This document shows positions 1 to 64,000 of a stretch of 64,000 bases of DNA, one piece after another; positions within the stretch are counted from its first letter, which is position 1, and each line of letters starts with the position of its first letter. Under the pieces are notes generated by a model, which searched no databases, was not told the origin of the DNA, and worked only from the letters and a program-made list of their open reading frames with translations. A program made the translations under genes and the position numbers. The stretch comes from Streptomyces sp. Mut1. GTDB lineage: Bacteria > Actinomycetota > Actinomycetes > Streptomycetales > Streptomycetaceae. The DNA lies in contig NZ_CP120997.1 in assembly GCF_030719295.1 (NCBI RefSeq), forward strand, positions 6,024,001 through 6,088,000. The letters are read 5' to 3'.

Positions 1-1
1 C

Positions 2-2173
2 GGCCGCACCGTCCTGCGCAACCTGCTCGGCGCGGGCTTCACCGGCCGCGCCTACGCCGTGAACAGCGCCTTCGCCGCCGACCGGTCCACGATCGACGGG
101 GTACCCGCCCACCGCTCCCTGGGCGAGATCGGCGAACCCGTCGACCTCGCCGTCGTCGCCGTACCGGCCGACCGGGTCCCGGAAGCCGTCGCGGACTGCG
201 GCGAACACGGCGTCCAGGGCCTGGTGGTGCTCTCCGCCGGGTACGCCGAGTGGGGCGCCGAAGGCCGCGAGCGCCAGCGCGAACTGGTGCGCCAGGCCCG
301 TTCGTACGGCATGCGGATCATCGGACCCAACGCCTTCGGCATCATCAACAACGCCGAGGCGGTCCGGCTCAACGCCTCCCTCGCCCCGGAACGGCCCGCC
401 TCCGGGCGCATCGGCCTCTTCACCCAGTCCGGCGCGATCGGCATCGCCCTGCTCTCCGGCCTCTACCGGCGCGGCGCGGGCCTCTCCACCTTCATCTCGG
501 CCGGCAACCGCGCCGACATCTCCGGCAACGACTTCCTCCAGTACTGGTACGACGACCCGGACACCGACGTCGCCCTGCTCTACCTGGAGTCGCTCGGCAA
601 CCCCCGCAAGTTCACCCGCCTCGCCCGCCGCACCGCCGCCGTGAAGCCGGTCGTCGTGGTCAAGGGCGCCCGGCACAGCGGTTCCACCCCGCCCGGCCAC
701 GCCGTCCCCGTCAGCCGCATCCCCGACGCGACGGTCTCCGCGCTGATGCGGCAGGCGGGCGTGATCCGCGTCGACACGGTCACCGAGATGGTCGACGCGG
801 GCCTGCTCCTCGCCGACCAGCCGCTCCCGGCGGGCGGACGCGTCGCGATCCTCGGCAACTCCGAGTCCCTCGGCCTGCTCACCTACGACGTCTGCCTGGC
901 CGAGGGCCTCCGCCCGCGCCCGCCCGTCGACCTCACCACCTCCGCCACCCCGCAGGACTTCAGGGACGCGCTGGCCGGGGCGCTGGCCGACGGGGACTGC
1001 GACGCCGTGATCGTGACGGCCATCCCCTGGGTCGGCGAGGACGGCGAGGCGGAGTCGGGCGACGGCGAGGTCCTGGCCACCGCCCTGCACGCGGCGGCCG
1101 CCACCGGACCCGCCAAGCCGGTCGCCGTGGTCCATGTGGAGATCGGCGGCCTCGCGGAGGCCCTGGCCGCCGCCACCAGCACCGTGGCCCAGCGGCGCCC
1201 GGCCGCTCGGCCCTTCACCGCGGCGCAGCAGGCCCCCGCACCGCCGCCCGCCACGGACGACACCGCCCCCGAGGCGCCCGACGCGACCCGCCCCGCCGGC
1301 CGCATCCCCGCCTACCCCGCCGCCGAGCGCGCCGTCCGGGCCCTCGCCGAAGCCGTGCGGTACGCCCAGTGGCGACGCCAGGCCGCGGTGCCCGGCAAGG
1401 TGCCCGACTTCCTCGACGACACCATCGACGCGCAGGGCGCCGCCGCCCGCATCGACGCCCTGCTCGGCCAGGACCCCGACCCGCGCGGCCGGCCGCTGGG
1501 CCATGACGAGGCCCGCGAACTGCTCGCCTGCTACGGCATCGCCGTACGCCCCACGCTGTCGGCCCCCGGACCCGAGGAGGCGGTGGCCGCCGCCGCCCTG
1601 CTCGGCTACCCGGTGGCGCTGAAGACCACCGCGCCCCATCTGCGCCACCGGGCCGACCTCGGCGGCGTACGTCTCGACCTCGACAGCGAGGCCGCGCTGC
1701 GCCGCGCGTACAGCGATCTGACCGAACTGCTCGGCAAGCCCGCGGAGCTGCGGCCCGTCGTCCAGGCCATGGCCCCGCGCGGCGTCGACACCGTCGTGCG
1801 GGCCACCATCGACCCGGCCGCGGGCGCCGTCCTCTCCTTCGGCCTGGCGGGCGCGCCCTCCGAACTCCTCGGCGACACCGCCCACCGCCTGGTCCCGGCC
1901 ACCGACCGCGACGCCGCCGAGCTGATCCGCTCCATCAGGGCCGCCCCCGTCCTCTTCGGCTGGCGCGGCTCGGCCCCGGTGGACACCGCCGCGCTGGAGG
2001 AACTGCTGCTGCGGGTGTCCCGGCTGGTCGACGACCACCCCGAAGTGGTCTCCATCGCCCTGGAACCGGTCGTGGTCGCCCCCCAGGGGCTCTCCGTCCT
2101 CGGGGCGAGCGTCCGCCTCTCGCCGCCCCCGGCCCGTAACGACCTCGGCCCGCGCCGCCTGTCCAACTACTGA
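2..2173 (+). CDS. ATP-grasp acyl-CoA synthetase (acetate-CoA ligase family), 5' end missing
   Basis: NDP-forming acyl-CoA synthetase that links CoA to a carboxylic acid with ATP hydrolysis. The frame is open to the left edge and the first visible residues (GRTVLRNLLGAGFTG) already belong to the CoA-binding Rossmann domain, so the start lies outside the window. Visible order: end of the CoA-binding domain, succinyl-CoA-ligase-like flavodoxin domain (LFTQSGAIGIALLSGL, ISAGNRADISGNDFLQYW), an Ala/Pro-rich linker near visible residues 400-440, then a C-terminal ATP-grasp domain (GYPVALKTTAPHLRHRADLG). Streptomyces homologues often carry an N-terminal GNAT acetyltransferase domain and act as Pat-like protein acetylases; whether that domain exists here cannot be seen. 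It is followed after 90 bp by the next gene in the same direction. Confidence 0.88.
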   Translation, partial: GRTVLRNLLGAGFTGRAYAVNSAFAADRSTIDGVPAHRSLGEIGEPVDLAVVAVPADRVPEAVADCGEHGVQGLVVLSAGYAEWGAEGRERQRELVRQARSYGMRIIGPNAFGIINNAEAVRLNASLAPERPASGRIGLFTQSGAIGIALLSGLYRRGAGLSTFISAGNRADISGNDFLQYWYDDPDTDVALLYLESLGNPRKFTRLARRTAAVKPVVVVKGARHSGSTPPGHAVPVSRIPDATVSALMRQAGVIRVDTVTEMVDAGLLLADQPLPAGGRVAILGNSESLGLLTYDVCLAEGLRPRPPVDLTTSATPQDFRDALAGALADGDCDAVIVTAIPWVGEDGEAESGDGEVLATALHAAAATGPAKPVAVVHVEIGGLAEALAAATSTVAQRRPAARPFTAAQQAPAPPPATDDTAPEAPDATRPAGRIPAYPAAERAVRALAEAVRYAQWRRQAAVPGKVPDFLDDTIDAQGAAARIDALLGQDPDPRGRPLGHDEARELLACYGIAVRPTLSAPGPEEAVAAAALLGYPVALKTTAPHLRHRADLGGVRLDLDSEAALRRAYSDLTELLGKPAELRPVVQAMAPRGVDTVVRATIDPAAGAVLSFGLAGAPSELLGDTAHRLVPATDRDAAELIRSIRAAPVLFGWRGSAPVDTAALEELLLRVSRLVDDHPEVVSIALEPVVVAPQGLSVLGASVRLSPPPARNDLGPRRLSNY

Positions 2174-2263
2174 CCCCGAAGGGCTGGAGGCCCGCTGGAC
2201 CCCGCCCGCACAGGGGCGCAGCGGCGTCCCCGGCAGCCTTCCGTCCCCCGTAGGATGGTCCCC

Positions 2264-2860
2264 ATGGCTAAGACCGGTACGACGACCCAGGGGCTGCGCG
2301 CGGCGATCGAGCGCAGCGGCTACTACCCGGCCCTCGTGGCCGAGGCGGTGGAGGCCGCCGTGGGCGGTGAGCCGGTCGCTTCGTACCTGGTGCACCAGGA
2401 GACGACCTTCGACTCCAACGAGGTGCGCCGGCACGTCACGGTGCTGGTGCTCACGGACACCCGCTTCATCGTCAGCCACACCGACGAGCAGAACGCCGAC
2501 ACCAGCTCCCCGTCGCCGTACGCCACCACCTCCACCGAGTCGGTCAAGCTCGACCGGATCTCCTCGGTCGTGGTCAGCCGGGTCGTGGCCAACCCGGAGA
2601 AGTACGTCCCGGGCACCCTGCCCCGCGAGGTCGTCCTGACCATCGGCTGGGGCGCGGTCTCCCGGATCGACCTGGAGCCCGCCGCCTGCGGCGACCCCAA
2701 CTGCGAGGCCGACCACGGCTACACCGGCAACTCCACCGCCGACGATCTGAGCCTGCGGGTCAGCGAGGCCGGCGACGGCCCGGACACCGTGCGCCAGACC
2801 CTCGCCTTCGCCCAGGCGCTCTCCGAGGCCACGGCCGCGACCGCGGCGGCCGGCCGCTGA
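2264..2860 (+). CDS. DUF5998 family protein
   Basis: Conserved actinobacterial protein of unknown function, 198 aa. I recognise the family from its beginning (TTQGLRAAIERSGYYPALVA) and from the central EKYVPGTLPREVVLTIGWGA. No membrane segment is visible. Cysteines in the pattern CGDPNCEADHGY could bind a metal, but this is inference. I chose the ATG that begins MAKTGTTTQ; an in-frame ATG nine bases upstream (2255) is possible. The stop codon overlaps the start of the phosphodiesterase-like gene (TGATG), so the two are translationally coupled. Confidence 0.8.
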   Translation: MAKTGTTTQGLRAAIERSGYYPALVAEAVEAAVGGEPVASYLVHQETTFDSNEVRRHVTVLVLTDTRFIVSHTDEQNADTSSPSPYATTSTESVKLDRISSVVVSRVVANPEKYVPGTLPREVVLTIGWGAVSRIDLEPAACGDPNCEADHGYTGNSTADDLSLRVSEAGDGPDTVRQTLAFAQALSEATAATAAAGR

Positions 2861-4047
2861 TGGCCCAGCCGGCCTGGCAGGATCCTGTCCTGCTGCCCGT
2901 CGACACGGCCCCCGTCCCGGAGTACGGCAGCGGCTCGCTCGCCGATCTGCTGCCGACCCTCCTCGCGGGTCAGGAAGTGCCCGGCTTCACCGCGGCGATC
3001 GGTGAGCTCACCCCCGCCGACCGCAACTGCGTCTTCCTCATCGACGGCCTCGGCTGGGAGCAGATCAGGGCCCACCCCGACGAGGCCCCGTTCCTGCATT
3101 CCCTGCTGCCCGGCTCGCGCGGCGGCACGGGCCGCCCGATCACCGCGGGCTTCCCGGCCACCACCGCGACCTCACTGGCCTCGGTCGGCACCGGGCTGCC
3201 CCCCGGCGAGCACGGCCTTCCCGGCTACGCGGTCCGCAATCCGCAGACCGGCGAGCTGATGAACCAGCTCCGCTGGAATCCGTGGACCCCACCGAAGGCC
3301 TGGCAGCCCCACCCCACCGTCTTCCAGCTCGCCGACGCCGCCGGAGTCCGTACCGCGCAGGTCTCCGCCCCGGCCTTCGAGCAGACCCCGCTGACCAAGG
3401 TCGCGCTCAGCGGCGGCTCCTTCCTCGGCCGGCTCACCGGCGAGGAACGGATGGACACCGCCGCCGAGCGGCTGGCCGCGGGCGACCGCTCGCTCGTCTA
3501 CACGTACTACAGCGAGGTCGACGGCAAGGGGCACCGCTTCGGCACCGACTCCGACGCCTGGCGCGGTCAGCTGATGTACGTCGACGGACTGGCCCAGCGC
3601 CTGGCCGAGAAGCTCCCGCCGCGCTCGGCGCTCTACATCACCGCCGACCACGGGATGATCGACATCCCGTTCGACGAGCAGTCCCGGATCGACTTCGACG
3701 AGGACTGGGAGCTGGGCGCGGGCGTCGCGCTGCTCGGCGGCGAGGGCCGCGCCCGGCACGTGTACGCGGTCCCGGGCGCCGAGTCGGACGTGCTCACCGT
3801 CTGGCGCGAGGTGCTGGGCGAGCAGTTCTGGGTGGCGAGCCGGGACGAGGCCGTCGCGGCCGGCTGGTTCGGCCCGCGGATCGACGAACGGGTGTACGGC
3901 AGGATCGGCGACGTGGTCGCGGCCGCCCACGACGACGTGGTGATCATCGCCTCCCGCAACGAGCCGCACGAGTCGGCCATGGTCGGCATGCACGGCTCGA
4001 TGACCCCCGTCGAGCAGCTCGTCCCGCTCCTGGAAGTACGCTCGTAA
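2860..4047 (+). CDS. Alkaline phosphatase superfamily protein (nucleotide pyrophosphatase/phosphodiesterase-like)
   Basis: A 395-aa metal-dependent phosphodiesterase/phosphatase of the type I phosphodiesterase family. Family marks are visible in order: a first metal site (FLIDGLGWEQI, about residues 59-69), the nucleophile region GFPATTATSLASVGTGLPPG with the catalytic Thr expected in the TAT segment, the second metal site TADHGMIDI, and a late histidine site MHGSMTPVE. No signal peptide is apparent, so it is probably cytoplasmic. The start overlaps the DUF5998 stop by one base and the thymidine kinase gene follows after 58 bp, suggesting a short operon. The substrate cannot be told from sequence. 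Confidence 0.85.
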   Translation: MAQPAWQDPVLLPVDTAPVPEYGSGSLADLLPTLLAGQEVPGFTAAIGELTPADRNCVFLIDGLGWEQIRAHPDEAPFLHSLLPGSRGGTGRPITAGFPATTATSLASVGTGLPPGEHGLPGYAVRNPQTGELMNQLRWNPWTPPKAWQPHPTVFQLADAAGVRTAQVSAPAFEQTPLTKVALSGGSFLGRLTGEERMDTAAERLAAGDRSLVYTYYSEVDGKGHRFGTDSDAWRGQLMYVDGLAQRLAEKLPPRSALYITADHGMIDIPFDEQSRIDFDEDWELGAGVALLGGEGRARHVYAVPGAESDVLTVWREVLGEQFWVASRDEAVAAGWFGPRIDERVYGRIGDVVAAAHDDVVIIASRNEPHESAMVGMHGSMTPVEQLVPLLEVRS

Positions 4048-4105
4048 CCCCTGCCGTTGTGTCCCGCCGCTCTCCCCGCCCGTCCCGAAAGGTGCTCAAC
4101 CCCTC

Positions 4106-4756
4106 ATGCCCGAGCTTGTGTTCTTCTCCGGAACGATGGACTGCGGAAAGAGCACGCTGGCCCTCCAGATCGGTCACAACCGCTCGGCCAGGGGCCTTCA
4201 GGGCGTGATCTTCACCCGGGACGACCGGGCGGGGGAGGGGAAGCTGTCCTCCCGGCTGGGCCTGGTGACGGAGGCGGTCGAGGCGGACGAGGGCATGGAC
4301 CTCTACGCGTATCTGGTCGCCCAGCTGTCCAAGGGCGCCCGGGTCGACTACGTGATCGTGGACGAGGCGCAGTTCCTGGCGCCCGACCAGATCGACCAGC
4401 TGGCCCGGGTCGTGGACGACCTGGAGATGGACGTCTTCGCGTTCGGCATCACGACGGACTTCCGCACCAGGCTGTTCCCCGGCTCCCAGCGGCTGGTCGA
4501 GCTGGCCGACCGGATAGAGGCCCTCCAGGTGGAGGCCCTGTGCTGGTGCGGCGCCCGCGCCACCCACAACGCGCGGACCATAGACGGCGACATGGTCGTC
4601 GAGGGCGCGCAGGTCGTCGTCGGCGATGTGAACCGCCCGGCGGGCGAGGTCGGTTACGAGGTGCTCTGCCGCCGCCACCACCGGCGCCGGGCGACCGCGG
4701 CGTCCACGCAGGCGGGCGCGCTCTCCCCGGACGTCCTGCCGGTGTCCTCCGCCTGA
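4106..4756 (+). CDS. tdk: Thymidine kinase
   Basis: Type II thymidine kinase, phosphorylating thymidine to dTMP for pyrimidine salvage in the cytoplasm. The P-loop is at the N-terminus (FFSGTMDCGKSTLAL), followed by the Walker B-like VDYVIVDEAQFL and the lasso region with zinc-ligand cysteines (LCWCGARATHNAR and the later VLCRRHH). At 216 aa it is close to the usual length; the last 25 residues after CRRHH are a variable tail. The ATG at 4106 begins MPELVFFSG. It lies downstream of the phosphodiesterase-like gene in the same orientation. Confidence 0.93.
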   Translation: MPELVFFSGTMDCGKSTLALQIGHNRSARGLQGVIFTRDDRAGEGKLSSRLGLVTEAVEADEGMDLYAYLVAQLSKGARVDYVIVDEAQFLAPDQIDQLARVVDDLEMDVFAFGITTDFRTRLFPGSQRLVELADRIEALQVEALCWCGARATHNARTIDGDMVVEGAQVVVGDVNRPAGEVGYEVLCRRHHRRRATAASTQAGALSPDVLPVSSA

Positions 4757-4903
4757 CCCCGGCGCGGCCCGTCCCTCAGCCGGCCGCCCGCGGCGGGCAA
4801 CCGGCCCCGACGCGCGCGACGAGATCGGCCAGGTCCACGCCGCACCGACCCGGCTCGGCGACGCGACCGGCGCCCGCTCGCCGGCCCCGGCCGCGGAGCG
4901 CCG

Positions 4904-5680
4904 TCAGCTCTCCGCCGACCGCTGGATCGTGAACACCGCGCCCTCCGGGTCCGCGACCGTCGCCACTCTCCCGCTCGGACTCTCGCGCGGAGGGCTCAGG
5001 ACCTGCCCGCCGAGCTCCGCCACCTGATGGGCGGCGGCGTCGGTGTCGGCGACTTCGAAGTACGTCATCCAGTGCGGGCCCCGGTCGCGCAGCAGCGCGT
5101 GACCGACTCCGTGCAGCGAGGCCACCGGACGGCCTTCGATGTGCAGGGTCTGATAGTCGAAGTCGGCCGAGACGACGGCCTTGGACTCGTAGCCGAAGAC
5201 CGCCTGGTAGAACTTGGCGACCGAGGAGGTCTCCCGGGTCACCAGTTCGTTCCAGACGGGGGTGCCGGGCGCCCCGGCCAGCGAGGTGCCCAGATGCGCG
5301 GCCGCCTGCCAGATCCCGAAGACGGCGCCGCTCGGGTCGGACGCGATGGCCATCCGGCCCGCCTCACCCGCGTCCAGCGGCCCGACGCCGACCGTGCCGC
5401 CGCAGGCGCGGATCGACTCGGCCGTCAGATCGGCGTCGTCGGTGGCCAGATAGGTCGTCCAGGCGATCGGGAGGTGCCGGTCGGGCGGCAGCCGGCCGAT
5501 GCCCGCGACCTCCTTTCCGTCGATCAGCGCCCGCACGTACGGGCCGAGCTGCTCGGGGCCGGGGCCGAACTCCCAGCCGAACAGCTCGGCGTAGAAGTTC
5601 TGGGTCGTGCGCAGGCCGTGCACGATCAGGCTCACCCAGCAAGGTGTTCCGGGTGTACGCCGAGCGGCAGCCTCGGTCAT
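4904..5680 (-). CDS. VOC (glyoxalase/bleomycin-resistance fold) family protein, two domains
   Basis: A 258-aa protein with two consecutive VOC domains. The first runs from the CWVSLIVHG region to about residue 120 and the second from about residue 135 (TPVWNELVTRETSSVAKFYQ) to the C-terminus (VADPEGAVFTIQRS). The arrangement resembles Streptomyces CFP-30B-type proteins annotated as VOC or hydrolase. Histidine and glutamate metal ligands are only partly conserved, so catalysis is uncertain. The ATG start is supported by a GAGGAG ribosome site about seven bases upstream. It is convergent with tdk and divergent from the sulfurtransferase. Confidence 0.85.
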   Translation of the reverse strand: MTEAAARRTPGTPCWVSLIVHGLRTTQNFYAELFGWEFGPGPEQLGPYVRALIDGKEVAGIGRLPPDRHLPIAWTTYLATDDADLTAESIRACGGTVGVGPLDAGEAGRMAIASDPSGAVFGIWQAAAHLGTSLAGAPGTPVWNELVTRETSSVAKFYQAVFGYESKAVVSADFDYQTLHIEGRPVASLHGVGHALLRDRGPHWMTYFEVADTDAAAHQVAELGGQVLSPPRESPSGRVATVADPEGAVFTIQRSAES

Positions 5681-5910
5681 CGTCACTCTCCTCGGACCAT
5701 CGTGGTGGCCGTACGGGGGAACGGGGCGGCCGCGCCGTGGTGCGGTGCGGGTCGTGTACGCCCCGTGCAGATGTTGGCACCACCGGGCGCGGGATGCGCT
5801 CCGGCCGCGCCGTCTTTTCCGGGATCTCGGTGCAGGTGGCCCGGTTTGTTGGGGTATGACGGCTCGGCCGTTGTTCCGGGCGGCCGGGCGCCTGCGTGAG
5901 GATGGCACGC

Positions 5911-6741
5911 ATGAAGCCCATCATCTCCGCATCCGAATGTGTGAGCGAACTGGCGGGGCCACGTCCGCCGGTGCTCCTGGACGTACGTTGGCAGCTCGGC
6001 GGGCCGCACGGCCGGTCCGACTACGAGGCGGCGCACATCCCCGGCGCGGTCTTCGTCGACCTCGACACGGAGCTCGCCGCTCCGCCGGGGGACGGCGGCC
6101 GCCACCCGCTGCCCGAGCCTGCGGACTTCGGCGCCGTGATGCGCCGCGCCGGGGTCAGCGAGAACACTCCGGTCGTCGTCTACGACGGCGGACAGGGCTG
6201 GGCGGCGGCCCGTGCCTGGTGGCTGCTGCGCTGGGCGGGGCACCGCGACGTGCGGGTGCTGGACGGAGGTCTCGCCGCCTGGACGGGGGAGTTGTCGAAG
6301 GAGACGCCCCACCCCGTGGAGGGCGACTTCGTGCCGGTGCCGGGGGCGCTGGCACTGCTCGACGCGGACGGCGCCGCCGCTCTGGCCCGCTCGGGCCTGC
6401 TGCTCGACGCGCGGGCGGCCGAGCGCTACCGGGGCGATGTGGAGCCCATCGACCGGGTCGGCGGGCACATCCCGGGCGCGGTCTCGGCCCCGACCGGGGA
6501 GAACGTGGACGCGGACGGGCGCTTTCTGAGCCCCGAGCGCCTGGCCGCCCGGTTCGCCGGGCTGGGCGCCGGTGACGGCACCACCGAGGTCGGCGTCTAC
6601 TGCGGCTCGGGTGTCTCCGCGGCCCAGCAGGTGCTGGCGCTGGAGCTCGCCGGGCACCGGGCCGCGCTCTACGCGGGCTCCTGGTCGCAGTGGTCCGGAG
6701 ACGAATCGCGCCCCGTCGCGACCGGGCCCGACCCCCAGTAA
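5911..6741 (+). CDS. Rhodanese-type sulfurtransferase (3-mercaptopyruvate/thiosulfate)
   Basis: A 276-aa tandem-rhodanese enzyme that moves sulfane sulfur from 3-mercaptopyruvate or thiosulfate to an acceptor. The N-terminal non-catalytic rhodanese domain (DVRWQLGG ... HIPGAVFVDLDTEL) is followed by the catalytic domain with the active-site loop CGSGVSA, close to the CGSGVTA loop typical of mercaptopyruvate sulfurtransferases. The ATG at 5911 (MKPIISASE) has a GTGAGGA site upstream; earlier in-frame starts are unlikely. A bidirectional hairpin separates it from sepH on the other strand. Confidence 0.9.
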   Translation: MKPIISASECVSELAGPRPPVLLDVRWQLGGPHGRSDYEAAHIPGAVFVDLDTELAAPPGDGGRHPLPEPADFGAVMRRAGVSENTPVVVYDGGQGWAAARAWWLLRWAGHRDVRVLDGGLAAWTGELSKETPHPVEGDFVPVPGALALLDADGAAALARSGLLLDARAAERYRGDVEPIDRVGGHIPGAVSAPTGENVDADGRFLSPERLAARFAGLGAGDGTTEVGVYCGSGVSAAQQVLALELAGHRAALYAGSWSQWSGDESRPVATGPDPQ

Positions 6742-6789
6742 CGGGACCTCGCCGCAGAACCGGCGCGGCCGGTTGTGCCGGTACGGCGC

Positions 6790-6825
6790 ACGGGGGCCCT
6801 TTCGTAACCGCGCGAGGGCCCCCGT
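6790..6825. terminator. Bidirectional hairpin terminator between sulfurtransferase and sepH
   Basis: An 11-bp perfect stem (ACGGGGGCCCT at 6790-6800, complement at 6815-6825) with a 14-base loop lies between two convergent genes. There is no strong U-tract, as is common in Streptomyces. Confidence 0.75.
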
Positions 6826-6843
6826 CATGCTGTCCGGACCTTC

Positions 6844-7902
6844 TCAGTCCTGCTTCTTGCGGCGTGTGCCGAAGACGATCTCGTCCCAGCTCGGCACCGC
6901 TGCCCGGCGCCCGGGGCGGACCCCGTCCGCCTCCGCCTGCCGGTCCGTCGTCCCGGTCAGCCGGTCGCGGTGGCCGGCGACCGCGCGCGGCATCAGGACG
7001 TCCGCGTACGCGGAGCCCGCGCCCGCCGATGCGGCCGGCGGCTCCTCGGCCTCCGGCTCGTGCACGGCCGGCTCGATGGCCGGGGGCTCGGGCGGCGACG
7101 GCCGCTCCGGCACGACCATGTCACCGCGGAAGCTCGGGACCGCCTCCAGCAGGCTGGTGAGCGAATCGCGCTCGCTCGCCGTCACCCCGCCGATGCGCTC
7201 CTCGGGCTCCGGGGGAGGCGGCGGGGCCGGGCGCTCGATCTGCCGGTCCAGCGCGCGGTCCAGTGGCCGGTCGCGCGGCAGCCGGGCGATCCGGGGGACG
7301 AACGGGAAGCTGGGCTCGGGAGCCGCGACCTCGTCCGTCTCGCCGATCAGCGAACGCGCCTCGTCGTCGACGGCCTGGACCAGCCGGCGCGGCGGGTCGT
7401 ACGTCCAGCTCGCCGAGTGCGGCTCACCGGCGACCCGGTACACCAGGAGGACCTCCCAGGTGCCGTCGTCGCGGCGCCACGAGTCCCACTGGACGGTTTC
7501 CTTGTCGGCGCCGCGCAGCAGCAGCCGCTCCTGCACCGCCTCGCCGAGCTGGGGGCCGGTGTTCTCGCCGGGACGGCGCACAGGAGTCTTCCGGGCCCGC
7601 TCGGCCATGAAGGCGCGCTCCGCGAGCACGGGGCCCTCGAAGCGGCGGACACGGTCGACGGGGATCCCGGCGAACTGGGCGACCTCCTCCGCGGAGGCGC
7701 CGGCTCGTATCCGGGCCTGGATGTCGCGGGGGCGGAGGTGGCTCTCCACCTCGATCTCGATCTGGCCGAGCCGCGCGCGGTCGTTGCGCACGGCGGCTCG
7801 CAGCCGCTCGTCGATCGGAAGCGTGTACTCCGTGCTGTCCGCAGCCTTGAGCACCAGTCGTGTGCCGTCGTTGGAGACGGCCACGACACGCAGTTCGGGC
7901 AT
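6844..7902 (-). CDS. sepH: SepH, FtsZ-associated cell division protein
   Basis: 352-aa homologue of SepH (formerly DUF3071), which binds FtsZ and promotes Z-ring assembly during sporulation septation in Streptomyces. The conserved N-terminal domain begins MPELRVVAVSNDGTRLVLKA and contains the helix-turn-helix region (AGASAEEVAQFAGIPVDRVR, about residues 73-92) needed for function in the studied homologues. The C-terminal half is a long Pro/Glu-rich disordered region with SLLEAVPSFRGDMVV, ending in basic residues (FGTRRKKQD). I start at the ATG at 7902; longer in-frame extensions have no conserved sequence. It is transcribed divergently from the Thr/Pro-rich membrane protein across a 495-bp gap. 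Confidence 0.93.
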   Translation of the reverse strand: MPELRVVAVSNDGTRLVLKAADSTEYTLPIDERLRAAVRNDRARLGQIEIEVESHLRPRDIQARIRAGASAEEVAQFAGIPVDRVRRFEGPVLAERAFMAERARKTPVRRPGENTGPQLGEAVQERLLLRGADKETVQWDSWRRDDGTWEVLLVYRVAGEPHSASWTYDPPRRLVQAVDDEARSLIGETDEVAAPEPSFPFVPRIARLPRDRPLDRALDRQIERPAPPPPPEPEERIGGVTASERDSLTSLLEAVPSFRGDMVVPERPSPPEPPAIEPAVHEPEAEEPPAASAGAGSAYADVLMPRAVAGHRDRLTGTTDRQAEADGVRPGRRAAVPSWDEIVFGTRRKKQD

Positions 7903-8397
7903 GGGGACCTCCCGGGTGGTGCCTGCCGACGTCACGTGCGTCGCTGCTTCCGCTAGTCGAGTGTGGCCTGCCCGGGTGCAGCCTGCCACAACATTGCCGT
8001 GTTGCCCGGCGTGTCGGGCGTGAGCCCGTGCTCGCCGGTATGACACGGTAGCCCGTGCGCAACGCAAAGTGACCGATGGTCACTCCGTGTAGCAGGCCGC
8101 CGTGTGATGCCGTGCGCCGCCGGATCGAGTGCCTCCTTCGGCCCCCTCCCGAAGGTTCCGGACACCCACGCGGGAGTCCGGCCCCAGGGCTCGCCACAGT
8201 ACTCCATTCGGGCCATGTGGGTGGACCGCCGCGCCGTCGAAGTTCTCGTCAGGTGCGGGAGTTGACCTACCCCTCCGAACGCCGATCGCCCCTGATCCGT
8301 GTCGTGCTTCACACAATCCATGCAACCGGAACTTTCGGCTTCGCTCGCATGTCCCTAGTTGGTGCATGGTGGGAGAGATGTCAATCAAGGGCTGGAA
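7903..8397. other. 495-bp intergenic region upstream of sepH and the membrane protein
   Basis: A divergent promoter region with no convincing gene. A small hairpin (CCTTCGG at 8135-8141 pairing with 8149-8155) is visible. A minus-strand open frame (7953-8321) has no recognisable motif or good ribosome site and I do not call it. The length and apparent structure could hide a regulatory RNA or a long 5' UTR, but nothing specific is identified. Confidence 0.4.
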
Positions 8398-9408
8398 ATG
8401 GTGCAGAAGCCGGAAAGTGACATAGAACCCAAGGAGAGGCGGATCGATCTGAGCCTGCCCCAGGTCGCGGGCAGTGCGGTCGCGGCGGTGGCGGCGGCCG
8501 TGGCGGCTTCCCAGCTGGGCGTGTACGGAACCATCGCGGGGGCCGGAGTCATGAGCATCGTGGCCACCTGCGGCGGCTCGGTGTTCCAGCACTTCTTCCG
8601 CCGTACGGGTGAGCAGATACGTGAGGTCACCGTTCAGGTGACGCACCCGGGCCGTGAGGTGACGGTCCACACCCGGCGGACGACCGTACGGCAGCAGGCC
8701 CCGGCCGGCGGCGAGGCGCCCGCGGACGAGACCGTCCTGCTGGGAGCGGTGGACGACGCCACCACGGTCCTGCGCCGCGTGGACGCCGACGAGACGACCG
8801 TGCTGCGGCGCGTCGAGGGGACCACCGCCCTCCCCGCGCCGGACGCCACCACCGTCCTGCGTCAGGTGCCGGACGCTCCCGGGGCCGACGACGCGTTCTC
8901 GCAGGCGACCACGCACGGCACCCGGGTGCGCGGCTGGAAGCGTTCGGCGATCGGCGCGGCGGCGGTGTTCGTGGTCTCGATGGCGGGCATCACCACGTTC
9001 GAGCTGATCTCCGGCAACGACCTGAGCGGCGGCCGGGGCACCACGGTCGGCTCCGTCGTACGCGGCGAGAACCACGCGGGACCGTCCACTCCGGCGCCCT
9101 CCGGCACCACGGACGACCCGGAGCACGGCGCCGGCCCCACGGACCCGGCCCGGGACGACAGCACGGCGACCCCCGGCACCGGCGGCCAGGACGACGAGCA
9201 CGGCACCACCGGCCCGCGGCAGGACCGGGACGACGGCTCCACGCAGGGCCCGACGCCCACACCCACCCCGTCCGACCCGGCGGGCAGCGGCGTTCAGCCG
9301 TCGCCCACGCCCACCCCGGGCACCACGGACGACGGGCAGGACACCACGCCCGGCCCCGCGGCCACGGACGGCGCGCCCGCACCGGGCGGCACCGACGCGG
9401 GGGAGTGA
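8398..9408 (+). CDS. Thr/Pro-rich membrane protein, unknown function
   Basis: About 336 aa, not assigned to a named family. Two hydrophobic segments are visible: one near residues 17-50 (AAAVAASQLGVYGTIAGAGV) and one near 183-205 (AIGAAAVFVVSMAGITTFEL). Between them lies a repetitive stretch carrying TTVLRRV-like units (TTVLRRVDADETTVLRRV). After the second segment the chain is a long Pro/Thr/Gly/Asp-rich, low-complexity tail, probably extracytoplasmic. ATG 8398 and GTG 8401 are both possible starts and neither has a strong ribosome site. It may be a cell-wall-spanning protein; no enzymatic motif is seen. Confidence 0.65.
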   Translation: MVQKPESDIEPKERRIDLSLPQVAGSAVAAVAAAVAASQLGVYGTIAGAGVMSIVATCGGSVFQHFFRRTGEQIREVTVQVTHPGREVTVHTRRTTVRQQAPAGGEAPADETVLLGAVDDATTVLRRVDADETTVLRRVEGTTALPAPDATTVLRQVPDAPGADDAFSQATTHGTRVRGWKRSAIGAAAVFVVSMAGITTFELISGNDLSGGRGTTVGSVVRGENHAGPSTPAPSGTTDDPEHGAGPTDPARDDSTATPGTGGQDDEHGTTGPRQDRDDGSTQGPTPTPTPSDPAGSGVQPSPTPTPGTTDDGQDTTPGPAATDGAPAPGGTDAGE

Positions 9409-9423
9409 GCCCCGGCCCGCCGG

Positions 9424-10746
9424 TCAGTCGCCCAGGACCCGGCGCAGGTAGTCGTTGCCGAACAGGCGGTCCGGGTCCAGCCGGTCCCGTACGGCCGTGA
9501 ACTCGCCGAAGCGCGGATACACCCCCGAGAGGTACGCGGCGTCACGGGTGTTGATCTTCCCCCAGTGCGGGCGGCCGCCGTGCGCGGTCATGATCCGCTC
9601 GACCGCCGTGAAGTACGCCTGGTAGGGCGTGCCCCGGTACAGATGGACGGCGATGTACGCGGTCTCCCGGCCCGAGGCCGTGGAGAGCGCGATGTCGTCG
9701 GCCGGGGCGGTGCGCACCTCCACGGGGAAGCTGATCCGCAGCGGCGAGCGGTCGACCATCGCCCGGACCTCCCGCAGCGCCTCGACGGCGGCCTCACGGG
9801 GCAGCGCGTACTCCATCTCCACGAACCGCACCCGGCGCGGGCTGGTGAACACCTTGTACGGGATGTCGGTGTACGTACGCGCGGACAGGGCCCGGCTGGA
9901 GAGCTTGGCGATCGAGGGGATCGTGGCGGGCACCGCCCGGCCGAGCGAGCAGGCCACCTGGAAGACGCCGTTGGACAGCAGCTCGTCGTCGATCCAGCCG
10001 CTGAGTTTCCCGGGCGGGGCCGCCGGGCCCGCGCTCCGGTTGTTGCGCTTGGTGTTGCAGTTCCCGGTGTGCGGGAACCAGTAGAACTCGAAGTGCTCGT
10101 TCTCGGTCACCAACTGGTCGAATTCCGCCGTGACCTTGTCGAAGGTCATCGGTTCCTCGCGGGCGGTCAGCAGGAAGACCGGTTCCACGGCGAAGGTGAT
10201 CGCCGTGATGACGCCCAGCGCGCCGAGCCCGATCCGGGCGACCGCGAACACGTCGGCGTTCTCGGTCTCCGAGCAGGCCAGCACCGTGCCGTCCGCGGTG
10301 ACCAGCTCCAGGGCGCGTATCTGCGCCGATATGGACGCCGAGTCGCGGCCGGTGCCGTGCGTGCCGGTGGAGGTGGCCCCGGCCACCGTCTGCTCCATGA
10401 TGTCGCCCATGTTGGTGAGCGAGAGGCCCTCGCGGGCCAGCGCGGCGTTGAGCCGCTTCAGCGGGGTTCCGGCCTCCACCGTCACCGTCATCGCCGTGCG
10501 GTCGATCGCGCGGATGCCCGTCAGCAGGTCGGGCCGGATCAGCAGCCCGTCGGTGGCCGCGGCCGCCGTGAAGGAGTGGCCGGTGCCGGCCGGCTTCACC
10601 CGCAGCCCGTCCTGGGACGCCCTGCGCAGCGCCTCGGCCAGTTCGTCCACGGACGCGGGGGACACGGTCCGTGCCGGGCGGGCGGTGACATTCCCCGCCC
10701 AGTTGCGCCACGGGCTCGTCGCCGTCCGTGCGTAGGTCTCGGTCAT
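9424..10746 (-). CDS. FAD-dependent D-arabinono-1,4-lactone oxidase family protein
   Basis: 440-aa vanillyl-alcohol-oxidase-type flavoprotein. The N-terminal FAD-binding PCMH domain shows [19 protein letters not shown] (about residues 42-60), [14 protein letters not shown] and [14 protein letters not shown], the classic FAD-contact motif. The C-terminal ALO domain ends with the [21 protein letters not shown] segment and the terminal [12 protein letters not shown]. Such enzymes oxidise sugar lactones or alditols with O2; the exact substrate is unknown. The ATG is preceded by GGGGAAG. Transcription diverges from the ferrochelatase gene. Confidence 0.9.
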
Positions 10747-10954
10747 CTTCCCCGCGCCCTTCCCTAGGAACCGGCCCAGGGCCGGTGGTGCCCCCGGACG
10801 GAACGACGGGTTACCGGCCGGTTGGAGGGGGATCATACTCACGGCCCCCGCACACCCTTCCGGCAGCCGCCGCACGCCCGGCGGGGCCCGGCCGGGCGCC
10901 CCGGTCCGGATGTCGGTGGGACCGGCCCCCGGCACGGGTGGCAGGATCGATGTC

Positions 10955-12082
10955 ATGTCCGATCTGCGCGATCCCGCCCCCTACGACGCCCTGCTGCTGC
11001 TCTCCTTCGGAGGCCCCGAAGGCCCGGACGACGTGGTCCCGTTCCTCGCGAACGTGACCCGCGGCCGGGGAATCCCCGAGGAGCGGCTCAAGGAGGTCGG
11101 CAAGCACTACTTCCTGTTCGGGGGCGTCAGTCCGATCAACGCCCAGAACAGGGCCCTGCTCGACGCGCTGCGCAAGGACTTCTCCGAGCACGGGCTCGGT
11201 CTGCCGGTCTACTGGGGCAACCGCAACTGGGCCCCCTACCTCACCGACACGCTGCGCGAGATGGTCACCGACGGCCACCGCCGCATCGCCGTCCTGGCGA
11301 CCAGCGCCTACGCCTCCTACTCTGGCTGCCGGCAGTACCGCGAGAACCTCGCCGAGTCGCTGGCCGCCCTGGAGACCGAGGGTCTTCCCCTGCCGCGCGT
11401 GGACAAACTGCGGCACTACTTCAACCACCCCGGCTTCGTCGAGCCCATGGTGGAGGGCGTGCTCGCCTCGCTGGCGGACCTGCCCGACGACGTGCGTACG
11501 GGGGCGCACCTGGCCTTCACCACGCACTCCATCCCGCTCTCGGCCGCCGACACCTCGGGGCCCGTCGAGGCGCACGGCGACGGCGGCGCCTATGTCGCCG
11601 AGCACCTGGACGTCGCCCGCCTGATCGTCGACGCGGTGCGCGAGCGGACCGGTGTGGAGTACCCCTGGCGGCTCGTCTACCAGTCGCGCAGCGGCGCCCC
11701 GCACATCCCCTGGCTGGAACCCGACATCTGCGACCACCTCGAATCGCTCCACGGCGAGGGCGTCCCCGCCGTGGTGATGGCGCCCATCGGCTTCGTCTCG
11801 GACCACATGGAGGTCCTGTACGACCTCGACACCGAGGCCACCGCCAAGGCCGCCGAGCTGGGCCTGCCGGTCCGCCGGTCCGCGACGGTCGGCGCCGATC
11901 CGAGGTTCGCCGCGGCCGTGCGCGACCTCGTCCTCGAACGGGCCGCCACCGAGCGGGGCCGCCCGCCGCGGCGGTGCGCGCTCGGAACGCTCGGGGCGAG
12001 CCACGACCTGTGCCCGGTGGGCTGCTGCCCGGCCAGGGCGCCCAAGCCCGCCGCCGCGGGCGCCGACAGTCCGTACGCGTAG
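10955..12082 (+). CDS. hemH: Coproporphyrin III ferrochelatase (HemH/CpfC)
   Basis: 375-aa ferrochelatase inserting Fe(II) into the porphyrin; in actinobacteria the substrate is coproporphyrin III rather than protoporphyrin IX. The sequence starts [20 protein letters not shown] and carries the GGVSPIN substrate loop, the [13 protein letters not shown] segment with a cysteine, the conserved HSIPLSAAD catalytic-His region and [19 protein letters not shown] with the family's HxxxxxDxE carboxylates. The C-terminal cysteines (CALG and later DLCPVGCC) plus the mid-chain SGC cysteine fit the [2Fe-2S] cluster ligands of actinobacterial ferrochelatases. ATG 10955 begins [11 protein letters not shown]. 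An inositol-phosphatase-like gene follows after 45 bp. Confidence 0.95.
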
Positions 12083-12127
12083 CACCCGCTCGACCGACCC
12101 CGCCCTTCTCACCCCTTTGGGAGCGCC

Positions 12128-12952
12128 GTGACCGACCCCGACGTGTCGCACACCCTGCTCGATCTCGCCCTGGAGGCCGCCGAGCTCGCCGGCCGGCTGC
12201 TGCGCGACGGGCGCCCCGCCCGGCTGGGCGTGGCCGCGACCAAGTCCAGCCCGGTGGACGTCGTCACCGAGATGGACATCGCCGCCGAGAAGCTGATCAC
12301 CGGATTCCTGGCCGAGCGCCGCCCCTACGACGGCTTCCTCGGCGAGGAGGGCTCGACCTCCGAGGGCAGGAGTGGCGTGCGCTGGGTGATCGACCCGCTC
12401 GACGGCACGGTGAACTATCTCTACGGGCTGCCCACCTGGGCCGTCTCCATCGGCGTGGAACTGCACGGCGAGCGGGTCGCCGGGGTGGTGGCGGCCCCGA
12501 TGCGCCAGGAGACGTACCACGCGGTCCTCGGCGGCGGCGCGTACGTCACCGGCGGCATCCACGGCGACACCCCCGTCCGGCTGCGCTGCCGCCCCGCCGC
12601 GCCGCTCGCCGAGGCCCTCGTGTCGACCGGCTTCAACTACGTCGCGGACGTCCGGGCGCACCAGGCCGAGGTGGCGCGCAAGCTGATCCCCGGGCTGCGG
12701 GACATCCGGCGCGGCGGCTCGGCCGCGATCGATCTCTGCGACGTGGCCGCCGGCCGGCTCGACGGCTACTACGAGCGCGGCCTGCACCCGTGGGACCTGG
12801 CCGCCGGCGACCTCATCGCCCGGGAGGCGGGCGCCCTGACCGGCGGACGTCCCGGCCGGCCCGGGGACGGGGAGCTGATGGTGGCCGCGTCCCCCGGCGT
12901 CTTCGAACCCCTCCAGACCCTCCTGGAGGAGCTCGGCGCCTGGCACGACTGA
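12128..12952 (+). CDS. Inositol monophosphatase family protein
   Basis: 274-aa Mg2+-dependent sugar phosphatase of the inositol monophosphatase/FBPase superfamily. Metal-site motifs are intact: LGEEGST, WVIDPLDGTVNYLYG (the DPxDGT core) and HPWDLAAGDLIAREAGA near the C-terminus. Starts with GTG 12128. It may dephosphorylate inositol phosphate for mycothiol or phosphatidylinositol, or another sugar phosphate; context with ferrochelatase does not decide this. A hairpin follows 55 bp after the stop. Confidence 0.9.
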   Translation: MTDPDVSHTLLDLALEAAELAGRLLRDGRPARLGVAATKSSPVDVVTEMDIAAEKLITGFLAERRPYDGFLGEEGSTSEGRSGVRWVIDPLDGTVNYLYGLPTWAVSIGVELHGERVAGVVAAPMRQETYHAVLGGGAYVTGGIHGDTPVRLRCRPAAPLAEALVSTGFNYVADVRAHQAEVARKLIPGLRDIRRGGSAAIDLCDVAAGRLDGYYERGLHPWDLAAGDLIAREAGALTGGRPGRPGDGELMVAASPGVFEPLQTLLEELGAWHD

Positions 12953-13006
12953 CTGAGCCACGCCCGCCGGGAGGCCCTGGCCGCCTCCTGGCGGGGCCGG
13001 GCATGA

Positions 13007-13050
13007 AGAGAGCCCCGTGGCCGCCCTGCGGCGGTCCCGGGGCCCTCTCG
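13007..13050. terminator. Hairpin terminator between inositol phosphatase and a small convergent gene
   Basis: Long imperfect stem-loop: GAGAGCCCCG near 13007 pairs with the CCGGGGCCCTCTC side ending near 13049, with GCCGCC/GGCGG pairing around a short loop. It sits between convergent genes and probably serves both. Confidence 0.7.
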
Positions 13051-13057
13051 CGACGGT

Positions 13058-13234
13058 TCAGGCGTTCGTCGCCGCGCTGATCTGAACACCGTGCTCGGCG
13101 GCGAGGCGATGAAGGTCGTCGAGTTCGCTCTGCTCGACGTCCGCGAGGAAATCGTCGCCCGTCTCGCGTGCTTTCGTGAGATCGGACTCGGTGGTCCTGA
13201 TGCGTTGCAGCAGACCTGCGGTGAAAGCGTCCAT
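13058..13234 (-). CDS. Small conserved-looking acidic protein (58 aa)
   Basis: A short gene encoding 58 aa starting MDAFTAGLLQRIRTTESDL and rich in Glu, Asp, Leu and Ala, predicted largely helical. The ATG at 13234 has a strong GAGGGGG ribosome site six bases upstream, which decides the start against longer in-frame versions. The composition (heptad-like Leu spacing in DLHRLAAEHGV) suggests a small coiled-coil or partner protein. Function unknown. It is divergent from cutR and convergent with the inositol-phosphatase gene. Confidence 0.7.
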   Translation of the reverse strand: MDAFTAGLLQRIRTTESDLTKARETGDDFLADVEQSELDDLHRLAAEHGVQISAATNA

Positions 13235-13615
13235 GAAGCGCCCCCTCATCGTGGGTCGGTGGCACGGGGGTGTGCCCGGATTTCCCTCCGCCGAGGCGGT
13301 AGGGCGGGTGATCACGCACTCTCCGGGGACGGAGGGGCCTGTGGCACGCCACATAAAAGACGTGATCGCGGGGTGTGAATGCGTCCTCCCCCGCTCGAAC
13401 CTCAGAGAAACCTCAACTGGCCCAAAAATCCCGTTGCTTCCTCGAAGCCGCAGGTCGGACCGCACCGTCTTACCGCCGGTTTATACGCGTTCCGGGCAGG
13501 ATGGAGCCGCACGGGGTGTGCCGGGGCACGCCCGCGGCACCGGTGGCCGGTCCGTTCCGGACGCCGTGAGGCCCGTGGTGAAGACCGCTTGCGAAGTTCT
13601 AGGGAAGGAAGCGCC

Positions 13616-14269
13616 GTGCGCGTACTCGTCGTGGAGGACGAGCAGCTGCTCGCCGATGCGGTGGCCACCGGATTGCGCCGCGAGGCCATGGCCGTCGATG
13701 TCGTGTACGACGGTGCCGCGGCCCTGGAGCGCATCGAGGTGAACGACTACGACGTCGTGGTGCTGGACCGCGACCTCCCCGTGGTCCACGGCGACGACGT
13801 GTGCCGCCGGATCGTCGAGCTGGGCATGCCCACCCGGGTGCTCATGCTCACCGCCTCCGGGGACGTCAGCGACCGCGTGGAGGGGCTTGAGCTGGGCGCC
13901 GACGACTATCTGCCCAAGCCCTTCGCCTTCAGCGAGCTGACCGCCCGGGTCCGGGCGCTCGGCCGCCGTACGACCGTCGCCCTGCCGCCGGTCCTGGAGC
14001 GGGCCGGCATCAAGCTCGACCCCAACCGGCGCGAGGTGTTCCGGGGCGACCAGGAGGTCCAGCTCGCGCCGAAGGAGTTCGCCGTCCTGGAGGTCCTGAT
14101 GCGCAGCGAGGGCGCGGTCGTCTCGGCCGAGCAGCTCCTGGAGAAGGCCTGGGACGAGAACACCGACCCGTTCACCAACGTCGTCCGGGTGACCGTCATG
14201 ACCCTGCGCCGCAAACTCGGCGAGCCCCCGGTGATCGTCACCGTGCCCGGCTCCGGCTACCGGATCTGA
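13616..14269 (+). CDS. cutR: CutR response regulator (OmpR/PhoB family)
   Basis: 217-aa response regulator. Receiver domain: acidic pocket VVEDEQ at the N-terminus, phospho-acceptor Asp about residue 51 (VVVLDRDLP), conserved Lys in DDYLPKPF. The C-terminal winged-helix domain carries LAPKEFAVLEVLM and ends RKLGEPPVIVTVPGSGYRI. GTG 13616 follows a GGAAGGA ribosome site. The sensor kinase gene starts six bases after the stop. The strong match to known Streptomyces CutR, plus the neighbouring dut and DUF4193 genes, identify the pair. CutRS is reported to respond to the state of secreted proteins. Confidence 0.92.
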   Translation: MRVLVVEDEQLLADAVATGLRREAMAVDVVYDGAAALERIEVNDYDVVVLDRDLPVVHGDDVCRRIVELGMPTRVLMLTASGDVSDRVEGLELGADDYLPKPFAFSELTARVRALGRRTTVALPPVLERAGIKLDPNRREVFRGDQEVQLAPKEFAVLEVLMRSEGAVVSAEQLLEKAWDENTDPFTNVVRVTVMTLRRKLGEPPVIVTVPGSGYRI

Positions 14270-14274
14270 GCCCG

Positions 14275-15510
14275 GTGCCCGCCGTACCGCCGCCCACGGC
14301 GGCGCCCCCCAAACCCACCTGGGAGCCCAAGCAGCAGGAGCCCGCCTACCCCTGGCTGCGCCCGACCATCCGGATACGGCTCACCCTGCTGTACGGCGGC
14401 ATGTTCCTGATCGCGGGCATCCTGCTGCTGTCGATCATCTACATGCTGGCCGCCCAGGCCCTGCACGTGGGCAGCGAGCTGCCGTTCAAGATCGTCGACG
14501 GGTACGTGTCCAGTGATGTCTGCAACCTGCTGAAGGAGGGCAGCTCGCCCAGCGCGGTGAACGCGGCGATGAACTCCTGCGTCAACCACCAGCGCCAGCA
14601 GGCACTGGAGACGCTGCTCAACCGCTCGCTGCTGGCCCTGGTGGGCCTGAGCGTCATCGCCTTCGCCTTCGGTTACGGGATGGCCGGCCGGGTGCTCTCG
14701 CCGCTGGGCCGGATCACCCGCATCGCCCGCCGGGTGGCCGGAACGGACCTGTCCAGGCGGATCGAGCTGGACGGCCCGGACGACGAGCTGAAGGAGCTGT
14801 CCGACACCTTCGACGACATGCTGGACCGTCTGGAGCGGGCCTTCACCGCGCAGCAGCGGTTCGTCGGGAACGCCTCGCACGAGCTGCGCACCCCGCTGGC
14901 CATCAACCGCACGCTGCTGGAGGTCCACCTCTCCGACCCACAGGCACCTCCCGAGCTCCAGCAGCTGGGCAAGACCCTGCTGGCCACCAACGAGCGCAGC
15001 GAGCAGCTGGTCGAGGGTCTGCTGCTGCTCGCCCGCAGCGACAACCAGATCGTCGAGCGCAAACCCGTCGACCTCGCCGAGGTCGCCTCGCGCGCCGTCG
15101 ACCAGGCGCGCGGGGAGGCCGAGGCCAAGGGCGTGGAGATGCATGTGACGCTGGCCCCGGCGGTCGTCCAGGGCAACGGCGTCCTGCTGGAGCGCATCGC
15201 GCTCAACCTCGTGCAGAACGCCGTGCGCTACAACGTGGCGGAGGACGGCTGGGTGGAGGTGAGCACGGAGCTTCTGCCGGGGCAGGCGGTGCTCGTCGTC
15301 TCGAACACCGGCCCCGTGGTGCCCGCCTACGAGATCGACAACCTCTTCGAGCCCTTCAGACGGCTGCGTACCGAGCGCACGGGCAGCGACAAGGGGGTCG
15401 GGCTCGGCCTGTCGATCGCGCGGTCCGTCGCGCGCGCCCACGGAGGCCGTATCATCGCCGAGCCCCGCGAAGGCGGTGGTCTTGTGATGCGTGTCTCACT
15501 GCCTGTGTGA
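14275..15510 (+). CDS. cutS: CutS sensor histidine kinase
   Basis: 411-aa membrane sensor kinase. TM1 about residues 38-62 (YGGMFLIAGILLLSIIYML), an extracytoplasmic sensor of about 55 residues, TM2 about 116-137, then HAMP, HisKA with phospho-acceptor His202 (VGNASHELRTPLA) and an HATPase domain (LNLVQNAVRYN; GVGLGLSIARSVARAHGG). The sensor contains exactly two cysteines, Cys83 (SSDVC) and Cys102 (NSC), able to form a disulfide, as reported for CutS proteins that monitor extracellular folding. GTG start at 14275, co-transcribed with cutR. A strong hairpin follows 140 bp downstream. Confidence 0.92.
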   Translation: MPAVPPPTAAPPKPTWEPKQQEPAYPWLRPTIRIRLTLLYGGMFLIAGILLLSIIYMLAAQALHVGSELPFKIVDGYVSSDVCNLLKEGSSPSAVNAAMNSCVNHQRQQALETLLNRSLLALVGLSVIAFAFGYGMAGRVLSPLGRITRIARRVAGTDLSRRIELDGPDDELKELSDTFDDMLDRLERAFTAQQRFVGNASHELRTPLAINRTLLEVHLSDPQAPPELQQLGKTLLATNERSEQLVEGLLLLARSDNQIVERKPVDLAEVASRAVDQARGEAEAKGVEMHVTLAPAVVQGNGVLLERIALNLVQNAVRYNVAEDGWVEVSTELLPGQAVLVVSNTGPVVPAYEIDNLFEPFRRLRTERTGSDKGVGLGLSIARSVARAHGGRIIAEPREGGGLVMRVSLPV

Positions 15511-15916
15511 CGGGCGGAGCGAGGCGGTCCCGCACCGATTATTTTTTGTTCGCTTTGAGCGGAATTTTCGGGACCTGATCCCGGAAAGTCCATGTGTGAT
15601 CGATCACAGAAGCGAATATCGCCCTGTCCACGTTCCGTGACCAGGGAACCCATCGGAAACCCGGCGAAACGCCGGGTTTCCGGGGGTCGTCATCACGGGA
15701 AGTACACGGGGTGGCGCCTGCGAAGGCCGCCGCCGGGACCGTGTACGGTCCCCAACGCCACCCAAGCTGATCACTCCGGAGCGGTCCTTTTGGGTGTCGA
15801 TTGAGTAACAGACCTTGATGTGAGGCAAAATCTCCGCCTCAGGTCGGGCACAAGTCCGGCCTCTCACGCGTTACGTGCGCTGAGACACCCGCAGACACCC
15901 AGAGGGGGAGAGCGAC
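15511..15916. other. 406-bp intergenic region between cutS and DUF4193 gene
   Basis: Contains an unusually AT-rich patch just after cutS (ATTATTTTTTGTTC, about 15538-15551), a 13-bp perfect hairpin at 15654-15682 and then the DUF4193 promoter region, which ends in AGAGGGGGAGAG, a very strong ribosome site before 15917. No gene is supported. Confidence 0.55.
15654..15682. terminator. Perfect 13-bp hairpin downstream of cutRS
   Basis: CGGAAACCCGGCG at 15654-15666 pairs exactly with 15670-15682 around an AAA loop. No U-tract follows. Probably the cutRS terminator; it could instead be an operator-like inverted repeat of the next gene. Confidence 0.7.
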
Positions 15917-16213
15917 ATGGCAACGGATTACGACACCCCACGAAAGACCGACGACGACGTCGATCAGGACAGCCTTGAAGAGCTGAAGGCGCGGCGGAGC
16001 GACAAGACGGCGTCCGCCGTCGACGTCGACGAGTTCGACGCCGCAGAAGGACTGGAGCTGCCCGGCGCGGACCTGTCCAACGAGGAGCTGGCCGTACGGG
16101 TCCTGCCCAAGCAGGCCGATGAGTTCACCTGCATGAGCTGCTTCCTCGTCCACCACCGCAGTCAGCTGGCCCGCGAGAAGAACGGCCAGCCGATCTGCCG
16201 CGACTGCGACTGA
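15917..16213 (+). CDS. DUF4193 family zinc-ribbon-like protein
   Basis: 98-aa acidic protein conserved in actinobacteria (DUF4193). The N-terminal two thirds are Asp/Glu-rich (MATDYDTPRKTDDDVDQDSL). The C-terminus carries two cysteine pairs, CMSC and CRDCD, spaced like a single zinc ribbon. It may be a transcription-associated small zinc protein (inference). A GAGGGGGAGAG ribosome site suggests high expression. The next gene follows after 13 bp, so they are probably co-transcribed. Confidence 0.88.
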   Translation: MATDYDTPRKTDDDVDQDSLEELKARRSDKTASAVDVDEFDAAEGLELPGADLSNEELAVRVLPKQADEFTCMSCFLVHHRSQLAREKNGQPICRDCD

Positions 16214-16226
16214 GGTCCGGTCAGCC

Positions 16227-17180
16227 GTGGCAGGGGACACACCCTTCCGTAAGCGGCGCCCCTGGGGCAAGAAGTCGTCGGAGGCGCAACAGGGCGGTAC
16301 AGGCCCGGCAGAAGGTGCGACAGCACCTGCCGAGCGGTCCGCCCTGCCACCCTCGCCGGACGGACAGGACGACGAGCGGGGCCTGGCGGCCTCGCTCGAA
16401 GCAGCGGAAGTAGCAGCCGAGGCAGTCCGCGAGGCTGCCGGAGTCGACACGGCCGATGGGGCCGAACAGGTCGACAGGACGGAGCCCGCGAACGGGGCAG
16501 GCCGTCTGAATTCAGTGAAACGGGGCGTACGCAAGGGCGGGGAGAGCGCCAGGGCGACGATCGGTCATATCGCGGACCTGATCATCGCCATCGCTCCCCG
16601 CGTCCCTGTGCGCGACCTCGCCACCCTGCGCGAACAGTTTCCCGGCCTCGGGCCGGAGGAGATCGCCGACCGCCTGGTCACCGGCGCGAGCCGCGCGACC
16701 GCCACCGTCGGCGCCGGAATCGGCGCGGCGGCCATGATGCCCGTACCCCCCGCCATGCTCGCCGAGCTGACCGCGGACCTCACCGGCGTCGCCGCGATCG
16801 AGCTGAAGCTCGTCGCCGAACTGCACGAGGTCTACGGCCTGCGGCCACCGGGCGGCGTCGGCCGGCGCTCCACCGCCTACCTCACCTCCTGGACGGAGGA
16901 ACGCGGCATCGACGTCCTGCAGCCCGTCACGATCGACGCGGCGCTGGGCGGGCATATGAAGCGCGAGCTGCGCCGGCAGATCATGAAGCGCACGGTGCGC
17001 GACCTGCCGAACCTCATCCCGTTCCTGATCGGCGCCACGGTCGGCGCGGTGATGAACCGGCGCGACACCAGGAAGCTCGCCGGGCACATCAGGAAGGACC
17101 TGCGCAAGAAGCAGGTCCCCTGGGACCGCCTCCCCGAGCTGCCCCCGCTGGAACAGCCGCCGCCCGGCGAAAGGCCCTAG
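16227..17180 (+). CDS. Conserved protein of unknown function (317 aa)
   Basis: GTG start at 16227. The first ~90 residues are a low-complexity, Glu/Ala-rich region with a basic patch (FRKRRPWGKKSS). The conserved part, from about residue 95, has a hydrophobic glycine-rich stretch (ATVGAGIGAAAMMPVPPAML) followed by a helix pair (VAAIELKLVAELHEVYGL) and a basic C-terminal region with NLIPFLIGATVGAVMNRRDT. This glycine-rich hydrophobic pattern resembles EcsC-like proteins, but I am not sure of the family. It could associate with the membrane. Convergent with the DUF3093 gene seven bases away. Confidence 0.75.
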   Translation: MAGDTPFRKRRPWGKKSSEAQQGGTGPAEGATAPAERSALPPSPDGQDDERGLAASLEAAEVAAEAVREAAGVDTADGAEQVDRTEPANGAGRLNSVKRGVRKGGESARATIGHIADLIIAIAPRVPVRDLATLREQFPGLGPEEIADRLVTGASRATATVGAGIGAAAMMPVPPAMLAELTADLTGVAAIELKLVAELHEVYGLRPPGGVGRRSTAYLTSWTEERGIDVLQPVTIDAALGGHMKRELRRQIMKRTVRDLPNLIPFLIGATVGAVMNRRDTRKLAGHIRKDLRKKQVPWDRLPELPPLEQPPPGERP

Positions 17181-17186
17181 CCGGGA

Positions 17187-17645
17187 CTACGCCGGGACCG
17201 CCGCGTTCAGCGCGGCCACCAGCGCCCGCGGGTCGCGGGTCGACAGATAGACGTACGGGGTCGGGTCCTCGGGGTCCGTGACCTCCACCCGCACCGCCGT
17301 CGGGATGTAGCTGCGCAGCAGCATGAAGGCACGGGTGTCCGCCTTGTACGTGCGCCAGGCCCGCGCCTCCTCGGCGTCCAGCGCCTCGGCCCGGCCGAGG
17401 GCCGACACCGGAATCCGCGCGTCCCCGGCGACGAGCGCACCCGCCACCACCCGGACGCGGGCGGAGCCGTACGAGCTCACCGCGACCGCCGACAGGACCG
17501 TGCCGCCCGCGAGACCGGCGAGCAGCGGCAGGGTGCCCAGCGGCAGCAGCATCAGCGCGCACGCGATGCCGATCAGGACGGCGATCAGCCACCACGAACG
17601 GGGAGCGGTGAGACGTTCGTCGAAGGGCGGTGTGGAAGGCTGCAT
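17187..17645 (-). CDS. DUF3093 family membrane protein
   Basis: 152-aa actinobacterial protein. After the N-terminal PFDERLTAPRSWWLIA come two close hydrophobic segments (about residues 18-56, with LIGIACALMLLPLGTLPLLA), then a soluble domain with ALGRAEALDAEEARAWRTYK and a C-terminal YVYLSTRDPRALVAAL. This layout is diagnostic of DUF3093; function unknown. The 3' end almost touches the preceding plus-strand gene, and its start is divergent from the thioesterase gene by about 58 bp. Confidence 0.9.
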   Translation of the reverse strand: MQPSTPPFDERLTAPRSWWLIAVLIGIACALMLLPLGTLPLLAGLAGGTVLSAVAVSSYGSARVRVVAGALVAGDARIPVSALGRAEALDAEEARAWRTYKADTRAFMLLRSYIPTAVRVEVTDPEDPTPYVYLSTRDPRALVAALNAAVPA

Positions 17646-17703
17646 GGCTCCAAGCTTGGCACGGCGCGACCGGCGGGTATCCGCGCGGGTAAGGTCTGCG
17701 CCT

Positions 17704-18288
17704 GTGAGTGGAACATCTGCGGCTCTGACGCCCCCGGCCGACGCGGTGAAACCGGTCCGGCACCCCGACGCCCCGGCCCCCGGCGAACTCCTCGGCGCGC
17801 ACTACGAGCACTGCTTCGGCTGCGGCGGCGGGCAGCCGCACGGACTGCACCTCCAGGCGCGGGCCGGCGAGGGTGTCTGCGTGACCGCCGAGTTCACCGT
17901 GAAGGCCGCCCACCAGGGCGCCCCCGGCCTGGCGCACGGCGGTGTGCTGGCCACCGCGCTGGACGAGACGCTCGGCTCGCTGAACTGGCTGCTGCGGGCG
18001 ATCGCGGTGACCGGACGGCTGGAGACCGACTTCGTCCGCCCCGTCCCCGTCGACACCGTGCTGTTCCTCGACGCCGAGATCACCGCCGTGCACGGCCGCA
18101 AGATCTACTCCCGGGCGACCGGCCGGATCGGGGGCCCGGACGGGCCCGTGGCGGTACGCGCCGATGCCCTGTTCATCGAGGTCAAGGTCGACCACTTCAT
18201 CGAGAACGGCCGGCCGGCCGAGATCCGGGCGGCGATGGCCGACCCCGACCAGGTCAAGCGGGCCCGTGCCTTCGAGGTGAACCCCTGA
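17704..18288 (+). CDS. PaaI-type hotdog thioesterase
   Basis: 194-aa acyl-CoA thioesterase-like protein of the hotdog fold. The N-terminal HCFGCGGGQPHGLHL motif marks this actinobacterial subgroup, followed by the central helix AHGGVLATALDETLG with the active-site acidic residue and TGRLETDFVRPVPVDTVLF. Starts at GTG 17704 and overlaps the dut start by one base (TGATG), so the three genes to DUF3710 form an operon. Substrate unknown. Confidence 0.88.
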   Translation: MSGTSAALTPPADAVKPVRHPDAPAPGELLGAHYEHCFGCGGGQPHGLHLQARAGEGVCVTAEFTVKAAHQGAPGLAHGGVLATALDETLGSLNWLLRAIAVTGRLETDFVRPVPVDTVLFLDAEITAVHGRKIYSRATGRIGGPDGPVAVRADALFIEVKVDHFIENGRPAEIRAAMADPDQVKRARAFEVNP

Positions 18289-18821
18289 TGCGCCACCCTG
18301 TCGACGTGCTGATCCGCCGGGTCGACCCGGACGTTCCCCTTCCGGCCTACGGGCACCCCGGAGACGCCGGGGCCGACCTCGTGACGACCGAGGCGGCCGA
18401 GCTGGCGCCGGGCGAGCGGGCCGTGCTGCCCACCGGGGTTTCGATCGCCCTGCCCGACGGGTACGCCGCGTTCGTGCACCCACGATCCGGCCTCGCCGCC
18501 CGCTGCGGAGTGGCCCTCGTGAATGCCCCGGGGACGGTCGATGCCGGGTACCGTGGAGAGATCAAGGTGATTGTCATCAATCTCGACCCGCGCGAGTCCG
18601 TGCGGTTCGAGCGGTTCGACCGGATTGCCCAACTGGTCGTGCAGCAGGTCGAGAAGGTGCGCTTCCACGAAGTGTCGGAGCTTCCCGGCTCGGCGCGGGC
18701 CGAAGGGGGCTTCGGGTCCACCGGCGGCCATGCCGCCGTTGATGTTGATGGCGTCCGGGGCGGGGTTCCCCAGGACGGGAACAGCTACGCTTCGGTCGAA
18801 TCCGACCGGGAAGGACAGTGA
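18288..18821 (+). CDS. dut: dUTP diphosphatase
   Basis: 177-aa trimeric dUTPase converting dUTP to dUMP and PPi, which keeps uracil out of DNA and feeds dTMP synthesis. All five family motifs can be seen: HPGDAGADL, PRSGLAARCGV, the uracil-binding VNAPGTVDAGYRGEIKV, RFDRIAQLVV and the C-terminal arm ARAEGGFGSTGGHA. The tail after that arm (about 27 residues) is longer than the minimal enzyme. Translationally coupled to the thioesterase and followed one base later by the DUF3710 gene. Confidence 0.96.
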   Translation: MRHPVDVLIRRVDPDVPLPAYGHPGDAGADLVTTEAAELAPGERAVLPTGVSIALPDGYAAFVHPRSGLAARCGVALVNAPGTVDAGYRGEIKVIVINLDPRESVRFERFDRIAQLVVQQVEKVRFHEVSELPGSARAEGGFGSTGGHAAVDVDGVRGGVPQDGNSYASVESDREGQ

Positions 18822-18822
18822 C

Positions 18823-19587
18823 GTGTTCGGACGTCGCAAGAACAGTGATGCCGCCGATGACACGGCGGACGAGGCGCGCGAGGCCGAGCAGGTCGTCGAC
18901 GAGCAGGGTGACGCCGAGGGCGAATCGCGCCGGACGAACCTTCCGCCGGCGCCGCGCCCGGACGGCCCGTGGGACATCAGCGAGGTGTCCCAGCCCGGCG
19001 AGGGCCGGGTCGACCTGGGCGGCGTCTTCGTGCCCGGCGTCGAGGGCATGGAGCTGCGGGTAGAGGTCGCGGGCGACGCGATCGTCGCGGCCACCGTCGT
19101 GCTGCGCGACAGCGCGATCCAGCTCCAGGCCTTCGCAGCCCCCAAGAAGGAGGGCATCTGGGGCGAGGTCCGCGAGGAGATCGCCTCCGGCATCACCCAG
19201 CAGGGCGGCATCATCGACGAGGTCGAGGGCCCGCTGGGCTGGGAGCTGCGCGCGCAGGTCCCCGTACAGCTTCCCGACGGGACGAACGGCGTGCAGCTGG
19301 TGCGCTTCGTCGGCGTAGACGGCCCGCGCTGGTTCCTGCGCGGAGTGATCTCCGGCCAGGGCGCCGTGCAGCCGGAGGCCGCAGGTCTCCTGGAGACGGT
19401 CTTCCGGGACACCGTGGTCGTCCGCGGCGAGGGCCCGATGGCTCCCCGCGACCCGATCGTCCTCAAGCTCCCCAACGACGCCCAGATGGTCCCCGAGGGC
19501 GTCCAGCAGGAGGAGCAGGAGGGCTCGAAGTTCTCCGGTGGCATGGGCCAGCTCCAGCGCGGCCCCGAGATCACCGAGGTGCGCTGA
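18823..19587 (+). CDS. DUF3710 family protein
   Basis: 254-aa actinobacterial conserved protein (DUF3710). An acidic N-terminus (MFGRRKNSDAADDTADEA) precedes a compact domain with LPPAPRPDGPWDISEV, FVPGVEGMELRVEV, LQAFAAPKKEGIWGEVREEI and GPRWFLRGVISGQGAV. Function unknown; it is usually next to dut. GTG start at 18823 with GGAAGGA upstream. A strong terminator follows. Confidence 0.9.
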   Translation: MFGRRKNSDAADDTADEAREAEQVVDEQGDAEGESRRTNLPPAPRPDGPWDISEVSQPGEGRVDLGGVFVPGVEGMELRVEVAGDAIVAATVVLRDSAIQLQAFAAPKKEGIWGEVREEIASGITQQGGIIDEVEGPLGWELRAQVPVQLPDGTNGVQLVRFVGVDGPRWFLRGVISGQGAVQPEAAGLLETVFRDTVVVRGEGPMAPRDPIVLKLPNDAQMVPEGVQQEEQEGSKFSGGMGQLQRGPEITEVR

Positions 19588-19603
19588 CCCGCACCCGCGG
19601 ACA

Positions 19604-19651
19604 CCGGCCGGTGGGCCGTACCCCTTCCCGGGGTGCGGCCCACCGGCTTTT
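19604..19651 (+). terminator. Rho-independent terminator after DUF3710
   Basis: An 18-19-bp stem starting at GCCGGTGGGCC (from 19607) pairs with the strand ending GGCCCACCGGC (to 19647) around TTCC, with one mismatch, and is followed by TTTT. It ends the thioesterase-dut-DUF3710 operon and insulates kdp. Confidence 0.9.
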
Positions 19652-19693
19652 GCGCGGCTCCGGCGTGTACAGGGCGCGTATCGGGGGCGTACA

Positions 19694-19713
19694 GGCGCCG
19701 TCAAAGCGGCGCC
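19694..19713 (+). promoter_or_regulatory. Hairpin in the kdp leader
   Basis: GGCGCCG at 19694-19700 pairs with CGGCGCC at 19707-19713 around a six-base loop, about 100 bp before the first kdp ORF. Possible 5' UTR structure or operator for the KdpDE-regulated operon. I cannot tell whether it lies inside the transcript. Confidence 0.35.
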
Positions 19714-19811
19714 CCTTCGCGTAAGGAAGGCATCAACGCAGGTCACAGCGGTTCCGGCAGGCGGTTTGCTCAAGAGGTCCGATCCATCGACACCTCATCC
19801 AGGAGCACCCG

Positions 19812-19895
19812 ATGGCCGATCTGGCCTTCGTCGTCACCACGATCGCTGTCTTCGCGCTGGTGGCACTCGTCGCCGGGGCGGTGGCGAAGCTGTGA
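19812..19895 (+). CDS. 27-aa membrane microprotein upstream of kdpF
   Basis: ATG 19812 opens a 27-codon frame (MADLAFVVTTIAVFALVALV, then AGAVAKL) that is almost entirely one hydrophobic helix with a basic C-terminus. It is preceded by AGGAG, nine bases upstream, and its stop overlaps the kdpF start (GTGA). The ribosome site, coupling and composition argue that it is translated. It may be an extra single-helix subunit or a leader peptide for Kdp (inference). I remember similar short ORFs in other Streptomyces kdp operons but cannot verify this here. Confidence 0.7.
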   Translation: MADLAFVVTTIAVFALVALVAGAVAKL

Positions 19896-19981
19896 CCGCG
19901 GACAACGTGGCCGGCCTCGTCGTGGCCGCCGCCCTGCTGGGCTACCTCGTACTCGCCCTCCTCTTCCCGGAGAGGTTCTGA
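19892..19981 (+). CDS. kdpF: KdpF, small subunit of the K+-transporting ATPase
   Basis: 29-aa single-helix protein ([20 protein letters not shown] then LALLFPERF) matching KdpF, the stabilising lipid-like subunit of the KdpFABC potassium pump. GTG start overlaps the upstream microprotein stop by four bases; kdpA begins seven bases after its stop. Confidence 0.92.
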
Positions 19982-19988
19982 GCCCGAC

Positions 19989-21653
19989 ATGAGCCCCGTC
20001 CTCTCCGGCATACTCCAGCTCCTCGCGCTCGTCGTGGCGCTGGGACTGGCCCACCGCCCCCTCGGCGACCACATGGCCCGCGTCTACACCTCGCCCCGCC
20101 ATCTGCGGGCCGAGAGGTGGATCTACCGGGCGATCGGCGCCGACCCCGGCGCACAGATGCGCCGGGCCGCCTATCTGCGAAGCGTCCTCGCGTTCTCCGC
20201 CGTCGGCGTCCTCCTCCTCTACCTGCTCCAGCGGCTCCAGGGCGTCCTGCCCGGCTCGCTCGGCTTCTCCTCGATCAGCCCGGACCAGGCGTTCAACACG
20301 GCCGCCTCGTTCGTCGCCAACACCAACTGGCAGTCGTACGCCGGTGAGCAGACCATGGGCCACGTCGTGCAGACCGGCGGCCTCGCGGTGCAGAACTTCG
20401 TCTCGGCCGCCGTCGGCATGGCCGTCGCGGTGGCCCTCGTACGAGGTTTCGCCGCCCACCGCACCGGGGAACTCGGCAACTTCTGGGCCGACCTGGTGCG
20501 CGGCACCGTGCGCATCCTGCTGCCCCTGTCGGTCGTCGGCGCACTCGTGCTGGTCGCCTGCGGGGCCGTGCAGAACTTCTCCGGCATCCATGAGGTCGGC
20601 CGGTTCACCGGCGGGCCGCAGCAGTGGAACGGCGGCGCGGTCGCCTCGCAGGAGGCGATCAAGGAGCTGGGCACCAACGGCGGCGGATACTTCAACGCCA
20701 ACTCCGCCCACCCCTTCGAGAACCCCAACGGCCTGTCCAACCTCTTCGAGATCTTCCTGATCCTCGTCATCCCCTTCGCCCTGACCCGCACCTTCGGCCG
20801 CATGACGGGCTCGGTCCGGCAGGGATACGCGATCCTCGCGACGACCCTCGTCTTCTGGATCGGCTTCAGCGCGCTGATGATGTGGACCGAGTCCGCCCAC
20901 CACGGGCCCGCCTTCGAGATCGCGGGAGGGGCGACGGAGGGCAAGGAGACCCGGTTCGGAGTCGGGGGCTCGTCCCTGTTCGCGGTGGCCACCACCCTCA
21001 CCTCGACCGGGGCGGTGAACTCCTTCCACTCCTCGTTCACCGGCCTGGGCGGCGGCATCACCCTGCTCGGCATGCAGCTCGGCGAGATCGCGCCGGGCGG
21101 CGTCGGCTCCGGGCTCTACGGGATGCTGATCATGGCGGTCATCGCGGTGTTCGTCGCCGGTCTGATGGTCGGCCGCACCCCCGAATACCTGGGCAAGAAG
21201 ATCGGCACCCGCGAGATCAAGCTCGCCGCCTGCTACCTCCTGGTCACCCCCGCCCTGGTGCTCGGCTTCACCGCCGTCGCCATCGCGCTGCCCACCCCGC
21301 CCGCGTCGATGACCAACACGGGCGCGCACGGCTTTTCCGAGATCCTCTACGCCTACACCTCCGGCGCCAACAACAACGGCTCGGCCTTCGCCGGGCTCAA
21401 CGCGGACACTCCGTGGTTCAACACCACGATCGGGCTCGCGATGCTGCTGGGCCGGTTCCTGCCCATGGTCTTCGTCCTGGCGCTGGCCGGCTCGCTGGCC
21501 GAGCAGCGGCCCGTACCGGCCACCTCCGGCACCCTCGCCACGCACACACCGCTGTTCAGCGGGCTGCTGGCCGCCGTCGTCGTGGTCATCGCCGGCCTCA
21601 CCTACTTCCCGGCCCTCGCCCTGGGCCCGCTCGCCGAGGGGCTGGCGTCATGA
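19989..21653 (+). CDS. kdpA: KdpA, potassium-binding channel-like subunit
   Basis: 554-aa K+-translocating subunit of the Kdp P-type ATPase in the cytoplasmic membrane. Ten or so membrane helices and the four K+-filter repeats characteristic of the Trk/Ktr/HKT-like fold are visible, for example [44 protein letters not shown] and [14 protein letters not shown]. Length is normal. The stop overlaps the kdpB start (ATGA). Expression in other bacteria is induced by K+ limitation through KdpDE, encoded downstream here. Confidence 0.97.
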
Positions 21654-23734
21654 CCACTCGTACGCGACAGGAGCGTCCCATGCCCACCACCGCGCCCCGG
21701 CGGCGCACCGGCGCCGGGCTGTTCTCCCCGAAGACCCTGGCCGCCGCGCTCCCCGTCGCCCTGCGCAAGCTCGACCCGCGGGTGATGGCCAGGACACCGG
21801 TCATGTTCGTGGTGCTGGCAGGTTCCGTACTCACCACCGTGCTCGCCGTGCGGGACCCGGGCGACTGGTTCGGCTGGGCGATCACCGGCTGGCTGTGGCT
21901 GACCACCGTCTTCGCCAACCTCGCGGAGGCGGTCGCCGAGGGCCGCGGCAAGGCCCAGGCCGACACGCTGCGCCGGGCGAAGACGGACACCGTCGCCCGG
22001 CGGCTGACCGGCGCGCGAGAGGAGCGGGTCGCGGGCACCGACCTGCGCGTCGGCGATCTCGTGGTCTGCGAGGCCGGCGACCTCGTCCCCGGCGACGGAG
22101 ACGTCGTCGAAGGCGTGGCAGGCGTCGACGAGTCCGCGATCACGGGCGAATCTGCCCCCGTCATCCGAGAGTCGGGCGGCGACCGCAGCGCGGTCACCGG
22201 CGGTACGAAGGTGCTCTCCGACCGGATCGTCGTCCGGATCACCACCAAGCCCGGCGAGACCTTCATCGACCGGATGATCGCCCTGGTGGAGGGCGCAGCC
22301 CGGCAGAAGACGCCCAACGAGATCGCCCTGAACATCCTGCTGGCGTCCCTCACCGTCGTCTTCCTGCTCGCCGTCGTCACCCTCCAGCCCTTCGCCGTCC
22401 ACGCGGGCGCCGAGCAGTCCATGATCGTGCTGACCGCCCTGCTGGTCTGCCTGATCCCGACCACCATCGGCGCGCTGCTCTCCGCGATCGGCATCGCGGG
22501 CATGGACCGGCTCGTCCAGCGCAACGTCCTCGCCATGTCCGGGCGGGCCGTCGAGGCCGCCGGTGACGTCTCGACGCTGCTGCTCGACAAGACCGGCACC
22601 ATCACTCTCGGCAACCGCCGCGCCACCGAACTGCTGCCCCTGCCCGGGGTCACCGGGGCCGAGCTCGCGGACGCCGCCCAGCTCGCCTCGCTGGCCGACG
22701 AGACACCCGAGGGCCGCTCCGTGGTCGTCCTCGCCACGGAGCGGTACGGGCTGCGCGAACGCCACGCGCGGGAGCTGTCCGGTGCCACCTGGGTCGCCTT
22801 CACCGCCCGCACCCGGATGTCGGGCGTGGACACCGAAGGGCGCGCGGTCCGCAAGGGCGCCGCCGGATCGGTGCTCGCCTGGGTGGGGGAACGCGGCGGC
22901 AGCGTCCCGGACGAGGCCCGCGCGCTCACCGACCGCATCGCCGGCGCGGGCGGCACCCCGCTGCTGGTGGCCGTGGACGACGGGAGCGGGGCGCGGGTCC
23001 TGGGCGTCGTCCACCTCAAGGACGTCGTCAAGGAGGGCATGCCCGAGCGGTTCGCCGAACTGCGCCGGATGGGCATCCGTACGGTCATGATCACCGGCGA
23101 CAACCCGCTGACCGCGAAGGCCATCGCCCAGGAGGCGGGCGTGGACGACTTCCTCGCCGAGGCCACGCCCGAGGACAAGATGGCCCTCATCAAGCGGGAG
23201 CAGGCGGGCGGCGGGCTCGTCGCGATGACCGGCGACGGCACCAACGACGCCCCGGCGCTCGCCCAGGCCGACGTCGGCGTGGCCATGAACACCGGGACCT
23301 CGGCCGCCAAGGAGGCCGGGAACATGGTGGACCTGGACTCCGACCCGACGAAGCTGATCGAGATCGTGGAGATCGGCAAGCAGTTGCTGATCACCCGCGG
23401 GGCGCTGACCACGTTCTCGCTGGCCAACGACGTCGCCAAGTACTTCGCGATCATCCCCGCGATGTTCGCCGCGGTCCACCCGGGCCTGGACACGCTCAAC
23501 ATCATGGACCTGTCGTCGCCCAGGTCTGCGATCCTCGCCGCCGTGATCTTCAACGCGCTGATCATCGTCGCGCTGGTCCCGCTCGCCCTCAGGGGCGTCC
23601 GCTACCGGCCGGGCGGCGCCGCGTCCATGCTCCGGCGCAACCTCGCCGTCTACGGCATCGGCGGACTGATCGCCCCGTTCGCCGGCATCAAGCTCATCGA
23701 CCTGCTCCTCTCCCTCGTCCCCGGAATCGGCTGA
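21650..23734 (+). CDS. kdpB: KdpB, catalytic P-type ATPase subunit
   Basis: 694-aa ATP-hydrolysing subunit of KdpFABC. P-type landmarks: the actuator-domain TGES ([12 protein letters not shown]), the phosphorylation site [12 protein letters not shown] with Asp313, and the hinge [20 protein letters not shown]. Membrane helices surround these as expected. ATG 21650 is coupled to kdpA; a second ATG ten codons later (21680) is an alternative start. An Arg/Thr-rich N-terminus precedes the conserved [20 protein letters not shown]. Confidence 0.97.
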
Positions 23735-23740
23735 CCCGCC

Positions 23741-24418
23741 ATGAACCAGTCCGTACGCAACCCCGCCCGGCAGCTCTGGGCCGCCCTGCGCGCCCTGCTC
23801 GTCCTCACCCTGGTGTGCGGCGTTATCTACCCGCTCGCCGTCACCGGCATCGCCCAGGCGTTCATGCCCGGCCGCGCCAACGGCTCCGAGATCACCGCCG
23901 GCGGCGAGGTGGTGGGCTCCGCCCTCATCGGCCAGCGCTACGACCTGCCCCTCAAGAAGGGGCAGGAGGTCGCGGCCCCCGACCTCAGGTGGTTCCAGCC
24001 GCGCCCCTCCGAGGGGCTCGGCACCAACAGCCTCAACACCCGTTACACGCTGCTCGTCTCCGGCGCGAGCAACCTCTCCGGCGACAACGCGGACCTCATC
24101 GAGCGGGTCACCGCCGCCAAGGCCGCCGTCGTCAGGGACAACTCCGTCCCCGGCCATCCGGTCGACCCCGCCCGGGTTCCCGCCGACGCCGTCACCTCGT
24201 CCGGCTCCGGACTGGACCCCGACATCTCCCCGGCGTACGCGCACCTCCAGGTCCGCCGTGTCGCGGCCCGCAACCACCTCGCGGCCGACCGGGTCGCCGA
24301 GCTGGTCGAGCAGCACACCGACGGGCGCGTCCTCGGCTTCATCGGGGAACCCCGCGTCAATGTCCTCGGACTCAACCTCGCGCTGCGGCGGCTGATGGGC
24401 GGTGCCGGGACGCGCTGA
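23741..24418 (+). CDS. kdpC: KdpC, K+-ATPase accessory subunit
   Basis: 225-aa subunit with one N-terminal membrane helix (ALLVLTLVCGVIYPLAVTGI) and an extracytoplasmic domain carrying the family motifs GQRYDLP, FQPRPS and NLSGDNADLIERVTA, ending near VNVLGLNLALRRLM. It stabilises KdpAB. Starts seven bases after kdpB. Confidence 0.96.
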   Translation: MNQSVRNPARQLWAALRALLVLTLVCGVIYPLAVTGIAQAFMPGRANGSEITAGGEVVGSALIGQRYDLPLKKGQEVAAPDLRWFQPRPSEGLGTNSLNTRYTLLVSGASNLSGDNADLIERVTAAKAAVVRDNSVPGHPVDPARVPADAVTSSGSGLDPDISPAYAHLQVRRVAARNHLAADRVAELVEQHTDGRVLGFIGEPRVNVLGLNLALRRLMGGAGTR

Positions 24419-24530
24419 CGGATACGCCGTGCCCGGGTCCGGCCGCCGCGGCCGTACCCGGGCATTGCCCGGTCCCGTGCCACCTGCACATACTGGCGGC
24501 CGACAGACCGAGGACCCACGGGGGAGCGCC

Positions 24531-25265
24531 ATGACCGAGAACACCGCCGACACGAACACCGGCGGGCAGGGCGGCACGGCCGTCGCGGACGGCCCCATGG
24601 TCCGCATCGAGGACCTGCACCGCTCCTACGGCTCGGGCGCCGGAGCCGTACACGCGCTGCGTGGCGTCTCCTTCGACGTGCCGCGCGGCGAACTCGTCGC
24701 TCTCAAGGGACGCTCCGGTTCCGGCAAGACGACCCTGCTCAACCTCGTCGGCGGCCTCGACAGCCCCGACGGCGGCCGGATCACCGTCGACGGCACCGAC
24801 CTCTCCTCGCTCGGCGAGAACGGCCTGCTGGAGCTGCGCCGCGACCGCGTCGGCTTCATCTTCCAGTCGTTCGGCCTGATCCCGATCCTGACGGCGGCGG
24901 AGAACGTCGGCGTGCCGATGCGGCTGCGCAAGGCCGACCCGAAGGAGCGCGAGGAACGGGTGTCGCTGCTGCTGTCCCTGGTGGGGCTCGCCGACCACGC
25001 CGCCCAGCGCCCCGGCGAGCTCTCCGGCGGCCAGCAGCAGCGGGTGGCCATCGCCCGCGCGCTGGCCAACCGGCCCGCCCTGCTGATCGCCGACGAGCCG
25101 ACCGGACAGCTCGACGCGGAGACCGGCCTCGCGGTGATGGAGCTGCTGCGGGCCGTCGTCCACAGCGAGGGCGTCACCGCACTCGTCGCCACCCACGACG
25201 CCCAGCTGCTCGGACTGGCCGACCGGGTGCTGGAGCTCAGCGACGGGCACATCATCGAGCACTGA
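24531..25265 (+). CDS. Orphan ABC transporter ATP-binding protein (LolD/MacB type)
   Basis: 244-aa ATPase with Walker A KGRSGSGKTTLLNL, Q-loop FIFQSFGLIPILTAAENV, signature LSGGQQQRVAIARAL, Walker B LLIADEPTGQLD and a switch His in VATHDAQ. The LIPILTAAENV and ADEPTGQLD wording places it with LolD/MacB/FtsE-like ATPases that pair with FtsX-type permeases, but no permease is encoded nearby. It sits between kdpC and kdpD, 112 bp after kdpC. Whether it has any tie to K+ physiology is unknown; it may serve a distant permease. Confidence 0.9.
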   Translation: MTENTADTNTGGQGGTAVADGPMVRIEDLHRSYGSGAGAVHALRGVSFDVPRGELVALKGRSGSGKTTLLNLVGGLDSPDGGRITVDGTDLSSLGENGLLELRRDRVGFIFQSFGLIPILTAAENVGVPMRLRKADPKEREERVSLLLSLVGLADHAAQRPGELSGGQQQRVAIARALANRPALLIADEPTGQLDAETGLAVMELLRAVVHSEGVTALVATHDAQLLGLADRVLELSDGHIIEH

Positions 25266-25430
25266 CGTGCGGGCACTGACGTGGGAGCGGTGACAGCCGG
25301 GGCGCCGTATCAGGGTTGCGTCAAATCACACCGCCTCCCCACCCCCCGCCCGATATGCCGGAAATTCACAGGGTAGTTTCGACAACGGGCTGTCACGGAG
25401 GCAGCCGCCGTTTCGGAAGACGATGGGGCC

Positions 25431-28043
25431 ATGGGGCGCGGCAAACTTCGGATCTACCTCGGTGCGGCACCCGGCGTCGGCAAGACGTACGCGATGCTCG
25501 CCGAGGCGCACCGTCGTGTCGAACGGGGCACCGACTGCGTCATCGGCTTCGTCGAGCACCACGGCCGCCCGCGCACCGAGACCATGCTGACCGGCCTCGA
25601 AGAGGTCCCGCGCCGCGAGATCGAGCACCGCGCGGCCCTCTTCACCGAGATGGACGTCGACGCCGTCCTGGAACGCGGCCCGGCCGTCGCCCTGGTGGAC
25701 GAGCTGGCCCACACCAACGTGCCCGGCTCCCGCAACGCCAAGCGCTGGCAGGACGTCGAGGAGCTGCTCCAGGCCGGCATCGACGTGGTCTCCACCGTCA
25801 ACATCCAGCACCTGGAATCCCTCGGCGACGTGGTCGAGTCCATAACCGGCGTACGCCAGCGCGAGACCGTGCCCGACGAGGTGGTCCGCCGCGCCGACCA
25901 GCTGGAACTGGTCGACATGTCGCCCCAGGCCCTGCGCCGCCGCATGGCCCACGGCAACATCTACAAACCGGACCGGATCGACGCCTCCCTGTCCAACTAC
26001 TTCCGCCCCGGCAACCTCACCGCCCTGCGCGAACTGGCCCTCCTCTGGGTCGCCGACCGGGTGGACGAATACCTCCAGCAGTACCGGGGCGAGCACAACA
26101 TCCGCACCACCTGGCAGGCCCGCGAACGCATCGTCGTCGGCCTCACCGGAGGCCCCGAGGGCCGCACCCTCATCCGCCGCGCCTCCCGGATGGCGGCCAA
26201 GGGCTCGGGCAGCGAGATCCTCGCCGTCTACATCGCCCGCAGCGACGGACTGACCTCGGCCTCGCCCAAGGAACTGGCCGTCCAGCGGACCCTGGTCGAG
26301 GACCTGGGCGGCACCTTCCACCACGTCATCGGTGACGACATACCCTCCGCGCTCCTCGCGTTCGCCCGGGGCGTCAACGCCACACAGATCGTCCTCGGCT
26401 CCAGCCGCCGCAAGGCCTGGCAGTACATCTACGGACCCGGCGTCGGCGCCACCGTCGCCCGCGAGTCCGGCCCCGACCTCGACGTCCACATCGTCACCCA
26501 CGACGAGGTCGCCAAGGGCCGGGGCCTGCCCATCGCCCGCGGCGCCCGGCTCGGCCGGGCCCGCATCATCTGGGGCTGGGGGGTCGGCGTCGGCGGTCCC
26601 GTCCTCCTCGCCGTGCTCCTCAAGGCCCTGGAGCCCGGCCCCGGGCTCGCCAACGACGTCCTGCTCTTCCTCTTCATGACCGTCGCCGCCGCCCTCATCG
26701 GCGGACTGCTGCCCGCCCTCGCGTCCGCCGCCGCCGGCTCCCTGCTGCTGAACTACTGGTTCACCCCGCCCACCCACACCCTCACCGTCCAGGACCCGGA
26801 GAACTTCGTCGCCATCGTGATCTTCTTCGCGGTGGCGGTCGCGGTGGCCTCCGTCGTGGACCTCGCGGCCCGCCGCACCCACCAGGCCGCCCGGCTGCGC
26901 GCGGAGTCCGAGATCCTGTCGTTCCTGGCCGGCAGCGTGCTGCGCGGCGAGACCACGCTGGCCGCGCTCCTGGACCGGGTCCGCGAGACCTTCGGCATGG
27001 GGTCCGTCGCCCTGCTGGAGCGGCAGAGCGACGTCGACCCGTGGACGTGCGCCGGGAGCGTGGGCCCGGCACCGGTCGCCCGCCCCGAGGACGCCGACGT
27101 GGATATGCCCGTCGGCGACCACATGGCCCTGGCCCTGTCCGGCCGCGTGCTGCCCGCCGAGGACCGCCGGGTGCTCGGCGCCTTCGCCGCCCAGGCCGCC
27201 GTCGTCCTGGACCGCCAGCGCCTGGTGGACGAGGCGGAGGAGGCCCGCAGGCTCGCCGAGGGCAACCGCATCAGGACCGCGCTGCTGGCCGCCGTCAGCC
27301 ACGACCTGCGTACTCCGCTCGCCGCCATCAAGGCCGCCGTCAGCTCCCTGCGCTCCGACGACGTCGCCTGGTCCGACGACGACGAGGCCGAGTTCCTCGA
27401 AGGCATCGAGGCCGGTGCCGACCGCCTCGACCACCTCGTCGGCAACCTCCTCGACATGTCCCGCCTCCAGACCGGCACGGTCACCCCGCTGATCCGGGAG
27501 ATCGACCTGGACGAGGTGGTGCCCATGGCCCTGGGCGGCGTCCCGGAGGACAGCGTCGACCTGGACATCCCCGAGACGCTGCCCATGGTCGCCGTCGACC
27601 CAGGGCTCCTGGAGCGGGCCGTCGCCAACGTCGTGGAGAACGCCGTCAAGTACAGCCCCGACGGCGACCGCGTCACCGTCGCCGCCAGCGCGCTCGGTAC
27701 CCGCGTCGAACTCCGGGTCGCCGACCGCGGCCGCGGCGTCCCCGACGAGGGCAAGGAGCGCATCTTCGAACCCTTCCAGCGCTACGGCGACGCCCCGCGC
27801 GGCGCCGGAGTGGGCCTCGGCCTCGCGGTGGCCCGCGGATTCGCCGAGTCCATGGGCGGCACGCTCGACGCCGAGGACACCCCCGGCGGCGGCCTCACCA
27901 TGGTCCTGACCCTCAAGGCGGCCCCGGGCCACGCCTCCGTTCCCCGCGCGGACGACGGGAAACTCCTGGACGACGGAAAGCTCCTGGACGACAGGGGACT
28001 CCCGACCGGCCCCACCCACAGCAGAAAGGCAGGACCGCGATGA
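25431..28043 (+). CDS. kdpD: KdpD, potassium-responsive sensor kinase
   Basis: 870-aa sensor kinase controlling kdp. Order: N-terminal KdpD domain with a P-loop (YLGAAPGVGKTYAML, residues about 9-23) and DELAHTNVPGSRNAKRWQDV; a universal-stress-like domain (about 230-355), which in other bacteria can bind c-di-AMP; four membrane helices (about 380-480); a GAF-like domain; HisKA with His624 (AAVSHDLRTPLA); HATPase ending GAGVGLGLAVARGFAESMGG. The C-terminus has a short duplicated DDGKLL tail. The stop overlaps the kdpE start. Here it is separated from kdpFABC by the orphan ATPase and has its own 165-bp upstream region. Confidence 0.97.
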   Translation: MGRGKLRIYLGAAPGVGKTYAMLAEAHRRVERGTDCVIGFVEHHGRPRTETMLTGLEEVPRREIEHRAALFTEMDVDAVLERGPAVALVDELAHTNVPGSRNAKRWQDVEELLQAGIDVVSTVNIQHLESLGDVVESITGVRQRETVPDEVVRRADQLELVDMSPQALRRRMAHGNIYKPDRIDASLSNYFRPGNLTALRELALLWVADRVDEYLQQYRGEHNIRTTWQARERIVVGLTGGPEGRTLIRRASRMAAKGSGSEILAVYIARSDGLTSASPKELAVQRTLVEDLGGTFHHVIGDDIPSALLAFARGVNATQIVLGSSRRKAWQYIYGPGVGATVARESGPDLDVHIVTHDEVAKGRGLPIARGARLGRARIIWGWGVGVGGPVLLAVLLKALEPGPGLANDVLLFLFMTVAAALIGGLLPALASAAAGSLLLNYWFTPPTHTLTVQDPENFVAIVIFFAVAVAVASVVDLAARRTHQAARLRAESEILSFLAGSVLRGETTLAALLDRVRETFGMGSVALLERQSDVDPWTCAGSVGPAPVARPEDADVDMPVGDHMALALSGRVLPAEDRRVLGAFAAQAAVVLDRQRLVDEAEEARRLAEGNRIRTALLAAVSHDLRTPLAAIKAAVSSLRSDDVAWSDDDEAEFLEGIEAGADRLDHLVGNLLDMSRLQTGTVTPLIREIDLDEVVPMALGGVPEDSVDLDIPETLPMVAVDPGLLERAVANVVENAVKYSPDGDRVTVAASALGTRVELRVADRGRGVPDEGKERIFEPFQRYGDAPRGAGVGLGLAVARGFAESMGGTLDAEDTPGGGLTMVLTLKAAPGHASVPRADDGKLLDDGKLLDDRGLPTGPTHSRKAGPR
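27951..27996 (+). repeat. 18-bp tandem repeat at the 3' end of kdpD
   Basis: GACGACGGGAAACTCCTG is followed directly by GACGACGGAAAGCTCCTG and a partial third copy, encoding DDGKLL-DDGKLL-DD. An in-frame microsatellite-like expansion in the disordered tail. Confidence 0.8.
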
Positions 28044-28732
28044 CCAGGGTGCTTGTGGTCGACGACGAGCCGCAGATCGTACGCGCCCTCGTGATCAACC
28101 TGAAGGCGCGCAGATACGAGGTGGACGCCGCGCCCGACGGGGCGACCGCCCTCCAGCTCGCCGCCGCCCGCCACCCCGACGTCGTCGTCCTGGACCTCGG
28201 GCTGCCCGACATGGACGGCGTCGACGTGATCAGGGGCCTGCGCGGCTGGACCAGGGTGCCGATCCTGGTGCTCTCGGCCCGCCACACCTCCGACGAGAAG
28301 GTCGAGGCGCTGGACGCGGGGGCGGACGACTACGTGACCAAGCCGTTCGGCATGGACGAGCTGCTGGCCCGGCTGCGGGCGGCGGTGCGCCGCGCCGAGC
28401 CCGTGAGCCAGGCCGGCGCCGACGAGGCCGAGATCGTGGAGACCGAGGGCTTCACCGTCGACCTCGCCGCCAAGAAGGTCCACCGCGGGGGGCGCGACGT
28501 ACGGCTCACACCCACCGAGTGGCACCTGCTGGAGGTCCTGGTCCGCAACGGCGGCCGGCTCGTCAGCCAGCGCAGGCTGCTCCAGGAGGTCTGGGGACCG
28601 TCGTACGGCACCGAGACCAACTACCTGCGCGTCTACATGGCCCAGCTGAGGCGCAAACTGGAGGCCGACCCCTCCCACCCCCGCCACTTCGTCACCGAAC
28701 CCGGCATGGGTTACCGCTTCGAACGCTCCTGA
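28040..28732 (+). CDS. kdpE: KdpE response regulator
   Basis: 230-aa OmpR-family regulator partnered with KdpD. The receiver has VLVVDDEPQIVRAL, Asp52 as phospho-acceptor (VVVLDLGLPDMDG) and the Lys of DDYVTKPFGMDELLAR. The winged-helix domain shows LTPTEWHLLEVLVRNGGRLV and NYLRVYMAQLRRKLEADP, a signature of KdpE proteins, and ends EPGMGYRFERS. Translationally coupled to kdpD (ATGA). Confidence 0.97.
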   Translation: MTRVLVVDDEPQIVRALVINLKARRYEVDAAPDGATALQLAAARHPDVVVLDLGLPDMDGVDVIRGLRGWTRVPILVLSARHTSDEKVEALDAGADDYVTKPFGMDELLARLRAAVRRAEPVSQAGADEAEIVETEGFTVDLAAKKVHRGGRDVRLTPTEWHLLEVLVRNGGRLVSQRRLLQEVWGPSYGTETNYLRVYMAQLRRKLEADPSHPRHFVTEPGMGYRFERS

Positions 28733-28819
28733 ACCCGGCGACCGGGCGCATTCACGCCCCCCGTTCGAGTGAGACGGCGACCACCCGCGACGACCTCGCG
28801 GGACCGGTACCCTTCGGGT

Positions 28820-29236
28820 ATGAGTGCTGTTCCTCGATTCGAGAAGCCCCACAAGGCCGACCGGCCTTCCGGGCGCTTCCGGCGGATGCTCGACCGCCTT
28901 GCCAGCTCCCAGGAGGACCTGGAGTGCGAGGAGCTGGAGGAGGACGCGCAGGCGTCGGGGTGCACCCGGATCTCCGAATGCACCGACCGCCAGATCGTGA
29001 AGGTCACTGGTACCTTGCGGACGGTGACCCTGCGGCCGCGCGCCGGAGTGCCCGCCCTGGAGGCGGAGATCTTCGACGGCACCGCACCGCTCGACGTGGT
29101 CTGGCTCGGCCGCCGCTCCATCGTGGGCATAGAACCGGGCCGCAAGCTCATCGCCTCCGGCCGGATCGCGATGAGCCACGGGCGCAGGGTGCTGTTCAAC
29201 CCCAAATACGAACTCCGACCGCTCGGCAAGGAGTAG
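28820..29236 (+). CDS. OB-fold nucleic-acid-binding protein
   Basis: 138-aa protein. The N-terminal helix region (FRRMLDRLASSQEDLECEEL) leads to an OB-fold resembling RecG-wedge-like domains: QIVKVTGTLRTVTLRPRAGV, LEAEIFDGTAPLDVVWLGRR, and KLIASGRIAMSHGRRVLFNP. It may bind RNA or DNA; function unknown. ATG 28820 is preferred over upstream in-frame starts because conservation begins there. The DUF3159 gene follows three bases after the stop. Confidence 0.87.
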   Translation: MSAVPRFEKPHKADRPSGRFRRMLDRLASSQEDLECEELEEDAQASGCTRISECTDRQIVKVTGTLRTVTLRPRAGVPALEAEIFDGTAPLDVVWLGRRSIVGIEPGRKLIASGRIAMSHGRRVLFNPKYELRPLGKE

Positions 29237-29239
29237 CCG

Positions 29240-29998
29240 GTGACGTCTCTCGACAAGCCGACGTCCGACACGGACCGCACCACCGACCAGCAGGAGGCCG
29301 ATGCCAGGGCGGTGACCGAGGCAGCGCTCTTCGAGGCCTTCGGTGGCGTGCGGGGCATGGTGGAGACCGTCCTGCCCGGACTGCTCTTCGTCACGATCTT
29401 CACCATCGACAAGAACCTGACCAACTCGGCCATCGCGGCCGTCGCGGTGTCGCTGGCGCTCGTGGCCGTCCGGCTGATCCGCAAGGACACCGTCAAGCAC
29501 GCCTTCAGCGGTGTCTTCGGGGTGGCCTTCGGCGTGGTCTTCGCCAAGATGACGGGCAACGCCAAGGACTTCTACCTCCCGGGCATGCTCTACACCCTGG
29601 GCCTCGCCCTGGCCTATCTGGTCAGCACGGTCGCCGGCCTCCCGCTGATCGGCCTCATCCTGGGCCCGGTCTTCAAGGAGAACCTCTCCTGGCGCACCCG
29701 TAACCCCGGCCGCAAGAAGGCCTACGCCAAGGCCAGCTACGCCTGGGGCCTGATCCTGCTCGCCAAGTGCGCGATCCTCTTCCCGCTGTACTGGTGGGCC
29801 GACACCACCCAGTTCGGCTGGGTGCTGGTCGCCCTGAAGATCCCGCCGTTCCTGCTGGCGGTCTACCTCACCTGGGTCTTCCTCGCCAAGGCTCCGCCGC
29901 CCATCGACGTCTTCGCCGAGATGGAGGCCGAGGAACAGGCCGAGAAGGCACGCAAGGAGGCGGCCGCCGCCGAAGCGGCCCGCGGCCAGGAGTTCTGA
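29240..29998 (+). CDS. DUF3159 family integral membrane protein
   Basis: 252-aa actinobacterial membrane protein (DUF3159). Five or six hydrophobic helices are visible, including GMVETVLPGLLFVTIFTI, a middle region LAYLVSTVAGLPLIGLILGP and a last pair around FPLYWWADTTQFGWVLVALK. The segment FKENLSWRTRNPGRKKAYAK is typical of the family. The C-terminus is a charged Glu/Ala helix. Function unknown. GTG start, likely co-transcribed with the OB-fold gene. Confidence 0.9.
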   Translation: MTSLDKPTSDTDRTTDQQEADARAVTEAALFEAFGGVRGMVETVLPGLLFVTIFTIDKNLTNSAIAAVAVSLALVAVRLIRKDTVKHAFSGVFGVAFGVVFAKMTGNAKDFYLPGMLYTLGLALAYLVSTVAGLPLIGLILGPVFKENLSWRTRNPGRKKAYAKASYAWGLILLAKCAILFPLYWWADTTQFGWVLVALKIPPFLLAVYLTWVFLAKAPPPIDVFAEMEAEEQAEKARKEAAAAEAARGQEF

Positions 29999-30001
29999 AA
30001 C

Positions 30002-30046
30002 CACGCGAGAGGGCCTGTCACCAGGGGTGACAGGCCCTCTCGCGTG
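30002..30046. terminator. Perfect 21-bp bidirectional hairpin terminator
   Basis: Positions 30002-30022 pair without mismatch with 30026-30046 around an AGG loop, between the convergent DUF3159 and TrkA-type genes. One of the strongest hairpins in the window. Confidence 0.92.
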
Positions 30047-30059
30047 TGCCGCCGCTGTC

Positions 30060-30737
30060 CTACTTCCCAGGATCGCCCTGGCGCACCGACAGCAGATCCT
30101 CCAACTGCTCCTCGCGCGCCTGCGCGGCCACGAACAGCAGCTCGTCACCCGCCTCCAGGCTCTCCTCCGGGCTCGGCGTCAGCACCCGCTGCCCCCGGAT
30201 GATCGTCACCAGCGAGGTGTCCTCCGGCCAGGCGACCTCCCCGACCTGCGTACCCGCCAGGGCCGACTCCGGCGGCAGCGTCAGCTCCACCAGGTTCGCG
30301 TCACCGTGGCTGAAGCGCAGCAGCCGGACCAGATCGCCGACACTCACCGCCTCCTCCACCAGCGCCGACATCAGGCGCGGCGTCGAGACCGCCACATCGA
30401 CGCCCCACGACTCGTTGAACAGCCACTCGTTCTTCGGGTTGTTCACCCGGGCGACGACCCGCGGAACGCCGTACTCCGTCTTGGCGAGCAGCGAGACGAC
30501 CAGGTTCACCTTGTCGTCGCCGGTCGCCGCGATCACGACGTTGCAGCGCTGCAACGCCGCCTCGTCCAGCGACGTGATCTCACAGGCATCCGCCAGCAGC
30601 CACTCGGCCATCGGCACCCGCTCCACCGAAATGGCGGTCGGCGCCTTGTCCACGAGCAGCACCTCGTGCCCGTTCTCCAGCAGCTCGCCCGCGATGGAAC
30701 GGCCCACCGCACCGGCCCCGGCAATCGCGACACGCAT
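30060..30737 (-). CDS. TrkA-type potassium uptake regulatory protein (second of a pair, CeoC-like)
   Basis: 225-aa cytosolic RCK/TrkA protein. The N-terminal Rossmann RCK_N domain begins MRVAIAGAGAVGRSIAGELL (nucleotide-binding GxGxxG) and continues with VVIAATGDDKVNLVVSLLAK; the C-terminal RCK_C domain contains LPPESALAGTQVGEVAWPED. Such proteins gate K+ transporters in response to nucleotides. Its start overlaps the stop of the partner TrkA gene by one base, so they are coupled and presumably form a heteromer as described for mycobacterial CeoB/CeoC. Confidence 0.92.
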   Translation of the reverse strand: MRVAIAGAGAVGRSIAGELLENGHEVLLVDKAPTAISVERVPMAEWLLADACEITSLDEAALQRCNVVIAATGDDKVNLVVSLLAKTEYGVPRVVARVNNPKNEWLFNESWGVDVAVSTPRLMSALVEEAVSVGDLVRLLRFSHGDANLVELTLPPESALAGTQVGEVAWPEDTSLVTIIRGQRVLTPSPEESLEAGDELLFVAAQAREEQLEDLLSVRQGDPGK

Positions 30738-31405
30738 CAGTGACCGCCCTCCTCAGGGCCCTCGGCGAACGCCGCCTCGACCTTCGCGATCTCGTCCGTA
30801 CGCATCATCACGTGGACGAGGTCGCCCTCCTGGAGCACCGTCTGCGACGACGGCAGGATGGCCTCGCCCAACCGGGTGAGGAAGGCGACACGCACGCCCG
30901 TCTCCTCCTGCAACGTGCTGATCTTGTGGCCGATCCAGGACGGCGTGGTGTGGACCTCCGCGAGCTGCACACCACCGCTCGGATCCCGCCACAGCGGCTC
31001 CGCGCCCGAGGGCAGCAGCCGGCGCAGCATCTGGTCCGCCGTCCAGCGCACGGTGGCCACCGTGGGGATGCCCAGGCGCTGGTACACCTCGGCGCGCCGG
31101 GGGTCGTAGATCCTCGCCGCGACGTTGTCGATGCCGAACATCTCGCGCGCCACCCGGGCCGCGATGATGTTCGAGTTGTCGCCGCTGCTCACCGCGGCGA
31201 ACGCCCCGGCCTCCTCGATCCCCGCCTCACGCAGGGTGTCCTGGTCGAAACCGACCCCCGTGACGCGACGTCCGCCGAACCCGGAGCCGAGGCGCCGGAA
31301 CGCCGTGGGGTCCTGGTCGATGACGGCGACCGTGTGCCCCTGCTGCTCCAGGGTCTGCGCGAGAGCGGCTCCCACTCGCCCGCAGCCCATGATGACGATG
31401 TGCAC
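30737..31405 (-). CDS. TrkA-type potassium uptake regulatory protein (first of a pair, CeoB-like)
   Basis: 222-aa RCK protein. Begins MHIVIMGCGRVGAALAQTLE with the GxGxxG nucleotide-binding loop; VIDQDPTAFRRLG contains the acidic residue that contacts the ribose; RCK_C follows with AEVHTTPSWIGHKISTLQEE. First gene of the pair, transcribed divergently from the KimA-like transporter. No TrkH membrane subunit is nearby, so the membrane partner may be the KimA-like protein or one encoded elsewhere (inference). Confidence 0.92.
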   Translation of the reverse strand: MHIVIMGCGRVGAALAQTLEQQGHTVAVIDQDPTAFRRLGSGFGGRRVTGVGFDQDTLREAGIEEAGAFAAVSSGDNSNIIAARVAREMFGIDNVAARIYDPRRAEVYQRLGIPTVATVRWTADQMLRRLLPSGAEPLWRDPSGGVQLAEVHTTPSWIGHKISTLQEETGVRVAFLTRLGEAILPSSQTVLQEGDLVHVMMRTDEIAKVEAAFAEGPEEGGH

Positions 31406-31702
31406 CTTGCGCCTACCTCGCAGTCCTGGTCGTCCGGCTGACCTGCGAAAACACCCTGCTCACACTCTTTCCTCGGCTGGCCGGGCAAACAACGGGGCAA
31501 CGGTGTTTCCCGTCGCCCGGATACGAGCTTATGCCGCGCCGGATACCTTGCCTCATCCGAGTGCGCGCAACGCGGTGCCGCGGGGCCACGGTGCCAGGAT
31601 TCCGTTAAGGATTTCGCGTCGCTCCCGTCCGAGTGCAGGAGATTGGCGGGCCACGCCGGTCGTGCGGGGGCAGGCCCCATACAGAACCCTTACGATCCCA
31701 GC

Positions 31703-33751
31703 GTGTCCAAACTGACCGACGTGCCCAAACGGATTCTGATCGGACGGGCCCTGCGCAGCGACAGGCTGGGGGAGACGCTCCTCCCCAAGCGCATCGCACT
31801 TCCCGTCTTCGCATCCGACCCGCTGTCCTCGGTGGCGTACGCACCCGGAGAAGTCCTCCTGGTGCTGTCCATCGCGGGTGTGTCGGCCTACCACTTCAGC
31901 CCGTGGATCGCGGTCGCGGTCGTGGTCCTCATGTTCACGGTCGTCGCCTCCTACCGGCAGAACGTGCACGCCTACCCGAGCGGCGGCGGCGACTACGAGG
32001 TCGCCACCACCAACCTCGGTCCCAAGGCCGGTCTGACCGTGGCCAGCGCCCTGCTGGTCGACTACATCATGACCGTCGCCGTGTCGATCGCCTCCGGGGT
32101 GGAGAACCTCGGCTCGGCGATCCCCTTCGTCGTCGAGCACAAGACGGGGTGCGCGGTCGCGGCCATCGTGCTGCTGACGGTGATGAACCTGCGCGGCGTC
32201 AAGGAGTCCGGCAAGCTCTTCGCCATCCCCACCTACCTCTTCGTGGCCGGCGTCTTCATCATGCTCATCTGGGGCGCCTTCCGCGGTCTCGTCCTCGGCG
32301 ACACCATGCGCGCCCCGACCGCCGCGTACACGATCAAGGCCGAGCACCAGGGCCTGGCCGGCTTCGCCCTCGTCTTCCTGCTGCTGCGCGCCTTCTCCTC
32401 CGGCTGCGCGGCGCTCACCGGTGTCGAGGCGATCAGCAACGGTGTACCCGCGTTCCGCAAGCCCAAGAGCAAGAACGCCGCGACCACCCTCGCCATGATG
32501 GGCCTGCTCGCCGTCACCATGTTCTGCGGCATCATCGCGCTGGCCATGGCCACCGACGTCAAGATGGCCGAGAACCCGGCGACGGACCTGGTCCGCGACG
32601 GCTCCCCGGTCGGCTCCGGCTTCGTCCAGGACCCGGTCATCTCCCAGGTCGCGGCCGCGGTCTTCGGCGACGGCACGTTCTTCTTCGTCATCCTCGCCGC
32701 CGCCACCGCCCTCGTCCTCTTCCTGGCCGCCAACACCGCGTACAACGGCTTCCCGCTGCTCGGCTCGATCCTGGCCCAGGACCGCTACCTGCCCCGCCAG
32801 CTGCACACCCGCGGGGACCGGCTCGCCTTCTCCAACGGCATCGTGCTGCTGGCCGGCGCCGCGATCCTGCTGGTCGTCGTCTACGGCGCCGACTCGACCC
32901 GGCTGATCCAGCTGTACATCGTCGGCGTGTTCGTCTCCTTCACGCTCAGCCAGACCGGCATGGTCCGGCACTGGAACCGCCACCTGCGCGTGGAGCGGGA
33001 CCAGGCCAAGCGCCGCCACATGGTCCGCTCCCGCGCGATCAACACCTTCGGCGCCTTCTTCACCGGCCTGGTGCTCGTCGTCGTCCTCGCCACCAAATTC
33101 ACCCACGGCGCCTGGGTGGCGCTGCTCGGTATGGTGATCTTCTTCGGCACGATGACCGCGATCCGCAAGCACTACGACCGGGTCGCCGAGGAGATCGCCG
33201 CCGACGCCGCCGCCCCCGACGAGTCCATCCGCCCCTCCCGGGTCCACTCGATCGTCCTGGTCTCCAAGCTCCACCGCCCCACCCTGCGCGCGCTCGCCTA
33301 CGCCAAGCTCATCCGTACGGACCACCTGGAGGCACTCTCCATCAGCGTGGACCCGGCCGAGACGAAGGCGCTCAGGGAGGACTGGGAGCGGCGCGGCATC
33401 AACGTACCGCTGAAGATCCTCGACTCGCCCTACCGCGAGGTGACCCGCCCGGTCATCGAATACGTGAAGAGCCTGCGCCGGGAGAGCCCGCGCGATGTGG
33501 TGAGCGTCTACATCCCGGAGTACGTCGTCGGCCACTGGTACGAGCACCTGCTGCACAACCAGAGCGCCCTGCGGCTCAAGGGCCGGCTGCTCTTCACCCC
33601 CGGCGTGATGGTCACCTCGGTCCCGTACCAGCTGGAGTCCTCCGAGGCGGCCAAGAAGCGCGCACGCAGGCGCGCGGACTGGATCGCCCCCGGCTCGGTG
33701 CGCCGCGGCCCGGTGGAACGCAAGCACAAGGACCCGACGCCGAAGGGCTGA
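31703..33751 (+). CDS. APC-superfamily transporter, KimA-like potassium importer candidate
   Basis: 682-aa membrane protein with about 12 helices in the first ~460 residues and a ~200-residue cytosolic C-terminal domain. The first helix carries FASDPLSSVAYAPGEVLLVL, closely resembling the SSDALSSVAY segment of Bacillus KimA, and PSGGGDYEVATTNLGPKAGL follows. KimA is a high-affinity K+/H+ importer inhibited by c-di-AMP binding to its C-terminal domain. The neighbouring trkA pair and kdp cluster support a K+ role over amino acid transport. GTG 31703 begins SKLTDVPKRILIGRAL; longer upstream starts are less likely. Confidence 0.88.
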   Translation: MSKLTDVPKRILIGRALRSDRLGETLLPKRIALPVFASDPLSSVAYAPGEVLLVLSIAGVSAYHFSPWIAVAVVVLMFTVVASYRQNVHAYPSGGGDYEVATTNLGPKAGLTVASALLVDYIMTVAVSIASGVENLGSAIPFVVEHKTGCAVAAIVLLTVMNLRGVKESGKLFAIPTYLFVAGVFIMLIWGAFRGLVLGDTMRAPTAAYTIKAEHQGLAGFALVFLLLRAFSSGCAALTGVEAISNGVPAFRKPKSKNAATTLAMMGLLAVTMFCGIIALAMATDVKMAENPATDLVRDGSPVGSGFVQDPVISQVAAAVFGDGTFFFVILAAATALVLFLAANTAYNGFPLLGSILAQDRYLPRQLHTRGDRLAFSNGIVLLAGAAILLVVVYGADSTRLIQLYIVGVFVSFTLSQTGMVRHWNRHLRVERDQAKRRHMVRSRAINTFGAFFTGLVLVVVLATKFTHGAWVALLGMVIFFGTMTAIRKHYDRVAEEIAADAAAPDESIRPSRVHSIVLVSKLHRPTLRALAYAKLIRTDHLEALSISVDPAETKALREDWERRGINVPLKILDSPYREVTRPVIEYVKSLRRESPRDVVSVYIPEYVVGHWYEHLLHNQSALRLKGRLLFTPGVMVTSVPYQLESSEAAKKRARRRADWIAPGSVRRGPVERKHKDPTPKG

Positions 33752-33875
33752 GGCGGGGTACCCCGGGGGACCCCTGGGAGGTCTTCCGATGGTCGGCGGC
33801 CGGACGAGACCGACGTAGACTCGTAGGTTGTTGTCCGGCCGTCGGCCACCCCCCTTCCCTTGGAGCCCGCCCCTC

Positions 33876-35246
33876 ATGCAGAACGAATCCACGTCGCCGC
33901 AGTCCGGGGAGACACAGACCGGGGAGACGCGGCCGGAGTCGCTCATCGGGCGGGAGTACGAGGTCGAGGTCGGTCCGGTCGCGCACGGCGGCCACTGCAT
34001 CGCGCGGACGGACGAGGGCCGCGTCCTGTTCGTACGCCACACCCTGCCCGGCGAGAAGATCGTCGCGAAGGTCACCGACGGCGACAACGACTCGCGCTTC
34101 CTGCGCGCGGACGCGGTACGGATCATCGAGGCGTCCAAGGACCGGGTGAAGGCCCCCTGCCCGTTCGCGGGCCCCGGCAAGTGCGGCGGCTGCGACTGGC
34201 AGCACGCCAAGCCGGGCGCCCAGCGCCGCCTCAAGGGCGAGGTCATCGCGGAGCAGCTCCAGCGCCTCGCGGGCCTCACCCCCGAGGAGGCCGGCTGGGA
34301 CGGTACGGTCATGCCGGCCGAGGGCGACAAGCTCCCGGCGGGCGAGGTGCCCGCCTGGCGCACCCGCGTCCAGTACGCCATCGACGAGGACGGCCGCGTC
34401 GGCCTCCGCAAGCACCGCTCGCACGACGTCGAGATCATCGACCACTGCATGATCGCCGCGCCCGGTGTCTCCGAGCTCGGCGTCGAGAAGCAGGACTGGC
34501 CCCAGATGGCCACGGTCGAGGCCATCTCCGCCACCGGCTCCCACGACCGCCAGGTCATCCTCACCCCCCGCACGGGCGGCCGCCTCCCCCTCGTCGAGCT
34601 GGACAAGCCCGTCTCGGTCCTCCGCGTCGACGAGCGCGACGGCGGCGTCCACCGCGTCCACGGCCGCGGCTTCGTCCGCGAACGCGCCGACGACCGCACC
34701 TACCGCGTCGGCTCCGGCGGCTTCTGGCAGGTCCACCCCCAGGCCGCCGACACCCTCGTCCGCGCCGTCATGCAGGGCCTGCTGCCCCGCAAGAACGACA
34801 CCGCCCTCGACCTCTACTGCGGCGTCGGCCTCTTCGCCGGCGCCATCGGCCAGCGCATCGGCGAGAAGGGCGCGGTCCTCGGCATCGAGTCCGGCAAGCG
34901 CGCGGTCGAGGACGCCCGCCACAACCTCAAGGACCTCGACCGCGTCCGCATCGAACACGGCAAGGTCGACCAGGTCCTGCCCCGCACGGGCATCACCGAA
35001 TGCGACCTCATCGTCCTGGACCCGCCCCGCGCGGGCGCCGGCAAGGCCACGGTGAAGCAGCTGGTGGGCCTGGGCGCCCGCCGCATCGCATACGTGGCCT
35101 GCGACCCGGCGGCGCTGGCGAGGGACCTGGCGTACTTCCGGGAGGGCGGATACCGGGTGCGGACGCTGCGGGCGTTCGATCTGTTTCCTATGACGCATCA
35201 TGTCGAGTGCGTCGCGATCCTTGAGCCTGCGGGCAAGGGTGCCTGA
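33876..35246 (+). CDS. Class I SAM-dependent RNA (uracil-5-)methyltransferase, TrmA/RlmD family with TRAM domain
   Basis: 456-aa enzyme methylating C5 of a uridine in tRNA or rRNA. N-terminal TRAM domain (EYEVEVGPVAHGGHCIARTD), iron-sulfur cysteine cluster CPFAGPGKCGGCDWQH, SAM-binding motif LDLYCGVGLFAGAI, catalytic-loop DPPRAGAGK and the nucleophile region YVACDPAALARDLAYF. The C-terminus RAFDLFPMTHHVECVAILEP is intact. The last ~20 codons fall in a 284-bp direct repeat found again at 45403, so this end may have been supplied by an integrated element. The gene is the insertion point of the 35-45 kb island. Confidence 0.94.
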   Translation: MQNESTSPQSGETQTGETRPESLIGREYEVEVGPVAHGGHCIARTDEGRVLFVRHTLPGEKIVAKVTDGDNDSRFLRADAVRIIEASKDRVKAPCPFAGPGKCGGCDWQHAKPGAQRRLKGEVIAEQLQRLAGLTPEEAGWDGTVMPAEGDKLPAGEVPAWRTRVQYAIDEDGRVGLRKHRSHDVEIIDHCMIAAPGVSELGVEKQDWPQMATVEAISATGSHDRQVILTPRTGGRLPLVELDKPVSVLRVDERDGGVHRVHGRGFVRERADDRTYRVGSGGFWQVHPQAADTLVRAVMQGLLPRKNDTALDLYCGVGLFAGAIGQRIGEKGAVLGIESGKRAVEDARHNLKDLDRVRIEHGKVDQVLPRTGITECDLIVLDPPRAGAGKATVKQLVGLGARRIAYVACDPAALARDLAYFREGGYRVRTLRAFDLFPMTHHVECVAILEPAGKGA

Positions 35247-35467
35247 CCTCCGTTTTTGCTCCTCCTGTGGGTCTCGACCTTTCCTCTCCGTGTAGCGGTT
35301 CGATCGGACGGATCGCTCCTTGAGGGCTCTCTGACCAGCGAATTCGCGAACGAGGCGCTTGCAGCGGCGACGCCCTCCAGTGGCTTCTGCGGGGTTCTTG
35401 ACGCTCGGGTGACGCTCGAAAAGGAAGTCTTCGGGTCTCCGCGTTGGCGATGCGCATGGCCGCCTGG
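35184..35467 (+). repeat. Left direct repeat of the island (methyltransferase 3' end plus downstream)
   Basis: Aligns with 45403-45685 at a constant offset of 10,219 bp until a one-base gap near 35430. By eye there are about 17 substitutions in 284 positions, clustered at the edges; about 230 bp in the middle are nearly identical. It covers the last ~20 codons and stop of the methyltransferase and about 220 bp beyond, including the palindrome GCGAATTCGC. Confidence 0.9.
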
Positions 35468-35506
35468 CCCCACGCTCCGCGGAGCCGAGCGCCACCCGAC
35501 CGCACT

Positions 35507-35525
35507 TGATACCGTCCTGGTATCA
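35507..35525 (+). promoter_or_regulatory. Palindromic operator over a leaderless promoter of the toxin-antitoxin pair
   Basis: TGATACC (35507-35513) and GGTATCA (35519-35525) form a perfect 7-bp inverted repeat with a five-base spacer. The second arm overlaps TATCAT (35521-35526), a -10 element six bases from the antitoxin ATG, which predicts a leaderless mRNA and autorepression by the ribbon-helix-helix antitoxin. Confidence 0.75.
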
Positions 35526-35532
35526 TCCTTGT

Positions 35533-35727
35533 ATGGCGATGACACTTCGACTCCCGGATGACCTTGACGCGAAGCTCACTGAGCGGGCCCGTCGGGAGGG
35601 CCGCAGTAAGCAGGAACTCGCCATTGAGGCCATCCGTGACGCGCAGGACCGGGCCGAGCTGAAGGTCGATGACGTCCTGGCCGAGCTGATGGACAGCGAT
35701 GCGGAGATCCTGGACTACCTGAAGTGA
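35533..35727 (+). CDS. Ribbon-helix-helix (CopG-like) antitoxin
   Basis: 64-aa DNA-binding antitoxin. The N-terminal strand MAMTLRLPDDLDAKLTERAR followed by EGRSKQELAIEAI is the ribbon-helix-helix fold; the C-terminal helix (AELKVDDVLAELMDSDAEIL) would wrap the toxin. I start at ATG 35533 since the -10 box lies six bases upstream; the longer in-frame start at 35506 is inside the operator. The toxin start overlaps its stop by four bases. Likely represses its own promoter as a complex with the toxin. Confidence 0.88.
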   Translation: MAMTLRLPDDLDAKLTERARREGRSKQELAIEAIRDAQDRAELKVDDVLAELMDSDAEILDYLK

Positions 35728-36116
35728 CCGACGTGCGCTACATCCAGGTCGACGAAATCCTGGCCATCGCCCGTACGGTCAACGGTACGGAGCACAGCGT
35801 GCGTGACATGGGTCTTCTGGTGTCGGCGATTGAGCGACCCCGGACGAACGTGTTCGGAGCCGAGCTGTATCCCACGCTGCACGAGAAGGCCGCGGCATTG
35901 CTGCACTCCGTCGCCCGCAACCATGCGCTGATCGACGGCAACAAGCGCACCGCCTGGCTTGCCATGCGTGTCTTCCTGCGGTTCAACGGCGTCAGCGCGA
36001 GTACCGTCCCGCCGCCCGTTTCCGTGGCCGGGCCGTTCGTCGAGGAAGTCGCGCAGGACAACGTCGATGTACCGGCGATCGCCAAGCGCCTCGCGACCTG
36101 GTTCCCTGTTTCCTGA
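35724..36116 (+). CDS. doc: Death-on-curing (Doc/Fic family) toxin
   Basis: 130-aa Doc-type toxin. The Fic/Doc active-site motif is HALIDGNKRTAWLAM (about residues 67-81), matching HxFxxGNKR-type signatures with Ile-Asp before GNKR. Phage P1 Doc inactivates elongation factor EF-Tu by phosphorylation, blocking translation. The N-terminal YIQVDEILAIARTVNG and LLVSAIERP are also typical. GTG start overlaps the antitoxin stop (GTGA). The module lies directly inside the left edge of the island and may stabilise it. Confidence 0.92.
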   Translation: MTDVRYIQVDEILAIARTVNGTEHSVRDMGLLVSAIERPRTNVFGAELYPTLHEKAAALLHSVARNHALIDGNKRTAWLAMRVFLRFNGVSASTVPPPVSVAGPFVEEVAQDNVDVPAIAKRLATWFPVS

Positions 36117-36180
36117 CGTTCGACGAGGCAGGGGCGCCTCATGTGGACTGCATGGCGATTCTGGAGCTAATGGGAAGGGG
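36117..36180 (+). repeat. Degenerate third copy of the methyltransferase gene end
   Basis: Read in frame from 36119, this stretch gives FDEAGAPHVDCMAILELMG, close to the real C-terminus FDLFPMTHHVECVAILEPAG at 35174-35232. It begins immediately after the doc stop. It looks like an older attachment-site remnant marking the right end of a separate small element that carried the antitoxin-toxin pair. Confidence 0.55.
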
Positions 36181-36206
36181 ATCTGAGCTGCGGTTTCGTG
36201 GGTTGC

Positions 36207-36480
36207 TCAGGCGCAGCCGGGCATGCTCGACGCTTGCGTTCCAATCCCGGACCCAGCCCAGGCGCTGAGCTGTGCCTGTTGCGTGTGGTTAACCTGGCCA
36301 TAGGTGACTACGACTGCCAGCGTGCGACCAATGCCGTCCACGGAGTGGTGGATCTTTCTCGTCCGGCCGTTACAGGATCGGCCTATTGCGTGGTTGGCTG
36401 GCTGGCCCCTGGCGTTAGGGGCGCTGGTGTGTCTCTCCGGCCGGGCCGTGTTCGTGGCGTTAACGCTTCGGTTCCACAGA
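36207..36480 (-). pseudogene. IS5-family transposase fragment
   Basis: On the minus strand the segment AIGRSCNGRTRKIHHSVDGI followed by GRTLAVVVTYGQVNHTQQAQ matches the conserved core of IS5/IS427-type transposases (IGRSRGGxTTKIHLxxDGxGRPLAVVVTxGQVND). The preceding residues VNATNTARPERHTSAP fit the VDSTxxRAHQH motif of the same enzymes. Both ends of the transposase are missing and catalytic residues are not all present. A relic between the toxin pair and the large two-gene module; it occupies most of the 500-bp gap there. Confidence 0.7.
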
Positions 36481-36618
36481 ATTCGTGAACGCGGTAAGCG
36501 GATTCGATCGTCGGCCATCACAAAGTGACGAAAGCGGCACATGAAACCTAAGGATGGGCATACTCTGCGGGGATTACCGCAGGTGGGCCGGGGCGGCCTG
36601 TAGTGCGGCGGAGGTTTC

Positions 36619-38913
36619 ATGGGTGGGGACCCGTATGTGTCAGCAAAAGGGGCCGGTGAGGGTGAGTGGACGGGGGCGCTGGATCCGTACGGTGACAGGG
36701 CTCTCCTGACCGCTGCCATGGCGGAGGGCTACGACGCCGTCCCCTACCAGGAACGCAGTCGGCTGCGGAGCTATCTCGAAGCGGTTGTCGCGGCCCGTCC
36801 GGCGCCGGTGCACACCACCGTCGCCTTCAACGCCGTGTACTTCGGGTATGCCCTCGGAGGCGACGGCTATGGCGGAAGCCCGCTGTGCCTCGACGACTTC
36901 CCCGTCATCACCTTCGGCGAGTGCGCTCCCGTGCTCCCGGTCGGTGCCATGGTGTGTGTCGCCACCGGGTCGGACCCGCTCTACGCCGAGATCGTCTACC
37001 GGGAGGGCGCGCACACGGAGGTGGGCGCGCTCGGTGACGTACCGGCCTGGGTGTCGGGGGCGCCCGTGGGCGCAGAAGGTCCGGGGAGGCCGGGTGCGAA
37101 TGCCGCGCCACGGCGCAGAGAATTGCTGGTCCCGGACTTCCACGCCTTCGGTCCGGCCCTGAGCCTTTCACCGGCTCAGCTTCATCGCTTGCGCACGCGC
37201 GGGCGATGGATCAATGAGGACGGGCATGTCGTCGTCGACGTGTGCTACCCGTCCTTGCGAGAAGCCCAACGCGACGATCTGACGGCCTACGCGGAACATC
37301 TCCTGACGACGGCTCGGGAGCAGCTGCTCAGCCCCTTCATCCCTGTTTCCCTTGCTTCCCTGGTGGGAGGCAAGCACGACGACGATCTGCGGGCCGGACT
37401 GTTAGGTCTCCTCGACACGGTGCGGGGTGTCCTTAATTCCAGTACCGTGTTGCGCACCTGGGGTCACTACGTCATGACCCGCACCTCCCTCGCGGACTGC
37501 TGGCGGGACACCGGACCGCTGGGCGGCGACGACCTGAGGACCCTCGTGGCCGCGGTCGAGCGCGCAGCCACCCCGGCGAGACGACGACACGGCCTCCTCG
37601 CTCCGGTCACTGTGTACACGGCGGTCGGACCACGGCTCCGCGGTTTTCCCGGGACGGCGGAACGGCTCAGGGGGGTGGGGTACGCCGCTGCGGTGTGCCG
37701 GGCGAACGTGGCGCTCGCCGACGTGGTCCAAGGGGACAGCGACCAGGGTCTGTTCGGCAACGGCTCCCGGATCACGCTCGACGACGCCGTCGAGGGGGGA
37801 GGGGTATGGCGGTCCCACCATCCTGGCGACGCGGAGGCACCCGGAAACCCTCTGGTCCCGGCCGGGCGCGGCTGGAACTCCACACTGCTGGCACTGCCTG
37901 AGCCGGAAACGGAAGCGGAGCTGGAACCGGTAGATGCGCCCCTCGCCGACGACGACGCCCTCGGCGCCGGCGAACTTCTGCGAAGCGACGCGCAGGAGAT
38001 CGTCTGGCGGGCGCCTCTGCGGCTGGCCCATCTCATCGACGGCTGGTTCCCCCTGCCTCCGTATGTCGCGGAGGAGCTTCGCCGGTCGCACGGCGCGCAC
38101 CCCACGCTTCGCCTCGAACTCGACCATGCTGGTGAGACGTTGGACCAGAAGGAGACTGTGCAGGACATCGCGGCCGAACTCGGGCACGACTCGCTTCGGT
38201 TGACGGGAATCGTCTGGCCCGGTGACTTCTTCGCCGGCCTGATGCTGGAGCTGCGCCGGCTCCGTGGCGACACGATCATTCGGCTGGCCACCACACGGTT
38301 GAAGGAATCGGTGCGGGCCGGTGACCGTGAGACGGGGCACTGTTACGACCCTCGCGTACTCACCAGGGAAGATGTGCCGGGCAGCAGCCGCCACGGTGAC
38401 AGCGCGGCCGGGCTGGGTCCCCGGCAACTAGTGATGCGCACCGTGCGCCGTTGCGGCCTGCTCACCCTGGACGGCCATGCCCTGATGGACCGGTCGGTCC
38501 TGCCGAGGGCGGTCTACGGAAGCCGACCGGCCCGGTCGCAGGCCGCCGCCCTGGACTGGGCTGTCGCCGAACTGCTCGCTGGGCGTCTTCTGGAGGCGGC
38601 CCTAGGCAGCATGGACGCCTGGGGGCAACCGCACTTCCCCCCGCGTGACGGACAACGGAGCATTCCCCTAATCGGCTACCGCCCCGCCAGGCCGCGGGTG
38701 ATACGTCCGTGGGGCGGTGGCGAATCGGACCTTGAGGGACTGCACGGCGCTCAGTTCGTCGCAGGTCATCTGCGCCGCTTGCGGCCGGGGTGTCTGCCCA
38801 GCGACGTTCAGCGCGCGGCCTTCCGGGAGCACTGCCGCAGGCTCGGCAAGGCGGACGGCTGGGAACTGCCGTCCGGCTACACGTTCGTTACCGAGCACAC
38901 GCGCGGCCACTGA
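36619..38913 (+). CDS. Unassigned 764-aa protein, first gene of a two-gene island module
   Basis: I do not recognise a family. ATG 36619 is fixed by a GGAGG four bases upstream. No membrane segment or signal peptide is apparent. Visible stretches: an N-terminal part with LLTAAMAEGYDAVPYQERSR and LPVGAMVCVATGSDPLYAEI; a helical middle (DLTAYAEHLLTTAREQLL; LLDTVRGVLNSSTVLRTWGH); an acidic linker near residues 430-455 (PEPETEAELEPVDAPLADDD); then LAHLIDGWFPLPPYVAEELR and LTGIVWPGDFFAGLMLELRR; a basic, Arg-rich C-terminus. No P-loop, nuclease or methylase motif is seen. The 2017-aa ATPase gene starts 88 bp downstream in the same direction, so the two probably act together. Confidence 0.8.
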   Translation: MGGDPYVSAKGAGEGEWTGALDPYGDRALLTAAMAEGYDAVPYQERSRLRSYLEAVVAARPAPVHTTVAFNAVYFGYALGGDGYGGSPLCLDDFPVITFGECAPVLPVGAMVCVATGSDPLYAEIVYREGAHTEVGALGDVPAWVSGAPVGAEGPGRPGANAAPRRRELLVPDFHAFGPALSLSPAQLHRLRTRGRWINEDGHVVVDVCYPSLREAQRDDLTAYAEHLLTTAREQLLSPFIPVSLASLVGGKHDDDLRAGLLGLLDTVRGVLNSSTVLRTWGHYVMTRTSLADCWRDTGPLGGDDLRTLVAAVERAATPARRRHGLLAPVTVYTAVGPRLRGFPGTAERLRGVGYAAAVCRANVALADVVQGDSDQGLFGNGSRITLDDAVEGGGVWRSHHPGDAEAPGNPLVPAGRGWNSTLLALPEPETEAELEPVDAPLADDDALGAGELLRSDAQEIVWRAPLRLAHLIDGWFPLPPYVAEELRRSHGAHPTLRLELDHAGETLDQKETVQDIAAELGHDSLRLTGIVWPGDFFAGLMLELRRLRGDTIIRLATTRLKESVRAGDRETGHCYDPRVLTREDVPGSSRHGDSAAGLGPRQLVMRTVRRCGLLTLDGHALMDRSVLPRAVYGSRPARSQAAALDWAVAELLAGRLLEAALGSMDAWGQPHFPPRDGQRSIPLIGYRPARPRVIRPWGGGESDLEGLHGAQFVAGHLRRLRPGCLPSDVQRAAFREHCRRLGKADGWELPSGYTFVTEHTRGH

Positions 38914-39001
38914 CCTTCCGCGCGTCCACGGCTCCGGCCCACACTTCTTTCCGTCGCTCAAAGCCTCCTTCCGCTCACCCACAGAAACGGAGTGCGTGTA
39001 C

Positions 39002-42000
39002 ATGCAGGACTGCTACCGCGTTGTCACAGAGCCGCCATGGTCCCCGCCGAGCGTCTCGGCCGAGGATCTGGAAGGCATGGCTGCCGCGCTCAATGCCTTG
39101 GACTCCCCGGCCGTCGCCGCTCTGAACGACCTCACGGCGGACATGGTGGAACTTGCTTTCAACTCGCTGCGACCCAAGCAGCGCCAGGAGTTGCTCACCA
39201 GTCTGGGCATCCGCATGTCGGCCCCCCGACGGGTGAGCACTGCTCTGTGCCGGGACGTCCTCACCAGGCTGCGGCGCGAGGCGCGGCAGCACACCTGCAC
39301 ATGTGGGATCAAGGGACTCACGGGCACTGTGATGAACCAGGTCGGCGACTTCGTCCTGGCGCACGACGGGGAGCCGGTTCCCGACCCTGTTGCCCGCTGG
39401 GGCGCCACGCTGGTCAGGGCTACCGTGTTTGCGTGGTGTAACGCCTCCGTCACCGACGCCCACATCCTTGCCTGGGCTGCGGACCAGGACTGGTTCGGGG
39501 CGACGGCCGACGATGAGGAGGCGGCCCGGCTCGCCGCCGTCGCTGCCGCGGCGCGGCCCCTCGTGGAGACGTACCCCGATTTCGCCTTTGGATCGACAGA
39601 AGACGACGGGCTGGCGCTCGCGGAGGGCAGTGAACCAGGGCGCGCTGCCATCACCGACCGGCCGGTCATCGGCGCCCCGGAGACCGCAGCAGCGGACCCC
39701 GGCACTTCGCACGAGAAGACCGCAATCACGTCCGACAGCACAGGGACCAAGGTGGGCACAGCTTCCGAGGAGGCATGTCGGAAGCTGGAGTCCGCCCTGG
39801 CGCGGGCCCGCCAGGCCGCGGAGGAGGTCACCGATGCGGTCATGGACGGTCGCCCTCCGCAGGACGAGGACCTGGCTAGGCTCGCTGCGCTGAGCACTGT
39901 TTTCAACGATGTGGACGCGGTGTTCCGGGTTGCCGGGATCGAGGGGGTGCCTCTTCGCCTAGAGGACATGACGCGTGCTGCGCATGCACACCGGACAGCG
40001 CGGGAGCGTGACCTCCAGGCCCGCGAGTCGCTGCGGGAACTGCTGGATGTCGCCTGCCGCCCGGACAGCTCCGCCGCTGCCGCCGCTGCCGCCGGGGCCG
40101 TGCGCGGCGCGGCTCGCCGCCTGCTGGACGAGCCGGTGTGGGAGGAGCTGCACCACGAGGAGAGCGCCGCGCTCGCTGCCTTGGCTCAGCTCATTAGGCT
40201 GGGACGACAGGCGGATGCCGCCACGGAGATCCTGGCGCTGCAGGGAGAAGTCGTACGGGTCCTGCCCACGTGCGCCATGGCCGTGCTCATCGCTCCCGAG
40301 CTGATGCTGGACCAGCCGATGGATGGTCCGGTGTGCCCCGCCGGCAGCGACGTGGCACACGGCACCGCCGAATCCGCCGATGCCCAGACGACCGCAGAAC
40401 ACGAAACCGTGCAGTCGGCCGCATCGACCGAGACGATTGCGCCCCAGCCCGCCGCCGAGCCGGAAACCACCACGACCGCTGTGCCGGTGCCCGCCCCCGG
40501 GGCAGACGTCGGGCTGGCCGCCGACAGCGACTCGGCGCCCTCCACCTCCGCTGACGCGCCCGTCCAGGCACTCGCCGCACCCACGCTTTCCCCCGTCGAG
40601 GACATGCTCATCCAGGAAGCGGCCCCGGCGGGTGGTGACGTCACCGATGAGGCCGCTATCGAGGGGGTCCTGGCGCGTTTGATCATGGAACGGCGCTTCG
40701 GACTCGCCCACCATGTGTCAAGGGCTGCCGGCCACCCCGAGCCCCAGGTGGCGGCGGTCCGCCTGGCCGGTGCCGCGGCGTTGCTCACGTCCGGGGACAG
40801 CCAGAGTGCCCGGCTGACGGCGGACCTGCTCCAGAGGTACGGCGGATATGCGGGCCAGGACACCGAGGGCATCGAACTCCTCCTGCTGCCCGCCCTGCTG
40901 ACTATCGCGCTGATCAGCGGTGACCACGCTGCGGGCGCTCAGCTCAAGGCGCTGGTGCCGAGGCTCCCGGGCCGGCTGGCGGATGCGGCGGCCGCCGTCG
41001 CCGACCGTGCCCTCAGCGGTGCCCTGCTGATCGCTTCGCCGCTGGTCGCCGACGTCTCCGGGACCGAGGCCCGGCTGCGGGAACTACGCGATCAGAGTCG
41101 TGCCCTGCTCTCGCCACAGCGGCTGCGGTTCGCACGGGCGACGGAGATCGCCAAACGCTGGCTTGCCCCCGACGGGATGCTCGGCTCGCTGTTCACGACC
41201 GTCGTCGGCGACGACCGCGACGCGCTGCAGCAGGTGCGTGAGCAGGCCGATCGGCTGTCGAAACTGGCCGAGGTCAACAGCGAGATCGACCGCATGGACC
41301 GCAAGTACCGCTCGTCCAGCGGCAAGCCGCTCCAGGGCTCCGGGCGGCAGGATCTGGTGCATCTCGTGGAGCGGGCCGTCAGCCTGGTCAAGGAGTGGTG
41401 CCTGGCGGTCGACGGCACCCGTCGCGGCGACCGTTCCGACGGCAGCCGGGCGGTCAAGGAGGTTGCCTCCCTGCGCCAGTCCTTGCTAAACGGCAGGGAA
41501 GCGGCGCTGGGCGAACTGGAGCGGTTGGCGCGGCGCCCGGACGCCCTCTCGGGCGCGATGGCCTGGGCGGCTCACACCTCGATGGAGGAGCTGTTCGCTC
41601 TGCTGGCTGATGCCACCGTGACCACGGGTTCCGGCGGTCCCGTCGACCCAGCGCTCGTTCTGGACGCGGAGCTGCTGAAGGTGTGTGACACCCGTGACGA
41701 GCGGCCGTCGCTCGACGAACTGCTGACCGCGGTCCACCGGAGCTGGCAGGAGGCACTGGACGAGCGGCTCTCCCACGACGCGTTCACCGCGGCTCGTGAC
41801 ATCGTCGAGCTGGCCGGGCGCGGGTTGTTGCCTGCCGCTGGGGCGGGGGAGTTCGTCCCGCCTGCGGAAGCCGAGATCGACGACAGGGAGGCCACCCGGC
41901 GTGCGCAGCTGCGGAAGGCACACGACGCACTCGTCGCCGAGCTGCACCGTGCCCAGGCTGACGGTGCCGTGACCGAGGATCAGGACCTGGGTCTTCAAGA

Positions 42001-45000
42001 GTTGCTCGCCGACGCCCACAACAGCCTTGAAATCGGTGAACGACACGACCTGCTGCACGTGCGGCGGGCGCTCGACACGGTACGGAGTGGCCTGCCGGCC
42101 TTCCGGGAGCAGGCGGCGGACCGAATCCGGGCTCGGCTCGACGCCCTGGATCCTTCCGTAGAAGAGCGGGCCCAGGTCCTGCGACGCCTGGAGACGAACG
42201 ACCTGGCCACCGCTGCTGACCTCGTCTACTTCCTGGAGATCGGCGAGCCGGTCCCGGAGATCGAGGGCGGCGAGTCCCATCTGACCGAGTTCTTCCCGGC
42301 CGTGCCCGACGGCCTGCCAGGAGGGATCGACCATGAGCTCGTCGACCTGGTCCGGTCCGGCGGAAAGCATCCGATGGTCCCCGTCCTGGACTACGGCGGC
42401 CTCTCGACCGATGAGGCGGCGCTGGCGGCCGACGCCCTCGGCGAGTGGCGCGCGCTTGCCGCCACCGAACGCAAGGACCGGCTCCAGGTGGCTCCGACGC
42501 GACAGGTGCCGCCTCTCCTCAAGCTCCTCGGCTACGACGCCAAGAGCGCCAGGCCGCTCGACGACCGATCCCAGCACCGGCGGGAATACCGTCTTTTCGA
42601 AGCAACCGGCGTGGAGATCAACGGTAGAGCGAAAGCGCCCGCGTTCGGCTCGCAGATCAAAGAGCAGGGCGGCAACCTGCGGGTGATGATGGTCTGGGGC
42701 CGACCGCCCGCCAAGGTCATCATGAGCTGGGCGGAGCGCGACACCAGCGGAGCGAGCCTTCTCGTTGTCTACTTCGGCACACTGAGCTGTGAAGCCCGAG
42801 TCGAACTCGCCGCCGGTTCTGATCGGTTGCAGCCGCTGCTCGTGGTGGACGATGCCGCCCTCGCCTATCTCGCGGCCTGCGGCAACCGCCAGGTCAGCGC
42901 CGCCACGCAGACCCTGCTGCCCTTCTCCGGCGTCAACCCGTACATCAGGGAGAAGCGCGGCCGGATCGGCGGCGAGATGTTCTACGGCCGCGACGCCGAA
43001 CGTAAGAGCATCCTCGATCCGCGCGGCACCCAGGTCATCTACGGGGGCCGGGGCCTGGGCAAGTCGGCGCTGCTCGCCGACGCCGGGGAACTGTTCACGG
43101 AGCAGCGCCCCGGATATCACCAGACGGTGTACATCAACCTCGACCAGGAGAACATCGGCAAGGGCAGCTCGCGCGGGCCGGAGGCGCTGTGGAGCGTCCT
43201 CCTGAGAGAGCTGACCGTGGCACAGGTACTCGATGACCGGCCGCAAGGGTCCGGAAAGCGACAAGAGGCCTCCGAGCGGGTGCGCGCCGGCATCCGTGCC
43301 TGGCTGGACGGAGACTCCCGTCGCCGACTACTGATCCTGCTCGACGAGTGCGACCAGTTCTTCGAGGCCGACGCCCCGAGGTTCGACCAGACCAAGAAGC
43401 TCAAGGGCCTCGGGTCCGACACCAAGGACGCGGCAAAGGTCGTATTCGCCGGACTTCACTCCGTGCAGCGCTTCTCCAAGCTGGCGAGCAACGGGCCGTT
43501 CGGCCACCTCGCTCAGACCCCGAAGGTGATCGGCCCGCTGGCTCCCCAGTCGGCTGCGGAACTGCTGGTCGAGCCGATGCGGGCGCTCGGGTTCGAGTTC
43601 AAGGACCTGGATCTAGTCAACCGAGTGCTCGGCTACTGCTCGTACCAGCCGTTCCTGCTGCAGATGTTCGGTCACCGGCTCGTCGAGCTGATGCACCGCA
43701 AGCGGACGCGGCGCGGCGCCGGGGAACCTCCTTATGAGGTGGAGGTGACCGACATCGAAATCGTGGAGTCGGACGCCGCGCTCCGGGACGGTATCTCGGC
43801 GGCTTTCAAGGACACGCTGAGCCTCGACCACCGCTATGACGTGATCGCCAATGTGCTGGCGTACCACGCCCGCCATCACGGCCTAGAGGTGCGGCTGAGT
43901 GACACCGAGTTGCGCGAGGAGTGCGAGACGTACTGGCGTATAGGCTTCGAACAGCTCGATACCGAGGGGTTCCGCGCCTACCTCTCCGAGATGGTGGGTC
44001 TCGGCGTCCTCGCTCCCAACCACGACGGATTGGGCTGGCATCTGCGCGGCCCCAATGCTCTGCGCATGATAGGGACCTCCCACGAGGTGGAGGCACGTCT
44101 GCTTAGGGCCGAACGGGACTGCAAATTGCAGGAGAGCATCGTCCAGGAGGGCCGCCCCGAGCTTCCCGACGGGCGGCCGGCTCCGCTCACCAACACCCAG
44201 CTCGACGATCTCTTGGGCGAGCGGTCCAACCGGACCCGAGTCGTCCTCGGCAGCACCGCCACCGGAGTCACCGAAGTCGCCCGGACTTTGCGTACGATCG
44301 CCGGGCCGATCGACGGCTGGACGCTGCCGCCCGTGGGCAAGCCCAGCGTCTACAAACAGGAACTCACCGGCGGACGCCCCCGGGAACGACGTGTTGTCAT
44401 CAGCGACTTCGTCAACTATCGGGAGCCAGTCCGTCCGGAGACCTGTCGCGAAGCTGTCGACCTGGCCGAGACGCTGCTGCCCGCCACTGCGGGGGTCACC
44501 CGTGCGGTCGTGATCGTCACCGACCCCGCTCAGCTCACCCTGTGGCGCTCCCTGCTGACGGGAAACGAGCCCCCCTCGGCCGCACCAGTGGTGCTGCGTA
44601 GGCACGACCACCGCAGTTTGCGCGGCTGGGCCCAGCGCATCAACGTGTTCCACACGGAGGACCGTCTGGACCGTCTCCACGAACTGACTGGTGGCTGGCC
44701 GCTTCTGGTGCACCAGGCCCATCGCCTGCACGAGGAATTGGGCAACCCCGACGATGTGTTGCGTCGTCTGGCCGACCTCCGCGCGGACCGGGCTCAGGCC
44801 CGCGCATTCGCCGAGGCGACCGGCGTGTACGCGGATCCGCTGCTGGCCGCTGGATACCAGGCACTCACCGACGAGTTCAAGGACGGCGTCTTCGACCTGG
44901 AAGGCGCGGTGACCGCCGTCGCGCTCAAGATCGATGACGAGGACGAGGCGCGGTGGATCGTCGACTTCCTCGACGCCCTTCAGGTCTTCGATCGCGAGGA

Positions 45001-45055
45001 CACCCAGCTGCGCCTGGAACCGGTGCTCCGGGAGTGCGTGGCGCTCAACGGGTGA
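39002..45055 (+). CDS. Giant STAND/AAA-like P-loop ATPase (2017 aa), second gene of the island module
   Basis: Very large cytoplasmic protein. Residues 1 to about 430 are helical with a CxC pair (HTCTCGIK); an Ala/Pro/Thr/Glu linker spans about 440-535; a long helical-repeat-like region runs to about 1300. Then comes an ATPase: FSGVNPYIREKRGRIGGEMF-YGRDAE lead-in, Walker A GGRGLGKSALL with Lys1354, Walker B RLLILLDECDQFF with Asp1448-Glu1449, and a winged-helix-like region after about 1590. A second partial module follows (about 1730-1930, ending LHELTGGWPLLVHQAHRL). The lead-in and GGWPLLV wording are typical of STAND ATPases, which often sense invaders. No nuclease or protease motif recognised. 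ATG 39002 has GGAG nine bases upstream; GTG 38996 is an alternative. Confidence 0.85.
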   Translation: MQDCYRVVTEPPWSPPSVSAEDLEGMAAALNALDSPAVAALNDLTADMVELAFNSLRPKQRQELLTSLGIRMSAPRRVSTALCRDVLTRLRREARQHTCTCGIKGLTGTVMNQVGDFVLAHDGEPVPDPVARWGATLVRATVFAWCNASVTDAHILAWAADQDWFGATADDEEAARLAAVAAAARPLVETYPDFAFGSTEDDGLALAEGSEPGRAAITDRPVIGAPETAAADPGTSHEKTAITSDSTGTKVGTASEEACRKLESALARARQAAEEVTDAVMDGRPPQDEDLARLAALSTVFNDVDAVFRVAGIEGVPLRLEDMTRAAHAHRTARERDLQARESLRELLDVACRPDSSAAAAAAAGAVRGAARRLLDEPVWEELHHEESAALAALAQLIRLGRQADAATEILALQGEVVRVLPTCAMAVLIAPELMLDQPMDGPVCPAGSDVAHGTAESADAQTTAEHETVQSAASTETIAPQPAAEPETTTTAVPVPAPGADVGLAADSDSAPSTSADAPVQALAAPTLSPVEDMLIQEAAPAGGDVTDEAAIEGVLARLIMERRFGLAHHVSRAAGHPEPQVAAVRLAGAAALLTSGDSQSARLTADLLQRYGGYAGQDTEGIELLLLPALLTIALISGDHAAGAQLKALVPRLPGRLADAAAAVADRALSGALLIASPLVADVSGTEARLRELRDQSRALLSPQRLRFARATEIAKRWLAPDGMLGSLFTTVVGDDRDALQQVREQADRLSKLAEVNSEIDRMDRKYRSSSGKPLQGSGRQDLVHLVERAVSLVKEWCLAVDGTRRGDRSDGSRAVKEVASLRQSLLNGREAALGELERLARRPDALSGAMAWAAHTSMEELFALLADATVTTGSGGPVDPALVLDAELLKVCDTRDERPSLDELLTAVHRSWQEALDERLSHDAFTAARDIVELAGRGLLPAAGAGEFVPPAEAEIDDREATRRAQLRKAHDALVAELHRAQADGAVTEDQDLGLQELLADAHNSLEIGERHDLLHVRRALDTVRSGLPAFREQAADRIRARLDALDPSVEERAQVLRRLETNDLATAADLVYFLEIGEPVPEIEGGESHLTEFFPAVPDGLPGGIDHELVDLVRSGGKHPMVPVLDYGGLSTDEAALAADALGEWRALAATERKDRLQVAPTRQVPPLLKLLGYDAKSARPLDDRSQHRREYRLFEATGVEINGRAKAPAFGSQIKEQGGNLRVMMVWGRPPAKVIMSWAERDTSGASLLVVYFGTLSCEARVELAAGSDRLQPLLVVDDAALAYLAACGNRQVSAATQTLLPFSGVNPYIREKRGRIGGEMFYGRDAERKSILDPRGTQVIYGGRGLGKSALLADAGELFTEQRPGYHQTVYINLDQENIGKGSSRGPEALWSVLLRELTVAQVLDDRPQGSGKRQEASERVRAGIRAWLDGDSRRRLLILLDECDQFFEADAPRFDQTKKLKGLGSDTKDAAKVVFAGLHSVQRFSKLASNGPFGHLAQTPKVIGPLAPQSAAELLVEPMRALGFEFKDLDLVNRVLGYCSYQPFLLQMFGHRLVELMHRKRTRRGAGEPPYEVEVTDIEIVESDAALRDGISAAFKDTLSLDHRYDVIANVLAYHARHHGLEVRLSDTELREECETYWRIGFEQLDTEGFRAYLSEMVGLGVLAPNHDGLGWHLRGPNALRMIGTSHEVEARLLRAERDCKLQESIVQEGRPELPDGRPAPLTNTQLDDLLGERSNRTRVVLGSTATGVTEVARTLRTIAGPIDGWTLPPVGKPSVYKQELTGGRPRERRVVISDFVNYREPVRPETCREAVDLAETLLPATAGVTRAVVIVTDPAQLTLWRSLLTGNEPPSAAPVVLRRHDHRSLRGWAQRINVFHTEDRLDRLHELTGGWPLLVHQAHRLHEELGNPDDVLRRLADLRADRAQARAFAEATGVYADPLLAAGYQALTDEFKDGVFDLEGAVTAVALKIDDEDEARWIVDFLDALQVFDREDTQLRLEPVLRECVALNG

Positions 45056-45402
45056 CGGGGCCGCACGTGCATCGTGACCGGACATGGCCGTGGCGATCGC
45101 GGGCATGCCGGTCGCGGTTCCGTAGTGGGTGGAGGACCTGTTGCGCCGACGAGAGTGGGGCGTGTACAGGCGATTCCAGGAATCCTGGTAGACCGCGCGG
45201 CCTCCTCAGGGCTGAACAGACTGCGGCAACTCGATCTGCCCGGGGGATCCCGCTCCCTCGCCGCGAGGCCGGGTAGCCCGACACCGACCCGGCACTTTCA
45301 GCCGTGACGCTCGTTTGACGCTCTGGGCTCCTTCAAGATGCACATCAAGCCGAGAATGCGCCTCTGACCTGCCCTTTTCTGTGGCTTACTCAGATCGACA
45401 CC
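45056..45402. other. Gene-free right end of the island
   Basis: 347 bp between the giant ATPase and the right direct repeat. Short frames exist but none has a motif or plausible ribosome site. The stretch just before the repeat (from about 45312) has lower GC than its surroundings. I see no integrase or transposase in it. Confidence 0.5.
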
Positions 45403-45685
45403 TTTCCGATGGCCCATCATGTCGAGTGCGTCGCGATCCTTGAGCCTGCGGGCAAGGGTGCCTGACCTCCGTTTTTGCTCCTCCGGTGGGTCTCGACCTT
45501 TCCTCTCCATGTAGCGGTTCGATCGGACGGATCGCTCTTTGAGGGCTCTCTGACCAGCGAATTCGCGAACGAGGCGCTTGCAGCGGCGACGCCCTCCAAT
45601 GGCTTCTGCGGGGTTCCTGACGCCTGGATGACGCTCGAAAAGGAAGCTTCGGGCCTCCGCGGCAGCGATGCGCAAGGCCGCCTGG
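45403..45685 (+). repeat. Right direct repeat of the island (methyltransferase gene-end remnant)
   Basis: Counterpart of 35184-35467. In frame it reads FPMAHHVECVAILEPAGKGA and stop, a headless remnant of the methyltransferase C-terminus differing from the intact gene mainly by Thr to Ala, followed by the same downstream sequence. Homology to the gene ends abruptly upstream of 45403. Confidence 0.9.
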
Positions 45686-45935
45686 TCCTACGTTTTGAAG
45701 AGAGGGCCGGATGCGGGGAGGTCCCGGCAGCCGGCCCCTCCCTTGCGCAGGTGCAGTCAGAGGCAGCCGGCCGGCCCGGCACCGACCGGACGCGGTGCCG
45801 TCGGTGACTTGGCGTCCTGCCGAGTGGGCCTGTCGCGGGCAGCCCCGCTGCAGGTCGGCGGGGCCTCATGCGTCGACTCACGGCACGCTGCGGTCGGTCC
45901 CGCCCGGACTACGGGTTGTTCATCGGCAGCACGAT

Positions 45936-46110
45936 GCGGCGTGCACCCCTGGCCGGGTGAGGTGTCGGTCGATGCGCCTCCGTGAGTCGTGACCAGGGCG
46001 TGGACGATGGCCAGTCCGGGGTCCTGGTCGGCGACGAGGTTGTGTGCCTCGCCCGGTCCGGATGACGCGCGTACCGGCCCGTACTCGCCGTACACGAGGA
46101 CTCGTTCCCG
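45936..46110 (-). pseudogene. Possible C-terminal relic of a sensor histidine kinase
   Basis: Minus-strand translation contains DPGLAIVHALVTTHGGAS followed by TDTSPGQG, resembling the G2 box and end of histidine kinase ATPase domains (GLGLAIVxALVxAHGGxxxxxSxPGxG). The upstream part (VLVYGEYGPVRASSG) fits the F-box/linker only loosely. No H-box is present. The rest of the 45.69-46.40 kb gap shows no gene. Confidence 0.35.
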
Positions 46111-46399
46111 TACCCCGCCCCCACCGTGCCAGTCGGCGTTCCGCGACCGCCGCTGCGTTCTTCGGCGGGGCCCTGCCGTCCGAGCCGTGCGCCTGCCGGC
46201 CGGCGTCGTTGGGAAGTCGGTCCGGGCCGAGGGCGACGTCAGGTCCGACGTCGGTCCGGTTCCGAACGGCTGGCAGGAGATGGTGCGTGACGCCCGGGGA
46301 GAGCGGGAGGGAGGCGGCCGGCGGGCCGAGGAAGTTGGTCTCCATCTCCCGGCGCACCCCTGCCGGCTGCCTTCCTCGTGATCAACCTTGTTTGTTGCG

Positions 46400-46427
46400 T
46401 TGACATTTACTCCTGGGCTCGTACCGT
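46400..46427 (+). promoter_or_regulatory. SigA/HrdB-type promoter of the LPMO gene
   Basis: Consensus -35 TTGACA at 46400-46405, 16-base spacer, -10-like TACCGT at 46422-46427, directly before the CebR palindrome. Confidence 0.65.
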
Positions 46428-46441
46428 TGGGAGCGCTCCCA
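46428..46441. promoter_or_regulatory. CebR operator (cellobiose/cellotriose-responsive)
   Basis: TGGGAGCGCTCCCA is a perfect 14-bp palindrome identical to the CebR box described for cellulose and cello-oligosaccharide genes in Streptomyces. It lies immediately after the -10 element, over the expected transcription start, so binding would block transcription until cello-oligosaccharides release the repressor. Confidence 0.88.
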
Positions 46442-46472
46442 TGCATGTCCGCGACCACAAGGAGTTCCCCCC

Positions 46473-47147
46473 ATGCGCAAACACATCCCCTTATCCGGGC
46501 GTTCCCGGTCCATCCTTCGTCGGCCCCTCTCGGTGCTCGTGTCGCTGTTCGCCGTGGTGGTCGGCGCGTTGGTCTGGTCGGCGCCCGCCCAGGCCCACGG
46601 CTCCGTCGTCGGACCTCCTTCCCGCGCCTATCAGTGCTGGCAGAAGTGGGGCAGCGACCACATGAACCCGGCCATGCAGACCGAGGACCCCATGTGCTGG
46701 CAGGCCTTCCAGGCCAACAGTGACACCATGTGGAACTGGATGAGCGCCCTTCGCGACGGCCTCGGTGGCCAGTTCCAGGCGCGGACCCCGGACGGCACGC
46801 TCTGCAGCAACAACATTTCGAGGAACGCCAGCCTGGACGTGCCCGGGCAGTGGAAGGCGACCGACGTCGGCAGTAACTTCTCGGTCCACGTGGCCGACCA
46901 GGCCTCCCACGGTGCCGACTATTTCAAGGTCTACGTGAGCAAGCAGGGCTTCGACCCCGAGGCTCAGTCCCTGGGCTGGGGCAACCTCGACTTCATCACG
47001 CAGACAGGTAGCTTCGGCCCGTCGACCGACTACACGTTCGACGTCAGCACCTCCGGCTACGCCGGACGTCACATCGTGTTCACGATCTGGCAGGCCTCGC
47101 ACACCGACCAGGCCTACATGTGGTGCAGTGACGTGAACTTCGGCTGA
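46473..47147 (+). CDS. Secreted AA10 lytic polysaccharide monooxygenase, cellulose-type
   Basis: 224-aa copper enzyme that oxidatively cuts crystalline polysaccharide outside the cell. The signal peptide ends APAQA-H, giving mature N-terminal His42, which forms the histidine brace with His146 (ADQASHGADYFKVY). Four cysteines are present (for example YQCWQKWG and YMWCSDVNF). The mature protein is a single domain of about 183 residues, with no cellulose-binding module. Its wording (HGSVVGPPSRAYQCW; FTIWQASHTDQAYMW) closely resembles S. coelicolor LPMO10B, a C1/C4-oxidising cellulose LPMO. ATG 46473 follows AAGGAG. The CebR box upstream supports cellulose as the trigger. Confidence 0.93.
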   Translation: MRKHIPLSGRSRSILRRPLSVLVSLFAVVVGALVWSAPAQAHGSVVGPPSRAYQCWQKWGSDHMNPAMQTEDPMCWQAFQANSDTMWNWMSALRDGLGGQFQARTPDGTLCSNNISRNASLDVPGQWKATDVGSNFSVHVADQASHGADYFKVYVSKQGFDPEAQSLGWGNLDFITQTGSFGPSTDYTFDVSTSGYAGRHIVFTIWQASHTDQAYMWCSDVNFG

Positions 47148-47226
47148 TCCGTTGAGCGTGGCACGGCACCGGCCTCTTCCGGGCGCCGATGACGCGCCCC
47201 ACGGCATGACGAGCCCCGTCGGGGCG

Positions 47227-47263
47227 GGGAGCCCTCCGGTTGCCCTGCCCCCGCGGGGCTCCC
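47227..47263 (+). terminator. Probable terminator after the LPMO gene
   Basis: GGGAGCCC at 47227-47234 pairs with GGGCTCCC at 47256-47263; the loop is GC-rich and long. A second small hairpin (GCCCCG/CGGGGC) lies just upstream near 47213. Confidence 0.5.
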
Positions 47264-47327
47264 GTGGTCCGAAGGGGGCAGCCCTGAAGCGTCCGGCAAG
47301 CGCGGCCACCCGCAAACGCTCGTCTTT

Positions 47328-47339
47328 GGTCCAGACCTA
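47328..47339. promoter_or_regulatory. Chitinase box / DasR-responsive element
   Basis: TGGTCCAGACCT matches the 12-bp chitinase-promoter repeat of Streptomyces and the core of the DasR dre site (TGGTCTAGACCA). It sits directly upstream of the chitinase -35 element. Predicts repression by the GntR regulator DasR, released by amino-sugar metabolites. Confidence 0.82.
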
Positions 47340-47340
47340 T

Positions 47341-47369
47341 TGACGGGCCCGGCCCCCGCTTCTACGCTC
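47341..47369 (+). promoter_or_regulatory. Chitinase promoter
   Basis: TTGACG at 47341-47346, 17-base spacer, TACGCT at 47364-47369, beginning one base after the dre site. Confidence 0.6.
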
Positions 47370-47460
47370 CCGTCGACTGCCGCACCGCATCTCCCCAGTT
47401 CATCCGGGGCCGTGCGGCCGCGCCCCTCACGCACGCCCACGCCCGCGGCTCGGGGCGAGA

Positions 47461-49116
47461 ATGGAGCACAGCATGTTCCGTCGGAGGATTCGGACTCTCC
47501 CCGAGGCGGGCGGCGGCCATGCGGCCGCCGGCCGGGCCCGGCTCAGCTCGACCGTTGTGACCCGTACGATCGCCGGGCTCAGCGCCGCCACCGTCGTCGG
47601 CGCCTGCGTCACCCTGGCCGGTTCCGGATCGGCCGGCGCCGCCGATGCCACCAACCTGGTGGCCAACTCCGGCTTCGAGAGCGGCCTTTCCGGCTGGTCC
47701 TGCACCAACAGTTCCGGCCAGGTCGCCGGCAGCCCGGCGCACTCCGGCTCGTCCGCGCTGAAGGCCACACCCTCCGGTCTGGACAATGCCGAGTGCTCCC
47801 AGACGGTCAATGTGCAGCCCAACTCGAAGTACACGCTGAGCGCCTTCGTCCAGGGCAGTTACGTCTACCTCGGCGCCAGCGGCACCGGTGCCTCCAGCGA
47901 GCCGCAGACCTGGACACCCAACTCCTCCTCGTACAGCGAGCTCAGCGTCGACTTCACCACCGGTGCGAACACCACATCGGTGACGGTCCACCTGCACGGC
48001 TGGTACGGGACGCCCGCGTACCTCGCGGACGACGTGTCGCTCACCGGCCCCGGTGGCACGACGCCCCCGCCGACCACGCCGCCGCCCACCGATCCGCCCA
48101 CGACACCGCCTCCCACCGACCCGCCCACCACCCCGCCGCCCACCGATCCTCCGGGCGACGACACCTGTGCCACGAAGCCCAAGCCGACCGGCAAGGTGTT
48201 GCAGGGGTACTGGGAGAACTGGGACGGCGCTTCGAACGGCGTTCACCCCGGCATGGGCTGGACCCCCATCACCGACAGCCGGATCGCCCAGCACGGCTAC
48301 AACGTCATCAACGCAGCCTTCCCCGTGATCCTCTCGGACGGAACCGTCCTGTGGGAGGACGGCATGGACGCGGGTGTGAAGGTGTCGACGCCGGCGGAAA
48401 TGTGTGAGGCCAAGGCGAACGGCGCCACGCTCCTGATGTCCATCGGCGGCGCGGCCGCGGGCATCGACCTGTCGTCGAGCAAGGTCGCCGACCGTTTCGT
48501 GGAGACCGTCGTCCCGATTCTCAAGAAGTACAACTTCGACGGGATCGACATCGACATCGAGACCGGGCTGTCCGGCAGCGGGAACATCAACACGCTGTCC
48601 GCCTCCCAGTCCAACCTGATCCGCATCATCGATGGTGTGCTGGCCAAGATGCCGGCGGGCTTCGGCCTGACGATGGCGCCGGAGACCGCGTACGTCACCG
48701 GCGGCAGCGTCACCTACGGGTCCATCTGGGGCGCGTACCTGCCGATCATCAAGAAGTACGTCGACAACGGCCGGCTGTGGTGGCTCAACATGCAGTACTA
48801 CAACGGCAGCATGTACGGCTGCTCGGGCGATTCGTACCAGGCCGGAACCGTGGAGGGCTTCGCCGCTCAGACCACCTGCCTCAACAACGGCCTGACCATC
48901 CAGGGCACCACGATCAAGGTGCCGTACGACAAGCAGGTGCCCGGCCTGCCGGCCCAGCCCGGCGCGGGCGGCGGCTACATGGCGCCCAGCCAGGTCAGCC
49001 AGGCGTGGAACACGTTCAACGGCTCGCTCAAGGGCCTTATGACGTGGTCCCTCAACTGGGACGGCTCGAAGGGCTGGTCCTTCGGCAACAACGTCAAGTC
49101 CCTGCAGAACCGCTAG
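47461..49116 (+). CDS. Secreted GH18 chitinase with CBM16-like domain
   Basis: 551-aa exported chitinase. A long N-terminal signal region (TIAGLSAATVVGACVTLAGS) ends near SAGAADA. It is followed by a carbohydrate-binding domain of CBM16 type (NLVANSGFESGLSGW to about residue 200), a Pro/Thr linker with repeated TTPPPTDPP units, and a GH18 barrel starting KVLQGYWENWDG. The catalytic motif FDGIDIDIETGL has the proton donor at about Glu367, and SIGGAAAG is the substrate-binding strand. Ends without a further module. ATG 47461; an in-frame ATG four codons later is also plausible. The dre box upstream fits induction by chitin products. Confidence 0.93.
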   Translation: MEHSMFRRRIRTLPEAGGGHAAAGRARLSSTVVTRTIAGLSAATVVGACVTLAGSGSAGAADATNLVANSGFESGLSGWSCTNSSGQVAGSPAHSGSSALKATPSGLDNAECSQTVNVQPNSKYTLSAFVQGSYVYLGASGTGASSEPQTWTPNSSSYSELSVDFTTGANTTSVTVHLHGWYGTPAYLADDVSLTGPGGTTPPPTTPPPTDPPTTPPPTDPPTTPPPTDPPGDDTCATKPKPTGKVLQGYWENWDGASNGVHPGMGWTPITDSRIAQHGYNVINAAFPVILSDGTVLWEDGMDAGVKVSTPAEMCEAKANGATLLMSIGGAAAGIDLSSSKVADRFVETVVPILKKYNFDGIDIDIETGLSGSGNINTLSASQSNLIRIIDGVLAKMPAGFGLTMAPETAYVTGGSVTYGSIWGAYLPIIKKYVDNGRLWWLNMQYYNGSMYGCSGDSYQAGTVEGFAAQTTCLNNGLTIQGTTIKVPYDKQVPGLPAQPGAGGGYMAPSQVSQAWNTFNGSLKGLMTWSLNWDGSKGWSFGNNVKSLQNR

Positions 49117-49120
49117 GTTC

Positions 49121-49152
49121 GACGCGCCCGGCCCGCCGGGGCCGGGCGCGTC
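49121..49152 (+). terminator. Strong hairpin terminator after the chitinase gene
   Basis: GACGCGCCCGGCCC at 49121-49134 pairs perfectly with 49139-49152 around GCCG, four bases after the stop codon. Confidence 0.9.
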
Positions 49153-49231
49153 ACCCTGACCCACCGCGTCCGGAGTTGTCCGTGCCGTGAGGCGGCCGAG
49201 CGGCGCTTGCCGCTCAACGGTCACGGCCCGC

Positions 49232-49402
49232 TCAACGGCGGCGCCGGTCCGGCGGGACACCCAGCCGCGTGATCAGCTGTTCCGCCGCAGCCCGGCGGCC
49301 GGTGGCCGTCCGCTTCCTTGCAGGCCGCGTCCCCGGGCCGTTCAGGGCGTACGCCTCCTCGATCCGGTAGCTCATGGAGGCGGCCAACTCCCGTGCGCGC
49401 AT
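49232..49402 (-). CDS. Small basic ORF downstream of the helicase-nuclease gene
   Basis: A possible 56-aa protein (MRARELAASMSYRIEEAYAL ...), very Arg-rich at its C-terminus. It begins 17 bases after the helicase stop in the same direction; no good ribosome site precedes the first ATG, while the second (MSYRIEEAY) has a GGGAG about 13 bases upstream. No family recognised. It could be a small partner or chance coding. Confidence 0.3.
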   Translation of the reverse strand: MRARELAASMSYRIEEAYALNGPGTRPARKRTATGRRAAAEQLITRLGVPPDRRRR

Positions 49403-49419
49403 GCGCGGGGCCGCCGCCC

Positions 49420-52400
49420 TCAACGGCTGCCGCGCAGGCGGATGTCCTGGGTCCAGGTGTGGGAGCGCCCGGAAGGGGGCGTCTTGCACGCGGTGGCGTA
49501 GCAGCGCCAGAACCAGTTGCCGTTCCTCCGGCGCCGGATCTCGATCTCCGTGCCCCCGCACCGGCCGCACTTCGGCGGGCGGGCGAAGGTTTTCGCGTGT
49601 TCGTGTGCGAGCAGCTTCCGGGCGAAGTACGCGCCGCGCATCGTGACCATCACCTCCCGAGTCCAGCTCTGGGAGAGGGCGTTCAGGCTGCCGAGCAGCA
49701 CGGTCCGCTCGTCGAAGACCGCGATCTTCTGGTGCATGACGTTCATCGGGACCACGGTGTGGGCCACGGCGCGAAGATCGGCGATCAGAGCCTGGTTCGC
49801 GGGCTTGCGCTGCAAGGTGTCGGTGTCGTCGCGGATGAAGACCGTGATCCGTACGCCTCGGCCGGACGCGGCTGCGAGGGCGGGCAGCAGGGATCGGAGC
49901 CGCCTGGCGACCCACGGTGCCCACAGCCACAGCGAGTGCTGTGCGCGGTTGATCTCCTCGGCGAAGGTGTCGAAGAACGTCGTCTCGTCGTGGACGTCGG
50001 CCACCTCCACGTGCCGGCCCAGGACCTCCGCCAGAGCCGTGCCGAACGCGCCCCGGAACGGGACCGGGGCCGTCGGCGGGGCGATGAGGTGCTTGGCCTT
50101 CAGAACCCGGACGCCGGGGGTGCCGATCAGCGCGGCGAGCCGGGAAAGGGCCGTTCCGGGCTTGGCGTTCCTGACGCGGGCGCCGCCGGCGATGACGTAC
50201 AGCCGGGTCTTCGTCCTGGTCACCGCCACGTTGAACAGGCGGAGGCCGTTGCGGTGCCAGGCCTCGGCCCCCGGCTGCCGGTGAGCGAGAGCCATCCACA
50301 GCTCACGGCTGTCGCCGCTGCCCTCCACCGTGTCGAAGACGACGACGTCGAACTCCCGGCCCTGGAACCGGTGGGCCGTACCGACCTCGGCGAGCGGGCG
50401 CCCGGCGTTCTCGACGTCGCGCAGCGCCTCCAGGGTGGCCTCGGCCTGGACTCCGTACGGCGTGACGATGCCCGCCTCCTCGCCCTGCTCGCGGTGGAGC
50501 TCCACCAGGGCCCGGGCGATGAGCGACCCTGCGGGCCACCACCCTTTGCGGCTGCCGGTCGGATGGGCGCGCGCCAGCTCGTCCAGGCCGTCGGTGTCGA
50601 TGAGGACGATCTCGGGGTCGTTGTCCGGCCGTTGCCGCCGCACCTGGCTGCCGCCCGACAGGACACCGCCGTACGCGAGGTCGTTAACCAGGCGCATGAC
50701 GGCGGGGCCGAAACGGTGCTGTTCGGTGAGCGTGACGCACGACGGGTGCGCCTCGGCGTCCGCCGGTTCATGAATGCCGCAGTGCTGGAAGACGTCCGGG
50801 TGCAGCCACCGCTTGATGTCCGGGCGGTCGTTGTTGCCGATGGCCGGCGGGATCACCGGTCCGAGCTGCATGAAGTCCCCGAGCAGGACGGCCGCCCGGT
50901 CCGCCTTGCCGGTGGCGAGCAGGACCTCGGGCAGCGTCGCGGCACCCGCCTCGTCCACGAGGACCACGTCGTACGGCCCCTCCAGGACCGTCCGGTTGGT
51001 GCGGAACCGGGCCAGGGTCGTGGCGACCAGCTTGGCGGACTTGATGATCTCGCCCTGGGCATTGCGGGCGAGCCGGTCGTACTCCTCCTGCGCCAGCTTG
51101 TACCGCTTCTCCAGCTCCGGTCGCCGGGTGCGGTCGGCACTCGCCTCGGGACGCAGCCGTACGGCCCGGTCGTGCAGGGCCGGCCAGCCCTGTGCGGCGG
51201 CGTCTTCGGCCAGCGCGTGGGCCTTCCGGGCGCGGGCCGCGGTCTCGGAGGCCTGGATGGCGTCCTGCTCAAGGGCGCGCACCTGCCGCTCCGCCTGCTC
51301 GCTCTCGGCCAGGAGCGACGCCGCGTCGGCCTCGATGCGGGTGATCTGTTCCCGGGTGAGCGGGATCGCTTCGGCCGTCGCGTCGATCCGGGCGCTGATC
51401 CGGGCGATGTGGGCGGCGGCGGTGGTACGGGCCTCCTGCGCCGCCGTGCGGGCGACCGTGGCGGCCCGCCGGGCATCCGCCAGTGCGTCCTGAAGGTCCA
51501 TGATCGTGTCGCGGTGCTTCCATCTGCCGAGGATGCCCTTGGCGGCGACGTTCTCCAGCCGCAGTTCCAGGGCGCGGCGGTGACCGTCCGCCAGCAGCAC
51601 GTCGGCCTCCCTGTTCTCCGCGGCCTCGCGTACGCGGGTGATCTCCTCGGAGAGACCGTCGACTTCGCGCCAGCGGGCCTTCGCCGCTTCGGCGGCCTCA
51701 CGGCGTGCGCGGGCCGTCCCGATGGCGTCGGCGAGGCGTTCGAGGCGGTGGGCCGCCTCGACAAGACGCTCCTCGGCCGCCGCCGCCCGGGCCCGCGTCG
51801 CCACCACTTCCTGCTCGGGTGTCCGTACGAACTTCAGCGCCTCGAAGTACGCCGGGGCGTCGAAGCCCTGGAGGCTGCTTTCCAGCGCGGCCAGTTGCCG
51901 GGCCCGCTCCCCGACGGCGACGAGCTCCGCCTCCAGATTCGTACGCCGGTCCGCCGCCTCGGCCAGCCTGGCCCTGATCATCAAGGGCAGGGAGACGGAG
52001 GGGTCGTCGGCCACCTCGCGCAGGTGTGGAGGCCCCACCCGGACGATGTCACCGGACCGGTGGCGCTTCTCGCGTACGACGCCCAGCAGGGCGTTGTCCA
52101 CGGCGATGTTCGTCGCCGACACCAGCAGCACACGCCGGCCCCGGGCGATCAGGTCGCCGATGGCCCGTTTGAGGACGGTGGTCTTCCCGGTGCCGGGCGG
52201 CCCCCACACCAGGTGGACGCCTTCGCCGAGGCATGCCCGATAGGCGTCGGCCTGGGCGGGATGCAAGCCCGGCGGCCCGACGGCGTGGGCCGAGGAGCCG
52301 CCGATCGTCGCGGTCGCCAGGGCGGTGGCGAGGGGATGCTTGCCCAGCGCCGTGATGCCGTCGCGCAGCGCCTCGATCAGGAAGGTGGGCGGCTGCTTGA

Positions 52401-52710
52401 GTATCCAGAGATGAGGGTCGGCGACCTCGGCGAACTCCGGTACCCGCAAGGTGAGCAGGGAGCCGTTCTGGACGGCCTCGGAGGCGGCGAAGCCCTTGGT
52501 CTCGATGCCATCGTCATCCGGTCCGGCCAGTCGCAGGGCGTCCAGCTGGTCCGGTCCGATGTCGGAGCCACGCAGATCGACGACGTAACCACCCGGATCA
52601 CCGGTCCGGGCCGCCCGCCCCACGAGCTGCCAGCGCGGCTGCCGGCCCGCGCCTCCCTCGACGGCGATCCACTCGCCCAGCGCCGAGGCGATCTCCTCGC
52701 GCCACCCCAC
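49420..52710 (-). CDS. SF1 helicase fused to PLD nuclease and zinc ribbon (Mokosh type II / MkoC-like)
   Basis: 1096-aa multidomain protein. The N-terminal ~150 residues are unassigned, then a Upf1/COG1112-type SF1 helicase: Walker A LVWGPPGTGKTTVLKRAIGD (Lys176), a long coiled-coil-like insertion (about 245-560), motif II VVLVDEAGAATLPE, motif III LGDFMQLGP, TAHRFQGREFDVVVFDT and FNVAVTRTKTRLYV. A phospholipase-D nuclease domain follows with one HKD motif, MHQKIAVFDERTVLLGSLN (His993, Lys995, Asp1000). The C-terminal zinc ribbon has CGRCGG and CYATAC. This helicase-PLD fusion is the architecture described for single-gene type II Mokosh antiphage systems. GTG start at 52710. No other defence gene adjoins it directly. 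Confidence 0.85.
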   Translation of the reverse strand: MGWREEIASALGEWIAVEGGAGRQPRWQLVGRAARTGDPGGYVVDLRGSDIGPDQLDALRLAGPDDDGIETKGFAASEAVQNGSLLTLRVPEFAEVADPHLWILKQPPTFLIEALRDGITALGKHPLATALATATIGGSSAHAVGPPGLHPAQADAYRACLGEGVHLVWGPPGTGKTTVLKRAIGDLIARGRRVLLVSATNIAVDNALLGVVREKRHRSGDIVRVGPPHLREVADDPSVSLPLMIRARLAEAADRRTNLEAELVAVGERARQLAALESSLQGFDAPAYFEALKFVRTPEQEVVATRARAAAAEERLVEAAHRLERLADAIGTARARREAAEAAKARWREVDGLSEEITRVREAAENREADVLLADGHRRALELRLENVAAKGILGRWKHRDTIMDLQDALADARRAATVARTAAQEARTTAAAHIARISARIDATAEAIPLTREQITRIEADAASLLAESEQAERQVRALEQDAIQASETAARARKAHALAEDAAAQGWPALHDRAVRLRPEASADRTRRPELEKRYKLAQEEYDRLARNAQGEIIKSAKLVATTLARFRTNRTVLEGPYDVVLVDEAGAATLPEVLLATGKADRAAVLLGDFMQLGPVIPPAIGNNDRPDIKRWLHPDVFQHCGIHEPADAEAHPSCVTLTEQHRFGPAVMRLVNDLAYGGVLSGGSQVRRQRPDNDPEIVLIDTDGLDELARAHPTGSRKGWWPAGSLIARALVELHREQGEEAGIVTPYGVQAEATLEALRDVENAGRPLAEVGTAHRFQGREFDVVVFDTVEGSGDSRELWMALAHRQPGAEAWHRNGLRLFNVAVTRTKTRLYVIAGGARVRNAKPGTALSRLAALIGTPGVRVLKAKHLIAPPTAPVPFRGAFGTALAEVLGRHVEVADVHDETTFFDTFAEEINRAQHSLWLWAPWVARRLRSLLPALAAASGRGVRITVFIRDDTDTLQRKPANQALIADLRAVAHTVVPMNVMHQKIAVFDERTVLLGSLNALSQSWTREVMVTMRGAYFARKLLAHEHAKTFARPPKCGRCGGTEIEIRRRRNGNWFWRCYATACKTPPSGRSHTWTQDIRLRGSR

Positions 52711-52836
52711 CAGTCGCCCCCCGGTCCGCGCCGCCCGGTTGCCTGCGGGGCGCTCCGCCGCACCCTACCCACCTGGTCGTTGTCACATAAAGTGAATCGC
52801 GATGACTGGCGGGATTCCGCGAGGTCGTCCGGGTGC

Positions 52837-53216
52837 TCAGTCCTTGTAGTCCGGCGCGATCCGTTCCATCAGGCGCAGCAGGGCGGCCCAGGCCAGGTCG
52901 TACGCGTCGTGGTCCTCGAAGTCGGAGGAGGCGTCACCCTCGCCGGTGAGCTGCTGGGCGGTGTACTCGGCCACCTGGTCGGAGGGCAGGACGAGTTCGG
53001 TGCCGCCGGCCTGGGCGGTGACCTGGATCTCGCACGCCTTCTCCAGGTGGAACATTGCGCAGGAACGCCTGCTTGGCGCTGTCGCCGACGGCTGGCGGGC
53101 CGTGGTTGCGCAGGATGAGCGCGGGGTGGGTGCCGAGGTCGGTGACGGGGCGTCCCTGTTCGGCGAGATGAGGGCGACGCCCTCGTAGTCGTGGTGGCCG
53201 ACGCGGTTGTGGTACG
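52837..53216 (-). pseudogene. Class II aldolase/adducin family fragment, frameshifted
   Basis: The C-terminal half of a class II aldolase. YHNRVGHHDYEGVALISPNR begins the fragment; in another frame the middle reads PVTDLGTHPALILRNHG, the conserved core; after a return to the first frame comes MFHLEKACEIQVTAQAGG and DLAWAALLRLMERIAPDY to the stop. At least two compensating frameshifts and loss of the N-terminal metal site make it non-functional. Its open frame continues without a stop into the recombinase remnant upstream, forming a chimeric ORF. Confidence 0.75.
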
Positions 53217-54190
53217 CCTCGTGCTTGGCGTGCTCGGCGAGCGCTCGGTAGACGCTGGCGACGGAAGGGCTGCGCCCCTTGCGCTTGCCGGTGGGGATGA
53301 TCAGGTCGGGCTGGATCTGCTCGACGGACTCGCCGTTGGCCCTCCGGCGGAGCACGGTGTGGAGCATGTCGTCGGTGATGACCGGGGGCCGGCCGCCGTG
53401 CTTGCCCTTGCGTGCCGCGGTGTCGAGGCCCTCCAGCGTCGACTCACGGGTGTTCGCGCGCTCGGTCTCCGCCATCGCGGCGAAGAACGCGAACAGCAGC
53501 GGCGCCGCGCCCGCGGGGTCGTAGATGCCGGGCAGGGGCCCGGCAAGCGTCTCCAGGACGAGGCCGTGAGCGGTGAGGTGGTCTGCCAGGGCGGTGAGTT
53601 CGGCGGCGTCGCGGCCGAGCCGCTTCATCTCGTGGACGGTGAAGATGACCCGGCAGTGCGGGGCATGGGCCTTGATCTCCCGCGCCGTACGCAGCGCCGC
53701 CTCGAACCGGGGGCGGACCCGCACGCGGGTGCTGATCTTCTCGCTGAAGATCTTGTCCCGGGGGATGCCGTGCTTGCTGAGGGCGTCGAGCTGGGAGTCG
53801 AGTTCTTGGCTGAGGTGCGAGCAGCGGGCGTAGCCGATGCGGATGTCCGCGCTCGGCAGGTCCGGGTCGCCGGCCGCGGGGACCGTGTGGCCGGGCCTCC
53901 AGGGCTTGCCGGGGTTGCGGTCCGCGGGGGGTCGGCATCCTCAGCGCCTTCTTCAGGCGTGGGACCGTGGTGAAGCGGCGGGTGTGGTAGGCGGAGGCGA
54001 CGGCGCCGCCGCGCGAGCGGCAGGGTGAGCCGGGCTGTGCGTCACACTTCGGACAGGCGTGCTGCTCGATGTCGTCGGCGTCCGACCGACCGGGCGGTCG
54101 GGGAGGGTTGCTGAGGGTCCGCCATGGGTTCGAATTTTCGCACAATGCAAGTCTCAGAACGGGGTCCGTCCCTCTTTTGAGTGAGAGCAA
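53217..54190 (-). pseudogene. Serine recombinase (resolvase/invertase), frameshifted and 3'-truncated
   Basis: Streptomyces-type recombinase family protein. An N-terminal zinc-finger-like part (HACPKCDAQPGSPCRSRGG) is in one frame; the catalytic domain IRIGYARCSHLSQELDSQLD, with the nucleophilic Ser, VIFTVHEMKRLGRDAAELTA and MAETERANTRESTLEGLDTA, is in another. The shift maps to a run of six G (53926-53931); removing one base would restore ...PTPADRNPGKPW. The helix-turn-helix end (SPSVASVYRALAEHAKHEA) then runs directly into aldolase sequence at about 53217. The true start is uncertain; 54190 is the outer limit. Confidence 0.8.
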
Positions 54191-54373
54191 GTTCTGAGAA
54201 CCGGTCGGAGATCAACCGAGGCCCGGCGGGCAACTATTGATCCTGCTCGGGCAAAGGACCCGTTTGTGAGAGTAACCGCGTGTGTCAGTCTCCGAAGTCG
54301 GCTGCGCAGATGACTGGAGTCAGGTGCACTGAGCACCGCCTCCACGCGTGGGCCGCCGGCCCCTGTCGGCTGC

Positions 54374-55051
54374 TCAGTCGGGTGGGACGGCTGGGTCGAT
54401 GATCCGATATCCCACGCCGGGTGTGGTGGCGATGACCGGGGGGTCGCCGAGTTTGCGGCGCAGGCGGCTGATGGTCACCGTGACCGTGTTGGTGAACGGG
54501 TCGGCGTGCTCGTCCCAGACCTGTTCGAGGAGGCCTTCCGCGCTGAGGAAGGCGGGGCTTGCGTTCAGGAGGGCTTCGAGTACCGCGAATTCCTTGACAG
54601 AGAGGTCGAGTTGGCGGCCGTCGCGGCTGGCGGTGTGGCGCATCGGGTCGAGTTCGATATCCGCCGCGCTCAGGGTGCGGGACCGGGCGGCGGGGCGACG
54701 GCGGGCCAGGGCGCGGATGCGCAGGACGAGTTCGGGAAAGTGGAAGGGCTTGGCGAGGTAGTCGTCAGCACCCAGGGTCAGGCCGCTGACGCGGTCGCCG
54801 GGTGAGTCGGCCGCGGTCAGCATCAGGACCATCACGCGGCCGTCCCGCTCGGTGATCATCTGGCAGAGAGTGTCGCCATGGATACCTGGCAGGTCGCGGT
54901 CGAGCACGACGACGTCGTACGCGTTGACGTCCAGCTTGGCCGCGGCGTCGAGCCCGTCGTGGGCCACGTCTACGGCCATGCCCTGGTCGCGCAGTCCCTC
55001 GGCGATGACTTCGGCGAGGGGGCGGGCGTCCTCGACCACCAGGACTCTCAA
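54374..55051 (-). CDS. OmpR-family response regulator (CutR-like paralogue)
   Basis: 225-aa regulator. The receiver begins MRVLVVEDARPLAEVIAEGL, with the phospho-acceptor Asp in VVVLDRDLPGIHG and the Lys of DDYLAKPFHFPEL. The winged-helix domain has LSVKEFAVLEALLNASPAFL and VWDEHADPFTNTVTVTISRL, ending PPVIATTPGVGYRI. The wording is strikingly similar to CutR in this same window. The probable TTG start overlaps the kinase stop (TTGA). It likely controls the divergent ABC exporter operon at 56.4 kb. Confidence 0.92.
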   Translation of the reverse strand: MRVLVVEDARPLAEVIAEGLRDQGMAVDVAHDGLDAAAKLDVNAYDVVVLDRDLPGIHGDTLCQMITERDGRVMVLMLTAADSPGDRVSGLTLGADDYLAKPFHFPELVLRIRALARRRPAARSRTLSAADIELDPMRHTASRDGRQLDLSVKEFAVLEALLNASPAFLSAEGLLEQVWDEHADPFTNTVTVTISRLRRKLGDPPVIATTPGVGYRIIDPAVPPD

Positions 55052-56307
55052 CGCGCCACGCCCGTCTCTGTGTCGGGGGCTTCCGCCGGCGCCCTGCCGT
55101 CCGTACGGGGGAGGGTGATCGTCACACGCAGGCCGCCGTCGGGCCGGGCGCGCAGGTCCAGGGTGCCGTGGTGGCCCTGGGTGATGGCCGCGACGATGGA
55201 GAGGCCGAGGCCGCTGCCCCGGCCGGTGCCGGTCCGGTCGGCGCCAAGGCGGCGAAAAGGTTGCGCGAGGTCCGCCACCCGCCGCTGGTCAAGGACCGGC
55301 CCGCTGGACTCGACGACGAGGGACACTGCGCCCGCGTCGTCTCCTTCGGCCCGTACCGCGACACTGATCCAGCCCCCGGGGTCGTTGTGCGCGATCGCGT
55401 TGTCGACCACGTTGTCGGCCACGCGGCGCAGCAGCGTCTGGCTGCCCCACACCCACGCGGAGCCGTCGCTCCGGTTTTCACGCACGGTCAGCCCCTTGGC
55501 CGCGATGTCCTTGGCCCGTCCGGTCAAGGCGGTCAGCGCGAGTTGGCCGAGGGCGAGGCGCGCCGAGTCGGTGAACTCGCCGTGCTGGGTGCGAGCCAGG
55601 ACGAGGAGACTCTCCAGCAGCCGGTCCACCTGGTCGAGTTCGGCGCGCATCCGGGCGGCCAGCGTGACCGTGGTCTCGGGTACCGGGCCCGGCTTGGCGA
55701 GGGCCACGTCGAGGGAGGCCCGCATCGTGGTGAGCGGGGTGCGCAGCTCGTGGGAGGCGTTGGCGACGAAGAGGCGCTGGGCGTCGAAGGAGCCCTCCAG
55801 GCGGCCGAGGAGGTCGTCGATGGTGTCGGCGAGATCCTTCACCTCGTCGCCGGGGCCGCCGATGGCCAGGCGTTCGTGCAAGCTGTCGGCGGTGATCCGG
55901 CGGGTGGCCGCAGTCATCACGCGCAGCGGGCGCAGCACCCGGCCGGCGACGAACCAACCGAGGCCGACCGAGATCACCACCATGACGCCGAGGGCGATAG
56001 CGGAGCCGATCACGATCTGCCGGGACTGGGTGTCGTGCGCCTGGGTCAGCTGCTGCTCCAGCTCGTCGATGCGGCCCTGGGCCTGTGCCGCCGTGGCGGG
56101 CTGACCGGTGCCGCCATCGGGGGCGGTCTGGCTGGAGCGCGATCCGCCGGATGCCGCCACGGCCGCGATGGCCAGCAGCGCCGTTCCCGACAGCAGGAAC
56201 AAAGTCACGTACAAGGCGGTGAAGCGGGTGCGGGCAGTGCCACGGCGCAGGCCGAGCCGGGCAGTCAGGCCCGCGAGCCGTCGGGACGGACCCCATTTCA
56301 TCCGCAT
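55048..56307 (-). CDS. Sensor histidine kinase paired with the CutR-like regulator
   Basis: 419-aa kinase. TM1 (TALYVTLFLLSGTALLAIAA), a short extracytoplasmic part with a Gln/Glu-rich coiled-coil (GRIDELEQQLTQAHDTQSRQ), TM2 (IGSAIALGVMVVISVGLGWF), HAMP, HisKA with VANASHELRTPLTTMRASLD and HATPase with VVDNAIAHN and GRGSGLGLSIVAAI. Unlike CutS, the sensor has no cysteine pair. ATG 56307 has a GAGGGGAG site; another ATG six bases on is also possible. Divergent from the ABC operon across about 120 bp, an arrangement seen for peptide- or antibiotic-sensing systems. Confidence 0.92.
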   Translation of the reverse strand: MRMKWGPSRRLAGLTARLGLRRGTARTRFTALYVTLFLLSGTALLAIAAVAASGGSRSSQTAPDGGTGQPATAAQAQGRIDELEQQLTQAHDTQSRQIVIGSAIALGVMVVISVGLGWFVAGRVLRPLRVMTAATRRITADSLHERLAIGGPGDEVKDLADTIDDLLGRLEGSFDAQRLFVANASHELRTPLTTMRASLDVALAKPGPVPETTVTLAARMRAELDQVDRLLESLLVLARTQHGEFTDSARLALGQLALTALTGRAKDIAAKGLTVRENRSDGSAWVWGSQTLLRRVADNVVDNAIAHNDPGGWISVAVRAEGDDAGAVSLVVESSGPVLDQRRVADLAQPFRRLGADRTGTGRGSGLGLSIVAAITQGHHGTLDLRARPDGGLRVTITLPRTDGRAPAEAPDTETGVAR

Positions 56308-56426
56308 GCTCCCCTCTCGCCACCGCACCAGGACACGTACACGGCCAGGCTAGGCCGAGGCGCCTAACAACGAGATGACAGTGACCGTTCGGCCCCTGTA
56401 ACTCGCTCCGTCACAGGGTGGAGCCC

Positions 56427-57374
56427 ATGAGTGATGAGAGTACGAAGGCGACGATCGAGGTCATCGGTCTGCGTAAACGCTTCGGACCACAGCTGGCTCT
56501 GGACGGGATGACGTTCACCGTGCGGCCCGGACGGGTGACCGGTTTCGTCGGCCCGAACGGCGCGGGCAAGTCCACCACCATGCGCGTGATCCTGGGCCTT
56601 GACGCAGCTGAGGAGGGAAAGGCCCTGGTCGACGGGGTGCCGTACCGCACCCTGCGTCGCCCGCTTCGGCATCTGGGGGCACTGCTCGACGCCTCCGCGC
56701 TGCAGCCGAGCCGCACCGCCCGTAACCACCTGCTGTGGCTGGCCCACTCACAGGGCGTGTCGGGCCGGCGGGTGGACGAGGTCATAGATCAGGCCGGCCT
56801 GGGCACGGCGGCCCGGCGCAAGGCCGGCGGCTTCTCGCTGGGCATGCGCCAGCGCCTGGGGATCGCGGCGGCGCTGCTCGGGGACCCGCCGGTGGTCATG
56901 CTGGACGAGCCGTTCAACGGCCTCGACCCCGACGGCATCGTGTGGATGCGCGGCTTCCTGTCGTCGCTGGCCCGGCAGGGCCGCGCCGTCCTGGTCTCCA
57001 GTCACCTGATGAGCGAACTCGAAGACACCGCGGACCATCTCGTGGTGATCGGCCGCGGCCGGGTCGTCGCGGACACCAGCGTGTCCGGGCTGCTCGCCGA
57101 GGCGTCCGGCGGCCGGGTCACCCTGCGTACCTCCGCGCCTCCGCGCGCCGCCCAGGTCCTGCACGGCGCGGGCGCCACCGTTCTCGCCACCGGCCCCGAC
57201 ACCCTCGGCGTCACGGGCCTGCCCGACGAGGAGATCGTGGCACTGCTCGCCCGGAACGGGGTGCCGTTCTCCCAGGTGTCCGCGCACCGGGCGACGCTCG
57301 AAGAGGCGTACATGGCGCTCACCCGGGACGCGGTGGAATACCGGGGCATCCCGGCGGGGGAGGCCACGCGATGA
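56427..57374 (+). CDS. ABC transporter ATP-binding protein (drug/peptide export type)
   Basis: 315-aa ATPase. Walker A GFVGPNGAGKSTTMRVILGL, signature FSLGMRQRLGIAAALLGDPP, Walker B VVMLDEPFNGLDPDGIVWMR, switch SSHLMSELEDTADHLVVI. The C-terminal ~90 residues form the extra domain typical of antibiotic-resistance and bacitracin-type exporters. ATG 56427 follows GGTGGAG. First gene of a three-gene operon, coupled to the first permease. Confidence 0.92.
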   Translation: MSDESTKATIEVIGLRKRFGPQLALDGMTFTVRPGRVTGFVGPNGAGKSTTMRVILGLDAAEEGKALVDGVPYRTLRRPLRHLGALLDASALQPSRTARNHLLWLAHSQGVSGRRVDEVIDQAGLGTAARRKAGGFSLGMRQRLGIAAALLGDPPVVMLDEPFNGLDPDGIVWMRGFLSSLARQGRAVLVSSHLMSELEDTADHLVVIGRGRVVADTSVSGLLAEASGGRVTLRTSAPPRAAQVLHGAGATVLATGPDTLGVTGLPDEEIVALLARNGVPFSQVSAHRATLEEAYMALTRDAVEYRGIPAGEATR

Positions 57375-58933
57375 CAGCCACCCTCACCCCCCGCCCCCCG
57401 GCCACAGGGCGCGCTGAGCGGAGCGGGTTCCTCAGGACGCTGCACGCCGAGTGGACGAAGTTCCGCACGGTACGCGGCTGGGTCCTCGCCATGGCAGGGG
57501 CGCTCCTGGTGACGATCATGGTCGGCCTGCTCGGCACGGCCGCCCCCACCCCTGGCGGTCGCGGCGCCGACTCCGCCTCGTACCCGAAGGGACCCGGCGG
57601 CGAGGCCGTCAACGACAGCTTCTACTTCGTCCACAAGACGCTCACCGGCGACGGCACCCTCACCGTTCCCCTGCGGTCGCTGACCGGTGTGGCCGACACA
57701 GGGCCAGGCAAGACGGCCCAGGGCGCCCAGCCCTGGGCGAAGACCGGGATCATCGTGAAGGAAAGCCTCACCCAGGGATCCCCGTACGCGGCAGTCATGG
57801 CCACCGGCGGCCACGGCGTGCGCATGCAGTACGACTACACGCACGACACGACGGGTCCTTCCGGCAAGGTCACCCAGGAGTCCCCGCGCTGGCTGCGCCT
57901 GGTCCGCTCCGGCGACAGCCTCACCGGTTACGCCTCCACCGACGGCTCCCACTGGACCACGGTCGGCCATGCGAAGCTGCCGGGGCTTGCGCGCACCGTG
58001 CAGGCCGGGCTCTTCGCCACGTCACCGCAGGCGAAGCAGGACACCGCGGCGGGCACGGGCTTCAGCCCCGCCGTGGCCACCGGCACCTTCGGCCGTCCCG
58101 GCCTCACCGGTGGCTGGTCCCAGAGCGTGTGGAGCGGCACACAGGTGGGTGGCGACGCGGGCACGTCCGGCAGCTACACGAACACCACCGAGGGCGGCTT
58201 CACCCAGACCGACGGCGGCGGGTTCACCGTGACCGGGGCCGGTGACATCGCACCGGTCGTCGGCGGGCCCGCCATGGGCGTCGGCTTCTCCGTCGAGAAC
58301 TTCCTCGTCGGCACCTTCGCCGGGCTGATCGTGGTGATCGCCGTGGGCACGGTGTTCATCACCGGCGAGTACCGGCGCGGTCTGCTGCGTACGACCATGG
58401 CGGCAACCCCACTGCGGGGCCGGGTACTTGGTGCCAAGGCGCTGGTGACCGGGGGCATCGCGTTCGCCATCGGCCTGGTGGCCGCCGCGATCACCGTTCC
58501 CATCGGGGAACGCAGCGCGCGCGGCAGGGGCTTCCATGTCTTCCCCATCACGTCGGCGACCGAAGTGCGCGTCATGGTCGGCACCGGCCTGCTCTGCGCA
58601 GCCACCGCCGTGCTCGCTCTCGGCGTCGGCGCCCTGCTGCGGCGCAGCGGCACGGCGGTCGCCCTGGTCATCGCGTCGATCGTGCTGCCCTTCCTGCTCG
58701 CCGCCTCCGGCGTACTGCCCCCGGGCGTCTCGGAGTGGCTGCTGCGGGTGACCCCGGCTGCGGGCTTCGCCATCCAGCAGACCCTGCCGCAGTACGCGCA
58801 GGTGCTCAGCGTGTACGAACCGTCGACCGGCTACTACCCCCTGGCACCATGGGCCGGCCTCGCCGTGCTGTGCGGATATGCCACGCTCGCCTTCGGTCTG
58901 GCCGTGGTGCAGCTGCGCGGGCGGGACGTATGA
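57371..58933 (+). CDS. ABC-2 permease with a lectin-like DUF1349 extracellular insertion
   Basis: 520-aa permease. TM1 (VRGWVLAMAGALLVTIMVGL) is followed by a ~260-residue extracytoplasmic region before the remaining five or so helices (from NFLVGTFAGLIVVIAVGTVF). The insertion includes PRWLRLVRSGDSLTGYASTD-GSHW and AGLFATSPQ, the hallmarks of the concanavalin-like DUF1349 domain. A standard ABC-2 permease lacks it. The loop may bind a glycan or cell-wall ligand (inference). Coupled to both neighbours by ATGA overlaps. Confidence 0.88.
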   Translation: MTATLTPRPPATGRAERSGFLRTLHAEWTKFRTVRGWVLAMAGALLVTIMVGLLGTAAPTPGGRGADSASYPKGPGGEAVNDSFYFVHKTLTGDGTLTVPLRSLTGVADTGPGKTAQGAQPWAKTGIIVKESLTQGSPYAAVMATGGHGVRMQYDYTHDTTGPSGKVTQESPRWLRLVRSGDSLTGYASTDGSHWTTVGHAKLPGLARTVQAGLFATSPQAKQDTAAGTGFSPAVATGTFGRPGLTGGWSQSVWSGTQVGGDAGTSGSYTNTTEGGFTQTDGGGFTVTGAGDIAPVVGGPAMGVGFSVENFLVGTFAGLIVVIAVGTVFITGEYRRGLLRTTMAATPLRGRVLGAKALVTGGIAFAIGLVAAAITVPIGERSARGRGFHVFPITSATEVRVMVGTGLLCAATAVLALGVGALLRRSGTAVALVIASIVLPFLLAASGVLPPGVSEWLLRVTPAAGFAIQQTLPQYAQVLSVYEPSTGYYPLAPWAGLAVLCGYATLAFGLAVVQLRGRDV

Positions 58934-59766
58934 GTCTCCTGAGAAGTGCACGACTCACGAGCACGGCGGACCACGCGTGGCGAGGGGACTTCGGCCGCGC
59001 CCTGCTCGCGGAGTGGACAAAGCTGCGCACCACAGGAGACATGGGCAGGTTGCTCCTGCTCGCCGTCGCGCTGACCGTGGCCCTCGGCTGCGGCACCGCC
59101 AAGGCCGTGAAGTGCCCGGATACGGGGTGCGGCCAGGACGCCGTCAAGCTCGCCCTGACCGGCGTCACCGTCGGGCAGGCGGTCATCGCCGTCCTCGCGG
59201 TGCTGGCCGTCAGCGGCGAGTACGGCACCGGAATGATCCGCACCACACTCACGGCGGTGCCGAACCGGCTCACCGTCCTCACCGCCAAGGCGACGGTCCT
59301 CACCACGGTCGTCCTGATCTCCGGGACAGCTGCCGTCCTCGCCTCACTCCTCGCCGGCCGCTACATCCTGCCCGGCAACGGATTCACCGAGGCCCACGGC
59401 TACGCCCCGCTGTCCCTGGCCGACAGCCCGACCCTGCGCGCGGCCGTGGGCTCGGTCCTCTACCTCGTCCTGATCGCCCTGATCGGCCTCGGCGTCGCGA
59501 CGGCGGTACGGGAGGCGGCGACCGCCATCGGGATCGTACTGGGGCTGCTCTATCTCTTCCCGATCGTCACCCAGGTGGTCAACGACCCGGAGTGGCAACG
59601 GCACCTTCAGCAGATCTCGCCCATGACCGCCGGACTCGCGGTCCAAGCCACCATCCATCTGCACGAGCTGCCCATCGGCCCATGGGCCGGCCTGGGCGTA
59701 CTCGCCACGTGGGCCGCGGCCGCGCTGCTGGTCGGCAGCCTGCTGCTGCACAGGCGCGACGCGTAG
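58930..59766 (+). CDS. ABC-2 type permease
   Basis: 278-aa second permease of the exporter with six hydrophobic segments (for example LLLLAVALTVALGCGTAKAV, AVIAVLAVLAVSGEYGTGMI, LYLVLIALIGLGVATAVREA). The first loop carries two cysteines (KCPDTGCGQD) likely outside the membrane. The SGEYGTGMIRTTLTAVPNR motif is shared with the first permease (TGEYRRGLLRTTMAATP), so they are related and form the heteromeric membrane part. A strong terminator follows 86 bp downstream. Confidence 0.9.
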   Translation: MSLLRSARLTSTADHAWRGDFGRALLAEWTKLRTTGDMGRLLLLAVALTVALGCGTAKAVKCPDTGCGQDAVKLALTGVTVGQAVIAVLAVLAVSGEYGTGMIRTTLTAVPNRLTVLTAKATVLTTVVLISGTAAVLASLLAGRYILPGNGFTEAHGYAPLSLADSPTLRAAVGSVLYLVLIALIGLGVATAVREAATAIGIVLGLLYLFPIVTQVVNDPEWQRHLQQISPMTAGLAVQATIHLHELPIGPWAGLGVLATWAAAALLVGSLLLHRRDA

Positions 59767-59851
59767 CCGAATCGAGCCGACCACGAGCGCGGTGGATTCG
59801 GGCCCCTACCCGGCCCGGCGCCATACCGCTCAACGATCCAGCCGAGCGGGA

Positions 59852-59904
59852 GCGACGCCGGGCGGGCGGGTCTTCAGGATGCCGACCCGCCCGCCCGGCG
59901 TCGC
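59852..59904 (+). terminator. Perfect 21-bp hairpin terminator of the ABC operon
   Basis: Positions 59852-59872 pair without mismatch with 59884-59904 around an 11-base loop. The remaining DNA to 60111 has only a short minus-strand frame (MQATALLDTQLPRARARATV, from 60085) that may be a passenger fragment of the Tn3 relic. Confidence 0.9.
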
Positions 59905-60111
59905 CGATCGGGCGGCTTCCGCCTCGGGCACGGTGCGGGGGCCGGGCACTATGGACACCGCGGCGGCGAGGGCGGTGGGCGGCGCGGTCCTCGGAGGGAA
60001 GGCGCCACCAGGCCGGTGACGTCACCACGGTGGCCCGCGCGCGGGCCCTGGGGAGCTGGGTGTCGAGGAGGGCGGTGGCCTGCATGACGGGGGTCCCTTC
60101 GGCAAAGGTGG

Positions 60112-60790
60112 TCAGGCCGCCTGGCCGAAGCCGGCCACGGACGGGTCCTGCTCGCGCAGCGGGGCGAAGTCGACGTCGAGCTTCGGGTCGTACGCGTCGG
60201 GTTGGATGCCGAGTTCGTGCGTGGAGTACTCGCCGAACCGGTTGATGTGTTCGGCCAGGTACGGCGCGATGTGCGCCAGGAACTCCGGGTCGATCGTCCA
60301 GCCCTCCTCCAGCAGCTGCCGCACGATCTCCGCGATGTCCAGGGCGTTGTGGAAGATCACCGCGTTCGTGAGCAGCGCGTTGAACTTCATCGCCTTCTCC
60401 TGCTCTACGGGGTCGTTGTCGGCGATGATGCCGCGGTTGCCGAATCAGGTCCGCGGGCCGGTTCTTCGACGCCGCCTCCCGGCGGATCGACTCCTCGGCG
60501 ATCCGCCGGGCCCGCACCTGGCCGTAGGCCACGCCGACCCGCTGCCGAACCAGCCCCCGGTGGTTCTTCACGGTCTTCGCCGCCCGGTACACCGGCAGCG
60601 TGCCCTCCGGCAGCTCCACCGCCCGCCGCACGAACTCCGCCACCGCCTCCGGGATGTCCTCCGCCTTCGGGAAGCACCCCATGCGCTGATACGACTTCAG
60701 CGTCAGCAGCAGGGCCAGAAGATGCTCATCGCTGTCCGTTCGATCGAGGTCACAACCCACCCCAAGCCCCAGATGACAGTCAGCATCACC
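60112..60790 (-). pseudogene. Tn3-family transposase with internal deletion
   Basis: Two pieces of one transposase in different frames. The N-terminal part reads SDEHLLALLLTLKSYQRMGC, RAVELPEGTLPVYRAAKTVK and REAASKNRPADLI. The C-terminal part reads MKFNALLTNAVIFHNALDIA and LAHIAPYLAEHINRFGEYST. These are the two ends of a ~1000-aa Tn3 TnpA; the catalytic middle is gone, joined near 60450. Terminal inverted repeats were not found by eye. Confidence 0.85.
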
Positions 60791-61160
60791 ACCAACGAGA
60801 CTGAGCCGAACGGGTGACGGGCCGGGCCCCCATGCCTTCAAGATCATCCCGCGGCCCCTTTTGGGCTCACCTCGGCGATACCCCGGGTACGCGGATCGGC
60901 GTCCCACTGGTCCGTGGGGCACTCGTCGTCGTCGCCGCCGATGCCGATGGGCGGCGGTCGGTGCGGGCGGACCAGGCCGTTGTCTGGCCGCCTGGAGCGC
61001 CTCGCAGGCGCAGCGGCGGAATTTCGGGCCGAGTTCGTGGTTACGGCCGTGTCCGAACGCGTGGCGGCGTCGGAGATGGCGAGCCCGAGGAGACCGTGGA
61101 AGCCGCGAGCCCGCTGCCGGAACTCTGCACCACGAGGCTGATGGAAGCGGGCCCAGACGT
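60791..61160. other. Gene-free stretch between Tn3 relic and SMP-30-like gene
   Basis: 370 bp. Open frames on both strands show no motif, ribosome site or similarity I can recognise. Probably transposon-flanking debris. Confidence 0.4.
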
Positions 61161-61189
61161 CGCCGCCCGCCCTCCCCGGGCGGGCGGCG
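61161..61189 (-). terminator. Perfect 12-bp hairpin terminator of the SMP-30-like gene
   Basis: CGCCGCCCGCCC at 61161-61172 pairs with 61178-61189 around TCCCC, 31 bases past the stop of the minus-strand gene. Confidence 0.85.
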
Positions 61190-61219
61190 CTGCCTTCGAA
61201 GCGCCCTCCGGGACAGGGC

Positions 61220-62248
61220 TCAGCCGTGGTGGCGGTGCAGGCGGGCGCGCAGGAGGTTCGGGTCGGCGGCCGTGGTGTAGGCGGCGCTGAGCACGTACAC
61301 CTCCGTGCCGCGCAGGGCGACGGCGGTGGGGTTCTGGAGTCCGTCGCCGGCGTCCAGGACGGTGGTGCTGGTGCCGTCGGGCTGGATACGGACGACCTTG
61401 TTGGGGGCGTTGAGCGTGGCGAGTACCTCATTGCCGCGGCCGGTGAACGCGAAGTCGTCGATGCCCACCAGGCCTGTTGCCCTCACCTGCGGCTTTCCTG
61501 CCCGGTTTCCGTGACGGATCGGGATGCGCAGGAGGGTGCCCTTGTCGAGGTTGGTCACCCACAGCGCGCCGTCGTGCACCTTCGCGCCGTTGGCTCCGAG
61601 GAAGTCGGTCGAGGCGAGTTCGGGCGCGGTAGACCAGGCGGTGGGCCGGCCCCCGGAGAGCGGCACGGTCCAGATGGTGCCCAGCACCGAGTCGGTGATG
61701 TAGAGCCGCTTGCTGTGCCGGTCCAGTGCCAGGCCGTTGGGCAGGCCGTCCGCCGGCAGCGCGGCGATGCGCTTCGGAGCGTGCCCGGGACGCAGCCGCC
61801 ACAGGCCCGTCAGGTCGGCGGTACCGGTCGCGTACAGCACGTATGTGGCGCCGTCCGGAGCGTGGACGATGCCGGTGGTCAGGGGGAAGCGCAGGGCGGG
61901 CGTATTGACTCCGCCGTCGGCGGGCGCGGGCAGCGTAGCCAGGACGCGGGTGGCACCCCGGGGTGTGATCCGGGCGACCTGGCGGGCGGCGGCGAACGTG
62001 ACGTCTGCCGTGCCGTCGGGCAGCAGCGCGATGTTCTCCGGCATCTGGCGCGCGTCCAGGTCGAAGTGGGTGGCGATCCGCACGTCGCTCAGGAACCCCG
62101 GAGACGCCGCGGCGCTGTGGGCGGGCGGTGCGGCGTAGGTCGTCGCCGGTGCCGCATGGGCGGGCAGGGCCAGTGCGGAAGCGGTGGCGGCCATCAGAGC
62201 GACCGCCGTGATGATCTTGCTGCTTCGTCGGCTGATTCGCTGGGACAT
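61220..62248 (-). CDS. Secreted SMP-30/gluconolactonase-like beta-propeller protein
   Basis: 342-aa exported protein. Signal peptide with basic start and hydrophobic core (IITAVALMAATASALALPAH), cleavage near AHAAPA. The mature chain has repeated propeller blades: PENIALLPDGTADVTFAAAR, GIVHAPDGATYVLYATGTAD, LPNGLALDRHSKRLYITDSV (the NGLALD and TDSV signatures of SMP-30), GAKVHDGALWVTNLDKGTLL and NPTAVALRGTEVYVLSAAY. It may hydrolyse a lactone or bind a small molecule outside the cell. ATG 62248 follows AAGGA; earlier in-frame starts would mask the signal peptide. The HTH regulator gene begins upstream on the same strand. Confidence 0.87.
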   Translation of the reverse strand: MSQRISRRSSKIITAVALMAATASALALPAHAAPATTYAAPPAHSAAASPGFLSDVRIATHFDLDARQMPENIALLPDGTADVTFAAARQVARITPRGATRVLATLPAPADGGVNTPALRFPLTTGIVHAPDGATYVLYATGTADLTGLWRLRPGHAPKRIAALPADGLPNGLALDRHSKRLYITDSVLGTIWTVPLSGGRPTAWSTAPELASTDFLGANGAKVHDGALWVTNLDKGTLLRIPIRHGNRAGKPQVRATGLVGIDDFAFTGRGNEVLATLNAPNKVVRIQPDGTSTTVLDAGDGLQNPTAVALRGTEVYVLSAAYTTAADPNLLRARLHRHHG

Positions 62249-62331
62249 GGGTTCCTTCACTCTCACTGTTTTCGGGCAGGCGGTAGCCGCGACGCGGCGG
62301 TGCCGGGGTGATGGTGGTCGAGGGGGCCGGT

Positions 62332-63237
62332 TCAGATGGTGTCGGCGCTCGCGTCGGCGTCCGTGCGCGGGGAGGCCGCTTCCCGTGACGCGGTGCCGTG
62401 GGCGAGCAGCTTCAGCGCCGTCTCGGAAGGGGAGCCGGGGACCGTTGTGGCGATCACCACGGCCGGACCGCTCCCCTGCGGGCTCTGGAGCGTCTGCTGA
62501 GTGACGGTCAGGGTCCCGACCGTGGGGTGGTGCATCTCGTAATCGGCGACGTCGCAGGCCAGGATCCGGTGATCCGCCCACATGGTGGCGAACTCCGGGC
62601 TGCGCATGATCAGTTCGCCGACGAGCCCGGCCAGCAGCGGATCGTCCGGGTACCGGCCGGCGGTCAGGCGCAGGTTGCCGACCACGGCCTTGGCCTTGGC
62701 GGGCCAATCGGTATAGAGGTCGCGGGTGTGCGCGTCGAGGAACACCAGCTTGGCCATGTTCGGCCGACAGCCCGGTTCCGCGGGGGCGCCCTGGTCGAGA
62801 TGGCCGGCGAACAACGCATGACCTTGGGTGTTCCAGGCCAGAACGTCACTGCGCCGGCCCAAGGCGATGGCGGGAGTGCCTCCCAGTGCTGTCAGCAACG
62901 CGCTGGTAGCCGGGGTGATGCGCTCAGGACGGGGACGGGGTGCGGCCTTGCCTCGCTTCGGTGCACGGGCGAGCTCGTGCAGATGGGCCCGCTCGGACTC
63001 ATCCAGACGCAGGGCGGACGCGATGGCATCGAGCACCTCGCGGGAGGCGTTGCGCGACTGGCCCTGTTCAAGCCGGGCGTAGTACGGCGCACTGATGCCC
63101 GCGAGCATGGCCAGCTCCTCCCTCCGCAGCCCCGGCACCCGGCGCCGCTCGCCGTAGGTCCGCAGCCCGACGTCGTCGGGTCGCAGAAGGCTCCGGCGTG
63201 CGTGGAGGAAGTCGGCGAGCTGCCCGTGCTTGTCCAT
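62332..63237 (-). CDS. XRE-family HTH regulator with MmyB-like ligand-binding domain
   Basis: 301-aa transcription factor. The N-terminal helix-turn-helix is RREELAMLAGISAPYYARLE (about residues 38-57), preceded by the typical DFLHARRSLLRPDDVGL. The C-terminal MmyB/PAS-like domain contains TPAIALGRRSDVLAWNTQGH-AL, MAKLVFLDAHTRDLYTDW and HHPTVGTLTVTQQTLQSP. Such regulators commonly control a neighbouring metabolic gene; here the candidates are the SMP-30-like gene downstream and the divergent SRPBCC gene. ATG 63237. Confidence 0.93.
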   Translation of the reverse strand: MDKHGQLADFLHARRSLLRPDDVGLRTYGERRRVPGLRREELAMLAGISAPYYARLEQGQSRNASREVLDAIASALRLDESERAHLHELARAPKRGKAAPRPRPERITPATSALLTALGGTPAIALGRRSDVLAWNTQGHALFAGHLDQGAPAEPGCRPNMAKLVFLDAHTRDLYTDWPAKAKAVVGNLRLTAGRYPDDPLLAGLVGELIMRSPEFATMWADHRILACDVADYEMHHPTVGTLTVTQQTLQSPQGSGPAVVIATTVPGSPSETALKLLAHGTASREAASPRTDADASADTI

Positions 63238-63390
63238 GGAAACGAGTATGCGCGGCACCACTGAGCCGCGCCTCACCCTGCTGGGGTGCGGATCCGCAGG
63301 GTCTGGCTGCTCCCCGTACCCGGCCCCCAGGATGAGCCGGCAACAGGCTCGTCCGCCGACGGGCCAGGGCGAACAACTTATGGAGCAGTC

Positions 63391-63918
63391 ATGAGCGCCA
63401 CCACGTCCAAGAGCCTCACCCCCGGCCCGCGGAATGCGCCGGCCGATTTCGACCTGACGCCCTTTTCCTTCGTCAGGCGGTGCTGGGTCGCCCTGCCGCC
63501 GGACTCCGTCTACCGCCTGATCAGCGACGTCTCGCTGATCGAGACCTGGAGCCCGAGCGCCAGCGCGGTGCACTACGAGCCGGGGGACGGCCCCTGGGTC
63601 GGTGCACGGTTCAGTGGCAGCAACCGTCGGGACGGACGCGAGTGGGTCACCCGCTCCGAGGTGGTGCGAGCCGATCCGGGTTCCGCGTTCGCCTTCGTCG
63701 TCGGCGGGGCCGAGGACGGCATCGTGCGCTGGGACTGGCGATTCCATGAGCAGGGCACCGGCAGCATCGTCGAGCAGGCCTGGCGACTGCTGCGTACCGA
63801 CCCGGTCCTGGGCGACACTCCTGAGGACCTCCTTGCCCTGCGGGATCACATGGCGCAGAGCGTGGAGTCCACCCTGGTCGCCCTGGCGGAGTGGACCGCG
63901 GGCCACGGCACTCGGTAG
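63391..63918 (+). CDS. SRPBCC (START/polyketide-cyclase-like) family protein
   Basis: 175-aa protein with a helix-grip fold: VALPPDSVYRLISDVSLIET-WSPS at the first strand-helix, GPWVGARFSGSNRRDGREWV in the middle and DHMAQSVESTLVALAEWT as the long C-terminal helix. These proteins bind hydrophobic ligands; activity unknown. ATG 63391 with GGAG upstream. Divergent from the MmyB-type regulator by 153 bp, so probably regulated by it. The last 82 bp of the window hold nothing recognisable. Confidence 0.88.
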   Translation: MSATTSKSLTPGPRNAPADFDLTPFSFVRRCWVALPPDSVYRLISDVSLIETWSPSASAVHYEPGDGPWVGARFSGSNRRDGREWVTRSEVVRADPGSAFAFVVGGAEDGIVRWDWRFHEQGTGSIVEQAWRLLRTDPVLGDTPEDLLALRDHMAQSVESTLVALAEWTAGHGTR

Positions 63919-64000
63919 GAGAGCCGGTGGCCCGCTGGGACGGGCGGATCCGCGCGGAGAGTGGGCGGCAGAAGGGACCATCCCCATGGGGCGCGGCTCG

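Follow-up and report, generated by a model that had tools for sequence, protein, structure and literature searches.

What do two large neighbouring genes encode that fill most of a small island on a Streptomyces chromosome, and do they act together? The window examined here is a 64,000-nucleotide stretch of Streptomyces sp. Mut1, and the genes, which we call P1 and P2, lie on its + strand at 36619–38913 (764 amino acids) and 39002–45055 (2017 amino acids), separated by 88 bp (38914–39001), as the first-pass annotation had placed them. P2 is read here from the ATG at 39002; the mechanical list of ORFs begins it at an upstream GTG (38717). Since relatives keep both reading frames and the whole-gene dN/dS is low (0.18–0.25 for P1 and 0.22–0.26 for P2 in four pairs), P1 and P2 are genes and not chance ORFs. 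The pair is enclosed by two 244-bp direct repeats with 95% identity (35184–35427 and 45403–45646), the left of which begins within the 3′ portion of an RNA-methyltransferase gene ending at 35246. Besides P1 and P2, the only genes seen between the repeats were two passengers, consistent with the earlier description of an island with no other metabolic content: a 64-aa antitoxin-like ORF (35533–35727, + strand), found in some close loci only, and a 130-aa Doc/Fic toxin (35724–36116, + strand; Pfam Fic, 2.7e-15, and TIGR01550), found by tblastn in seven of the loci compared.

The linkage of the two genes was then examined across genomes. P1 matches of any kind were present in 28 of 295 Streptomyces genomes: 22 with the full length (in G007, G046, and G110 assembled from two or more matches or verified with tblastn), one with a remnant (G192), and five with the C-terminal part only (G287, G026, G279, G157, and G195). 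P2 comes after P1 in each of the 22 genomes with full-length P1, with an interruption of P2 in two of them (G007 and G075); the same order holds in 27 of the 28 named loci, the remaining one (L059) being cut by a contig edge. The genes thus travel together, as had been supposed, instead of being rarely adjacent. The close named loci are from Streptomyces. The last third of P2 matched in 48 of the 295 genomes, many of them weakly; 23 of these matches have at least 44% identity, including two truncated copies without P1 (G042 and G079), 13 have 31–38% identity and belong to a wider family without P1, and the rest are short pieces or have E-values near 1e-4. Elsewhere the P2 family is rare, with matches in eight of 396 Actinomycetota genomes (E ≤ 1e-15), in 29 of 72,556 plasmid records, of which 13 were opened, and in none of 50,697 phage records.

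The P1–P2 unit is mobile, as indicated by its patchy presence, its occurrence on plasmids, the 244-bp repeats, an empty site, and a promoter block shared between loci with unrelated upstream DNA. Another genome of this species, G155, lacks both P1 and P2 and shows the site unoccupied: window positions 33024–35474 and 46191–49145 align there with a single repeat copy between them, and positions 45777–46190 are likewise missing, so the island is strain-specific. At the same site, G005 (L170) carries 1.7 kb of different cargo and a second repeat copy (73% alike). The methyltransferase gene lies near the module in 10 of 48 scanned loci, all 10 among the 28 named, and eight of the 48 have part of the repeat in multiple copies. 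Insertions with duplicated ends and varying cargo recur at the 3′ end of the RNA-methyltransferase gene; no integrase was seen within the window island. Further along the window, an SF1 helicase with a PLD nuclease domain (1096 aa; 49420–52710, − strand) adjoins a serine recombinase (52837–53724, − strand). This stretch (49420–53724) is another defence-like insertion, and the compared stretch of G155 does not align past position 49145. Among two-gene loci at different sites (15 aligned), conservation of the DNA sets in about 110 bp before P1, and in most rows the sequence upstream of that point is unrelated; this conserved block is the two-gene form's own promoter block. It contains an inverted repeat, CTGCGG-n6-CCGCAG (36565–36582, 54 bp before P1), that is present in 20 of 27 two-gene loci when one mismatch is allowed, is expected 0.01 times in shuffled sequence, and possibly serves as an operator.

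P1 had been described as having no recognisable motif, and profile searches agree, with no family in Pfam (E ≤ 10), PADLOC 2.0.0 of 2023 (E ≤ 1), or NCBIfam (E ≤ 1). As P2 also lacks a PADLOC match at E ≤ 1, neither gene matches a named system in the libraries searched (Pfam, PADLOC, and NCBIfam). A structural model of P1 suggests a B3-like fold at residues 454–580 (37978–38358, + strand) and a winged helix at residues 590–693 (38386–38697, + strand), so that P1 looks like a DNA-binding protein. Because of these folds, P1 is more readily seen as a recognition or adaptor protein than as the effector that was also first proposed. No nuclease or methylase domain was found by Pfam, nor was a catalytic motif recognised. 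The B3 stretch has a dN/dS of 0.26–0.48. The C-terminal domain of P1 also occurs as a separate gene (L062:9606-10856 and L063:9919-11133), where it adjoins a UvrD-type helicase and a NERD-kinase protein that, by our own reading, is PglW-like.

In P2, the P-loop residues named in the first-pass annotation are where it placed them, in a Walker A motif (GGRGLGKSALL, Lys1354) and a Walker B motif (LLDECD, Asp1448/Glu1449), and all three are invariant in 32 aligned relatives. Judged by its modelled fold, P2 is a STAND-type ATPase with an attached winged helix (residues 1306–1692; 42917–44077, + strand) and intact Walker A and B motifs, which bears out its suggested STAND-like nature. A Foldseek search with the ATPase-containing model, which excludes residues 1–1099, matched Avs3 (8dgc) at E 6.9e-6, and the structural matches also include ORC/Cdc6, TnsC, and MuB. 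STAND immune ATPases of this kind are also called NLR-like. Avs proteins join an N-terminal effector to STAND and C-terminal target-sensing repeats; the Avs3 alignment extends over the ATPase-containing part of P2. Selection differs along the protein, with a dN/dS of 0.08–0.14 in the ATPase versus 0.37–0.45 in residues 1–560. Residues about 1742–1900 (44225–44701, + strand), in which the Walker lysine is absent and the end motif is TGGWP, may form a degenerate second NTPase, as suggested by alignment and the modelled alpha/beta order.

The view of the module as a two-gene system proved incomplete. Six of the 22 genomes with a full-length P1 (L060, L066, L067, L071, L072, and L073) have a gene of about 1970 codons, which we call A, directly upstream of P1, and A also adjoins the pair in a distant relative. 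That relative (L157 of G513, from another family) has the order P2-A-P1 with 4-bp overlaps and proteins of 2088, 1998, and 479 aa, and its P1-like protein aligns with P1 at an hhalign probability of 96.9 over 232 columns. By Pfam, A contains a DinG-type helicase module and a second SF2 helicase module, which we take to be RecQ-like; in PADLOC it matches typeIV_DinG (6.9e-66) and DpdF (2.4e-61), and the SngC profile matches it at 2.9e-11. An exonuclease domain scored in L060 (RNase_T, 7e-8); the profile gave no score in A of L073 or L157, where the DEDD motifs were read by eye. A scan of 50 genomes resulted in full-length A in six only, each time adjoining P1. Only separate helicase-domain matches were obtained in the other 17 P1-bearing genomes, including that of the window, from which A is lost or absent, and in the 27 genomes without an adjoining P1–P2 pair. 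In a quick, midpoint-rooted tree of 67 P2 rows, the two-gene form makes up one clade of 31 rows with the A-bearing rows outside it, and L068/L069 is a second A-less pair. The tree requires five changes for gene A, a count that includes L067, which like L037 is a fragment with an unmatched cut whose placement is meaningless. The simplest reading of these sequences would be an old three-gene system from which A was lost at least twice, with gain of A as the alternative.

Genes flanking the Streptomyces module were compared with controls using PADLOC, taking 130 of 178 neighbours and 130 of 310 control proteins from 20 regions about 150 kb away. At E ≤ 1e-8, 141 families were matched among the flank proteins versus 41 among the controls, a tally that counts families and not proteins, in which neighbours recur between related loci and controls came from only 10 of the flank genomes. 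As evidence of defence enrichment in these neighbourhoods, the difference is indicative only. Strong flank matches include Wadjet JetA2/JetB2, a CBASS cyclase, and PD-Lambda-1; those in the control regions include PD-T4-6, WYL, Csa3, and mad3.

Relatives of P2 also occur with other partners. In 13 Streptomyces loci (L110–L122), a protein of about 430–565 aa adjoins P2. All 13 carry the motif RNxx[AS]H near the C-terminus, as do the partners in Salinibacter (L141), Thiodictyon (L144), and L158; among 17 partners tested, that of L156 lacks it. The motif is HEPN-like. The Pfam HEPN_Swt1 match is weak in L141 and L144 (E 0.017–0.03), and the partners in L111, L113, and L118 have no HEPN match in Pfam. 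At L111:6699-14242, the P2 relative and its RNxxxH-motif partner stand between TldD/PmbA and Fab-type genes, with TyrS also a neighbour, and these neighbours suggest that the HEPN-like branch may sit at a fixed chromosomal place. Fifteen more distant loci were read (L139–L146 and L155–L161; L163 was dropped as a partial gene), and in 12 of these, a set without controls, the P2 relative occurs with defence-type or nucleic-acid-handling genes or domains; three of the 12 are L141, L144, and L158 with their RNxx[AS]H motif. pPIWI-RE is fused to the P2-like ATPase in giant proteins on plasmids of Azospirillum and Microvirga (L140:4304-14074 and L159:3991-14175), and a PprDinG-like gene lies upstream of P1–P2 on a plasmid of S. 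xanthophaeus (L139). Elsewhere the company consists of a PLD-SNF2 helicase (L143), a DrmE_C protein and a DEAD helicase (L145), E1/JAB genes (L146), GmrSD-like and Eco57I-type proteins (L156), A with a P1-like gene (L157), or PD-(D/E)XK and UvrD proteins with Druantia III genes (L160). No such partner genes were seen in L142, L155, and L161. About 6 kb upstream of the P2 relative in L155 (L155:12974-19093) is without a called gene and is possibly an rRNA operon.

Taken together, P1–P2 is probably a mobile defence module that targets nucleic acids and descends from a three-gene system. For its action we infer the following order of steps. P1 would recognise DNA by binding it through the B3 domain and winged helix, and P2 would be an ATP-dependent STAND switch whose fast-evolving N-terminal third may sense a trigger. 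Upon nucleotide exchange, P2 would assemble and become committed to acting on the DNA so marked. In the full form, A, with its 3′-5′ exonuclease, DinG helicase, and second SF2 helicase in one chain, would unwind and degrade that DNA; in the window form, which lacks A, the pair might recruit a host nuclease-helicase, or its ATP-driven assembly on DNA might itself block the invader.

If P2 were instead an Avs- or NLR-like sensor with an abortive outcome, it would detect a phage protein and bring about cell death or arrest, and P1 would be a toxin or sensor cofactor rather than a reader of DNA. Against this, P1 has predicted DNA-binding folds without a recognised catalytic motif, the window pair has no HEPN partner, the HEPN assignment of partners elsewhere is weak by profile, and relatives have as their third gene a nuclease-helicase, suited to an attack on DNA; we therefore consider an abortive mechanism unlikely. 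Still less probable is a selfish or genome-maintenance function, in which P2 would be a TnsC/ORC-like loader and P1 a target selector or repair adaptor of a mobile element or replication-stress pathway. The ORC/Cdc6, TnsC, and MuB matches of P2, the mobility of the unit, and the DinG-type helicase parts of A, a repair family, speak for such a function.

A further explanation, that the pair is a decaying remnant left functionless by loss of the nuclease-helicase gene, draws on the absence of A from 16 of the 22 genomes with full-length P1 and on the existence of broken or remnant copies (L033, L037, L058, G192, G124, G161, G193, and G028). Against it, the two-gene form makes up a large clade with long, uninterrupted frames and has kept its own promoter block, and its dN/dS is about 0.2, falling lowest in the ATPase, which makes decay very improbable. 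More tentatively than the defence role of P1–P2 itself, P2 could be the founder of a cross-phylum family of STAND ATPase hubs of about 2000 aa that swap nucleic-acid modules (B3/winged-helix with or without the exonuclease-DinG-helicase, HEPN-like RNase, fused pPIWI-RE, PLD-SNF2, DrmE-like, and GmrSD-like). The window would then hold a two-gene descendant that no longer has its nuclease-helicase and works through recognition and ATP-driven assembly on DNA, or via host nucleases. If true, several restriction-like and RNase-like modules would share one immune ATPase as their switch, and NLR-like STAND proteins would be linked to DNA-targeting systems such as pPIWI-RE. The natural series of three genes, two genes, and a HEPN-type partner would allow direct questions about which part senses, recognises, and kills, and about how a system could keep working after losing its nuclease.

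Among known systems, Avs and other STAND/NLR-like immune ATPases share with P2 a STAND ATPase fold in a giant protein; P2 differs in having a B3/winged-helix protein as its partner, joined in full forms by the exonuclease-DinG-helicase. Shango (SngA/B/C) is alike in the idea of a large ATPase with an SF2 helicase, and A resembles SngC. Shango identity was nevertheless rejected for P2, as the SngB profile gave only weak matches or matches elsewhere in three genomes and none at P2 (the 439-position model has no match there in G000 or G035, its best match in G000 lying elsewhere at E 0.5), and no TerB gene was noticed. DISARM and Druantia are represented beside distant relatives of P2 by the DrmE_C protein of L145 and the Druantia III genes of L160, and both are absent from the window island. 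The B3-like fold predicted for P1 would be shared with the restriction enzymes EcoRII, LlaJI, and UbaLAI; unlike these, P1 has no nuclease or methylase domain that was found, and its ATPase partner is of the STAND and not the McrB-like type. Three-gene pPIWI-RE systems have a DinG-type helicase partner (PMC3702460), which they share with the A-bearing forms of P1–P2. They are also connected to P2 by the Azospirillum and Microvirga fusions and by the PprDinG-like gene of the S. xanthophaeus plasmid. In contrast to these systems, P1 has no pPIWI-RE match in Pfam at E ≤ 10, and the REase gene of the triad was not seen in the window island. The combination of these elements and the swapping of partners around the P2 ATPase were not found in Pfam, PADLOC, NCBIfam, or the literature searched; STAND immune ATPases, B3 restriction domains, and DinG-based systems are themselves known kinds.
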